Shown: positions 1-64,000 of the stretch, in pieces | Position numbering within the stretch: position 1 is the first letter of the stretch | Layout of the letters: every line of letters starts with the position of its first letter | Source of the DNA: Mya arenaria | Taxonomy: Eukaryota > Mollusca > Bivalvia > Myida > Myidae | DNA: 64,000 bases | Assembly: GCF_026914265.1 (NCBI RefSeq) | Contig: NC_069125.1 | Span: forward strand, 65,337,479 to 65,401,478 | Reading direction: 5' to 3' | Notes under the pieces: model-generated | The model's input: the letters and a program-made list of their open reading frames with translations, nothing else | What the model was told of the DNA's origin: nothing | The model's database searches: none | Position numbers and translations under genes: made by a program

Positions 1-29
1 GCGTTCTTGTCTTCTTAATTCATTCCACC

Positions 30-415
30 TTGGTGACAGTCAAAGGTTTTGTTGTCGTATTTCATGCCACTGCTGTGTATGTTGATACTCCTGTGGACTT
101 ATCACATAGCACTGTTGTGCCCCTCAGTGCTCCTGTCATCATATTAAATGTCGCACTTTTCATATCACTGTTGTGTCTGTTAATGTACCTAACCTTATTC
201 CATATCACCTTCATGTCAGTTAGTGCTCCTGTCTTCAGATTTGGCATCATGTCTGTCAATGTTCATATCATTGGATTTCATGTTAAAAGCAAGCCTGTGT
301 CTTCAATGTTGTATTTTATGTCAGTGCTGTGTTCACGTCAACATATTTTGTGTCATTATAGTGTTTGAAAGTGCTACTGTTGTTGTTGTGTCCAACAATG
401 TTCCTGTTATTGTTA
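30..415. repeat. Degenerate minisatellite, first half
   Basis: Loosely repeated phrases of the type 'gtcagtgctcctgtcatca' and 'atgtcactgttgtgtc' recur about every 40-45 bases. The same phrases resume at 1540-2040, so one old array appears to have been split by the repeat at 412-1180. Open frames across it are by-products of the repeat. No gene is seen. Confidence 0.6.
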
Positions 416-1180
416 TCCCCCGTCGAATCGAAGGTTTCGGGAGCGGGATATTGTTTTGGTGTTGTCCGTCCGTCCATCATTCCATCCGTCCGTCCGTCTG
501 TCCGGAACCATATCTTGGTAGGCATTGATCAGAAAATGTTCAAACTTGGTCAGAATGGTCCCCTGGATCACATCTCGACCACTTGTAAAAGTGGGTCACA
601 TGGGGTCAAAAACTAGGTCACTAGGTCAAATTTTAGAAAAATCTTTTGAACAAACATGGTCAAATATTCATGAAACTTAATCAAAATGTTTTCTTGATGA
701 ACTCTTAGAAGTTTTTAAAACTGGGTCACATATGATCGAAAATGAGGTCACTAGGTCGAATCTAGGGAAAATCTTGTCAGGAACCATTTCATGGTAATGA
801 TTGGTCAGATTATGTTTAAACTTGGTCAGGATGTACCCCAAAATGAAATATGGACCTCTTGTAAAAGTTGGCCACATGGGGTCAAAAAATAGGTCACTAG
901 CTCAAATCTTAGAAAAATCTTTGGAACACATTAGAGTATGGTCTAATATTCATGAAACGTGATCAGAATGTTTTCCATGATGAACTCTTTGACATGTTTA
1001 AAACTGGGTTACATGTGATAAAAAATTAGAAAACTGGGTCACATGTGATAAAAAATTATTAATTAATCAATAAAATCAAAAATCACCAACATGAAGCTCC
1101 TATTCATGATTTTTTTATCCCCCACCAAATCGAAGCTTTCGGGAGGGGGATATTGTTTTGGCGTTGTCCGTCCTTCATTA
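412..1180 (+). repeat. Interspersed bivalve-type repeat, two heads
   Basis: A head reading 'tcgaaggtttcgggagcggg' followed by 'ttgttttggtgttgtccgtc' occurs at 412-500, and a second, slightly different head lies at 1117-1175. Between them is a body built from 'gggtcaaaaactaggtcact' and 'catgaaacttaatcaaaatg' phrases. The same body vocabulary reappears as the seed of the 43-bp array at 4268-6042. No coding capacity is recognisable. Confidence 0.6.
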
Positions 1181-1539
1181 TCTGTAATTGAAAATAACAC
1201 ACAGTGAACATGATCAACAGGTACCTTAAAATGTCATTTTCCACTATTTCCTGTTATCACTTCAGACATATCTGAACTTTCACTTTGAAATCATGCAAAT
1301 TCATAGAATCTATTAAAAATGTTACTCTATATATACAAAACTTTTATTTCAAATAATTCCAAAAAAACTAAAACTTATATCCAATGTTCATAGCAGTCCA
1401 TTTCTCTGCAGCCATATTACATGTTAATATAGGAATATTCCACCTACTTTTCATTTCCAATCCATGAACTTTGCCTTATCAGGCGGGAGATTTCAATTCA
1501 ACGAATTTGCTTTTTTTTCTTGTAACAGCTGAGGTTGTA

Positions 1540-2040
1540 TGCGTTCGCAAGGTCATGTTCATTCTGAGGGCCATGTCTATTGATGTCAGTGCTCCTGTCA
1601 AAATAATCTATGTCACTGTCATGTCTATCCATGTGTTCCTGTTGTCATATTTCATGCTTCTGCCCTATCTGTCGGTGCGTTTGTAGCAGTATATTATGAC
1701 TGTCTAGTCTGACAGTACTACCTTCTTTGTATTTTATGTCACTTCCATGTCAATTGATTCTCCCATAGTCGTATAACATAGCATGTCCTTCAATGTTCCC
1801 ATATTGTATTTCATATCATTACAGTGTCAGACAACGTTCCCTTCGTCGTTTTATATGTGACTACCTTCATTGTTGATTCTCTTGTCAGCATTTGTTATAA
1901 CTCTGCCATTTCTTTCAGCATTCTTTATAACTTTACCATGTTGATCTATGTTACTGTCAATATTTCCATAATTATTAACACAGACTGTCTATGCCCCAAT
2001 CCGCAATTGCTGTGTTAGTTGATACTCCCATCAGTGGACT
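1540..2040. repeat. Degenerate minisatellite, second half
   Basis: It has the same phrases as 30-415 ('gtcagtgctcctgtc', 'tatgtcactgtcatgtct') and a similar ~40-45 base spacing. It is best read as the other part of an array interrupted by the interspersed repeat between them. Confidence 0.55.
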
Positions 2041-2044
2041 GTTC

Positions 2045-2580
2045 ATTTTTATACCCCTGCTTCACAAAATGAAGTGGCCTTTATAGTAATCACGATATTC
2101 GTCACGTCTGTCCGTCTGCCGGGCCCATATCTTTCTCATTCATGCTCAGGTTTTTAAATCATATGGCTGAAGTGACCATAATAGCATGAGGATATGTCGT
2201 GCAAATGACCCATGTCCCTACCTTCGAGGTCAAGGTGACAGCAACATTCTAAACATAGTATTTTGGGCTATATAAGCCTTACGGGTACTGATTATTGTTT
2301 GTGTACAGCCCATATCTTTCTCATTCATTGTCAGATTTTAAAATTATTTGGCAGAAGTGACCAACAAAGTATGAGAATGTGTCACACAAATGGCCCATGT
2401 CCCTGCCTTCAAGGTCAAGGTCACAGCAACCTTCTGAAAAATGGTATGGTCCATGTATGTGCTTGAAAGTATGACTCTTATTGCCTAAAGCATTTCGATT
2501 TACTACCGAACAACAATTAAAGTTCATAATATCATTTGGTATTACATTTTTCAGACAGAGTATTTTCATGATCATTGAAA
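2045..2580. repeat. Interspersed repeat with internal duplication (~183 bp)
   Basis: A block starting 'cccatatctttctcattcat' and containing 'aaggtcaaggt.acagcaac' occurs twice, at about 2123-2260 and 2305-2440. The copies diverge by scattered substitutions. This is a typical non-coding bivalve repeat, and no gene is visible. Confidence 0.6.
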
Positions 2581-2589
2581 TGATTTAAC

Positions 2590-4070
2590 CTGGAGTCAGT
2601 AAGTGTGATACTTTAGTCATGCTTTTTGGAACAGTTAGTAAATTTCAATTTTATTTTACTGTCTAAATAAAGAAAGAACATGACAACAAACCACCTACAT
2701 AATTATTGCGCATCAGTTGCAAAATGATGCACACTGCAACAAGAATATCAGCATTGTATCCATGTAAAAGCATATTTAATTGTTGTTAACCTTCAATAAC
2801 CTGTTATATTAAAACTTAAAATGCAAACAAGATAAAGGTTTCACAAACAGAATGAATAGAGCCAGGATCTGTTGGATTTGCAGGTGAGACTGCATCCACT
2901 ACAGCTTTTATGAAATTATAAACAATGAATTACACAATTTGTAATTTGGGGAAAATTTGTAATGGTTTGAGCAAAAGTGCTTACTTCACTTAATTTTATC
3001 AGAGTTTACTCTAGGTTTTTACCACATTACAATAAATATTGTATTTCCGGAAGTAACAAAAGTGACATTGATTTTGGACAACCACTTTTGATTCTTGAGC
3101 ATTTTTTACGAAAGAATATTTTATGAGATTTCCAATTAAAAAGCATTTACGTATTCCCGGAAATGTCTTAATACAAAAAGAATATGTTTATGAATCAAAT
3201 TTATCTGAACTGCCCAATGAACAATGTCTTGGGGCTTTGTGTTGATTTTTCAAAATAACTTTTTTATTTGACAAGATATCATCAAGAACTCTTCAGAGAG
3301 TTGAATAGGTAGTCTGGGGCATTTTGACAAGGAAAAAAGACAGTAGAAATTCCTACAGACTTTTCCGCAATAATGTAAATGCTTTTTGATCCAAAATCTG
3401 ATAAAATGTAAAATTTGTTTAACTTAAAACATGTCACCAAAAAGATATGTTTCACTCCTAAATAACATTGTTCCTCAAAACTAAATAAAACATGAAGTTT
3501 TTAAAGGTGTCAGTTTTTTACCTTCCCCACCCACTTTTGAATTGTGGCTGGCCCTTAAGTATATCAGTTACCACTTTAAGCAGCTATCTGGATATCTGTA
3601 TAACATGCATTGCTCACTTTGTTAACTTCATATTATCCATTTGACTATTTTTTGCTTTCAAACAGGATGCAAACATGTTTTACTTGAAAATATGACTCAT
3701 TAAGTCCGGTAACAACATTCAGAACTGGTCAATGACTAAACCTCCTAGTATCCTTAAACTAACAGAGTTGTTGTTCTTTAACTTAAACCAGTCAACTGAC
3801 ATATCATGTGAAATAACGAATATTGCGGCCATAAGGCCACACAATTCAGTTTTTTGGTAAAATGAAAGTTAGCAAGCACAAAATTAATTGATAGAAAAAC
3901 AACCCCTTTTTTTTCATAAAAATCAAAGCGAGCGAAGATTTTTTTCATCATAATCAATATGAAGAACTAAGTTTTCAACATATCGCCCTTAACCCATTTG
4001 AACACAGTCTTGAACTTAATCTTCATTGGACAATGGAAACATGTTCCATTCCTTACTGTTTTCTCCATAG
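2590..4070. other. No recognisable feature
   Basis: AT-rich sequence without a convincing exon, RNA gene or tandem repeat. A small palindrome ('gcggccataaggccac') lies near 3828. It may be intergenic or an upstream Deltex intron; the sequence does not say which. Confidence 0.4.
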
Positions 4071-4267
4071 TTTAGAGTAAGTATATAAAGGACTAACCAA
4101 ATTCATTAACAGATTTTAAGACTACAATGAATATGGGTCACCCCTGGTCTAAAACTAAGTCAAATATTGAGACAAAATTTTGCATCTAATTCCTTTCACA
4201 AATTCGTCAAGTGTTCATTCAATCTTCAAAAATCTGTCGGAATATTTCTCAGCATGATATTGTGAAA

Positions 4268-6042
4268 TTGGTCATCTCAGGTCAAATGGTAGGTTGGACC
4301 AGTGTGAATATGGGTCATCTTGGATGAAAAACTAGGTAGGACCAGTATTAATATGGGTCATCTTGGGTCAAAACTAGGTTGGACTAGTGTGAATATGGCC
4401 AATGGGTCATCTTGGGTCAAAAACTAGGTTGGACCTGAGTGTGAATATGGGTCATCTTGGGTCAAAACTAGGTTGGACCAGTGTGAATATGGGTCATCTT
4501 GGGTCAAAAACTAGGTTGGACCAGTGTTAATATGGGTCATCTTGGGTCAAAAACTAGGTTGGACCAGTGTGAATATGGGTCATCTTGGGTCAAAAACTAG
4601 GTTGGACCAGTGTGAATATGGGTCATCTTGGGTCAAAAACTAGGTTGGACCAGTGTGAATATGGGTCATCTTGGGTCAAAAACTAGGTTGGACCAGTGTG
4701 AATATGGGTCATCTTGGGTCAAAAACTAGGTTGGACCAGTGTGAATATGGGTCATCTTGGGTCAAAAACTAGGTTGGACCAGTGTGAATATGGGTCATCT
4801 TGAGTCAAAAACTAGGTTGGACCAGTGTGAATATGGGTCATCTTGAGTCAAAAACTAGGTTGGACCTGAGTGTGAATATGGGTCATCTTGAGTCAAAAAC
4901 TAGGTTGGACCAGTGTGAATATGGGTCATCTTGGGTCAAAAACTAGGTTGGACCAGTGTGAATATGGGTCATCTTGAGTCAAAACCTTGGTTAGACCAGT
5001 GTGAATATGGGTTATCTCGAGTCAAAAACTAGGTTGGACCTGAGTGTTAATATGGGTCATCTTGAGTCAAAAACTAGGTTGGACCAGTGTGAATATGGGT
5101 CATCTTGGGTCAAAAACTAGGTTGGACCAGTGTGAATATGGTTCAACTTGGGTCAAAAACTAGGTTGGACCAGTGTGAATATGGGTCATCTTGGGTCAAA
5201 AACTAGGTTGGACCAGTGTGAATATGGGTCATCTTGAGTCAAAAACTAGATTGGACCTGAGTGTGAATATGGGTCATCTTGAGTCAAAAACTAGGTTGGA
5301 CCAGTGTGAATATGGGTCATCTTGGGTCAAAAACTATGTTGGACCAGTGTGAATATGGGTCATCTTGAGTCAAAACCTTCGTTAGACCAGTGTGAATATG
5401 GGTCATCTCGAGTCAAAAACTAGGTTGGACCTGAGTGTTAATATGGGTCATCTTGAGTCAAAAACTAGGTTGGACCAGTGTGAATATGGTTCAACTTGGG
5501 TCAAAAACTAGGTTGGACCAGTGTGAATATGGTTCAACTTGGGTCAAAAACTAGGTTGGACCAGTGTGAATATGGGTCATCTTGGGTCAAAAACTAGGTT
5601 GGACCAGTGTGAATATGGGTCATCTTGAGTCAAAAACTAGGTTGGACCAGTGTGAATATGGTTCAACTTGGGTCAAAAACTAGGTTGGACCAGTGTGAAT
5701 ATGGTTCAACTTGGGTCAAAAACTAGGTTGGACCAGTGTGAATATGGGTCATCTTGGGTCAAAAACTAGGTTGGACCAGTGTGAATATGGGTCATCTTGA
5801 GTCAAAAACTAGGTTGGACCAGTGTGAATATGGTTCAACTTGAGTCAAAAACTTGGTTGGACCAGTGTGAATATGGGTCATCTTGAGTCAAAAACTAGGT
5901 TGGACCTGAGTGTTAATATGGGTCATCTTGAGTCAAAAACTAGATTGGACCTGAGTGTTAATATGGGTCATCTTGGGTCAAAAACTAGGTTGGACCAGTG
6001 TGAATATGGGTCATCTCGGGACAAAAATAGGTTGGACCAGAT
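4268..6042 (+). repeat. 43-bp tandem array, ~41 copies
   Basis: The unit is built from 'aaaactaggttggaccagtg' followed by 'tgaatatgggtcatcttggg' and 'tca' (43 bases). Central copies are nearly identical. Variants include a 45-base form with 'cctgag' for 'ccag', a 'gagtca' for 'gggtca' form and a 'ggttcaactt' form. A rare variant ('aaaaccttggttagacc' at ~4978, 'aaaaccttcgttagacc' at ~5366) recurs with the same neighbours about 388 bp apart, so the array has duplicated in blocks of about nine units. The left edge (4075-4290) grades into a diverged interspersed-repeat body. The 82-codon frame at 5840-6088 is incidental, since 43 is not a multiple of 3. Confidence 0.95.
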
Positions 6043-9000
6043 GTTATGCCCAGCTAACATAACTTTGTACAATACATTAACTTATTAACATATGTACTCA
6101 ATACAAAGCTTTTCAGGGAAAAAAGAAACAATAGTTGGAATAAACTGTGTTTTCAATGTAGAGCGCAAATAAAAAATGACCACACTGAGGGATGAATGAT
6201 GACAAAAATCATCTAGTCATTGTCAAAAATTAATATCCAATGGGAAGCCTCTTTCTTTTTCAGAAATATGGCATGTATGAAGTAGTGCCTGGCATATTAT
6301 TTATCCTGGGTCACATCCTCATCGTGTCCATGAAGCTAATATATATATAGTGTTGGACGATTTAAAACACAATGTGTCAATGAGGCATGTAGTGGTACTC
6401 ATCATGTCTGTTTTAGCTCTAGTTGTATTGTGATTGATTTAATTTTTAAAAATCGAGTGTGAGTTAGCGTAATCTGTAATTATAATATATAATGAAAGTA
6501 GTAACAGTCTCTGACTGGTACAGAACATGTTTATCAAGCCCTGTGGTTGACAGTGTTTGTTTTTAGAGGAGTGTTGTTCATCATAAAAAAACCCACAATG
6601 AATAATGCACGAATATTCAATTTTTCCTTTGGTTATTCACTAAAGAATTTCTGTTTATTTGTCATTTTTTCCTGTTTTTGAACAGATAATTGGAGATCTC
6701 CTCTGTTTTCTTTTGCAGTCACTTAATTTCCTACAATGTTTGTATTTATAGCCTTAGTTAGTTTTTCCTTGTTTTTCATTATTGTCATTTTGACTGTTAA
6801 CCCCTCATGAGGATATATATGGTATTTAAGTGTTATAGGAATTGATGGTATTGATTTGTAGTGGTTTGTGTAATACCGGTTGGCTGCTTTTATTTTGAGG
6901 ATACTCATGATATACATTAGTGGATATTTCCAGACCTGGCATATTCTGGCTGTAAGACCTAGTAGTAGGCCTGAATATTGGATGTTATTGACAATATCTT
7001 CCAGTCGGCAATTTTGGACATTCAAGATGCATCTTGCTTACATTGAAATAATTATAAGGAAATGAGAAATGATACGCACTGAAAGGAATAACGTTTCACT
7101 TCTATGAGGATATTGAAATTAACATGTGGAAAAAAAAAATATCGATTAGGTAAATTTTGTTTCTTATTTAATTTAGGTCAATTTATTTTAATGCACAATT
7201 TCAATTATTGGATATTTAAAACTGTATTCCTATCATATATAATATCATGGAATAAGGAAGTTAATGGAAATCAATTGTACAGTTTGAATTGCTCTTAATA
7301 TGCTCTTTTGTTAAACTTAAGGTCCTTAAGCTGTGGTACTGAAGTATTCACTGTATAAAACATTTTTGACATGTTTAAAATACTTTTATAAGCATGTAAA
7401 TAGGAAAAAAAATTAATTCTAAAAAACAAAACAAATAGAAGTTGACAAAATGAAATAAAAAGATGAAGTTTTACATGCAATGCCGGATTTGATCATTGAT
7501 TCTCTGGAATCCTTCACAAGGTCTTGACCCCTGGACCACTGTGACATCAAATTATATGTCACCGTGGGACAATTTCTTGCTCAAGTTTTATAAAAAAAAT
7601 ATATTTTTCTTTGAAAAATCATAATGTTTAATTCTTCATAATATTTTGTTTCATATTCATTTTTCTGCAATATTCTTATTTTAATTTAGTGTGTTTTGAC
7701 ATTTCTAATAGGATTTTAACAGTTCCCCCTTCTTAACTATCATCACCTTAACCTTCTCAGATCTCAGTTCTGTTGCTTTACTGAACTCTTTGACACTGCT
7801 CAATTATCGAAAATTTGTCACTGTGTGACTTTCTAGTTTTGTGAGAAAATCTAAAAGCTTTATTATATAAAAAATAAGGAAAGATTGAGACATAGACATA
7901 TGTGGACGAATACCAGGTGTTATGTATCACTATAAACACGATTAATGATTGAAATTTGTCAACATTGTAGTGGTTATCTTGTCACTTTTATTTGGTTGTC
8001 TTGTTTATGTGTGAATGACAAACCAGGTATGTGTATTACAATTTTATCTGACTTAGTGGTTTTGGACCGAAAATATTAAAAATGAACAAATTTCAGAACA
8101 ATTTTTTAACCATTTTCGGCTACTGAAATCTATCCAGCGTGGGCAAAATTGGTCCAGACAAGCGAAATGTTGGTTTTTAGAAGCTCTGAATAGGACGTAG
8201 GCAAAACTGTTATTCATTTATTATAATATCTATGTTCCAAATAAATGAGAAAAAAATGAGAGAAATTTTGGGGGAAAAAACTTAAAACCATAGATAGGAT
8301 GCAGTGAAAAAGTCTCAAAATCGGCATCCACTATGTTTGTTTTGGCAAATTTCATTGAAATGTGAAAAAGGCAGAAGTTTTTAAATAGTACAGCTAGTGT
8401 TGGGAATGGGACAGAAATATTGCTATTGATAATCAGTTTATGGAACCAATTATTAATCGATTTAATCATTATTTCATTATCTTTGGTCATGATATTTAAG
8501 GCATACAGATACAGAACATGCACCAGTTTTTAGCACCAATGTACCCTTAAAATATTGTTTGTTCATTCCTTTGTTTAAGTTACACATTAATCGAGAACGC
8601 AACTATCTTTTAGTGTTTACAAGTTACCTCACAGAACATAAGACCACAGGCTCTAATTTTTGTCCTACATTTAGTATTGTATACATGTGTAAAATAAACA
8701 CAAAGAAAGATATCAATTTCTTTTTAATAATTAGTCAGTAACAAGTGCAACAAGCAGTTGAATATTCCATATGTTTCAAGAACATTTCCTTTCAGAAAAC
8801 TGAAAAAACTGAATTCTTAAATGGTAACATGTTTTAAAAAATTACCTTTAAACCACAAACATGAGAAGTTGAAAACTAATCCTTTAGCGGTTAAATTACA
8901 AAGAAATTTTGTAATAAGGTACTGAAGTGAATACTGACTTTTTAAGAATTTGACTAGATAACTTAACATAGTTAAACACCTTAACATTTCAACATTAACT

Positions 9001-9700
9001 AGCATTAAGTAGAAAAAGAAAATTAGTCAGCAGTAGTTACCTTCCTTGTTTCTATAATGGATTGTTCAAATTTCACTGTCGATTGTCGCCGATGTAGGCC
9101 TTTCCTATCAATTGTCGATTATAATCGATCATCAGCACAACACTAAGTACAGCACATGTATATAAATGATAAAACATATTGAATAACAAAAGCAAATGCT
9201 GTATAAAGCACAAGAATGATTAATTGCATACTGTATTACATAATCAATAAACAACAATTTTATTATGTCATCCCAATGTTGCTGCCCTTGAAGCCTTCAA
9301 ATTAAATGTCATCATCATCACGAATTGTAAAAGCATATGCTTATTTTGTACATATATAATTTCAACACCGTCAGCACAGATGGTATTATGGGACAAACCG
9401 CACTGTCATTGCACCAGTTTGTACTATTGGTATGAAACTATCTAGTAAGACAGAGGCAGTTTTTCACACCTTTACACATTGACAGTGCATAGTGATTCTT
9501 CTTTGTAAATAATACTTGCAAGGGAATAAAAAAATTAGCAACAATGTAAATAAAAATAATCAATGTTATGTTCTTCTTCATATTTCCCATAACAGCCTAA
9601 GTATGCAATTTACATACTTACTTTTTTCTTTTTTCGTCAGTGTTATTAACATTGATTTGAATAAATAAATTAAATAATACACCCATACACTGTTTTAAGT
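6043..9700. other. No recognisable gene
   Basis: AT-rich sequence with several short open frames (up to ~100 codons on the minus strand at 6723-7025). None shows a domain, a good splice context or a family I recognise. A short TA run lies near 6345. Upstream Deltex exons (WWE domains) were looked for and not found. Confidence 0.4.
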
Positions 9701-9757
9701 TGACCATCGATGAAAATTCCCCACTGTTTGTTTCTCAGTAATCTGTTCTTTCTCATG

Positions 9758-10935
9758 CTGATTGGTATTGTCGCCATGTTTTTGCTGCTTTTGTTGCCTG
9801 GTGTCCCCAAGTTTTACGGCTTTTGTCGCCATGTCCCCAAGTTTTTACGGCTTTTATCGCCATGTCCCCACGTATTTACGGGTATTGTCGCCAAAGATGT
9901 CCCCAAGTTTTTACTGGTTTTGTCTTCATGTCCCCAAGTATTTACTGGTATTGTCGCCATCGATGTCCCCTAGTTTTTACTGGATTTGTCTCCCATGTCC
10001 CCAAGTATTTACTGGTATTGTCGCCATCGATGTCCCCTAGTTTTTACTGGATTTGTCTCCATGTCCCCAAGTATTTACTGGTATTGTCGCCATCGATGTC
10101 CCCTAGTTTTTACTGGATTTGTCTCCATGTCCCCAAGTATTTACTGGTATTGTCCCCATCGATGTCCCCTAGTTTTTACTGGATTTGTCTCCCATGTCCC
10201 CAAGTATTTACGGGTATTGTCGCCATCGATGTCCCTTAGTTTTTACTGGATTTGTCTCCCATGTCCCCAAGTATTTACTGGTATTGTCGCCATCGATGTC
10301 CCCTAGTTTTTAGTGGATTTGTCTCCATGTCCCCAAGTATTTACTGGTATTGTCGCCATCGATGTCCCCTAGTTTTTACTGGATTTGTCTCCCATGTCCC
10401 CAAGTATTTACTGGTATTGTCGCCATCGATGTCCCCTAGTTTTTACTGGATTTGTCTCCCATGTCCCCAAGTATTTACGGGTATTGTCGCCATCGATGTC
10501 CCTTAGTTTTTACTGGATTTGTCTCCCATGTCCCCAAGTATTTACTGGTATTGTCGCCATCGATGTCCCCTAGTTTTTAGTGGATTTGTCTCCATGTCCC
10601 CAAGTATTTACTGGTATTGTCGCCATCGATGTCCCCTAGTTTTTACTGGATTTGTCTCCCATGTCCCCAAGTATTTACTGGTATTGTCGCCATCGATGTC
10701 CCCTAGTTTTTACTGGATTTGTCTTCATGTCCCCAAGTATTTACTGGTATTGTCGCCATCGATGTCCCCTAGTTTTTACTGGATTTGTCTCCATGTCCCC
10801 AAGTATTTACTGGTATTGTCCCCATCGATGTCCCCTAGTTTTTACTGGATTTGTCTCTATGTCCCGAAGTTTTTACAGGTTTTGTCGCCATGACCCCAAG
10901 TTTTTACTGGTTTCATCGTGATGCCCCCAGGTTTT
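9758..10935 (+). repeat. Nested minisatellite: 33-bp, 66-bp and ~267-bp periods
   Basis: The left edge (9770-9960) has 33-base units ('tgtccccaagtttttacgg' then 'cttttgtcgcca'). The main part is a 66/67-base dimer in which one half reads 'ccccaagtatttactggtat' and the other 'gtcccctagtttttactgga'. Diagnostic variants ('tttttagtggattt' near 10303 and 10570, 'tatttacgggtattg' near 10205 and 10472) recur about 267 bases apart, so groups of four dimers have themselves duplicated. Frames of 60-138 codons run through it in all three phases, which the repeat explains. It ends about 100 bp before the first visible Deltex exon. Confidence 0.95.
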
Positions 10936-11035
10936 TACTTAAACATTTGCATCCCCTGTATCTTTATTATGATAATTTTTAAGTTATACAATCATTTTCT
11001 GTTATGTGAAACAAGTTATCTGTCTCGTATTCCAG

Positions 11036-14000
11036 AAGTCTGTTTGGGGGCTCCAGTTCTAGCCGTGTACAGCCAAATGCTGCCTCACATGGTAAACTTT
11101 ATACCTATTTTACGCTACACTAGTATAGTAAAAGGCAAAAGGTAATATTATCCAACATGGAATAACAAGCCATTGAAAAGGGACTTTTAATAGACTACTG
11201 AGGATAATAAAATTTATGTAAATCTTTTTCATATATATAAACTTATATGCTCTGATGGAGGCAAGTTACTATTATGCATCTGAAGAACGTTAAAGCATTA
11301 ACAAAGAACCTTAAATTCCAATGCTACACTGAAAGCTTGATGGTATTAAAGGTAACATTGATATCTTATGTTATTAAAGGTCAGCGAAATGCTGGTTATG
11401 GCTCACAGCTTCCACCTGCTGGCAAAATACTAAACTACGAAAAATCCACAAAACAGAAGTCTGCCAGCGCTGGTGAGTTATACCATTTTAACTTTGTCCT
11501 GAATAGATGTTCAGTATTTTTTCAGAACTTGTCAGTTTTGCTATATTATCTTTACTAATGATAGTAGTTCGTGTCTGGACCATAACCTAGGTCTCTAGCT
11601 TCAATGTCAAGGTCACTGCACATATTAGAACTTAGTCAGTTTTGGAGGAGTTAAAGCTTTGCTGATGATAAAGAGTTCATGTCCAAGTCCATAACTGCCA
11701 TGCATGCTTGAATTTCAAAATCCCAGTCCTTCTTGCTCAAGGTCACTTTCATGGCTGGGTTAAGGTCACTCACATGGCTGGGTCAAGTTCTTTGTGCATG
11801 ATTGAATAATGTCGCTTGATTTTGCCGCTATATTAAAGAATTAAGATTGATCTTGTGGCAAATAAATTATTTCCCTTCATATAATCTGTAAACATCAATT
11901 ATGATATATTTCAATAAAGTCAGGCATAAACATGCTGTGTCAAGGTGGCCTGCGGGGATAGTCATCGCTTCTTTGATAGCTCTAGTTTACTTTGTTTAAT
12001 TAGCTTGCTTACTTTTGAAGCAAAAAGTTGAAGCTATTGTCATAGCCTTGATGTCTGGATGGTCATCGTCTGCATTCAAAAACTTCAACTTTACCCATTA
12101 ACTTTTTTTTCCAAGTTTGGTACACCTTTTGCCAGAAACAATAGGAATACACAAACACTAAGCTTGGCCCATAACTCTTGCTTTAATAATTGTCAAGTAA
12201 TGCTCATTGTTTAAATGAAAAAAACAACAGACGAGCACAAGTGTTTGCACCACAGCTCTCTTGATAAAGCCTACATTTTATATATATTTAGTTAAATGGT
12301 TAGAGATGGTATTATAAGATGGCATTATGCACCAGTTGACTAACATTAAATCCTGTGATTTTTCTACATTCCATTCTATTAGGTATGTCTGCGGAGAAAA
12401 TCCTGAAGAAATATGTGACAGTTGTTGCTGCGGCACCGAAAGATGAGGTAATATTTTCAGGTTTTTCTATGACTCATTTCCTTTATTTTTACATTTCATT
12501 TTGCCCTACTCTTCCTGAAATTCTTGCTGTATTGCTATAAAATATGTACCTTATTACACTCTGTGAGTAAAAAATTGTAGCTTATTCTAAGTAAATGTAA
12601 ATGTTTAGAACAATCACTGAATAATATTATATTTGCAAATTGAGAGATTATTTTTTTGGGGAAAAATACAACCTTTTATCAGAATCTGCCTTTTAACCTC
12701 CCACAGGACTGCTGCATCTGTTACGAGAGACTGAGTGAGGCATCAGGTCACGGGGTGGGAGGGCCGGAAGACAGGGTGGTCCTTCAGCTTGAGAAATGCA
12801 GCCACATGTATCACAAACTATGTCTCACAGCCCTCTATGACAGCGGTCCCAAGGTATGACTATTAAATTGATTTGTGAAAACGTGTTGTCAAATGTTTTA
12901 CTGTTAATTTTTATCCACAAAGATTTATCCAATATTGAAGAGAAACTTTCACAAATAAGATAACATTATATGCCTTGCTTGGTGTAATTCTAGAGACAGA
13001 TCATAACAACATTAAATGTTGTAGATAAGTAAATGGCACCCAATTACATTCATGTAGATGATGTGGATTTTCTGTTATTTGGCAGTGGAAGTAATAATAA
13101 AAATACCAAGTTTTTTGGTTCTGAATAAAACAACTTGACTGAATATCTGGCATCAATGATCTTATGAATGATCCAATAAATGGTTTTGTGTATTCATCAT
13201 GGTGAATACTTGTCTTTCCCCAGGATGGATGTATCCAGTGCCCAGCGTGTAAGACTATATATGGGGAGAAGACTGGTAGCTGCCCGCGGGGTGAAATGGA
13301 TTACCAGGTGATCCCCCACTCCCTTGCTGGACACCCTGATTGTAAAACTATACAGATCATCTACAATATAGAGCCCGGAGTTCAGGTAGGATCGCAGGTT
13401 TTGTTTGGCAAATGTATTTGAGGTTTTATGCATTCTATTTAATGTTAATATAAAGTTCAAAGTCATGATTTTTATTATATTACACTTTTATATAAATTGT
13501 GGACCATCTTAAAATCGATGTACATGTATATTAAAAAAAAATTCACAACCTGTTTTTAATAAAGTCATTCTATAAATGTGTCAATAGAAAATAATTTTTT
13601 CGGATAAAGGACAAACTACTAGTTGAAAAATGCATTGGTCTTTGTGTGCTGTGATGATATCAGATTTCTTTAATAAAAAACCCCCACTTTAAATAAGATC
13701 TTCAATGCTAAAATTGTCATTGACATTGGAGGTACACAAAATTTAATGAAGTCTATTTGATAAGTAATATACATGTAAGGAGTGTATATACTGTTATACA
13801 GAATGAATATATTAAGTACATCTACTCTCCTGACTTTCAGGGTCCAGAGCACCCTGCCCCGGGCCAGAGGTACTACCTGACTGCCTTTCCACGTATCGGC
13901 TACCTGCCTGACAATGAGAAAGGGAGAAAGGTTAGTAGTTTGGCCTTTGCTAAAATGTTTTTGTACTCTGGTAGAAGTAGTTCCACGGTAGTTATTAGCT

Positions 14001-15839
14001 CTACTGGCCAAAGGCCAGAAGAGCTTATGTGATGGTAATGTGTACGTAGTATGTGCATCCGTGCGTCTGTGCGGTCGTGCGTCTGTAAACAATTGCTTGT
14101 GAACACGATACAGTCTTCAGTTTTGATTGTATCTCAATGAAACTTGTACAGTACCTAGATATCCATTAGAGCTCGGTTCCTTTCGAAAACCAGCCAGATC
14201 CGCCCATGCATGCCTAGATTATGGCCCTTGATAGTATAAAAAAATGCTATTGTGTAAACAATTGGTTGTGAACACGATACAGTCTTCAGTTTTGATTATA
14301 TCTCTATGAAACTTGTACAGTATCTAGATATCCATTAGAGCTTGGTTCCTTTCGAAAACCAGCAAGATCCGCCCATGAATGCCTAGATTATGGGCCATGA
14401 AAGTTTTAAAGAAATGCTTTCTATTTTTAGCCAGGTCTGCATGAGCAAATTCTATTTTTAGCCAAGTTTACATGTATATGTTAATTCAAGTCTAGAGTTA
14501 AGGGAGACAATTTGCAAGTCTAGGATTTTGAGAGACAATTTGCTTTTTGCTTCTGCAGTTGATTTTGTGAATTACTCTGCCTTGTTCTTGTTGAAAGCCC
14601 AAAGGCCATTTTTTAGCTTAAGTTCTGTAGTTTGAGCATTCATCTTAACAAAATTGGTTGTGAATGTTTAAGTTATGCACCTGGTGTCATTACTGGCCAC
14701 ACCCAGGGTTCACAGGTTTGGTAAACATAAATCTGGAAAGGTTTGAAAATCTTTTTGTGTGTTCGTGCATCCATCTCAGCACAATTGATTGTGAATGTTT
14801 GATCATTGATCAATGTTGTCCTAGGATGCCCTTGACTTTGACCTTTTGACCAACTTTTTTTAACTTTTAAAACTACAGAAAATTTTACTATGAGTACAGT
14901 TTTGAAAGCATTTTTTTTTGTCAGATGACTTTTACTTGGCACATATTAAAATAGTTCATGCAACTAATCTGCTTACAATACTTTCTGGGCTCAGATGTTG
15001 AACGTGCTACGTTTTCAGGTAACCCAAACACAAAACATAAACTATATGTCTGTTGCCTTTTACCCATACATACATGCTCTGGATTGATATGACCACAAAA
15101 GCCATGCCAGTAGAGCATAGGCCCTTTTGGGCCTCTTGTTTATATTCCCGTCCTCTGGATCAATTTCATAATGATTCTTGAAAATAAACCAATCTTAAGC
15201 TGATGCTAGGGGATAATGACAGTCTTGTGCTTCCATTTCTATCATTGAAGAGTCTAACTCATGTTGAAACTTCATAAACACTGTAATTTTTTATTTTCTA
15301 GTCCTCTGGGATCAATGACTATCATATTTGATGTATAATTCTTGGAAAAAAAGAAAACCCTTAAGCTGATGCGAGGGGGTGATGACAGTGTTGTGCTTTC
15401 ACTGTCAGAGTGTGGATCCCAGTATTTGAAGTATTTAATGATTTGAACACTATTGATGAAAACCACATACAGCTATAAGATCTATTGAAGATGCCTTGTA
15501 GACTCTTAATACGCAGACGTTTTAACTCTGAGTTGAAGGACATAAATGGTAACTATGAAGGAAAGTACAGCTGTAATATTATTTGTGTACTGATTGCAGG
15601 TTTTACAGTTGTTGATAGTGGCATGGAAGCGGCGGTTGACATTCACCATTGGACGATCACACACGACAGGTCGAGACCACAGTGTCACATGGAATGAGAT
15701 CCACCATAAGACCGAGTTGCACGGCAACCACGGGGAACATGGCTTCCCCGACCCCAAGTACCTGGACAATTTGTTGGCTGAGCTCGCTGTACATGGGGTC
15801 ACTGAGAGTGACCTTGCCGACTCAGGCCCTGCTGATTGA
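11036..15839 (+). CDS. Deltex-family E3 ubiquitin ligase, C-terminal half (DTX1/DTX4-like)
   Basis: Seven exons with consistent phases: 11036-11091, 11380-11472, 12383-12447, 12707-12853, 13224-13385, 13841-13930, 15600-15839 (stop TGA 15837-15839). The first two are less certain. The protein has a linker and then a RING-H2 finger: C-x2-C in 'DCCICYERL', C-x-H-x2-H-x2-C in 'CSHMYHKLC', and a final 'CPAC'. The Deltex C-terminal (DTC) domain follows directly, with '[12 protein letters not shown]', '[15 protein letters not shown]' and 'WNEIHHKTE', all close to vertebrate DTX1/DTX4. In known family members RING-DTC ligates ubiquitin and DTC binds ADP-ribose; N-terminal WWE domains bind Notch ankyrin repeats. 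Those WWE exons are not visible here, so the gene starts upstream or its exons were missed. No break is seen in the part present. It is convergent with PPIL2. Confidence 0.93.
11560..12290. repeat. Interspersed repeats in a Deltex intron
   Basis: This stretch combines 'caatgtcaaggtcactgcac' style sequence (11580-11790) with a second block (12000-12290) containing 'catagccttgatgtct', 'cccataactcttgc' and 'acaacagacgagcacaagtg'. Diverged pieces of the second block also occur near 39070-39180 and 47985-48130. Non-coding. Confidence 0.5.
13995..15141 (-). repeat. Interspersed element with hairpin ends, minus orientation
   Basis: Read on the minus strand, it begins 'AAACAAG' followed by a stem-loop AGGCCC-AAAA-GGGCCT (15141-15120) and 'TGCTCTACTGGC'. 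It ends with a hairpin whose arms are 'AGCTCTTCTGGCC' and 'GGCCAGTAGAGCT' followed by AA (14023-13995). The interior contains an internal duplication ('gaacacgatacagtcttcag' at ~14102 and ~14272). The ends match those of the element at 28914-30979. It lies in the last Deltex intron. No protein is recognised. Confidence 0.6.
15148..15410 (+). repeat. Imperfect direct duplication (~150 bp) in the last Deltex intron
   Basis: The order 'gtcctctggatcaat', 'attcttg.aaa', 'ttaagctgatgc', 'gataatgacagt', 'ttgtgcttt' occurs at about 15150-15240 and again at 15300-15400 with substitutions and small insertions. Non-coding. Confidence 0.6.
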
Positions 15840-16104
15840 AGGATAATGTGCAATATTTTGAATTTGGTTATTTGCTTAAATATTTTTTATGTAAATTTAT
15901 GCAAATTTTTGTTGCCTGAAGAGTATAATTTGGGTGGCAGGGGTGGTGTTCACTGCATCTTGCACAGGTAAAATATTGAAGAAGTTACCAACTTATCATC
16001 ATGGAACAAAGTGACAGTGCTTTTCTTGCTTCTGTCTACATCATCATAATTGAGATATGTCATAATTTCAGCTTCTCTTGTTATTTGACAGCTAATGTGA
16101 TAGT

Positions 16105-16110
16105 AATAAA
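16105..16110 (+). terminator. Candidate Deltex polyadenylation signal AATAAA
   Basis: This is the first canonical AATAAA after the Deltex stop codon, 265 bases downstream. A second lies at 16397-16402. Which one is used cannot be told from sequence. Confidence 0.45.
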
Positions 16111-18825
16111 GCTGTCTATTGCTTTCTCTCTATTAGTCTGTATTTTAAAATATGATTCTGTGGTATATTTTACAATATTTGTTACTACTGCAGTTAACTT
16201 TTGTTGTAAGTGTCTGTTTTAGATAAATTCTTTACTTTATGTGGTTTTCTTCAAAATGTATATAAGCTGAAATGATATCAGCTGCAGTGTATGTCTCGAG
16301 TGTGATTGGTGTACATGTATCGCACATGTTATCACACAGGCTACTACATGTATATATGTGGCTTGATACACATACCAGACTTTGAGAAAGTTGTCTAATA
16401 AAGTTTTTTTCTCAACATGCTAGTGATTAATTGAAAGGAACTATTTTGAGTGAATTGATATATTCAATTGATATTATGACATAGTTCAGTGTATACAGGA
16501 TTGTGTACCTTCAGTTTATTGATGATATTACGAGAATGATCTTCTTCAAGCGGGCTGTACTAAGCAGTGATTATGAATTATTTGATGAAGTTCATATTGT
16601 TTTCACTAAACCTTGTGTGTTTGGATATTTATTGTTTAAACAAATGTATAGTGCATGTTTTTCTAATTTACAATTGACACATTTTTGTGAATCATTACAA
16701 AATGCATGTTAGTGCATGACTTTGTATGTTACTTGGTTTTCCAGTTAGTTAACACACATTTTCTGTTTCTGTCAGCCTTTATTAGTCCGAGGGAGAGAAA
16801 CTAACATTTTAATTTTACATCACATTTCATCTACTTCTTGCTTTATATACAAATATGTAAAACATACATTGGGTTGTTTTTTTGTATGTTAATACACTTA
16901 GAACTACTGTTGTCATTATTATAGCCGTTGTAAGTGTATATCTTCATTCAAACGTACCTGGGGCTGTATTTATTAAGTATCTTAGTGAATTATTATATGT
17001 GGAACATTGCCTTTTATCTTTTTATAAAAAAACTTTTGTTCAGCAAAAACATAAAAATGAGCAAGAAAATGGTCAAATACAAATGCACATGAAAAATAAT
17101 GAAAAGTAGAGGTTATGTAAGTTGGGTATTTTTCACCAAGATGCAGAATCTTAATAGTGATTTTTTTAAATATATTTGAGAAAATAAGATGATTTTATGT
17201 CCCATTTACTTTTCGTACAGTCCATTCATATGCCAGCATTTAATAGACCATTTTCTTGCTTATTTTTATATTTGAGGAGAACAAACATTCATGCTATTTA
17301 AATATTCAATGCTATTTTTCTTTAAATTAAACATATAAAAGAGGCAATTTTTCATGAAGATATTTTTTTTTACTTAAGTTGCTTTATGAATGAAGCCTCA
17401 GATCAATAGGATGAGAATTGATCAAAGCATGTTATGTCCATTTTCTGCTAACTCTGTAACCGGCATACATGAATGGTGTTGTTTTATAGTTTCTTTTAGG
17501 TCTAATATCTTAAGTTATAATATTGTTAGTGTCTACGCCATGTAGTTCTGAAATACTCTATTATGAAATTGCTCTTTTTCTACTAATGGTCTACTTAATG
17601 TGATATACTTGCTGAAAATAAAAAAGATAAAGGTAGTGTTTTTCCATCCTTTTCTACAACAAAATTCTCTTCACAATTGGTACAAGTAACTTGTGATTAC
17701 TAAATAAATACATATTTGTAGGAAATCATTCTGTCTATCAATGGGCTGATCATGATCCGTGTAACAGACTTTTGCTTCTCATGGCAAAGAATGAATCAAG
17801 TGTGTCAATAGATAACATCGGAAAGAGATCAGCCTGTAGTTATTTAACCGAAGGCTTGATGCAAACCGGACTGAACAGACACTGTATGTTTATGTTTAGT
17901 ATGTATGCTTTTTCAACTCAACAGTTGGAAGAATTATGGATCAAATTATCAAACAATAAATCAAACACGAGTTCATCTAGAAATCCTTTGATTTACAAAC
18001 AAGAAAAATGACACAATTATGACACTGACCTTGAACTGAAGTAGTGAGATCATATGCTTTAAACGTCATTACATCTGGTTATCATTGGTGAAAGGTTATT
18101 TCAAAATTATTACGTGCTTCAAAGATACTGACAAATGACAGGAGCACAGCAATGGAATGCCATCCTTCATCCGTCACTGTCGATAAAGGCACACATCTCA
18201 ATAAATACATAAGCCAAAGTTATGGGACAAGCTTCACATGACTTTTTCATATTGATCAACTGAAAATGTGTTATAGGTTTCATATCAGTTACTGCTTTTC
18301 AAAGTATGACTTAACATTTTCATTGTTTTGCCCAATGACAATGACTGCAGATGACGATGACTATGCTAATTTCCAAGGATATAGAGAATAATTGTTTGTT
18401 TCAGCGTTAGAGAGCAATACATTTCACCAGGCGAGCATATCACGTAATATTAAATCTTACAATAAAACAAATAATTAGTTTATTTCATGCTTAAAATTTA
18501 TTAAAATTAATAATAAATTGATGTTTAATAGGAAAATTGGTCGTCAAAATTTCAGCCATGACATTATACCAAAAATGACGTCATTGGTTTTTCTTCCAAG
18601 TACTGTATGCATTTATATTTGATTTTTATGGAGAAATGGGGCTAAAATGAGTGAAGCAATACACTTGTTCCTTGATAAACTTTCTGATTTGAACGATAAG
18701 TTTATCAGGATTAAGTCAACCATTACTTTTCAATCATCCACCAGAACTCGTGAAGTAAATGACAATAATTGTGTTGATAAAGTTGCTAAATTTATGAAGA
18801 CAGCAAGATCTAAAATGTTAAAACT
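16111..18825. other. Convergent intergenic region / 3' UTRs
   Basis: AT-rich sequence between the 3' ends of Deltex (+) and PPIL2 (-). Plus-strand frames at 16882-17109, 17772-18011 and 18647-18835 have no recognisable domain or splice context. I see no RNA gene and no clear repeat. Confidence 0.4.
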
Positions 18826-18831
18826 TTTATT
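18826..18831 (-). terminator. Candidate PPIL2 polyadenylation signal
   Basis: The plus strand reads TTTATT, which is AATAAA on the minus strand, 195 bases beyond the PPIL2 stop codon. The spacing suits a short 3' UTR. Confidence 0.5.
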
Positions 18832-19025
18832 TTGACAAATTCATACAAATAACAATTTCACAATATAAATGACTTCCAACCTTTGCAAAAAAGAATTCAC
18901 GATGCTATTGAATATGAGCATATCAGTAGTACCGTAATACTTTTGAATGAAACTTATTCAAAACGTTTTCATGCACATGCTGAAACATTTCTTTCCACAT
19001 GATCATTTAAAAGTCACAATTATTT

Positions 19026-22000
19026 TCACCAAGCACTGAAGTCTGAAAGTGAAGTCTTAGTTTTCACCTTCTTCTTTGTGCCCTCTGATGATGAAACAGT
19101 TGCCTCGGTCTCTGCCATCTTTCTTTTCCTGCATATGAACAGAACTAGTTACATGAATTATCTTAATAGTTCCACAATTTGAGGCTCCCTTAGTGTAAGT
19201 CCCAATTGCAGGTTTCAAACACGGTACGAGTGTTCTTCAAAAAGTTCTACTACATATTTCAGTGATCAAACAATATTACACAATCTTATGAAACAATTTC
19301 ACTCTACTTGAAGGATCTTTAAGAAGAATGAATACCAAAGCTGTACAAATGTGAAAACTAGACCAAAAACTGTATGTTTTTTGTTTAATTTTAGTGTGTG
19401 TTTTTTAGAATTACAAATAAATAAATGAAATGTGTGAGTAAAAAAACATCAATTGAACATTATCGGAAGAAACATGTTCTCATTACAAATGTAAAAAAAG
19501 ACTACCGGTAACTTACAGGGTAGAAGGATTAATATATTTGCCGACGCCTGCAGAGAAGACCTTGTGTTCTATTTTGGGCTCCTCCTTCCGACTCTTGGGC
19601 TTTCTTTTCTCCGCCTCCGCAGCGGCCTGACGACTCAACTCATCCTCTCTCTCATTGGCAAGCTGTAAATAGGTATACACTGTGTCATTCACTATACATT
19701 GCATTGTTGTGTTTATGAAAAACAAATGGGATACATATTCATGATATCATTCATAACAAGTAAAAAGGTATGCTTTATACCAATATTACATGAGGTAACA
19801 AGAAGCAACTACAACTACAGTGCACAACTTCAGAGTTAGTATATCTTTCTTACAATACGAAATGAATCATATCATACATAACACTTAAGGATGCCTATCC
19901 ATCAATTTCCTCATAAGGGTCAACATACCTGTTCATCCACCTCCTAATATGGATCAACATAAATGCTCATCCACCCACTCATATGAGTAAAAAAAACAAT
20001 CATCCACCTCCTTGTAAAGGTCAACGTACCTTTCATCCACTTCCTCTTAAGGGTCAACATAAATGTCTAACCAACTCCTTATAAGGGTCAACATACCTTT
20101 TCATCCACATCCTCATCGGTCAGTACACCCATTTATTTACCTCCTCATATGGTTCAAGATACATGGACATCAACCTCTCATATGGGTCATCATACCAGTT
20201 TATCCACTGGTAAAAATAACCGTTTATCAACCTCCTAATATGGGTAAATATACCTGTTTATCTACCTCCTCATATGGGTAAACATACCTCTTCATCCACC
20301 TCCTCATATGGGTTAACAAAAACTGCCGTTGCCTCAATACGGATCTCTTTCTGTAAAAAAAAAACAAAGTAAATATAGTGAATGCAGTCACTATCACCTT
20401 TGTGGTCAGTTAGTCAATGTAGAAGTTCAAAATGAAATAGATATCATTAAGTTGTTAGCTTAGTAAGACAATGTTTGTCTTGCACAGAGTATCAACATCT
20501 TATCTCCATGCATTCAACTCAATATCATCATTTTCACGAAGATCATCTGCCAACTTTCAGCCATGATAACTTAAAGATGCTGTCCTGATTTAAGAATTGA
20601 GGTTAATGTCATATGCTCAGTGTCTTATTGATAAAATATATGTTACTAGAAACTTGGACCAAACAAACTCCATCCAACATTGATAGAATCCCTTCCAGCA
20701 AACCCTCCAAACCACATCCCCCAAAGTGTTGTAGGTTTACCTGTGGTCGATCCTTCTTGTCAGCCTCTATTTTCTCCATGGCATCAAGCGTCTCCAGGCC
20801 ACCTACAACCCTGCACAATACACACAAATCTGCACTAATAAATGTTTGGAATATCAATCACAAAGTTTATGACCAGACCTTCACAAGCAGATGCTAATGG
20901 TTGTCCCTTTTTCCGCAAATGATTACGGTAAGGATTATGAATTGGAAGTTATTAAAGAAAAAAATCATTGGCCTTGTTACACATGCTTATTGGCACTGGT
21001 AACAAATGTACTTAGTTTCATGAGAATATCTAAATCAATTTTTAAGTTAAGCAAAGATTGAAGTTGTTTAAATGAGTTGAAAGCTGCACTCTCTTAGTTA
21101 GACAGTTTTGTCATTTAAGAAAAAACATGTCTCAGAGTCAGTTTATTTTGGTATCAATTCCTTTAATTCAGTCATGTAAGATAACTCACAATAGAACATA
21201 TTTCAATAGTTTGGAAACTGCCAAAAATTTCATTTCAAGTGTCAGTAACGCTTTTAGCAATTAAACATAATTTTTGAACACAAATATAAAAAACTGCGAT
21301 CTGATCTTTTGTCAGCAGTCTTATATCACTAGTTTCCACACATTTTGGAAAATAAATGGCTCATTCCAAGACAACCAAAAAAACCAATTGTCAAAACCGT
21401 CAGTCTGTGAGAGTCCAGCTTTAAAGTTTTGAATCCACGACTGTCACAGTATCTAAAAAACATACATGTTTAGCTTGTTTTGGATGTACAATAGAATTGA
21501 TATCTATGATAGGATGAAAACAAACCTCCCAAACACTGTATGTTTTCCATCAAGATGTCTGGCAGATCGGAATGTTATGAAACTGAAAAATAAAAAAATA
21601 TCAAAATTTACTCATTTTTTTTTTATTTCCTCACTCAATTTATTTCTATTTCCTATCAAATCATCAGCAACATCATATATTACACCTACAAAGGAATATG
21701 TAGTCTTTAACATCCAATCTCACACAGTCACAGGCCCCAAAAATGAACACAGAGTTTAGTTATGACAATAAGGAACATGAATAGCAAAGTCATGTCAAAT
21801 ACACTTTTAATTTAATACAATGCTGGATCTGACAGAAAAGGGTTAATACATACAATTGGGACTTGTTGGTGTCAGGTCCAGAGTTTGCCATGGAGAGAAC
21901 ACCACGGCCCGAGTGGGTCAAGTTGGGTTTGAACTCATCCTTGAACGTCCCGCCCCATGCTGACTCCCCTCCTATTTGTGTTTACAATACAATTATATGT

Positions 22001-25000
22001 TGATGTGCACACATATATATATATTGAGGTATGTTCTAGATTTATGGTTTCTTAAATAGTAAAGCAGGATGAAAAATGAAAACACCTAAGTGAATAACCT
22101 AAACATAAACAAATGACATTAGTGCCAAGACATGCCTTTAAGTATATACGCATGTGCATGTACATGTTGTCCATGTAGTCATCCGTATCAAGCCAAGTCA
22201 TCAAATCAATTGTTCTTATTCAATCCCACACCACATGTCTAAATATTTTGCAAGGAAACAGGAGTCAACTCACCTTTACCAGTGCCTTCCGGGTCACCAC
22301 CTTGAATCTGAAGTAATTGAAGGCTTAATTGAAATAAAACTATCAAATAGATGCTACTGTACAACTGTAAACACACAATGTGGTGGATAGTCTGATGGAA
22401 TGTGGCACTTTTTGAAAGAATGCACACATGACTTGGTAACTTTTAAATGCAACATGAAATGGAAACTAGCATGAACATTACAGTTGTATATCACAATAAT
22501 CTGAACACTGTATGTATCCATCCATCCATTCTTGCCAATACAAATACAATTCACGTTTCCCAAGACATCTGCCAAAGATAAACATAGTAATATGGAGCAT
22601 TAAACTTGAAATCTAAGTACTCATTCAAGGCTTCTGACATATCATGCCACAACATTTATATGCCATGTTTGATTAAAAATTGTAACTGCGTTCCAATTAT
22701 AAATAGTGATGATTTATCATCATGTTACCATGAAGTTTCTAATTATGCGATGAAATACGGTGTTATCATAGTAGCCTCTCTTGGTCAGCTTGATGAAATT
22801 CTCACATGTCTTTGGAACCTGAATATATAAAGAGAGGAAATAGCAGCCAAGTGCATAAAACTGGAATTACTTGTCCTTTTGGCTAGTTAGCAAATTCAAA
22901 TGATTGGATTGGTTAATACGGTAGTTGTTATTGGATACATATTGACCAATCAATAAATATTATTTTTATCTTTAACCACACCAAACTATTAACCAAATGA
23001 TATAACTGGCTTCTAAGACAGCCTACCATTACACCAAAACACAAAAGGGAATAATATTCTTTTTAATTCAACAGTGTTCACTAATAAAAGACTCAGCATA
23101 TTTACAACAGATTAGCAAATACCACCTAGTATCATACAAATATAAACAATTAAGTGCTACAAACATTAATGTTTGCTCTGACCCATACCATGTCACAATG
23201 AAGTTCGAGATTCAGTGGTCCGCGGTTGGTGAGCAGACGAACATAGCCCTTCTTCTTTAATCTTTCATATCGGATAATGTCCTCATCAATGATTGCTGTG
23301 AAAAACAACTACATGTACATATGTTGTCCCCATCCTTTGCTTTGATAAAGGAAAAAGCATAGAAACTAGAGCATTCACTGGATGTGATAAATACCCCCAC
23401 CACACCTCCTTTTTGTAATAAGAAGTATCAATGGGAGTGATGTATACTCCTTCAATGCACTACGTCGGTGAGAAGTCATCAATTAAGTTAATTGTCCTAA
23501 GTTCTTCAGCACTTCTCCTCAACAAAGTCAATGTGTGTATGAAGTTTGAAGTCATTACCTCCAAAACATATGGAGTTATGACAAAAAGTAGACTTGTACG
23601 AGTAAAATTATAACAATAAAACAATAACTCTAAAAATACCATACACATAATAATGTGACTGTTGCACAGCACTTCACATCAACACAGTCAAAAGGTGTAT
23701 GCAGTTTAAATCAATACATATGGAGCTATGGACTTGATGTCAGTAGACAGATGAACAGACTGACAGAGGGGACAAGGTGATTCCTTTATAGTTGAATATT
23801 TAATGGTCTTAGATCACTTTTACCGGTAGTTTGGAATTCATTTTATATGATGGGATTATTTTTAATCCAGGGTGTGAAGCTTAGAACACATATTCAAAGT
23901 TGCCCTCTGAACAAATTGAACTAATAAAAATAATATGTCAATAACTTTTTTTTGTAAGTAAAAAAAAAAGGCAGCCAAATTTCATGTATTACATGAACAC
24001 ATTCACAGAAATAAAAATCAAGGTTATTTTCCTCCACTTCACAAAAGAAATATTATATTCAGCTATCATTATGACTCTGTTAATATACCTGCTTCATGTT
24101 GAGTGGTGGGCTCCATAGCAGTAGAGGTGAACGAGGCAGAAACCGCCCCCGTTGAGTAGTGCGCCTACACGGTATATACAAACTTTGTTTAGCTCATAAT
24201 TATGGATTTTTTATTTTATGGATTTTTTATTTTAAAATTATGAAATTTAAAAAAATATTTTGTTTGAATGTGTAGCTTCTGATTTTCCTTTTAAATGTAA
24301 CAATCATAACAATACAGATAGAGAATTAAGACTGGAAGACACAAATTCTAATTTATTGCTTGACAATTGCTAATTTACTATTGGCTACATGTATCTAGTT
24401 TTAATACTCACAGAGTTGAATTTGTCAGCTACTTTTTTGGTTTCTGTTCTTTTTTCCTTGAAAAACAAAGTAACATAATATGACAACTCATCCAAAGTTG
24501 ATATAATTCATTCATAACAAAAGAAGAAAAGTTTAGTAACATTTTCACTATAAACCAAAATCAAGAATATTTGTAGAAAAAGGTAGTTGAAAAGATTTGA
24601 AAATATGTAAGGCTCTATTAGGTTTCATGGTAACATCATGTCCACATGTTCTTCAGGTCAATGACATTACAAGTATGTGATGCCCCTTTTAAACTAATCA
24701 ACACACATTGGCTCATGCCATCAATAACATGTCAAGTAGTCAGTCACATGCAAAGTATGAATGCAGCAAAAAGCCCTCCAAAGTACATGCACATGTATAT
24801 CAAGTACCCAGTACTCATTTATGAATTCAGTTTTAATCATGTCAGGTAGCTGGAAGTCAATTTCCAGTCAGGTACTCACAGGAGCTTTATACTCCTTCTC
24901 CAATGTGGCCAGCACATCGCGCGTCTCAGCGTTGATCGTCTTCAATCGGTTCTTAGGATCCTTAGAGGATACATCTTCATCTGAAAAAAAAATGTCCAGG

Positions 25001-28000
25001 GGCTCACCAAAACATATTATTCTAGTTGTTGAAAAGTTTATTTCAAATAGAAAGCAAAGTAACAACAACTTGATTTCCTTATTTTAATCTGTACTCAACC
25101 TATAGTGCAGGGCCTCACTTCTCGAAACTTCCAAAGTCCCTAATAACAGGATAAATCTTAGCTCACTACTTTTGTTTTGGTATATTTTGCGTAATACATG
25201 CTTCTGTTAGAATATTTGGACTTAAAATACCAATTACCGTTGATAATGATAATTACAATAAAGCATTTTTTATTAATCCAAATCAGATTTAAGAATTATT
25301 TTGGCAAATTAAAATAAGGAATATAAGTCTGTCAAGCATAAGAACATATGAGATGTTGAAATAAGACCTATACAAAAGATGTTCACTTATCAGACAAGTG
25401 AAAAAGGATTTTGAATTTTAACTTTGTATTGCATCCTACATTTTAGAAGTTTGCATGTGAGAGATATGTTTTCATTACTACATTTACCATCCTCGGTGAC
25501 TTTGAGGCCTTTCTGCACATGGTAGAACTTCTGGATGTTAAATTTGTCTAGGTTAGTTGGGTCCTGCAATAAGAACATGGGCCTCAACATTTCAGCAGAA
25601 ATAACTAGAGCTGTCACAGGAGTGACAACTACCCCAGCAAGCCAGTCAAAGATATGTGTCACATGTTATATACTTAAATTCTGACAGAGAGAAAGTCAAT
25701 TATAATTATGTCCAATCTTTTTTTGGGTGAAAGTCCCAGAGTTTTGACATATTCTTCTGGCTTTCCGCAAATGTATGCTCAAAATTCATATGTTAATAAT
25801 AAATTATCATTGTTAAGTTATTTTGATTAGGCCTAAAAAAAAAAAATGTCCGTTTCGGGTAACCCAACCCTACCTTTAAAAATGCGCCGACCCTAACTAT
25901 TTTTTTCCGTTTCTGAGCAAAAAAATATTCGTTAGCGAGTAGAGAGTAACGAAGGGCGGATAAATGCAGATTTTAATCAGAATTATTGTTTATATGATAA
26001 AACAAAGTCAGGCAATGACAGTAATGTAGGAAAGACTGCCATTTACAAGAAAACACTCTGAACTTACGACAGATATTGAAAAAAAAAACTAAATAAAAAA
26101 ATCCCTACCTACCCTACCTAAAAATTTTGGGAAGGTTACCCTAAACAAACAATTTTTTTTTTTGGCCTTTCACTATAAAAGGACCATATTTTCTATCATT
26201 TATTAATGTGTTAATTAAGACATTTAAAGCTGGTCTAATGTGCCACCTGTATTGTAATAAGGTCTTTCCTGGTGAATGGTTCATCTGTAAGTAGATCCCT
26301 CCAGAAGTTTGTTTTGACATTTAGTCTCTCCACAGCCTGAAGGGAATGGGCAAAACTTGTTGTAAGAATCATCATAGATTTTTAAGTTTAATGATTTATT
26401 TTACAGTGATTGCCAAACATATTGTATTGTATACAGCAAAAGACTACTCAGTGTGTGTATACCATGTGATAAATTGCGTCATAAATGCTACGTTGTGGTG
26501 TAGTAAAAATAAAGTTATATTTGAATCAAGTCTTCATTTTAAGCAAATATTGCCTTCCCGCGTAGCATATATGATGTAATTTATCATGTGGTATACACAC
26601 ACTGCTACTGCATTATGTGGAATACATGCATTTTCTTTAAGTGAATTTTTTTGTGCATACCGATAGATTTTTTTGTTTTAGTTTTCTAACATAATTACTT
26701 TTCCTCCTTCCATGATAATACCATGTATCATTGTGGCCATGTTAATATTATATAATATGATACATTTTATGTTTTTGTCAAGAAACTGGTTACACCATGT
26801 TAACAACAATAAGCACTTCTGTATGTCTATCTATCTATGTTCCAGCAGCACTTGTTAAACACCCTTCAATCTTAAACCAAACGGCAAAAGTTAAAATAGA
26901 TATTGAACCATTTGTTTCTTGACATCTACAACATAAAAAAACACTTCAATGAAATCTGTATGTTTTTTACTAGTTTTCATATATCATTTTATACTTAGCT
27001 TAACATATGATATTTTAAGAATTAATCCATAAAATATTCTAAGCAAATTATTCTGACCTCATTAGCGAAGACATTTCCAGTTTGCCTTACTGCAACAATG
27101 TGAGTGTTCTCATTGAAGACCTTGAATGTCACTGGACAATGATACTTGCCTGAAGTAAAGTTCAACTTTATGACCACACATATTTGCATCCACATGTATT
27201 TTCTTATCTACCGGTATGTAGGAAGTCAAATTTAACTCCTTGTATATTTGGTATATTTTGTACATATTTGTAATAATCATAACAATAACTTATTTAAATA
27301 TAATCAAAATGAATACTTTGTTTTAAAACCTTACCAACTTGAAAAAAAAAGAAAATTTCTGTAGAATGAGTGCCAAAAAAAATGACGGCATGTCTATTCA
27401 GTATTAACTAAAAATATTGGCATTGCCTTTGAAATCTAAAACATCTTTTTGTGTTGAACTGACCATCAGCGTTTTTGTGGAAGTTGAGTCTGACCAGTTC
27501 CTTGGCACTGAGTTTGTCTCCTGTGACAGGGTTAATACCATACTTCTTCAAGAAGGGGACTATGCTCCTAAAATGTACATACATAAATCTAAGACTTGCT
27601 TTACAGAAAAATATGATAGGTCATGTATGAATGCAAAATGCAGATTTTATGCTTTAAGAGTACAAGTTTACAATATCATTGAATTCGCATGGCCCACATG
27701 GATATAATTGTTCAAAATAAAAGTAAATGAGCATCAAAGTCTGTAAAATAAATATTTTAAGAATTAATTAACTAGAGAACAGCATGCTATAATTCATTTA
27801 ATAATTTTGACATACATAAGATCATAAATTACTCCATCTTTTGTGCACAGAGGATTTTCAAATGGCTGCATGGACAATCTGAAATAAATAAGGCTTGACA
27901 GTAAAAAAAAAAGCTTTATCTCATGACATGAACTTGACTGTATCAGTATATATTTACAAATGTACATATACATGAAGTAAAATGTTAACAATAACTATGA

Positions 28001-31000
28001 GCTACTTTCTTTAACTAATAACAGGGGTGCTAACAGCTAATAATTGTCATTCCTGAAAAATACCCAAGGATCTGTTTGAGTAAACAGAACAGAACAGAAC
28101 AGACAGTTTATTCGACTTATACAAGAGTACATCGTCGTAAGTATGAGTATGAGTATGAGGGTGATGGGTGTAATGCCTTAAGCAAAGTATAGTGGCTTAG
28201 CGCTCTTTCATATTCTTTTACCAAAGTCACTTATATTTATTTCAAGGTACTTCCTAAAAACAATCTTTACAACTGTCCAATTGTCTGCATTAAAAGATCT
28301 CAATCCTGATTCAAGGATTAATTCTGAACTTACGAACCCCTGTCAAATATCAGCGAACATCCAATTGAATATTTTTCGATTTTGTTAGAAATGTTGAAAC
28401 ATACATGTAGACAGAGGAAACTATTTATATGCATAATACAAAAAAGTTCAAAAGTACATATATTCAGCTTACGTGCAGCATGAGAATGGTAGACGGCGGA
28501 AGTCTTGATTCTTCACCTGTTTTCCTTTGTACCCGCCAAACTGGTTCTTCCATTCTGTAGTTGTCAGATATCTGTAAGTGTATAGTAAGACTTCTTAAAT
28601 TTATGACAAGTGTTTTCTTTATATTACCAAATAAAGAAATAAATTACTGGTCGTATTTAGCCACTTGAACACTTCCTTTTAACCTTTTGACTTGAAGCTA
28701 AGCATTAGACAAAACAGATAATTTTGTTCAAAAGTATGTTAAAAAACATCAGGTAAAATGATGGCACTACATAAACATTTGCGTGTTTACATTTTAAGTT
28801 GCAATAACGACAAATTCTGCCAAATTTTCAAACAGAGTTTAAATGACCTAGAGTACCTTGAGGACCTGAGTTTGATTCCAAAATGAAATGTCAGCTTTAT
28901 TTAAAACAAGAGGCACATCAGTGCCTGTGCTCCACTGGCCAAAAGGTTCAAGCAAAGACCACCTAACGAACATTTTCGTCAAGTTTCATAGAAATACAAT
29001 CATCAATTTTTGAGGAGAAGTTATTTAAAAAATTTTTTTACTTTAATAGCTCTGGCTGCCATGTTGTGCAGTGGACCGAAATGATTTGGGCAATTTGAGT
29101 AAAGGAGCACCAAACAAACATTTCTGTCAAGTTTTATCGAAAAAAGGTCATCGGTTTCGACGACAAGTCGTATAAAGTTTTTTTTTATTTTTTAGCTCTG
29201 GCAGCCATGGTGAGCAGTGGACTGGAACCATTTAACAAATTTTGGTTAATGACCACCCAAGGAACATTTCTGTCAAGTTTCATCAAAATCTGATCATCGG
29301 TTAACATTTAATCTGAATAGATTATGAAGCAAATATCTAACCTGAACAAGAACTGACGAGATAGAATCGACTTGGTGTTTCACTTACACTTTTCGGCCAT
29401 TTAAGTTACTAAAAATAGCTGTTTCATAAACTTTCAGAATGTCACTTAAACGAAAATTAATGTTCAGTCTATATATACTTTCCTATGTATAAATGTAAGG
29501 TTTTTAAATTGATCTTTTTGTGAGAACTTTATGCTTATATGTTTACTCATAAATTATTATTGTTTAAAAATTATTTAAAGATGCTATAGGTGAAAAATTA
29601 AGACATTATTTTTTTTTCTATTAAAGGGAGGTAATTCAGTAGTAAAATGTAATCAAAGCTATTAAAGGATGGCATTTCTTTTCTAACCATGTTGATATTA
29701 TTACAGTCTATTCAAGCAAGATGCCTTTTGTTTTTACATAGTACCCATAGGTTCTGAAAAACAAGGAGCACTATTCCCAACAGAAGGATGTCACTCCCTA
29801 TCACTGCATGAGCATCATAATAAAAAAATGTTTACTCAAACTGCAAGCTGCTCAATTGAAATAGGTATTTACCTCAAGCATACAGTTTTATAATGTGCCA
29901 AAATAGTCGGACTACTAGATTGTCATTCGGACTAGTAAAATATGCCATTATGCTAGTCCAACTGGCTAGTAGGTTAAAATGTTTTTTCGTGAAGACTGCG
30001 GACGAGAAGTCCTTAAAGGTTTTTCTATTTTTAACTCTCGCAGCCATGTTGTGCAGCGGACCGGAACCATTTGGGCAATTTTGGTTAAAGGGCATCCCGA
30101 TGAACATTTATGTAAAGTTTCATCAAAATCTGATAATCGGTTTCTGAGAAGATGTAGTTTAACGTTTTTTTCTATTCTTAGCTCTGGTGCCCATGTTGTG
30201 CAGCAGACCAGAACTGTTTGGGCTATTTTGGTTAAGGACTACCCAAGTAACATTTCTGTCAAGTTTCATTGCAATACGATCATCGGTTTCTGAGGAGAAG
30301 TCGTTTAAAGGTTTTTCTATTTTTACCTCTGGGGGCCATCTTGTGCAGTGGACCGAAACCATTGAAGCAAATTTGATAAAGGACCATCCAAGGAACATTT
30401 CTGTTAAGTTTCATTAAAATCTGATCATCGGTTTCTGAGAAGATGTTCTTTAAAGGTTTTTCTATTTTTTTGCCCTGGCAGCCATGTTGTGCAGCGGACC
30501 GGAACCATTTGAGCAATTTTGGTTAAGGACCACCCAAGGAACAATTCTGTCAAGTTTCATCAAAATCTGCCTATCCGTTTCAGAGGAGATGTCGTTTAAA
30601 GATTTTGCTATTTTTAGCTGTGGCGGCCATATTGTGCAATGGACCAGAACCATTTGAGCAATTTTAATAAAGGACCACCCAAGGAACATTACTGTCAAGT
30701 TTCATCAAAATCTGCCGAACCGTTTCAGAGGAGATGTCGTTTAAAGATTTTGCTATTTTTAGCTCTGGCGGCCATATTGTGCAATGGACCGGAACCATTT
30801 GAGCAATTTTGGTAAAGGACCACCAAAGGAACATTCCTGTGAAGTTTTGTCAAAATCCGCTTATCAGTTTCAGAGGAGATGTCGTTTAAAGTAAAAGTTT
30901 ACGCACGCACGCACGCACGCACTCACGACGGACAATCTGTGACGACATAAGCTCCATGGCCTTCGGCCAGTGGAGCTAAAAACTTTACTTTTTTGTGACG

Positions 31001-31326
31001 ATTTTTATCACTATAAGTTTTCATATGATATATTTTTCAAAATTTTCAGATATATCTTATATTGACTTCCCATAACTTGCATCCAAATTAATGGCCCTTC
31101 AATGATATTAAAGATGAACAGGCTTTATGATTATGAAAGGAAATATTAAGAATATTGCATCCGAATAATATATCCGACAAAACTGCATGTGTACGTGTAC
31201 TAATTTTTAAACCTCTTAGAATATAAGCAGAACTTATTTGCGAATACATCATTAGATGAATAATAAATATTCTTTAATAAGTATTTAAAACTTACAATTT
31301 ATCTTTTTGATGTTGCTTTTTACCCA
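19026..31326 (-). CDS. PPIL2: Peptidyl-prolyl isomerase-like 2 (U-box cyclophilin), complete
   Basis: Nineteen exons with matching phases give 521 codons (human about 520): 31326-31295, 28571-28473, 27878-27816, 27567-27464, 27149-27058, 26336-26247, 25563-25488, 24980-24880, 24456-24412, 24164-24089, 23295-23189, 22818-22729, 22307-22274, 21971-21854, 21582-21526, 20810-20741, 20350-20288, 19662-19517, 19128-19026. The protein starts [11 protein letters not shown] as in human PPIL2. A U-box lies at about residues 35-110 ('[16 protein letters not shown]'), a linker contains '[17 protein letters not shown]', and the cyclophilin domain (about 277-430) keeps '[15 protein letters not shown]', 'SQFFITF' and 'LDGKH'. 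A Lys/Glu-rich tail has '[10 protein letters not shown]' and ends DFSAW. His385 stands where cyclophilin A has the cyclosporin-contact Trp. The family acts in the nucleus, in spliceosomes and as a U-box ubiquitin ligase. No break is seen. Confidence 0.97.
19885..20314 (-). repeat. ~34-bp tandem repeat grown from a PPIL2 exon end plus its splice donor
   Basis: On the minus strand the last 24 coding bases of the seventeenth PPIL2 exon (encoding PYEEVDEE, 20311-20288) and the donor GTATGTTTAC form a 34-base unit. About twelve more copies follow inside the intron, down to about 19885. Many keep the exon-like part ('ccatatgaggaggt' or variants) and a 'gtatgtt' or 'gtatatt' donor-like string. Divergence rises away from the exon, and the array looks old. 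If a downstream copy served as donor, the frame would continue as EEVCLPI and meet a TGA, truncating the protein before its C-terminal tail. Confidence 0.85.
25604..25650 (+). repeat. Fragment of an interspersed element (terminal stem-loop)
   Basis: 'ACTAGAGC' is followed by a stem-loop TGTCAC-AGGA-GTGACA and 'ACTACCCC'. It resembles the start of other repeats in the window (28914, and the minus-strand copies starting at 15141 and 60208). It lies in a PPIL2 intron just outside the exon at 25488-25563. Confidence 0.45.
25829..26168. mobile_element. MITE-like element (~340 bp) in a PPIL2 intron
   Basis: The left end reads 'aggcctaaaaaaaaaaaa' then 'gtttcgggtaaccc'. The right end is its inverse: 'aggttaccctaaacaaac', then a T-run and 'ggcct'. 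The interior has no open frame. Inverted ends and small size fit a non-autonomous DNA transposon. The target duplication is not clear. Confidence 0.6.
28914..30979 (+). repeat. Interspersed element with hairpin ends carrying ~148-bp tandem units
   Basis: It starts 'AACAAG' plus a stem-loop AGGCAC-ATCA-GTGCCT and 'GTGCTCCACTGGCC' (28915-28943). It ends with arms 'AGCTCCATGGCC' and 'GGCCAGTGGAGCT' followed by AA (30950-30979). The interior holds two partial units (28960-29310), a non-repeated stretch (29310-29880) and about six tandem units of ~145-150 bases (29985-30890). Each unit has 'gccatgttgtgcagcggacc', 'gttaaggaccacccaaggaa' and 'gtcaagtttcatcaaaatct'. A short 'acgc' run lies at 30901-30921. 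It sits in the first PPIL2 intron. Short frames on both strands are repeat by-products. Confidence 0.75.
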
Positions 31327-31509
31327 TTTTGTTTATCCTTAGAGTATTTTTTTCAAAAGCAACTTTTACATCAAAATAATATTTCAACACCGACAGGTCT
31401 ATGAAATCGTTGAAATTGAAAAAGTCAACAATGAATATTTTTTTGTTATTTTTCCGTTTTAAGACATTTGTTTGCTTTGTTATGTAAAGGATTTGAAATA
31501 TAATATAAA
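31327..31509. promoter_or_regulatory. Presumed bidirectional promoter between PPIL2 and the RSKR-like kinase
   Basis: The two start codons face away from each other with 183 bases between them. Both first coding exons are supported by family matches, or by phase and splice sites, so both 5' UTRs and the core promoters must lie in this gap, or further 5' non-coding exons must exist. The gap is AT-rich with no obvious TATA box or CpG cluster. Confidence 0.6.
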
Positions 31510-34500
31510 ATGGGCAACACTAATCAAAAGTCACCAATACGGAAGACGCAGTCTGTCCCTGATACTCAGGTGAGGGTAATCTTTCATGAATGAAGAACAT
31601 TTGCTTGACAAACTTTTCTTTTTCAAATCGTGTAAAAACCTCACTCTGGCCCATCTTCACAGAAATGAGCTTACAAGTAGCTATGTGGAAGCATACGTCC
31701 AATGTGGTTTAAAACATAAAATTCACATCCTGCTGTTAATGGCAATGCTTCTGAAATTCTTGTAACGTCCGAGACCAAACAAGCTAACAGATTCCTACAG
31801 GGAAAAGCATGCTCGACTCTGAAAGGTTCTGCTGGTCTTTATATACAGTAAATTTTCAATCCACACAGAACCCAGGCTTTGCTAATTTGCCTATTACCAA
31901 CCAAGTTAACATACATACTATTAAGATACTTCCGTCTATAACAGAATGTTATACTATGAACACATATCTGCCGCCTACAGCGGAGCGTTACATTAATCCG
32001 CCGCCTTCAGCAGTCCGTTACATTTTTAAGGCCTCAACACAGTCGGTATTGGCTTGCTGGTTTAAGAGATCTGATGGCATAGTTGAAAAAACCTGGCTGG
32101 TATACATCAGCATGGAAGAAAGGCAGCAGGCACTTAATTGTGTTTCCTCTGGTGCTGATGATGACTTAACTTCTGGAAGCTTGGGGCTGGATGCTCGACT
32201 TGTACAAGCTACAATTAATGTGAAATTGATCCCAGTGTGGGGTTTCCGAACAGGAACTTCATATTTCAACAGGGCCTGACAAGAGCATGGTAGTACTGGG
32301 TCTCATTAATATGCAGGAAAGTCATGAAGTTCCTGCGCAGTAAGCTTAGGCAAATAAATTGCTGTCACAGAGATATGAGTATTCCAGGAGAGCTTTTCAA
32401 TTGATATGTACTCCCAAGATATCTGCCTCATTTAACTACCTGCAGTTCTTCATCATGGATAACATATGTTGTTATGATGGATGCTTGCTTCTTTGTGATG
32501 ACTTCACCTATGCTCGAGCCAGTTCTGCCCAAACTGTTTAATCCTATTTAGGTTTTCTTGAACCGCCAGTAAGTCCAAATTACTGTCATTAGAGCATTTC
32601 CTCCTGTACAAGAAGGTTTGGGGTTGCGTTTTGACTGGGAATCAAACAATAAAACTCAAATAGTCCTGAATGGCTTAATCTAGAAAGATAAAATGTTTGT
32701 GTCCCAATGATAGAAGATTTGATTGCAAAAGTCCAAACTAATAGTAAAAATATAGATATTCTGTTAATGATATTTTTATTACTTTAGGTCCTAGATGCAA
32801 ATGTTGATTTTTCGAGTTCCAAAGGAAAGTCTGGCAGTACTTGGCGCCTTTTCCGTGGAAAGTCAACAAATGCTATAGACAAGATGGATGCCAATGAAGT
32901 AGCCACAAAGAAGAAAACCCAGCCTCAGCTGGCAGTGCCCCTGGTTGAGGCATTGTTTCTTCCCGACTTTCCTGTGAAGAGTCAAGACACAGACTTTGAT
33001 GTAAGTTAACTATCAATTCATAACATAAATTTTGTATTGACTCTTTTTGTTTCTCATATAATTTATCATTAAAGGCATGCCGAAGAGAAAATAATGAATT
33101 CTTGGGTCATGTGTAACCAATTATATATTCTGTATGTATATAGCATAACTTATACTGTCTCGCTATGGAGCTAGGTTTATAGCGACGCGGTAGAGTGTCC
33201 GCTTGTAGAGCAAGAGGTCGTGGGTTCAAACCCCGACAGGTGCACACAGCAATTTGTGCAGTCTGTTGACACATATTTCTATTATGTGTATGTCTGTCAT
33301 TGTCTGACTTTGAAGATAAATACAGGCATTTTCAAGCTGCTTTAGCAGCCTAGATCTATTTGGTAAAGGAGTTGTTTGCTCTGTTTCAGATTGTTGACGT
33401 GATAGCCAAAGGTGCATATGGAAATGTGGTGAAGGTTCGCAAAGAAGATGACAAACTGTACTATGCAATGAAGGTCAACAGACATTTACAATGCATTTGT
33501 TATATTTCAACTTTAATTACTTCTGTGCAAATAATGACTAGAAAATATTATTGTAAAAGTATGGAAGCAACTTTGTTTATGTTCTGGATACAATGTTTTC
33601 TTAAGAAGTAACAATTGTTTTCAAAGTATTGTACTGGTATCTTAAAAAAAACTCTTACCTATTAAATCTAAAGATAATCACTTTCTTTTTCTAACATCTT
33701 AATCATTGTTTGCAAATAAAATTGAACTGAATACCAGGAGAGACTTGAAACTGTTTCACATGTAAGTTGTAAAGAAATTAATATAAAATGTAAAGAAATT
33801 AATATAAAATGTTACTTGTCTCTTATCAGTAAACTGCACAGTAATATTACTGTTAGAGATGAATTATGATTCACAATATGATGTGACCTTGTACAGTTAG
33901 TGAGATCCCACCATGTCAGTTTGAAAGTTTACAACATTTATTATGTTTCACTTATACTGTGTGCTAATGTTACTGAGATGCTGTTGTATGTGTTGTAAGG
34001 TGTTGGACAAGAAGCAGATTATCGTGGAGAGTGCCATACAGCAGTGTAAAGACGAGGCTGCCATACAGGTTACCAGTATAATTTATTTAAACATACACAT
34101 GTAAACAAATGCATGTTCACATATACATTTACTTATCCACAGGACAATTGTACATGTACCCCTTGTGTGTACTTACAGTATATTTTTGGTTTGTCAGTTT
34201 TTCAAAGAGTCAAGGAAATGTCAAAGCCTTAGTATAGTCGGCTACAGCTTCATGAAAAACCTTAACCGTGGCCATAACTCAAAAACTGTCAAAGGTAATC
34301 TAATGAAACTGGAATGCTTATGTACTATCATAAAATGGTCTTTGAATCTTGGATGTCAAGCATAAAAAAATATGTGTATACCAATGGGTTTAGAATTATA
34401 TGGGAACAACAAAATGTTGGTAATCAAAAGCTATTTTTATATTGATATGTTCAACGGCTTAAAGACTAGTATACGCAAAACTGGATGGAAAAATGTTTCT

Positions 34501-37500
34501 CTAATAGCTAATTATTTAAACTAACTTTAAGAATTACTATGTAGTTGAAAAATACACACATGTTACTGATATAACAAGAATCAGAATCTGTTTTGCCAAC
34601 AATAGACTTACGGGTCTGTGGCATAGCACGTACTGCAGCTGCAAGATTATATATGCTTTATATGAATGATTGAGCCAGAGGCTATATAACAGAATTATAA
34701 ACATACAATACATGTTTGTACATAAAAGTGCATTTTATGTTCTACAAATGTTTTTCATTCCAGATTTTATGTAATGATTCAATGAAATTCTTACTTTAAT
34801 CAATCAATCAATCTATCATTATCTTTATTTCCTCCATCACAGCTTTTGCATTCTTTTCATAAATTGTCAATGCACATTTCTGGTCCCATTTGAAGTTTAG
34901 TCAATATAGCTTTAATTCTTCTTTTTTCAGTCAATTTTGGGAGATCATCCATTTATCGTCAAGTGTCATGAGTACTGGCAATCACGTAAACATCTTTACA
35001 TAGGTAAGTTTCATACAGTGTAATGCAAAATGGATAATCTTCACATACATTTTTAAACTTACCAATGCGTCCATGGCACATTTATGTGTGTGGCATAGGT
35101 GTTTGGGAATATTTGCATCATACCATATTCTGCTTTTATTATGTACAAAATGTACAGTTTAGTTCTTATGTTTTAAACTACATTATAAAACAAACAAAAA
35201 CATGTACAAATTATCTGTTTCCAGTCCTGGACTATGTACCATACGGAGACATGTTCACTCTGTGGACGTTTCATGGTTTTTTCCCAGAGAAATTAGTGAA
35301 ACTCTATGTTGCAGAAATGGCAATGTCACTAGGTAAGTTATGTTCTAATTTGAAGCTTGTCTGTTTTTATGAAAAAACAATATAGAGGTATAAGCCCTGG
35401 CGTTGTTGTTAGTCCGGCAGCGGAAGTCGAGTACCTTGCATCGGAGTGTATAGAAAATGTTTTGGGGTTTTAAAATAGCTTTGACCCTCCAGTTAAGGAA
35501 TCCGTTTGATGGCCTCGCGCCATCCTTGGGGAAATCGAGATATTCAAGATGGCGTCCAAGATGGCCGCCAAATTTAATATAAATCACCAATTAATTCGTA
35601 ATTTTGTTTTGATGATTTAATTCCTGTGCAAAACTATACCATAAAGCATTTATATTGCAAACCGATCAATTCTAAAATATTTCATACCATGTTTAGGCCA
35701 TAATGGCGTCTAAAATGGCCGCCAAACTAAAATAATTGACATTTGAGTTAGATTTTGTTGCAAATACCATCAATTTTTATGCACATGCATCTCGTTTTAA
35801 CATAACAATGTATTATATATAGGTATCACAAATAGCATTATAAAGACACATATTAACCAAGATGGCGTCCAATATGGCCGCCCAAAAAGCATAAATTAAC
35901 ACAGACTAAATAAAACGGGCACAATTGTTTACAAATGTATAAAAACAATAGCATTTTTCTTTATTTAAAATTACACTGTAGTTTATGGTTTGTATTAATA
36001 GCTTTAGAACAATTACTACATCTGTTCTAACTTAAATAGAAAAGTTAGTTTGTTAACTCAAAGATTTATATATTCATTTTGTTTGCTTATTGTGGCAATT
36101 TTCTTATGCTTGACATTTACTAAATATTGAACATGACATATGCACATTGTTGCAACGACAGCAAGAGTGTTGCATTGAGTATTTGACTGACACAAACATT
36201 TTATCATTTTAAGCACATCATATGAGGCCACTGAAATCATATGAGGCCACTGAAAATTGTTTTGGTAATATTATTGGGACCAAAGATCGCATGTCCTTTT
36301 TTCCCAACCAGTTCAAACGGGTCCAGGTTTGGTTGGTCTGATTTAACTGCACAATTTCAAACACACGTTTGAAAATGTGCTCCCTTGATATTATCATTAA
36401 ATGCCTCTGTTGTTAGGGGTAGAGAAGCAAGCTTTGGTGCACACGATGTCGCTTTCCTAACCTTAGAACTTAATACCTTTTGTAGAACTTCTGACATGTC
36501 GTCGTCAACAACATCCATGTTGTAACATTGCGAAATGAAACGAGTTGATCCTCGGTTGACTGTCGAGTAGTCAGATGTTTCATCTCAAACACACATGAGT
36601 GATACTCGCTTTCAGTACCTACAATACTATGCCCTTACCTATGCCGTAGCAGAAAGTAGTAGTATCCGATCCTGATAGTGCATGTGCTGCAAGTTAATCT
36701 GGAACTATGCGTTTGTATTTGTTGACTGTGGCTGTTATATCTGTCAATAGTCTGTCTTTCACAGGTTATTCCGTAACTGTTCCAGGTAATGGTGAAGAAG
36801 AAGTACAAAGCATCGGTATCTTCTGAAAGTACTCAAATGCCTGCATCATTTGCCTTTACTATACTAACAATTTGATGGGCAACAATGTTGTCAGCTTCTT
36901 TATGTGTGTTGCGCATGTCATGACGCGTAATTATCACAGTTGGTGTAACTTCAATTGGTGAATCTTCATCTCCAATAACAATAAGCACGCACATGTCTAG
37001 GGAATGAAATGTTGCTACCGACATGATCTCTTTCTGAGGAGGAATTTGCATTGCAGTTGACAACTGATGTACGCGCTACGTATGTGATCTTCTGTTTTCC
37101 CTTGTTTCAGTTTCTGTGCTGTATTGCCTGTATCTGGCGAAGATAAGTAGCCGTCTATAATTATCGATGTTACTTGCTTTGTTGCAGAACGTGCTGACAC
37201 CTGAACTTGCAAATACTTTTTCAGCACATATTTGGATTTGGCAAGTCACATTCAAAACATCGCTGTTGGAACATGGGACAACTCATGCAACCTTTCACAT
37301 CAAAGTCATGTGAGCTCGCTTGAAGGCTGATCACTCTTGTGAAAATTAATTATGTCTTAAAGACCTTCGTATCACCAGTTTGTATACCCATTCGTGTTTC
37401 TGCTTGTGTTCGGGGCCCGTATTCACCTACGTTCTGAGTCTGAGTTAGAGACTCAGGCTCAGAAAAGCGAACATTTAATGTTGTTATAAAAATGCTATAA

Positions 37501-40500
37501 CATAAGAATATATTGTCAATAGTTATATTAGAGATATTTTCAAACATATAAGAATTCAGTTTTTTGAGCCTGAGTCTTAAACTCAGACTAAAGACGTTAG
37601 TGAATACGGCACCTGATCTTGCGACTTATCTTGACATTGAGACTCCCTGGCCAACCATTTTCAAATTCCTTCATTTGTTTGATTCCAATTTCAACATCTT
37701 GATCAACATTTACAGTTTCTTGTGCTATCTGACCTGTAACTAAGTTGATGATTTCATCAGGGTAATTCGACGGCTCCAATGGATTCATACAGTCATTTAT
37801 CGCTCCCTGCAGTGATCTATGATCGTTGCAGTCACTCAATATTCTTGCCTTCATTTCCTCTTTGGGTTTAGCATTAGATGGCTTAACTTGTTCACTATTT
37901 GCAAGGCTTGAGATATCTGCCTCCAACCTGCTACAAATGTGTAGACCAGGCGACCATATCTTGGGTGTGTCGGATTTTAATGTAATACCAATAATGCCTT
38001 CTTTTCCATACCAGTCTCAATGAACATATCACTCGAAATGCTGTTCCAAAAGCTTAAGATTTGACGCATCACATGCTTCCATTTCCGAAATATTTCCCTG
38101 CATGAACCGGGCATTTACTCCTTAGATAGTAAATAGGAGCGGCAATACCAAACGTAATGCACGTGTCTTGCTGCAAAGAAGTAGGGGATCGTAGATTTAA
38201 TAGCTACCAAATGAAAACCCTAATCAGTTTCTTTTTCAGCTATGATGTGAAGCATCATGATCAGCAATGACTTTATAACACAGTTATCCATAGCTTTCAT
38301 GTTCTGCTTCTAGATTACAGCTCTGAAAGAATTTTATTGAGGTCACCCATGCTGTCTATAATACCACTTACAAATGTTTCTGTCAGTAGTTCTTACGAAG
38401 TAAATTGGAATAAAAAAAAAATGCCATTGTTTTTTATACATATATGTAAACGGTTGTGCTCGTTTCATTTAGTCTGTGTTAATTAATGTTTATTTTGGCG
38501 GCCATATTGGACGCCATCTTGGTTAATATGTAATAATATAATGTCATTTGTGATACCTATATTGTAATGTAAAAACGAGATACATGTGTATAACAATTGA
38601 TGGTATTTGAAACAAAACCTAACTCAATTGTCAATTTTCTTTGTTTTGGCGGCCATTTTGGATGCCATGATGGCTTAATTATGATATGAAATATTTTAGA
38701 ATGGATCTGTTTGCAATAAAAATACATAATGGTATAATTTTGAACAGGAATTAATGCATTTATACACAATTACTAGTCAATTGTTGATTTTGATAAAATT
38801 TGGCGGCCATCTTGGAAGCCATCTTGAAGGGTGGTGTGAGGCCATCAAACGGATTCCTTAACTAGGGGGTCTTAACTACTTAAAAAGCTAAAAACATTTT
38901 CTATACACTCCGATGCAAGGTTCAGCCAAAATATCCCATTTGGCTGCCGGACTATGTTGTTTTCATTTGCATTGATGTTGTTGTGCAAATACTTGCTAAT
39001 AAGTTAGAAGGAAAGGTTCTGCATATTCTGAAGCTTGATACACATGTTACCACTGAGAATATGCTTATGTATATGTAACCCATAACTCATGCTATAGTAA
39101 TAGTCAAGTTATGTCCCTTACTGACTGAATAACCACAACAACAGATGAATGTTTGCATCTGCTTGCTGTGCTATTGGTCGTTTATATATATATGTATATT
39201 TTAATACATTATCAGCACGTATTAAGTATTGAGGCTTTATTACCAGTAGGTCTTTTATTGAGAAAAAAGAATTATGGTTAAAAAATTCAAATAAGGTGAC
39301 TCAAATTGATATTAACGGTACAAACTGATAGATGTATTATTGTCATTATTCAAAATGTTTAATAGCATTTGCTTTGATTAACATTTAACCTTAATTGTTA
39401 AAAAAAAAATTTTGTTAGTAACTTTTGCTAGCAACAACTTGTAACAAAACATTGTCAGTGAACAGCTGTATTTGATTTACTTCTGTATTTCAGATTATCT
39501 TCATAAGTCGGGGGTTATTTACAGAGACATGAAGGTAATTTGAATCTTGGATTGGTGATAGAATTTCTGTTGTATATAAATGCTGTTATAGGGATGAAGT
39601 TTAATACAGGACTGTAAAGATGAAACCTGTCACACTGGTGCACTACTAGTTGGCAAACAGTCAATACTCTGTTTAGAATTTGCAAGTGGAAGTTAGAACT
39701 TTCTGCTATTACCTTTGGTACTTTTTAGCCGTGTAAGATCAATTATCTCGAAAACAAAGAATGTTTCCATTATCATTAATGTTCAACAATTCTGACCATG
39801 TATGAAATGATTTGAAACATGCCAACTCCACAAAATTGTATTTAGACAATGATTTTTTTAGAGATTATAGAAAATGTATAAATGTAACATTGCCACCAGG
39901 TTTTGATAACCAAATTTTCCAACCTTTCACCTTTTGAAGTTTTTGTACTTGCAAGCACTCAATTTAGAAAGTTTTAGCTCATTTTAGGTGAGTTATATAT
40001 TTACAAACATCCTTTAAAAGAATCCCTGAATCCCAGGTAACACAGAACAAAGACTAAGCCTGACTGGTACTGGAACAGTTTATAACCATTACCAGTATGA
40101 AAGTCTGTTTTAAGCAGATGATAGTTTTATATTTTCGGTAGGGAATTATATGTGTCACCACTATCATGGGCACCACCAGAAAGTCTGCACCTTCACACTT
40201 GATTATAATAGTTACAGCAATAATGTCATGGACAATTTATGATATCTAGTAACATTGCTTCAGTCATTATTCATGACTCTTCAATTGTCAAAATTTGACC
40301 AAACATCGTTTTCTGTGTCTTTATTCAAATCTATTTGTATGAGTAAGATATAGAATTTGATTCTCTCTATCTTCAACAGCTCTTATCCAAATCTTTATAG
40401 AACTTGATAATAATGTTCATGGACATAGTTTCACAAACCTTTTTTGATAACGAATGAGACAACGATTTTATTGCTTGAGTTATCACCTCCAGTCAATATT

Positions 40501-43500
40501 TTACCAATAGTGCAATACTCACGATTTATAAGACTTGAATTGCCTTTTTTTCCACTTCACCTGGTGACACTCTTGTTTATTGATATACTGTATTTTGTCA
40601 TTTGGTAATGTTATAGCTCTTTTGCAGATGGAGAATCTCCTGTTTGATGCAGAAGGTATGAGCTTCATGATTTATATTTGTCTGGTTTTGTTTTGGTTGT
40701 AAAAAATTAAATCTTCATTTAATCCCTCTCAAATCAAATTAAAGTGAGACTCTTGATAGTTAACATTTTCTGGCATTTTTTAAAGATTTTGTTGATGAAA
40801 TAATCATGTTGATATGCTATTGAACAAAAACATATTTATTTTTTTAACCATAATAAGTTTTCAAATATATACCATAATTTTTATAAAAAACATCATCAGA
40901 GGTGGCAATTTTTATTTATGTTTTTCTTAAGGCCATCTACAGTTGACAGACTTTGGCCTTGCAAAATGGCTTGCTCGAGGTGAAAAGACAAGGACAGTCT
41001 GTGGAACACTGCAGTACATGGGTAAGTTACCCTTTCTCCTACACTGCAGTACATGGGTTAGTTGCCCTCTCTGCTCCTACACTACAATACATGGGTCAGA
41101 TGCCCTCTCTGCTCCTACACTGCAGCAGTAGGTGGGTCAGTTGCCCTCTCTGCTCCTACACTGCAGTACATGGGTACGTTGCCCTCTCTGCTCCTACACT
41201 GCAGTACATGGGCAAGTTGCTCTCTCTGCTCCTACACTGCATTACCTGGGTCAGTTGCCCTCTCTGCTCCTACACTGCAGCAGTACGTGGGTCAGTTGCC
41301 CCCTCTGCTCCTACACTGCAGTACGTGGGCAAGTTGCCCTCTCTGCTCCTACACTGCAGTACGTGGGCAAGTTGCCCTCTCTGCTCCTACACTGCAGTAC
41401 GTGGGCAAGTTGCCCTCTGCTCCTACACTGCAGTACGTGGGCAAGTGACCCTTTCTGCTCCTACACTGCAGTACGTGGGCAAGTTGCCCTCTCTGCTCCT
41501 ACACTGCAGTACATGGGCAAGTTGCCCTCTCTGCTCCTACACTGCAGTACGTGGGCAAGTTGCCCTCTCTGCTCCTACAAGTTGCCCTCTCTGCTCCTAC
41601 ACTGCAGTAAGTGGGCAAGTTGCCCTCTCTGCTCCTACACTGCAGTAAGTGGGGAAGTTGCCCTCTCTGCTCCTACACTGCAGTATGTGGGTTAGTTGCC
41701 CTCTCTGCTCTTACACTGCAGTACGTGGGTAAGTTGCCCTCTCTGCTCCTACACTGCAGTACATGGGCAAGTTGCCCTTTCTGTGCCTTGATAAATCATA
41801 TCCAATACTTAACACCATTATCGGATTGGATAGCCACATTGTAAATGTAATGCTTACTCAGTGAATTGTAATATAATTGCTAATAAATGATTTTCAAAAT
41901 ACTTTTCCTGTTTTGAAATCATTTTAGGATGATTAGATATTGGTATTTCATTGAGACCATTGGGTTCTTAAAAAGGACACCTGTACTGATTTCTTCATTG
42001 GAAACAAATATGAAGTGATATATTCCAGCTGCAGACCGTCTTTTTAGTAAAACTAGAATGAGATTTTAATACAAAACCTGAGCAGAATTGAACATGTTTG
42101 TTTTAGCACCAGAAGTATTAGCAGTTTACCCATACGGACACACTGCAGACTGGTGGTCACTTGGAATCCTGGTGTATGCCATGCTTGTTGGAAAGGTCAG
42201 CTCCTTTGTAGTGTTTATTGCTTGTTTGGATAAGATCTTTATTGTAAGGACAAAACATCCAAGTTCAGGTTTGTCCATCATGTTATATGTATATTTTTAG
42301 CTACCATTATTATTAGATAAGAATAATAAAACTCAAACAGGGTTCCAAGGGTCAGGGAAAAGTCAGGAAGTTTTGAATTCTGTCAGAGAAATTTGGGAAT
42401 TGGGCAAATCTCAGGGAATAGTCAGGGAATTAGGAACCTGAGATCAAGCGCCTTGGAATAAATTTGTGAAAGCAGAAAAAGGCAATAAGGCTAAGGCAGT
42501 TTCTTACTTTCTTTATAATTAAACACTGAAGGTTTGGTCAGTTGTGCAGTATGTACCAAAAGATAAAGTGAACATTATTCCAGTATTTTGTTGATTGTAG
42601 ACTGTTTATATATATTTGTTTTAATAAGCATATTCCAAAAATTCTACATTTTTTCTAGTACCCTGTTGATGGTGCCGCGGACCATATTGAGATGGCCCAG
42701 CGTGTGATAGACTGTGATTACTTATGTCCCGACATTGTCTCAGATGCAGCTCAGGATATTGTCAACAAGGTAGCTACTGTGGTCATTTACTCAGCTTTTT
42801 GTTTATCTCCAATATTTCTTTTTAGAGTACAAAGCTTCTTTATCTTCAATAATCAGTTGAGAAAACGCCAGATTGGGAAACAAAGGGATCAACCTTCATT
42901 ATTTTCCAATCTTGAAACTTTTGTCAATTTATATCCCGGTTCGGAAACAAAAAGTCCATTTTTTCCTATCATTTTTCTCTGCATCAGGTCATTAAGGATA
43001 TTAGAAACTAAAAAATGAATAAAATATCATACCATTCAGATTTATTTTGATTTCCCCATTCTTAAGATATCCAAATAAATCAAGATGTTTTCCAATCTGG
43101 AAACAAGACCAACAAGGCAGTGAGAACAGCTATTCAGGAAATGTAGCAGTTTTGTAGAGCTAGTATTACGGTACTATTGAAATAAAATCACAACAAAAGC
43201 ATATGTTTGATCTCCAATATCTCAAAAATGAGGATATTAAAGAAAAGTTTGAACAGTAGGATTTCAGATCTATTGTTCTTCTTAATCTAGTACACAACCA
43301 AGATTGTGTAAGGCAAATATCCTTATGCACAGAACATTGTAACTAAGGTATATGAAACATGGGTGTCTTTTTTCATGACCGGGCATAAATTGATAGAAGA
43401 TTCCCTTTTCAAGTACTTTGGTACTGCCCTGGTTTGCTGAAAGTGATCTGGTGTCACAAGGCAGAGTGTATCAGTAAAGTACAACTTTATAATGCTAATT

Positions 43501-44647
43501 ATTGGCTTTGTAGGCAAGCTGTGTATGATTTATAATTGGGTTGTCTGCTCTGCTGCGGATGTGTTTCTAACTAATAGCTCACATGAGATCTTGGTGAGCT
43601 ATTAAACTGGGCCTTGTCTGTCGTAAAATATATCGTAGTGACATTAAACCAAGAAGCAGATAGGATCTTTTTTTTCCACCCCTTGTACTGTACTAGCATT
43701 AACTAAACTAGCCTGTATATTGGTGTAATTATTCCCCTCCTACAGTTGCTGATGAAGAGCCCTGCAAAGAGACTGGTTGACCTGTATTCCTTGCAGAATA
43801 TGACCCTCTTTAGCCGCCTAAACTTCACTGATGTCATAGAGAGAAAGGTATGGGTCTTCAAAACCTCCATGAAATTGTGGACGCTATTCAGAAACATACT
43901 TGTTTAATTTATATTCTTTATTTGGGACAGAATATAAATTCTATGAGAAAGTCATTGATTAATAAAACATAAATTATATTCCCCCAATATCTCAAGTCCC
44001 CCACCTACAATAACTTATATTTCCCATATAACCTAGCTTATTTCGGCAAAGTGATATTAGAGTAGGATTAAGAACAGTTTAGTCCTCCTCTAGGTAGATT
44101 TTAATCTTTACGGGAGTAGGTGTTTATAGCAGATAATTATATCAGCAACTTAATGCAAATGACATTATACAAATTGGTATCCAATTTCTTAATAGCTATG
44201 ATGTATAAACATGTATTATATACACTCCAGATAAGTCCCCGGCAGCTGGTGGGACAAGATTTCTTCCCCATGACTGGCACCAGCTACAGTTTTGCACCTG
44301 GCTCTACACATTCAAATGACAGCTTTCAAGATGTAAGACATAGTCTATACTAGCACCTGTTGTGTACAATTGTTATGCAGCTTTATGCTCAGGAGTAGTA
44401 AAATAAAAGGCTTTAAAAGTTTAAGTGGAATTCTTTCATTCCAAAGTAATGCTTCTGCAATAGTGCTTCTGCAATGTCTTTGAAAGTACATGTTAATTGT
44501 AGACATTCTGATACATTTTGTTTTAGAAAACTTTTTAATAAGGTGTGCTTTCTGTTAAACCATATTGTCATCATAATGTTTTGTTTTCTACAGTTTGACT
44601 GTGTATGGAACCTTCCAAATGGAGCAGACAGACCTGTGTATGTATGA
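31510..44647 (+). CDS. RSKR: AGC-type protein kinase of the RSKR/SgK494 family, complete
   Basis: Fourteen exons with matching phases give 407 codons (human RSKR about 410): 31510-31569, 32788-33000, 33390-33473, 34000-34068, 34931-35003, 35225-35332, 39494-39534, 40628-40655, 40932-41021, 42107-42195, 42659-42769, 43746-43847, 44231-44332, 44594-44647. The kinase domain starts near residue 92, with glycine loop KGAYGNV (98-104), beta-3 Lys119 and helix-C Glu139. The catalytic loop is IYRDMKMEN (Asp214) with Tyr for the His of HRD, as usual in AGC kinases. DFG is 232-234, and the activation loop has Thr247 in [12 protein letters not shown]. 'FLPDFP' before the domain and 'DFDC' near the C-terminus match human RSKR, a poorly studied S6-kinase relative. 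The protein starts MGN, so N-myristoylation is possible but the context is not ideal. All catalytic residues are present. The sixth intron holds the 35410-38954 element, and the ninth a splice-site minisatellite. Confidence 0.95.
31780..32640. other. Repeat-like sequence with open frames in the first kinase intron
   Basis: A 156-codon plus frame (31809-32279) and an 83-codon minus frame (32018-32269) overlap. The stretch is richer in G+C than the intron around it. Neither translation matches a family I can name. A decayed mobile element is the likeliest reading, and a host gene is not supported. Confidence 0.3.
33178..33245 (+). repeat. tRNA-like SINE head
   Basis: It has an A-box-like 'tagcgacgcggtagagtg' and a B-box 'gggttcaaacccc' at tRNA spacing, but no pairing acceptor stem. 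It sits in a kinase intron. A tRNA-derived SINE (body up to about 33350) or tRNA pseudogene fits better than a working tRNA. Confidence 0.55.
36750..37930 (-). pseudogene. Decayed protein-coding remnant of the inverted-repeat element
   Basis: Minus-strand pieces with protein-like content include 37597-37926 (109 codons, containing '[20 protein letters not shown]'), 37015-37227 ('[12 protein letters not shown]', 'SIIIDGYL') and 36833-37063 ('[20 protein letters not shown]'), followed by 'SEDTDA' in the same direction. From memory these phrases belong to an uncharacterised protein family common in bivalves, corals and other invertebrates, with motifs like HDIRxTHEEAD and SDDTDVFVLL. The copy is broken in several places and interrupted by the nested MITE. 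Its function is unknown. Confidence 0.55.
37414..37613. mobile_element. Nested MITE (~200 bp)
   Basis: The left arm 'gcccgtattcacctacgttc' continues with 'gagactcaggctcagaaa'. The right arm is the inverse: 'tttgagcctgagtcttaaac' ... 'gttagtgaatacggc'. The centre is AT-rich. It lies inside the coding remnant of the larger element, so it inserted later. No protein. Confidence 0.75.
41006..41790 (+). repeat. 38-bp tandem repeat (~20 copies) grown from a kinase exon end plus its splice donor
   Basis: The ninth kinase exon ends 'ctgcagtacatgg' (41021) before GTAAGT. That junction and the next bases form a 38-base unit, 'ctgcagtac(a/g)tggg.aagtt' then 'gccctctctgctcctaca', repeated about 20 times into the intron. 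Each unit offers a donor-like site (gtaagt, gtcagt, gtacgt, gttagt or gcaagt) followed by a pyrimidine tract and a CAG. Copies are very similar, so the expansion is recent. Extending the exon into the array leads to a stop at about 41131. The long frames across the array (up to 231 codons) exist only because the unit has no stop in any phase. Confidence 0.95.
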
Positions 44648-44839
44648 CGTTCACTGCATGTGTAGAGGCACAACAGCAATATGTAAGAGGACAATTTCAA
44701 CTGTATGCTGGTTATACAAGGGTCTGGAATGTGTGTCCACCAAGCCATATACTGCCTGGGGGGATCATGCCTAACATATGTTAGTGACCCCAGCATTGGC
44801 CACTGTGATCCTCTCCTGATATTTATACACCTGCTGGAC

Positions 44840-45235
44840 AGATGTCACATCTGCTGTGTTATGTACCAGTCTACCAGAACGGTTCTCTGTGTTATGTACC
44901 AGTCAACCATGTACTAATCTGCCAGACTGGTTCTCTGTGTTATGTTCCAGTCTACCATGTACCAGTCTACCAGACTGCGTCTCTGTTTTGTACCAGTCTA
45001 CCATGTACCAGTCTACCAGAATGGTTCTTTGTGTTATGTACCAGTTAACCATGTTCTTATCTACCAGACTGGTTCTCTGTGTTATGTAACAATCTACTAT
45101 GTACCAGTCTACCAGACTGGTTCTCTGTATTGTACCAGTCTATCATAAGCCAGTTAACCAGACTAGTTCTCTGTGTTGTAAACCAGTCTACCTGACTGGA
45201 TCTATGTATTGTGAACCAGATTAGTTCTAGAAGAG
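44840..45235 (+). repeat. 48-bp minisatellite in the presumed kinase 3' UTR
   Basis: The unit is 'ggttctctgtgttatgtacc' followed by 'agt.accatgtaccagtct' and 'accagact', about eight copies with losses and substitutions. It starts about 190 bases after the kinase stop codon. Frames of 68-80 codons across it are incidental. Confidence 0.85.
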
Positions 45236-48200
45236 ATATGCTTTGATGAGTGTCGGAAAGAGAGAATAACCAGAATCCATGACTCAGTGAGATGGACAAA
45301 GTGAGATGGACAAAGAGGGGTGATTAAGCAGATAACATTATTTCTTTAACAATGGCATTTTCTTGTAAAATTACTCGATGTACATGTAGCTTACTCGGTT
45401 ATGAAAAATAATGTACTCTTACATACAATTTTATTATGTGAATCATCTATAGAGGTTGTGTATTCATTGTGAAATGATAAGACACATTAAATGCTAATGA
45501 ATTGGTTAATGCAAATGATTCTTTTATAGATCTGACAATGCATTTGTGTAGTTGATAACTTACTCATACAACTCTTACTCCACCATATAGAAGAGAATTG
45601 TTTGTTCAGGGGTATGCTCGCTTGTAAATATCCTAAAAAGAAATTATGTCTGCTGATTGACTTAAAAAGTTGGGTTGAGTTTTTCAGCATGTCGGGGCTG
45701 TTGATCATATCTCAAAAATTTAATTATGCTAAGGGACATAACACTTCATCTTAGTGTTCATGGCTGCAAGACAGTTAGCTAACTCCATATGATCCTCAAT
45801 ATAAGTTATAGCACCTGTTTTTGACATGCACTTATTTCATTAATAATGTATGTTATTCAGTGATATATTACATATACTAAGTGGCGTATTCAACAACAAA
45901 AAAACAGGCAAGCATTTGGCATTTTCACCACGGCGCTCATGTTAACAATTGCATCATTAGTTCATCTCAATACAATTCTTAAATTTTTCCTTTTTTGAAT
46001 TTACATTTTTATAGGTTTTACACATTTTTTTTGGTGTTATATAATAATGATACTTGAATACCACGATAGTTTTACCACATGTTTTAATGAAGATGATTTC
46101 AAAAGGACATATATCTCTAAACTAATTCTGTAATTTGTCCCTTAATTATGATATTTTAGTTTGCACTTTTTCGCACAGAGGAATAACAGTAAGATTAAAA
46201 GGTGATTTTAAATTTCATGAAAACAATGGTTATTGGGAACTTGTTTGCAGTTAGGTTTACATTAAAATCATTTACATTTCATCTGAATTATTTCGAACCA
46301 ATTAAAACCTCTGTAATAGAGTTTACTTCAAGTCTATTATCTCAAGGTTGTTAGGCAGGAAAGTTGATGTTGTTGTTATTTTTGATGTGATCCAGGTGAT
46401 GTTTTAAGCAGCATTAGACAGGAACTCTTGCTCAAAACACTGTTGAAGAGATTTTCATATTTGCTGATCATGATTTTTAAAAGTGTAGTTACTGTTTACT
46501 GTTATTAATATTTTTCTGACGATGTTCCAGTATAAAGTCAACAGGTTTTTTTTTCCTTGTCCACAAGACACCATTTATCTTGCAAGTGGTTATCCGTCTG
46601 TCTGCATTGGCCAGCTGGTGGCATTTGTTACTTTTCTGTTACAATTCATTTTGGAAATTTGTTTATACTAACCTTTTATTTTACCTCAAATATGTTGATA
46701 ACGTCTTGCCTAGATGCAAATCATTGTGTGCCATTCTATTGTTTACCTGCTTTGTTGTAATTATGCTAACACCAAAACTGTTGTGATAATTTTGGATTAA
46801 CCCCTTTTTTCAAGATGATCTGAGAGGACTGGTTAGTAAATCAATGCTCATTTGTATGTTTAAATCATAGAAACGGTAAGATAGAAGATTTGATTACTGT
46901 GATTATAAAGGAAATAATAGAACTAGAAATACCCCAGGTTTCTGTGTTAGGTCAGGTATGTGATACATTGTGTCACCATGACATTTTGTATGTGCAATAA
47001 TGTCTTTATTCTTAAAATTCCTTTGGAAAAAATAGTTTTTAAACAAGTCCAGATTGTCAAAAAGTAAAAGATTGAAAACATTTATTGTTTTAAGGCGGCC
47101 AACAATCAGAAACTTTAATTTAATACTAAGCAAACATAAACAGATCATTTGTTTTCACATAAATTCATAAATCTTTCTTATTTCAAAATATAAAGAAGTG
47201 ATTGAGAGAGCTGTTGGAAGTGTTTGAACATTTTGTAAATATTTTAAAGTACATGTATTCTGACTCATTTCAAAGATATCACTGTTGTAGTTTTGCAACT
47301 TTGATATATAGTGTTAAAATGTTGGAATTTGGAATAAAGCAAGCAATTCTTGTGAATTTATTTTGATGACAATTTTTGACTAGTGTTCATGAGTTCCTCA
47401 TAATCATTAAACTAAGATGATCATACAGACCATAGGGCTATCTAATTACCAAACATAGATCCAAATAGTGAAAGCTCATGTTTTTAAAAAAAAATATATG
47501 TAGCAGAAGTGTCAGAAATACAACTAAGAATTAAACAGTTAAATCTAAGAAAGCCTAGAGCAATATTTCCAGTAATCATTACAATTTACAACCAAGAATA
47601 AAGGATATGAAAAATTGATTGAATCATACTACAATAAGATGGCCGAGGTAAGGATAATATTATAAACCTGAGATGTTTCTTGTTATGCATAGTCCCAATC
47701 CTTTCTTTGTAAACTTTCTTTGATTTCTTTTAACTAGGTATTCTTTTTCTTTATTTATTTGAATGCTGTAATTTTTATTTAATAACTTTCTGGTTGTTTA
47801 GCCAAAGTACATAATTTATGGTATATGGTGTAGCTTTGTTGCATGTTAAATGTATAGCAAGAAAAAAAACTAAAAAGGATGATTACTCAGTTGATTGTAA
47901 ATAATTAAAACTCACTTTTTCAATTTCAGCTTTAATATTTATTTTCAATCTTGTCTGTTTTCTAAGAAAACACAAGTTGGGTTATTGTGATAGCCTTGAT
48001 GTCTTCATCGTCTATGTTATAGGTTGTCATAGTGCAAAAGCATTAAACTTTACTAAAATGAAAGTATTAATAATAATGTTCATGATATTTAAATGGAACT
48101 TGGTGTACATGTTGCCCGAGGCATTAGGTACTTTGTTTTTTGGGGAAAGAGTTATAAGCATTTCAGTAACAGATTCATTATAAACAGGACAAATATGATT

Positions 48201-50520
48201 GCTTTTGCTTGTGATGATATATTCTGATGATATTAAATTTGTGGTATATATTTGCTTATGAAGTTTCCCTTGTCTGCACCTGGCTATATACGGGCTGATT
48301 AAAGGGGCATTATTTATCATTCTCATTCCATTATAACGTGGCCAAAGTATCTTTATCAGTCTCTATTTTAATAACATCTTATTAAAATAGGAAGATTGTT
48401 AGAGTTGCACCCTCCACCATGGGAACAATATCATGGCCTTTGGAAATGGACATTAGTAATGGTGTCCACTCTGGTGGCTAACTCCAGACTGATTCTATAA
48501 GCTATCAGATTTCATATATGATAGAGTACTCGTTTATTGAGTCTGATATTTTTTTCTGTTTTATGTTAGATCACTTTGCCTAGCTATACAATGACATGCT
48601 TCTTATTTTGAAGTTCATACAATTACAATGATTTCTATAAACATGTATATGCACTTTACAACTGTTACACTATGCATAATGTGTTAATTTATACTTGTAT
48701 AATCTGCATGTTTTCGTCTTCATTGATGCCATTATACTGACTGCATTTTCATATTGTTTTTTATATTGTGAAGTATTTTTACATAGTAAAATAAGATAAC
48801 AATCTCCGTTGTGTCTCTCTTGGTCACCAAATCATTATGTGTCTCCTTTTCATGAAAGGGAGAAACATTATGTTGTTTTTATCAGTATTCTCACCCTCTC
48901 CCTTTGTCTAAAGTTATCTCCCCTCCAAAGGTTTTAAAGTTGACAATCAAGGCAACAAATATAACTCTTGGTCTAACTGTAACACATTTATCTCCCCTTG
49001 TTCTTTGAATTTCTTGAATAAAAGTTTGTGAGATACACGACTGGAACACTTCTGGAAGGAACTGAATGAAGCTCTGAACATTAATTGATAGCAATGTGAA
49101 GTTACGTGCAGCAAAGGAATTTTGAAACTTGGTCGCTTTTGATAGGATTGTTTTTCAAACAAAGCTTGTCTGAGGAATAACTCAGAAACCACTGAAGGGT
49201 TGATCATTCATGTATGGTATTGTGAATTAATGCCTTACTCGGAAGGTCTGCAAGAAAATTCATGAAACATGGGACATAGATTATAACATATATGATGATT
49301 AGAAATTGTGGACTGCTAAATATTTATAACTCTTGGACCCATGTAAGGAACCATTGCGCTTTTATGAGTTTGTGCAAACTCTTCGTGTTCATGTTTTGTG
49401 AAGACGCATAGGTCGTTATAATGAATTTGAATTTCATTGATACTTTCACAAAAGTCTGTACATTATTTCATTGTTAATAAATTGTTAAGAAAATACAAAC
49501 GAAACCATTTCGAGTGATGCTATTTTTAAAGTTTGATATTTCTTGTGAGTAGAAAAAAACTAAAATCAGAATTTTGCCTTATGTCATTAATTGTCCATTT
49601 CCCTTAATTATTTGAATATCACGCGCGTTTGTTGTCCGATTCTAGTTCATTAGTCACTTGCATAAATAGCGAAACGTCTTTTTCGTCGTATTTCACAGGC
49701 GTGCGATATAAGGAAAATATTCGACGATTTAGTCTATTGTCGGTGGTTTTGTTTGGAATTTCATGGTCGCAAAGTACTGAAAAATTATAATATGTCATCC
49801 AAAAATCAATGACATACGTTCAGGGTTTTTTGTATTTATAACGATCATAATTTCTTCTTTCGCGTGTATAAATAAATGTTGATCTCGTGCATATATATGA
49901 CAAAAAATAATGTTAAAATGTTTTGATTTTTAAATAAAAAATAATGTTAAAATGTAACTTACATTTCAAGGTAAAAAGATTTTGGGGTGTTATTTCAGCG
50001 ATCTTGCTGATTTTGTACAAACAAATTAGTTATTTCATATTCTCAAAGACTATGTAATTCAATGACACTTCCAAAATACAAGCAAATGAAAGAGTTGCCA
50101 CAAATAGGGTAGTTAGTGCATTTTGACATTAAGAAAATAAAGGTCGTGCTAGCAAGACATTGGACATTTAAAAAAAAAATCATTTTTTGAGTGGCCAAGG
50201 TAATAAGATTATTGGCTTTGACCTCGTTGTATAAGAAGCCGAACCCAAAGAATTCAGTGAAGGTACTTCAAAATTTAATCAGGTTAATTTATCATGGTAG
50301 ATGTTTATGTTCAGAACATTAGCGCCATGAACATATCATTTACCTCTCTATTAGTACATAAAAATGTTTATGTTAAATCTTAGACGCAGTGTCTATTCTT
50401 TATATGAACCTTCTCATACGAATGAAAAACATGTATAGTGTTCGATATTACCAAATGAACTTTTAGAAGTCACGAAGAGGTCGAAAATAGTTTTTCCCCG
50501 TAGTTGCTAGTTGATTTTAA
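45236..50520. other. Kinase 3' region and intergenic sequence, no gene recognised
   Basis: AT-rich. A possible polyadenylation signal (AATAAA) lies at 47333-47338, which would mean a 2.7-kb 3' UTR; this is uncertain. Diverged interspersed repeat near 47985-48130 resembles 12000-12290. A repeat-like block lies at 48860-49210. No exon, RNA gene or clean element was found. Confidence 0.4.
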
Positions 50521-50577
50521 CAAAACTTTGCTTTTTCAGCGACACGATGCGACATATCTGATCCGGTTATTGCAACC

Positions 50578-52147
50578 ATGATGACTACACGCGGAGTTTG
50601 GTTTTTATTTTGTGTTATCTATGTTAAAGGTAAAATGATATAATTTCAGTTTATTTTTGCCGATTTCCAAAATATTATTATACCAATACCTGAAAAACGT
50701 CATTTCTGCGTTGACTTGCTCGCCCCGGGTCGAGCGTTCATGTTTGATTGCGCGAAAAAAAGTATCCATCTTTTTATAAGATTTACATTTTCTTCTATTT
50801 TTTATTGAGACTTTACATTTTGTGTGTAATATTTAGAAAGGAACTTTTCGTCTCTCAAAAAGAACGCGGAATTTTGAAACGCCGTTTACATTGAGTCTCG
50901 TCTTGGTGCCGTCGGAGAGTAAACTTAAAAGAGCAGGGAACGGTTAAAATATAAAATAAATTTATAAAAAATACTGAGAGAACGTGACTCATTTTGTCAT
51001 CAATCTTTTAAATCGCTCCTGAAATGCATTTCAAGATATATCTGGATTGTCCTTCACCAACCTGGACCAGACGATAGATGTTAACAGTAGCACGGAAGTA
51101 GGCAGCACGGTATTCACCGTAGAAACGGATGACGATGACGTAAATGCTGTTTCGATGACATCGCAATCTACACTTTTTCAACTGGACACCACCGATAACA
51201 GTAAAGAAAATCTAAAATTTGCTTTGCTTTATTTAAAAACATCAGAAACATTTCTGTCGAAACAAAAGTATTATTATCTACATGTTTAAAAAATATCGTA
51301 GTTTTCGAAGATTACGTTACTGTGAAAAAGATAACTCGCCTTTTTCGTTACATTGTATACATATAATATACTTTTATAAAAATACGTTTATAATATATAT
51401 ATGCCTTAAATATGTAAACACATGCATAATATATACGGCAAGTTGAAGGACTTTCAGAACCACAGTACGATAAACAATAACACAAAATGTCCGTCCAAAA
51501 TGGACTTTTTGTAGATTTCTGACGAGCTTTCTTTTTCACCTTTTTGTAATTATGATTATTTTAAGATACAATTATGAAAACTTTATGCAGAATAATGTCT
51601 GACAGATTCATGTTTAAAAAATAAAATAATTAAAAACAATAAATGGTGACCATGTATGTTGCTTATGTTGAGCGCCATTAGGCTGTCTGGATGTTCCGCG
51701 GCTTTATGTTATAAATTTACTGTATTTTCGATATATGGCCAACCATAATTTCTGCCCACTACCAGCATTTAATACATATACAACTAATAACAGTTATGAC
51801 TTATTTGTGCTATGTTTCCGCGAGTATTTGCATTCTCGGCGATTATCAGTTCTTCGGGTGCTAAGGCCTGGCTCCGCCATGTATTAACCTCTAAATAATT
51901 AGCACTCTTATCTAAGACTGTAACAGCAGTATATAAAATAATGTTTGTTGTAGTGGAACATTTCAATAAGATTATGTTTTTTGTAGGATTAGAAACACAA
52001 ATTAAAACAAATTACATTTTCCGTTTTTAAGGATCCGTCGTTGTGATGGATTGTTTGACGGCGGGTTACCAGGAAGTCGTTAGTTTCCAGGCAACGGATG
52101 GAATCAGCGTCGTTACAGCGTCATTGACCTTGGATGTCCTTGACAAC
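50578..52147 (+). CDS. Cadherin-repeat protein, N-terminal exons
   Basis: Three exons with matching phases: 50578-50629 (MMTTRGVWFLFCVIYVK, a signal peptide), 51036-51200 and 52032-52147. The second and third together resemble one cadherin domain: 'TIDVNSSTEVGSTVFTVETD', then 'LFQLDTTDN' and 'VVSFQATDGISVV', ending 'LTLDVLDN'. The usual calcium-site motifs are only partly kept. A second repeat seems to start at 57670 in the right phase, with the heptad array lying in the intron between. The product should be secreted or on the cell surface. The donor after 51200 (GTAAAG) is ordinary, and the ATG has a second ATG directly behind it. The rest of the gene is unresolved. It could also be another Ig-like beta-sandwich. 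Confidence 0.65.
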
Positions 52148-53149
52148 GTATGTATATTTATATTGATGAAATATCGGCGTGCATAGGTTCTTTTGCGTGC
52201 AGTTGAAAGTATTCCAGGTGGCAAAGATTTCGATAGAGAAAATGTCCACAGGGTCGACCGAAGTTTGATAGGCAGTACAAATATCTCGTTCTGGTAGTAT
52301 TGCTTATTGAATACCGACATTTATGTATGTACCTTTCATAAAATAAATTGTTAAAAAAAGAACGAGGACAATGTATTTTGATGGTGATGGTGATGGTTAT
52401 AATGATGCTTGTGGTGTTTGTGGCGCTTTTACTGCCACTGCTGCTAGTTAGAATTTATTTTAAATGCCATATCTTCTGCTGATATCACTACCAAATTATT
52501 ATTGCATTTCGATGTGCTCGCTAAAAGTTCAAATGGTTACATAATAGTACATTTACTTACTTAAATCTTTTCATTCAAGATATTAATGATGTATTTCATA
52601 TATCGAGCACTTTAAGTATAAAAGAGAAACGAGATATCATAACGACTACAATGCTAATATTTTCTTTTGCTGTAGTAGTGAAATATTGAGCACTTTTGAT
52701 TTTGGCACCGGAACATTTCCGATCGTGACTAGCAAATAACAAAATAGAGATAAATCCCTTGATTTAAAGAGCTTTTAAACGCGTTAAACTATTTATGTAG
52801 TTTCAATTATTATACTTTTTATAAATATTGAAATATCAGTTGTTGATTTGTTGATTTATCAAATATATCGTGTTAAGCTTATCAACTCTTTTGATCAATG
52901 ATATCATCCACCTGGATATGAGGTTGTTAGGATTAATCAATTGTCACTTGAACATGCAGGGGGTGATTTGTCATTAATCCTATAAGATTAACAGGTTACT
53001 GTGGCCTTAGTCATTAGCTTTATAGTAACTACAACAGTCTTAAATATGCACGAACATCAGTTCATAATTTTCATTCCGTCAACTTTGCGCTACTTGCGTT
53101 TCTTTCAAGTGAAATTCAAACAAAAAATATAGGAAAGAACGAAAATTTG

Positions 53150-56105
53150 ACCCTTAAATCATTCACTTCACGTCTAAGATCATTCACTTCACAACTTAGA
53201 TCATTCACTACACGTCTAAGAGCATTCACTTCACGTCTAAGAGCATTCACTTCACGTCTTATCTAGCATTCACTTCACGTCTTAGATAATTCACTTCACG
53301 ACTAAGAGCATTCACTTCACGTCTTAGAGCATTCACTTCACGTCTAAGATAATTCATTTCACGTCTAAGAGCATTCACTTCACGTCTAAGAGCATTCACT
53401 TCACGACTAAGATCATTCACTTCACGTCTAAGAACATTCATTTCACGCCTAAGAGCATTCACTTCATGTCTAAGATCATTCACTTCGCGTCTAAGATCAT
53501 TCACTTCACGTCTAAGAGCATTCACTTCACTTCTAAGAGCATTCACTTCACGACTAAGATAATTCACTTCACGACTAAGATCATTCACTTCACGACTAAG
53601 ATCATTCACTTCACGACTAAGATCATTCACTTCACGACTAAGATCATTCACTTCACGACTAAGATCATTCACTTCGCGACTAAGAGCATTCACTTCACGT
53701 TTAAGAGCATTCACTTTACGTCTAAGAGCATTCACTTCACGTCTTAGATCATTCACTTCCGACTTAGATCATTCACTTCACGTCTTAAATCATTCACTTC
53801 ACGTCTAAGATCATTCACTTCACGTCTTAGATCATTCACTTCACGACTAAGATCATTCACTTAACGTATTAGATCATTCACTACACGACTAAGATCATTC
53901 ACTTCACAACTAAGATCATTCACTTCACGTCTTAGAGCATTCTTTTTACGTCTAAGAGAATTCACTTCACGTCTTAGATCATTCACTTCACGTCTAAGAG
54001 CATTTACTTCACGTCTTAGAATATTCACTTCACGTCTAAGTTCATTCACTTCACGTCTAAGAGAATTCACTTCACGTCTAAGAGCATTCACTTCACATCT
54101 AAGATCATTCACTTCACGTCTTAGATCATTCACTTCACGACTAAGATCATTCACTTCACGTCTAAGATCATTCACTACACGACTAAGATCATTCATTTCA
54201 CCATTTATATCATTCACTTCACGTCTAAGAGTATTCATTTCACGTCTAAGAGCATTCACTTCACGTCTAAGAGCATTCACTTCACGTCTAAGATCATTCA
54301 CTACACGACTAAGATCATTCACTTCAAAAGCATTTACTTCACGCCTAAGAACATTCTCTTAACGCCTTAGAGCGTTCACTTCACAACTAAGAACATTCAC
54401 TTTACGTCTAGAAACATTCACTTCACGACTAAGAGCATTCACTTCACGTCAAAGAGCATTCACTTCACGTCTAAGAGAATTTACTTCACGCCTAAGAACA
54501 TTCTATTCAAGCCTAAGAGCGTTCATTTCACAACTAAGAACATTCACTTCACGTCTAGAAACATTCACTTCACGACTAAGAACATTCACTTCACGTCTAA
54601 GAGCATTCACTTCACGTCAAAGAACATTTACTTCACGCCTAAAAACATTCTCTTCACGCCAAAGAGCGTTCACTTCACAACTAAGAACATTCACTTCAAG
54701 TCTAGAAACATTCACTTCCCGATTAAGAGCATTCACTTCACGTCTAACAGCATTCACTTCACGACTTAGATAATTTACTTCACGTCTAAGATCATTCACT
54801 TCACGTCTAAGAGCATTCACTTCACGACTGAGATCATTTACTTCACGACCAAGATTATTCACTTCACGTCTAAGATAATTCACTTCACGTCTAAGAGCAT
54901 TCACTTCACGACTAAGAGCATTCACTTCACTTCTAAGAGCATTCACTTCACGACTAAGATAATTCACTTCACGACTAAGATCATTCACTTCACGACTAAG
55001 AGAATTCACTTCACGTTTAAGAGCATTCACTACACGACTAAGATCATTCACTTCACAACTAAGATCATTCACTTCACGTCTAAGATCATTCATATCACGT
55101 CTTAGAGCATTCACTTCACGTCTAAGATCATTTACTAAACGATTAAGATCATTCACTTCACGTATTAGAGCATTCATTTCACGTCTTAGAGCATTCACTT
55201 CACGTCTAAGAGCATTCACTTCACGTCTAAGAGCATTCACTTCACGTCTAAGAGCATTTACTTCAAGCCTAAGAACATTCTCTTCACGCCTAAGAGCGTT
55301 CACTTCCCAACTAAGAACATTCACTTTACGTCTAGAAACATTCACTTCACGACTAAGAGCATTCACTTCACGTCTAAGAGCATTCACTTCACGTGTAAGA
55401 GAATTTACTTCACGCCTAAGAACATTCTATTCACGCCTAAGAGCGTTCACTTCACAACTAAGAATATTCACTTCACGTCTAGAAACATTCACTTCACGAC
55501 TAAGATCATTCACTTCTTTACGTCTAAGATCATTTACTTTACAACTAAGAGCATTCACTTCACCACTTAGAGCATTCACTTCACGACTAAGATCATTCAC
55601 TGCTTCACGTCTAAGCTCATTTACTTCACAACTAAGAGCATTCACTTCACGTCGTCTAAGATCATTTAATTCACGACTAAGATAATTCATTTCACGTCTA
55701 AGACCATTCACTTCACAACTTAAATCATTCACTTCACGACTTAGATAATTCATTTCACGTCTTAGAGCATTCACTTCACGACTAAGATCATTTATTTCAC
55801 GTCTAAGAGCATTCACTTAACAACTAAGATAATTCATTTCACGTCTAAGAGCATTCACTTCACGACTAAGATAATTCATTTCACGTCTAAGAGCATTCAT
55901 TTCACAACTTAAATCATTCACTTCACGACTTAGATAATTCATTTCACGTCTAAGAGCATTCACTTCACGACTAAGATCATTCATTTCACGTCTAAGAGCA
56001 TTCACTTCACGACTAAGATCATTCATTTCACGTCTAAGAGCATTCGCTTTACAATTAAGATCATTCACTTCACGTCTTAGAGCATTCACTTTACGATTAA
56101 TATCG
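53150..56105 (-). repeat. 21-bp tandem array (~140 copies) that reads as a coiled-coil heptad
   Basis: The plus-strand unit is 'agatcattcacttcacgtct' plus 'a', exactly 21 bases. On the minus strand each unit encodes seven residues, typically (E/K)(V/M)N(A/D)L(R/S)R. Val/Met and Leu then recur at the a and d positions of a coiled coil. Frames of 256, 165, 153, 145 and 129 codons cover most of the array, separated by a handful of stops or phase shifts. Longer sub-repeats (with 'acattctcttcacgcc' and 'cgtctagaaacattcac' near 54350, 54640, 55280 and 55480) show duplication in blocks of several units. Confidence 0.9.
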
Positions 56106-56254
56106 TCGATGAAACGGGCCCCCGGGATGTAATTCACAGACTCTGGTGCCCAAAATGCACCAAAAGGTTGCGCCTCTAAGTTAAATGCCCCCTCTAACGT
56201 AAATTCCTGGACCGCCCGTGGTGACGGTTTTAGAAGGGCATTTTGAACCGACAT
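55817..56254 (-). CDS. Hypothetical protein: unique N-terminus plus heptad repeats
   Basis: The frame starts at 56254 with about 52 non-repeated residues (MSVQNALLKPSPRAVQEF ... 'FGAFWAPESVNYIPGARF'), then runs straight into heptads of the 21-bp array to a stop at 55817. The next frame (55816-55427) continues in the same phase. The unique part (56105-56254) is clearly richer in G+C than its surroundings, as coding sequence usually is here. I recognise no domain in it. No signal peptide or membrane segment is seen. It lies on the opposite strand inside the presumed cadherin-gene intron. It may be a real coiled-coil gene, a decayed copy of one, or a minisatellite that happens to be open. Confidence 0.4.
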   Translation of the reverse strand: MSVQNALLKPSPRAVQEFTLEGAFNLEAQPFGAFWAPESVNYIPGARFIDDINRKVNALRREVNDLNCKANALRREMNDLSREVNALRREMNDLSREVNALRREMNYLSREVNDLSCEMNALRREMNYLSREVNALRREMNYLSC

Positions 56255-56259
56255 CGATT

Positions 56260-57660
56260 GTTCTTACTTTTCGGTTATTTTTTAAACTTTTTGGAAATAA
56301 ATAAGAATTATATACGCGTACATAATCGTGAAATTAACACATTTACGAGTTTGCGTTCATCTCAAAAACATGATATTTTCAAAGTGACATATGCTATGAG
56401 ATCATATATATTTTTGTTCCATCTAAAATCAAGTTTTCTTCTGCATGTAAGTGTATATTAGTTTATTAATTATTTATCCTCAAAGGCTTGATATCATCTC
56501 TTAAAATAACTTCTTACACAGAGGAACGATATATTGATTGCGACTGAGCGTCGAAATGACGTCTGGTTTTGAGTCTTCTTTACGTGACGCATTTTATACA
56601 AAAATCGCAACAAGAAATGATTAACAGACTGTTTTTATTCGGTTCATCTTTTAAATTATTAATCGAATGAAACTGTTCCCTATCAAACGGGATATTTTAT
56701 ACGTATCTGCTTTTACCAGTTATGTTTGTTTTGTTGTTGTTTTTGTTGATAGCTTATTTTTTGTTTTGTCTATCATCGATTTCTTTAAACAATAAAAGAC
56801 GTCGAATGGCTTGAAAAATGTACTTTTATACAAAAGGTTACACGTATTTGGTTTGAACGTTTTTTACAAATCACAAGACTATTTTTCAAAATAAAAGTCT
56901 CAATTATAAAGTAAATTCTATTTTCTTTAAAGTCTTTCAAACCCTCAAACTGGTAAACCTATTGATGAAAAATGTTGGACGTATGGCAAAATATTATGTG
57001 TATCCATTATATTAAATTGATTAAAAAACAAACAATGTAAGGTGACATCAAGGTCTCGATCCTCACCACATGAAATTGGGGAAGAAAAAGCCCGCAATAT
57101 TTCCTTTTCACATTCTCGCATCTTTTTTCTTTTAACTGAGTTAACGTATCAAAGTTTTCCTAAAATATCGTGTTATTTTCACTGCTATTAACATGTTTTG
57201 TCAAGAAACTGTTATTAACATGTTAACGACAACAAACAATTCTGTCTGTCTATCTGTCTGAAAATCGACGAATGTAACGTCATTTCGGAAATGACAGCGT
57301 TGAAATTGTGTCCCAGCCCTGTGCGCGCCGACGTTTGATTTGGAATTCAGATAGGATTCAGAATTCAAAAATGTGAAAATTATCAAAATGATATTTCATT
57401 GATAGAATTCTTTGAGCCACAGGACATCATTTAATAAATGACATTTATCGAAATATAAGTATATAAGAGACAGAAAATGTGTTGAATTTTGATATTATTT
57501 CACTCGTGATTATTTATTTTGTGTTTTTTTTCCGTGAACGATCAGTGAAATAAAATCGACCTTAACTCACCATATTATACATGTAGAAAATAATGACGAT
57601 GTATATATAAATATCACCATGCGATATGAATTACCGACATTCATACGATCCTACGGTTGT
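56260..57660. other. No recognisable gene
   Basis: AT-rich stretch. A phrase 'gtcaagaaactg..ttaacatgttaac' followed by 'ctgtctatctgtctg' (57198-57262) resembles 26775-26840 and is probably an interspersed repeat. Nothing else could be supported. Confidence 0.4.
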
Positions 57661-57669
57661 CTCAAACAG

Positions 57670-57720
57670 GGTCCTGTCATCAACAACTTACCTGCTACAG
57701 TTTACATGTCGGAGCCGGTG
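57670..57720 (+). CDS. Possible next exon of the cadherin-repeat gene
   Basis: After a CAG acceptor the frame reads GPVINNLPATVYMSEPV, which resembles the start of a cadherin repeat after a DN linker (such as NxPVxxxLP...VxE). The phase fits the exon ending at 52147. The frame meets a stop at 57721, just before a gaccccc repeat (57735-57865). Either a weak donor (GTGTAA at 57718) ends the exon or the exon was damaged by the repeat insertion. Confidence 0.4.
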
Positions 57721-57734
57721 TAACGTTGTAAAGT

Positions 57735-57865
57735 GACCCCCATAGAATAATGACCCCCCGGTCATTATTTTATATAAAATAATGACCATTTTCTATAAAA
57801 TACTGACTCCCCTTATAAAATAATGACCCCCCGATTTTATCTGTAAAATATTGACCCCCCCCCCC
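57735..57865. repeat. 'ataatgacccccc' repeat block
   Basis: Several copies of 'ataatgaccccccggtcatt' type units are separated by 'tataaaat', ending in a C-run (57858-57869). It is the reverse-complement relative of the array at 63195-63490. Confidence 0.75.
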
Positions 57866-57903
57866 CACTTAGCCTGTTACTAACATATCTATATCAATTC
57901 AAG

Positions 57904-58006
57904 TCACTGTCGTGTTTCTATGGCTTTTATATTTGTTGTTGTTGTTTTTGCTTCTGGAGCCGCTGCATGTTACTGCTGCAGAAGCTGCTGTGTCTACATC
58001 TATTGA
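57904..58006 (+). CDS. Possible terminal exon: membrane segment and Cys-rich tail
   Basis: After an 'aattcaag' acceptor the frame reads HCRVSMAFIFVVVVVF, then ASGAAACYCCRSCCVYIY and a stop. A hydrophobic run followed by a short Cys-rich tail is typical of a single-pass membrane protein end. It might close the cadherin-repeat gene. The link is conjecture: no exon joins it and the phase cannot be checked. Confidence 0.2.
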
Positions 58007-58403
58007 AATGAAATATAAAATTGCTTCCATTTGAATTTCATTTAAATTATCATCAATGTAATACAATATACATAAGTCGCTTTAACGTAGCTGTATATGA
58101 TTCAACTTCAAAGACAACATTGTTCTACTTCATCTGACGTTAGATAGCCTTTGTTCATACCGTGGAGGCATTGCTTAAAACGAATGTGTTAAAAATGCAA
58201 GGCTTTGAGGAGCTATTTAAGCAGTCACTGTTCGTGCCATGACTTACATCAAAGTCCATGATGTCACTGAGCGGTGTTTTTTATGTTTTATGCAGACTGC
58301 ATCATTTCTAAAAATAGTTCCTTTGATTTACCTCAGAAAAGCCGCTCGTTCAACATCAAAGAAAACGACAGCGACACCGAAAGCAGTTCTACGTAAACGC
58401 GTG

Positions 58404-58413
58404 TATATATAAA
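58404..58413 (+). promoter_or_regulatory. TATA box of the integrase-domain gene
   Basis: TATATATAAA stands 34 bases before ATG 58448. A TCAGTCC initiator-like string lies at 58430-58436, about the usual distance downstream. The start codon would then be very close to the cap site. Confidence 0.45.
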
Positions 58414-58447
58414 GGTCTGTGGTAAGCAGTCAGTCCAACCTTGCAGC

Positions 58448-58698
58448 ATGGACGAGAAAGATTACACAGATGTTGTAGAGTTTGTAAAAAATGGGAAGTA
58501 TCCCGTTTCTGTAAAAGACAAGAACAAAAAGAGGAATTTTCGTAGAAAGTGCAAACCTTTTATTTTTGATGACGGGTTGTATTATAAGAAAACCAGCTCA
58601 TCAAAACGTTTGCAAGTTGTTAAGAAAGGGAAGACAGATGACATCATTCAGAGCATGCATGCATCAGATCACGGAGGACATTTGGGAGTTTCAAAAAC
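58448..58698 (+). CDS. Integrase-domain protein (GIN1/KRBA2-like), first part
   Basis: The frame starts MDEKDYTDVVEFVKNG and contains a short basic region, then 'FIFDDGLYYKK' and the beginning of an HHCC integrase zinc finger ('HASDHGGHLGVSKT'). It ends at a good GTAAGT donor. This domain order belongs to integrases of Gypsy/Ginger-type elements and to host genes derived from them (GIN1, KRBA2). Introns inside the zinc finger are more typical of the host-derived genes. Nothing in this part looks broken. Family membership is clear; host gene versus old element copy is not. Confidence 0.6.
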
Positions 58699-58844
58699 GT
58701 AAGTTTGATATAATGATTTCATTATCATGACCAAAAAGGAACTTGTGATTCCTGTGAGCCTGTGTTAGATATGACATTTAAGATTATTTAAATTAGTACG
58801 AAAGCTGAATAACAAAAGCGTCAAAACGTGACTGAACTCGTAAT

Positions 58845-58925
58845 AACGAGATAAATATCTCGTAAAAACGACTAAGTATCTCGTTATAACGAGACAACTA
58901 TCTTGTTATTAGACTTGTACGGATT
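58845..58925. repeat. Short palindromic repeat ('tcgttataacgag')
   Basis: Three nearby inverted motifs (ctcgtaataacgag, ctcgtaaaaacga, ctcgttataacgag) lie within about 80 bases. It is probably the remnant of a small interspersed element. Confidence 0.5.
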
Positions 58926-59558
58926 ATGACGGACACGGACACTGAGAGCGAACAACCGACAGGCAGGGGATACTCTCAAAGTTATTTCATGCTTTAAAAC
59001 AGTCATGTATGTATAAATAAGGCGTATCAGATGAGTCGTTTTACAAACTAACATTAAGCTCTAGATCTTTGTATCAGTTATGATTAATTTTCGATTATAA
59101 TAACTGTAAATATATTGTGAGAACAGTCCGAACGCAATATTTTGGTTTTCGCTGACAAAACCATTATACTGAAAAAGGTAAAGAATATATAACGGTACTT
59201 GATTTTAAAGTTTATAATATAGGTGAACAGGTCTTTGGATCATTCCATTATTAGATAAAACTGAAATAAAGTGTTTTGTCTATATATTGTCCGCTTTTCA
59301 TGCCAATAGTAAATGATACTGGTTTATTTTGATATGCAGTGTGCAATATTAAAGTATAGTCCGTTTAAAAAAGCTGATTATGAGATACGAGTTTATTGTC
59401 AATAAATAGGGGTGTAATGATCGGATGACTCCAGGTAAATGTTATTGTTTTGATAAGTATTTTATTTACTTGATGCATTAGCATATTCACTTTAATTTAA
59501 TTGTCCTCTAAAATGCTCTGTACTTAATGAAATTACAGATATTAATTTCTCATATAGA

Positions 59559-59627
59559 GTCGCTGGCCCAGTGGTATCGTTCAGATCTATGACGATAGCG
59601 GTTGTGGGTTCGAACCTCAAGTGAGGA
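59559..59627 (+). repeat. tRNA-like SINE head
   Basis: 'tggcccagtggtatcg' (A-box-like) and 'gggttcgaacctc' (B-box) have tRNA spacing but no proper acceptor stem. It abuts the repeat at 59640. Confidence 0.5.
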
Positions 59628-59630
59628 AGT

Positions 59631-59695
59631 TTTTTTTATGCCCCCCCCCCCCCCACAAAGTGGGAGGCATATAGTGATTGCACTGTCTGTCCGTT

Positions 59696-59729
<34 letters not shown>

Positions 59730-60208
59730 GTTTCGTGTCTTCGTCATAACTTCTTAACTGTTGAATGGATTCGAATCAAACTTCACAGAATTGTAAAGCA
59801 CCATGAGAAGGTGTGTCGCGTCCAACTCTCAGTTCCCCAGGTCCAAGGTCAAGGTCACACTTAAAGGTCAAAGTTCAAATCTTTCGTGTCTTGGCCATAA
59901 CTTCTTTACTATTGAATGGATTTGAATCAAACTTCACAGAATTGTAAAGCACCATGAGACGGTGTGTCGCATCCAACTCTCGGGTCCCCCAGGTCCAAGG
60001 TCAAGGTCACACTTAAAGGTCAAAGTTCAATTTTTTCGTGTCTCAGCCATAACTTCTTTACTATTGAATGGATTTGAATCAAACTTCACAGAATTGCAAA
60101 TTTTGAGTTCAAACATTTCAAGGTCAAGGTCATCCTTCAAGGTCAAAGGTCAAATTAAGGTCAATGTGCTAGGGGGGCATTTGTCTCTTACAGTGACAGC
60201 TCTTGTTA
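59631..60208 (-). repeat. Interspersed bivalve-type repeat, minus orientation
   Basis: On the minus strand it begins AACAAGAGCTGTCACTG (60208). On the plus strand it shows 'aggtccaaggtcaaggtcac' and 'cataacttctttactattga' blocks repeated two or three times at ~130-base spacing, a 'ttcgtccgttcgttcgtccg' tract (59694-59728) and a C-run (59641-59654). Non-coding. Confidence 0.7.
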
Positions 60209-60420
60209 TTTCATTTTTGGAAAGAATTACATAGTTTGTATTTAGTAATGTTATGTAAAAATCTAAATCACGAGAACCTCACTTATCTCGATTTTGCATG
60301 TATAATTCAAATAAGGTCCGAGTACACATAATAAGTAGACAGTATCCTCCAAGTAAACTATAAGAATGCCAGGAAAGTATTTGAATTCCGCCGAAAAGGA
60401 AAAGGTTGTATCTGTGCACT

Positions 60421-60493
60421 TATGAGGATCGAACCCATGATCATAACATGTGTAGTGTTCCGCATTCTTCCATTATACCACTACGCCACAGTC
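60421..60493 (-). repeat. tRNA-like SINE head, minus strand
   Basis: The reverse complement has 'gtggcgtagtggtataatgg' (A-box region) and 'gggttcgatcctc' (B-box), at tRNA-like spacing without a matching acceptor stem. It differs from the heads at 33178 and 59559. Confidence 0.5.
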
Positions 60494-60499
60494 ATTGAA

Positions 60500-61500
60500 A
60501 GTTGCTTATGTAAACTCAAAACTAATTCTAATAATTCTATCGTCATTTAGAACATTTAGAACAACATGTATTGGATTTCAACTTGTCTCAGGTGCATCCA
60601 TGGCTAGCTTTATTTTTAGTAATGATACTACAGTGAAACTTGTAATAGGTGACTTTCCGTGAGACCTTAACAAAAAGGTCACGTATGACTGGGAGTCTTT
60701 TAATTCAGGTCCACTAACGTCAAGTGTTTCAATTTATTATTTGTTCTTGTAAATCCTGATGCCTGTCTTTTTCTTGGATTATGGTATTTAAATTGATATA
60801 AGATATTCCCTATTTAGAATATGTATACGTATTTGCATTATTATTTGTCTAATTCCTTTTTACTTGTTTTGCAAGCCATTTTGTCTGCCGTGATATCATA
60901 TTACTGCACATCGGTTGAGTTTTCAAATCCCGCGTTTATTCATCGGGTAATGGATAGGTTTATATGAGATTATATTTCCATCATATTTTATTATTGTTTG
61001 GTAATACTAAAAGGAGCAGGGATTTTGAAATTTCGAAATTTTAATTAGGTTGGTAGCTCCAATTCGATTTTCTCACAAGAAAAGTTGTTCGTACGGATTA
61101 TATAAAATGAACTCGTGCATCCACAGATCGTCCAATTTTGGACATATTAGAAGTTATGGTTAAATTGACTTAACTCAGATAATAAAAGAGAAAAATAAAC
61201 ATTTTTGCCATAGCACACAGTAAAGTTAACACGCTGGTAAGAAATCCAAGATCCGAAGCGCTATATGTTAATGACTGAAAAATGCATGAAATTCGTTTAA
61301 TTAAGCCATATTATCATCACGGGGTGCAAACATTACGGTCGTTTGTGGCGTCAGACAGGGAGTCTTTTAATTCAGTCAGTGACTTTATATAGATTTTTTT
61401 ACGTCAGGCGGTCGTAAACAGGGTCGTATACGGCAGGAAGTTGTCTAAATCAGTGAGTCGCTAAGGCAAGGTTGACTGTATTTTGGTAACTTATCTGGAC
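60500..61500. other. Presumed intron, nothing recognised
   Basis: AT-rich stretch between the two integrase-domain parts. I see no exon, repeat array or RNA gene. Confidence 0.4.
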
Positions 61501-61526
61501 TAATAGTTATGTTTGCTTTGTTTCAG

Positions 61527-61726
61527 ATGGGAAAAGATTTCGACTAGGTTTTACTGGAAAGGATGTTTCGAAGATGTACACACGTTTATACAGAACTGCG
61601 ACAACTGTCAAAGAAAGGTGAACCTGAAGAAAGCAAAGAAGCCACTGCGACCTATCACAGTTCCCGCCGAGGCTTTCAAGCAAGTGGGCATGGACCTTAT
61701 AGGTCCTCTAGAAACCTCTTATCAGG
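61527..61726 (+). CDS. Integrase-domain protein (GIN1/KRBA2-like), second part
   Basis: After a 'tttgtttcag' acceptor the frame shows the second half of an HHCC zinc finger ('FYWKGCFEDV', 'CDNCQRK') and the first strand of the DDE integrase core ('GMDLIGPLETSY', with the first catalytic Asp). It ends at GTAAGT. The rest of the core is not seen before the window ends. A 1.4-kb inverted-repeat element begins 81 bases later. The gene either continues outside the window or was cut. Confidence 0.6.
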
Positions 61727-61807
61727 GTAAGTTTTGTCTGTCGGTTTGTTGGGCTGCTTTGGTAGACCCTGGTGACTTTGACTCGTAGACAATATATGTC
61801 GGGGCAT

Positions 61808-63190
61808 TGTGGTGCCGCATAGCGGTGTTGCTGCATAAAGATGGTCAAACAAAATTATGCGGCGATTTTCAACGCATGCAGAGGGCATGTTTAGGCGGCA
61901 GAAAGGCCCCCTTTCGCCGCATAAAGAAACCCATTAAAACATAAACGATAATTACTAGTTACTTCTATGAAGTTTCAACCAGACCAGGATCTAGTTTTAT
62001 GTACTCACTCTCTCTTCCTCTGAAAAAGTCTTAAGTTCCGAAGGTCATTCCATCTTAAGTGGGGGCATATTTTATTCACTATACATTATATAGGGAAAAA
62101 AATTGTGAACGCAACTTCTCCTACACCGCTTGGTGGATTTTGTTCAAACTTTCACAGATGATCAACCTTAATGTGTAGATGATCGTAAAGACAGGAATTT
62201 TGGCTGTGATTGGTTTTAGCAAAATTATGGCCTTTTGATGTTTTATTCACTATACATTATATATGGAAAAAAAATTGTGAACGCAACTCCTCCTACACCG
62301 CTTGGGGGATTTTGTTCAAACTTTCACAGATGATCAACCTTAATATGTTGATGATCGTACAGACAGGAATTTTTGCTGCGTTTAGTCTTAGCAGAATTAT
62401 GGCCCTTTGTTGTTTTATTCACTATACATTATATAAGGAAATATTTGTGAAGTAATAATTTTGGTATTAATATACTTATTAATTTCATATTTGAACACAA
62501 CAAAGCTTTGAACTGGACCTTCAAAAAATTAATATGAAGATAACCTTGGCCTCTGAATGACCTTGACCTTCAAATTTAAAGCCTCATAAGGCCTTTGTGT
62601 TTGGAGTGGCTGCCACTATTTTTGTGACTAAAGTATACTAAAGAAATTATATATTTTTCAAGTTAAATTATATAAGAAATAACTGTTTTCTTAAAGCTTT
62701 TTAACAGATTTGTATATCCAATAAGCATTATAAGGAAAACAAAATATTTTATTACCTCCCTTAATTCTTTTTACTATATGTTTACATGTAGGATAATTAA
62801 AAGTGAGTGTTTCTTTACGTTTTATTGTTGACATTCCCTATTTAGACAAATGTTAAACCCATTTTTAACATAAAAATAAAAGCCTTATGGGACTTTAAAG
62901 TTTGAAATTTCCCAAAAGTGACTAAAACTTTGCTATTTATTTATTAGTTTTCTTCATGCTTGAGCACAACAACCTTTTTAAGACAAACTTAATATGCGCT
63001 AAAGATCAAATGATATAACATGTTACTAAGCATCATGTAGGGGTGCACCAGTGTCCTATGGACACATATCTAGTTGTTTTATGCGTGGCATGTCGCCGCA
63101 TAAAGGTGGTCACCCTCTATATGCGTTGAAAATCACCGCATAAACGAGTCCGACCACCTTTATGCGGCAACACCGCTATGCGGCACCACA
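61808..63190. mobile_element. 1.38-kb inverted-repeat element with perfect 6-bp target duplication
   Basis: The ends are 'tgtggtgccgcatagcggtg' and its exact inverse (63171-63190). They continue inward for about 80 bases with few differences ('gattttcaacgcat' in both). GGGCAT stands directly outside each end (61802-61807 and 63191-63196). The interior has no transposase-like frame. It does hold a block beginning 'ttcactatacattatata' that recurs at about 62077, 62247 and 62418. It is a non-autonomous DNA transposon, superfamily unassigned. Confidence 0.85.
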
Positions 63191-63194
63191 GGGC

Positions 63195-63490
63195 ATAATA
63201 ATGTTATGACCCCCGTAATAATACTATGACTGGGGGTCATAATACTATGACCGGGGGTCATAATACTATGACCGGGGGTCATAATACTGTGACCGGGGGT
63301 CATAATACTATGACCGGGGGGTCATAATACTGTGACCGGGGGTCATAATATTACGACTCCTCCACACATAGGAAAATGAGTCTCACACAAACCACTATAT
63401 GAGGGTTATTTTCTGTGTGAGGCAGAGTCATAATATTGTGCCCCCGGTCATAAACTGTGACTGGGGGTCATAATTTTACATCTCCCCTAC
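63195..63490. repeat. 22-bp G-run tandem repeat
   Basis: 'ataatactatgaccgggggt' plus 'ca' repeats about six times at 63220-63360, with two further copies at 63426-63475. The core 'tgaccgggggtca' is nearly palindromic and holds a G5 run. It starts directly at the border of the element ending at 63190. Confidence 0.8.
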
Positions 63491-64000
63491 ACATAGAAAA
63501 CGCCCTTCACATAGTACCAACGGTTGCACTGCTCATTTTTAGTCACTATTATGCATAAAAGTAATGATGCGACTCATATTTCTATAAGGATCAGTTTGCT
63601 AAGTTACAATATACTTATATTGATAAAATCACCATGTCCAGTCTTCACGTGGTTTGACGGTGAAGTTAATGCTAAATGATGGTGGAAAACAACCTACTGG
63701 GTATTTCACCTCTGTACCACCGTACTCATTTGAAACGTTGTAATACATTGTAGTCAGTTTAACTTGAGATTTTTAGTTACTGGAGCGGTAGAGACGTATC
63801 GGTAATGCACCTGTTGAGTGGTGGTAAACTGAAATAGATTTTACGCAGTTTACGATTAGTTACAAGCAAAGCGACCGCCCATGTGAAACAGGGCCATGTG
63901 CGAAAGCAACTGCATTTCTTTTTAAGCACTGTAAATATATGTCGTATTTTTACGGGAAAACCATAGTTTATTAAATTAAATTTTGATAGTTCTGTATTTT
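63491..64000. other. No recognisable feature
   Basis: No exon of the integrase-domain protein, no RNA gene and no clear repeat is visible in the last 500 bases. Confidence 0.35.

Follow-up and report, generated by a model that had tools for sequence, protein, structure and literature searches.

Two neighbouring genes on opposite strands of Mya arenaria contig NC_069125.1, one coding for a protein kinase and the other for PPIL2, each bear a minisatellite seeded by a 5′ splice site of the gene itself. Both arrays are probably of the mirage type, known from lancelets, and harmless to the genes that host them. They lie in a stretch of 64,000 nucleotides (hereafter the window), whose G+C content of 0.349 would be low in a lancelet but is usual among bivalves.

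The kinase array and its source exon

Eleven exons of the kinase gene join into an open frame of 336 residues, and two further 3′ exons, which we placed by open frame and splice signals without a database match, carry it to a stop codon at 44647. The protein contains the Pfam protein kinase domain (PF00069, 1.5e-61), its best match in the PDB is RSK1 (5.5e-56), and the domain is closest to the S6-kinase family (RSK-like AGC). We tentatively label the gene RSKR (SGK494). The locus comprises the following features:

32788 to 44647, plus strand: kinase gene; 387 codons and a stop in 13 placed exons; 5′ end not placed
40932 to 41021, plus strand: kinase exon 8 of the 13 placed, source of the repeat; identified by the open joined frame, PF00069 and the RSK1 alignment
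41006 to 41784, plus strand: junction-seeded array; 20 units with a consensus period of 38 bp, the seed being the kinase exon-intron junction
41022 to 41027, plus strand: native 5′ splice site GTAAGT, within unit 1; reading frame continuous with that of the exon at 42107; U1 pairing energy of −10.3 kcal/mol
41117 to 41157, plus strand: unit 4; extra CAG, a TAG stop in frame for every longer extension of the exon, and the strong new donor TAG/GTGGGT
41713 to 41750, plus strand: unit 19; sole copy with GTAAGT, U1 energy the same as native
42107 to 42195, plus strand: next kinase exon; weakest acceptor score among the 11 compared

The source exon encodes CGTLQYM and closes on the first base of an Ala codon (CGTLQYM/APE). 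In the alignment with RSK1, cgtlqymapev stands against CGTVEYMAPEV, and the frame carries over to the exon at 42107; this fixes both the native donor at 41021 and the direction, from exon to array. Since the exon end is constrained by this kinase motif, the exon is the source of the repeat and not a captured repeat. A first-pass annotation of the window had placed the exon at 40932–41021 and the start of the next one at 42107, had assigned CGTLQYM to the activation segment, and had derived the array from the 5′ splice site. All of this holds: the two exons join with nine further ones in one open frame, the RSK1 alignment agrees on the conserved residues, and the source exon codes for them. What had been called the ninth exon is the eighth of the 13 placed here, and would be the ninth if another lies upstream. 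In collections without animals, the kinase protein matched no loci in viral contigs and 52 in genome contigs, all with bacterial titles and at 27–44% identity, while exact-match searches found the array unit in no viral contig and the junction in no genome contig.

Unit 1 of the array is the native junction itself, 35 bp long (16 exon and 19 intron bases), which reads ACACTGCAGTACATGG up to the exon end and GTAAGTTACCCTTTCTCCT from there into the intron. The remaining 19 units are copies that extend solely intronward, and the array occupies 763 bp of the 1085-bp host intron. The junction is matched at 22 of 24 positions beginning 19 bases inside the intron, compared with 0 of 60 shuffles, so the array is not a product of chance. 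Moreover, the intron contains five exact copies of the 16-base exon end, which has no others on either strand of the window. These 20 units agree with the first-pass description of an exon-end junction repeated about 20 times into the intron as a 38-bp unit, with the correction that the exon contributes 16 bases instead of 13. The donor dinucleotide is GT in nine of the 20 units (1, 2, 3, 4, 5, 7, 8, 18, and 19), GC in ten (6, 9–16, and 20), and GG in one (17), the mixture of GT and many GC forms that had been noted before, and the full GTAAGT is retained in units 1 and 19 only. CTGCAG is present in 18 units and absent from units 3 and 7.

Units 4 and 8 have an extra CAG, unit 11 is short by 2 bp, a 22-bp partial copy sits after unit 15, and five of the 20 units (9, 10, 11, 13, and 15) are identical across the compared columns. 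The partial copy, the indels, and the identical units are what an assembly artefact that inflated the copy number or scrambled the units might leave behind, and a lancelet mirage did look misassembled in a genome draft (PMC3087553). Nevertheless, many units carry private changes and the array in PPIL2 is diverged, so neither array is a simple stutter, and we judge an artefact extremely improbable. Units 9–17 are homogenised, with a mean difference of 0.046 compared with 0.134 among units 1–8, which is ordinary repeat turnover; the edge units 19 and 20 also diverge less than average. Two further proposals were considered. The array is not coding, as the kinase frame ends at TAG in unit 4. A founding microhomology is suggested by TCTGTG, which is found in the exon immediately before the unit and again at the array end; it is kept as a lead, the units being by eye without the junction that it predicts.

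A second array in PPIL2 and the survey of junctions

The exons of PPIL2 were placed using a PPIL2 query, and their joined product of 470 residues aligns over residues 1–469 with residues 1–487 of the 520 in chain t of PDB entry 7abi (E 1.8e-194). The features of this gene are:

19517 to 31327, minus strand: PPIL2 gene; 17 exons placed, one between the 8th and the 9th probably missed; 3′ end not placed
20288 to 20350, minus strand: PPIL2 exon 16 of the 17 placed, source of the second array; matches human PPIL2
19887 to 20313, minus strand: second junction-seeded array; 13 units including the native one, of about 34 bp (lengths 24–34)

The array was flagged by the density of donor-like sites on the minus strand, and TRF calls it at 19908–20318. 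Most of its units consist of the gene's own exon end followed by a GTATGTT-like stretch, and some of the 13 retain GT as their donor dinucleotide. This array has diverged further than that of the kinase (TRF matches of 66% vs. 82%), and it is an independent case, with a different unit on the other strand; a second independent array indicates that the process recurs in this genome.

We compared the 24 bases of each junction with up to 1500 adjoining intron bases and with single-base shuffles of them, for 28 donors and 28 acceptors of the kinase and PPIL2 genes and for three of each in a Deltex-like gene. Tandem copies of the junction (at least 20 of 24 positions) were present at two of the 31 donors, both at 22/24, and at none of the 31 acceptors at the same threshold. 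The acceptor of kinase exon 10 (17/24) and donor 2 of the Deltex-like gene (15/24) gave weak single matches, each with 0 of 60 shuffles, to which we did not give the status of arrays; about one match of this sort would be expected among 62 junctions. The Deltex-like gene is represented by plus-strand exons at 12707–13930 that encode an E3 ligase with RING and Deltex C-terminal parts, and DTX1 is its best PDB match.

Within the spans of the kinase and PPIL2 genes, two of the three arrays that have five or more copies and a period of 20 or more begin at a donor. When founders are placed at random in both spans, the probability that at least two fall at donors is 0.0022 for these three arrays and 0.018 for all eight TRF arrays counted there, and for junctions of any kind it is 0.0085 and 0.066, respectively. 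This enrichment was computed post hoc, so it is only a lead. Donors could be preferred seeds of minisatellites in this lineage through a donor-linked mutation process (for example, transcription-coupled template switching), with the arrays acting as length-variable decoys for U1 and U2AF that lower productive splicing of their hosts, but we consider this very unlikely.

Other repeats are also present in the window. An array of seven 48-bp copies at 44861–45192 begins 214 bp past the kinase stop codon, and two large arrays at 4261–6040 (43 bp, 41 copies) and 9802–10910 (66 bp, 17 copies) are wholly or almost free of donor-like sites on both strands. At 53158–56095, some 140 copies of a 21-bp unit form open heptads of seven residues on the minus strand (REVNALR-like, coiled-coil-like) with ORFs of up to 269 aa; the plus strand likewise has long open frames, and there are many overlapping Pfam matches, mostly to coiled-coil families. 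At 61528–61614, the zinc-binding domain of integrases (PF17921) is matched weakly (9.2e-06), perhaps by a retroelement remnant.

Splicing potential of the copies

Donors and acceptors were scored with position tables, and branch points judged by the yUnAy rule. The native kinase site and unit 19 pair with U1 at −10.3, and the other 18 units at −5.1 to −6.4, so that 18 of the 19 copies pair less strongly than the native site. However, energies of −4.1 to −6.6, in the range of the copies, are also found for eight of the 11 real donors scored in this gene; weak copies therefore need not be unused. The new donor of unit 4, with its last exon-like base at 41131, scores 9.3 against 8.9 for the native site and pairs with U1 at −9.8 against −10.3. 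It is a mutated copy and the top-scoring donor of the region, and it lies 3 and 6 bases past two acceptor-like CAGs. In PPIL2, the copies with donors at 20097, 20030, and 19929 score 8.9, 9.3, and 9.9 against 8.9 for the native site; since they equal or outscore it, the expectation that the native donor is the strongest fails in this gene. In conservation, the PPIL2 donor hexamer comes only 16th among 29.

As acceptors, 17 CTGCAG sites of the kinase array score 6.9–8.6, compared with 1.5 for the native acceptor, and six further acceptor-like sites score 2.4–5.3. To outscore so weak an acceptor is little distinction, as the plus strand of the window has 17.4 sites per kb that match or exceed it. 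The yUnAy branch-point motif was found in the usual range at none of the 23 acceptor-like sites of the array and at six of the 11 real acceptors, the other five of which lack it as well. The first-pass view that every unit has both splice signals is thus only partly borne out: the 17 CTGCAG sites outscore the native acceptor, but the array sites lack the branch-point motif.

The predicted outcome of using a copy was the same throughout. All 19 copied kinase donors lead in silico to a premature stop, giving a kinase without APE and the C-lobe, which is in line with the earlier suggestion that a wrong choice of donor would ruin the protein. In PPIL2, each of the nine copied or new donors considered puts a stop at codon 428. 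All 17 single-unit microexons of the kinase array shift the frame and reach a premature stop in silico, which lends no support to the earlier idea that the array is a source of tiny exons. We saw no evidence either for the other roles suggested there, a splice-site buffer or a length-variable regulator, and selection was apparent in neither the donor variants nor the folding. These outcomes bear on whether the array donors are truly used, giving length-variable transcripts as is reported for the human IFI6 minisatellite (PMC4526556). The native-strength GTAAGT of unit 19, the strong new donor of unit 4, and the IFI6 precedent all point that way; nevertheless, none of the 19 copied donors yields a kinase with its APE and C-lobe, and the IFI6 forms, as far as that source describes them, are isoforms encoded by variants, unlike those of the kinase. 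We regard regular use of the copies as highly unlikely.

The copies could also act without being spliced, as decoys at which U1 and U2AF bind many sites non-productively and slow the removal of the intron, with array length tuning the output. Donor-like sites as strong as the weakest real donor reach a density of 42.4 per kb in the kinase array, compared with 6.0 for the plus strand across the window, the array acceptor-like sites score above the native one, and every mis-splice tested gives a poison form, all of which favour a decoy. There is precedent as well: in OGT and other genes, introns are more often retained where decoy exons offer weak 5′ splice sites (PMC12017769), and retention can also result from a cryptic donor (PMC8706089). 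For comparison, the minus strand of the control array at 53158–56095 has 32.7 weak donor-like sites per kb, and at the strength of the median real donor the densities are 3.9 per kb in the kinase array, 9.7 in the PPIL2 array (minus strand), 0 in the control array, and about 1 in the window. A decoy is opposed by the lack of yUnAy at the array acceptor-like sites, by donor and acceptor parts that show no sign of greater conservation than the rest of the unit, and by the failure of a donor hairpin to find support, and we consider it unlikely.

The distribution of changes and the folding of the array bear on these last two points. Six of the 21 distinct changes in the kinase array fall in the donor core, which makes up six of the 38 positions (p 0.10), so there is no significant concentration, and a scan gave p values of 0.39 and 0.11. 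Between −6 and +6 of the donor there are 11 of the 21 changes (p 0.038, in an interval chosen after looking). On these values, selective disarming of the donor copies was not accepted. The kinase units can fold as GGGCA-AGU-UGCCC or a variant of it across the donor (five units and two stretches around the native site). A hairpin with T-A/C-G covariation at +2/+8 was rejected, as no pair had changed on both sides and there was no excess over shuffles. Compared with shuffles, the native unit alone has a folding z of −0.13, and four copies have −1.4 to −1.9. For the whole array, z is −5.5 as RNA and −6.3 as DNA, values that, in our view, owe their size to the tandem repetition of a unit with mild structure. 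No known RNA family reached its gathering score within the window.

Origin and comparison with known repeats

We consider it likely that these are mirage-type minisatellites of neutral origin and maintenance. A short tandem duplication would have placed a second copy of the exon end, the 5′ splice site, and the first 20 or so intron bases within the intron; the duplicated junction would then have been amplified by slippage or unequal exchange. The kinase gene may stay functional because its most upstream junction is intact and used. Most likely, both arrays are neutral or nearly so, and cause at most a slight amount of mis-splicing to premature stops.

Several systems resemble these arrays in part. 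In the model of Rogers, new introns arise when AG/GT segments are duplicated in tandem (PMC3087553). Human internal tandem repeats that alter exon/intron structure have also been described (PMC2812944). Common to the Rogers model and our arrays is a tandem duplication that brings new splice signals; the difference is that the kinase and PPIL2 introns pre-exist, and no new intron was seen. Decoy exons in retained introns are described for OGT, SF3B1, and ARGLU1, that of OGT containing a premature stop (PMC12017769). Like our arrays, they offer weak intronic splice-site pairs, and they are rarely spliced in, but they are single exons and not tandem ones, and the sequence signals of the kinase array comprise strong pyrimidine/AG tracts with no yUnAy. 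The minisatellite of human IFI6 (G1P3, 6-16) has a 12-bp unit near the exon end. It is reported to provide multiple splice donors, with downstream units acting as donors (Turri, 1995; PMC4526556). The kinase units contain CAG and a pyrimidine tract besides, and splicing from a copy leads in silico to a premature stop in 19 of 19 cases and not to the coding isoforms of the IFI6 type.

The closest resemblance is to the mirage minisatellites of lancelets, found in Adh3, the globin genes BflGb6 and BflGb9, troponin C, and PGBD5, which may occupy a 5′ or a 3′ boundary and seem not to interfere with regular splicing (PMC3087553, PMC3902484), and which show length instability (PMC3087553). None outside lancelets appeared among the matches listed (the best 25 of 368). 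If mirages occur beyond lancelets, they are more widespread than the cited papers say, and the tandem duplication of junctions would give rise to cryptic sites, and perhaps to new exons or introns, more generally than those papers suggest. Moreover, the arrays of these neighbouring genes differ in divergence, one being partly homogenised and the other decayed, which would permit the study of donor choice by RNA-seq. They also raise the question of how the spliceosome holds to the first among many near-identical donors, an instance of the old problem of 5′ splice-site choice.

As in lancelet mirages, the unit spans a real exon-intron boundary in both genes (16 exon and 19 intron bases in the kinase; the exon end and GTATGTT in PPIL2), and the native boundary and the gene are intact, with open joined frames and PDB matches in both cases. 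Many but not all units keep the AG or GT of the splice sites, with GT in 9/20 and CTGCAG in 18/20 kinase units and GT in part of those of PPIL2. As to the homogenised interior with edges left out that is expected of mirages, the kinase array gives a mixed picture: units 9–17 are homogenised and units 1–8 diverged, but units 19 and 20 at the other edge show below-average divergence. Both of our arrays are at donors, whereas the boundary in lancelets may be of either kind. Their units of 38 bp (kinase) and 34 bp (PPIL2) lie within the 10–72 bp given for the lancelet Adh3 mirages, those of the lancelet globin mirages being longer (150–160 bp). This kind of repeat is already known, if rarely described, and the kinase and PPIL2 arrays are two new cases of it.
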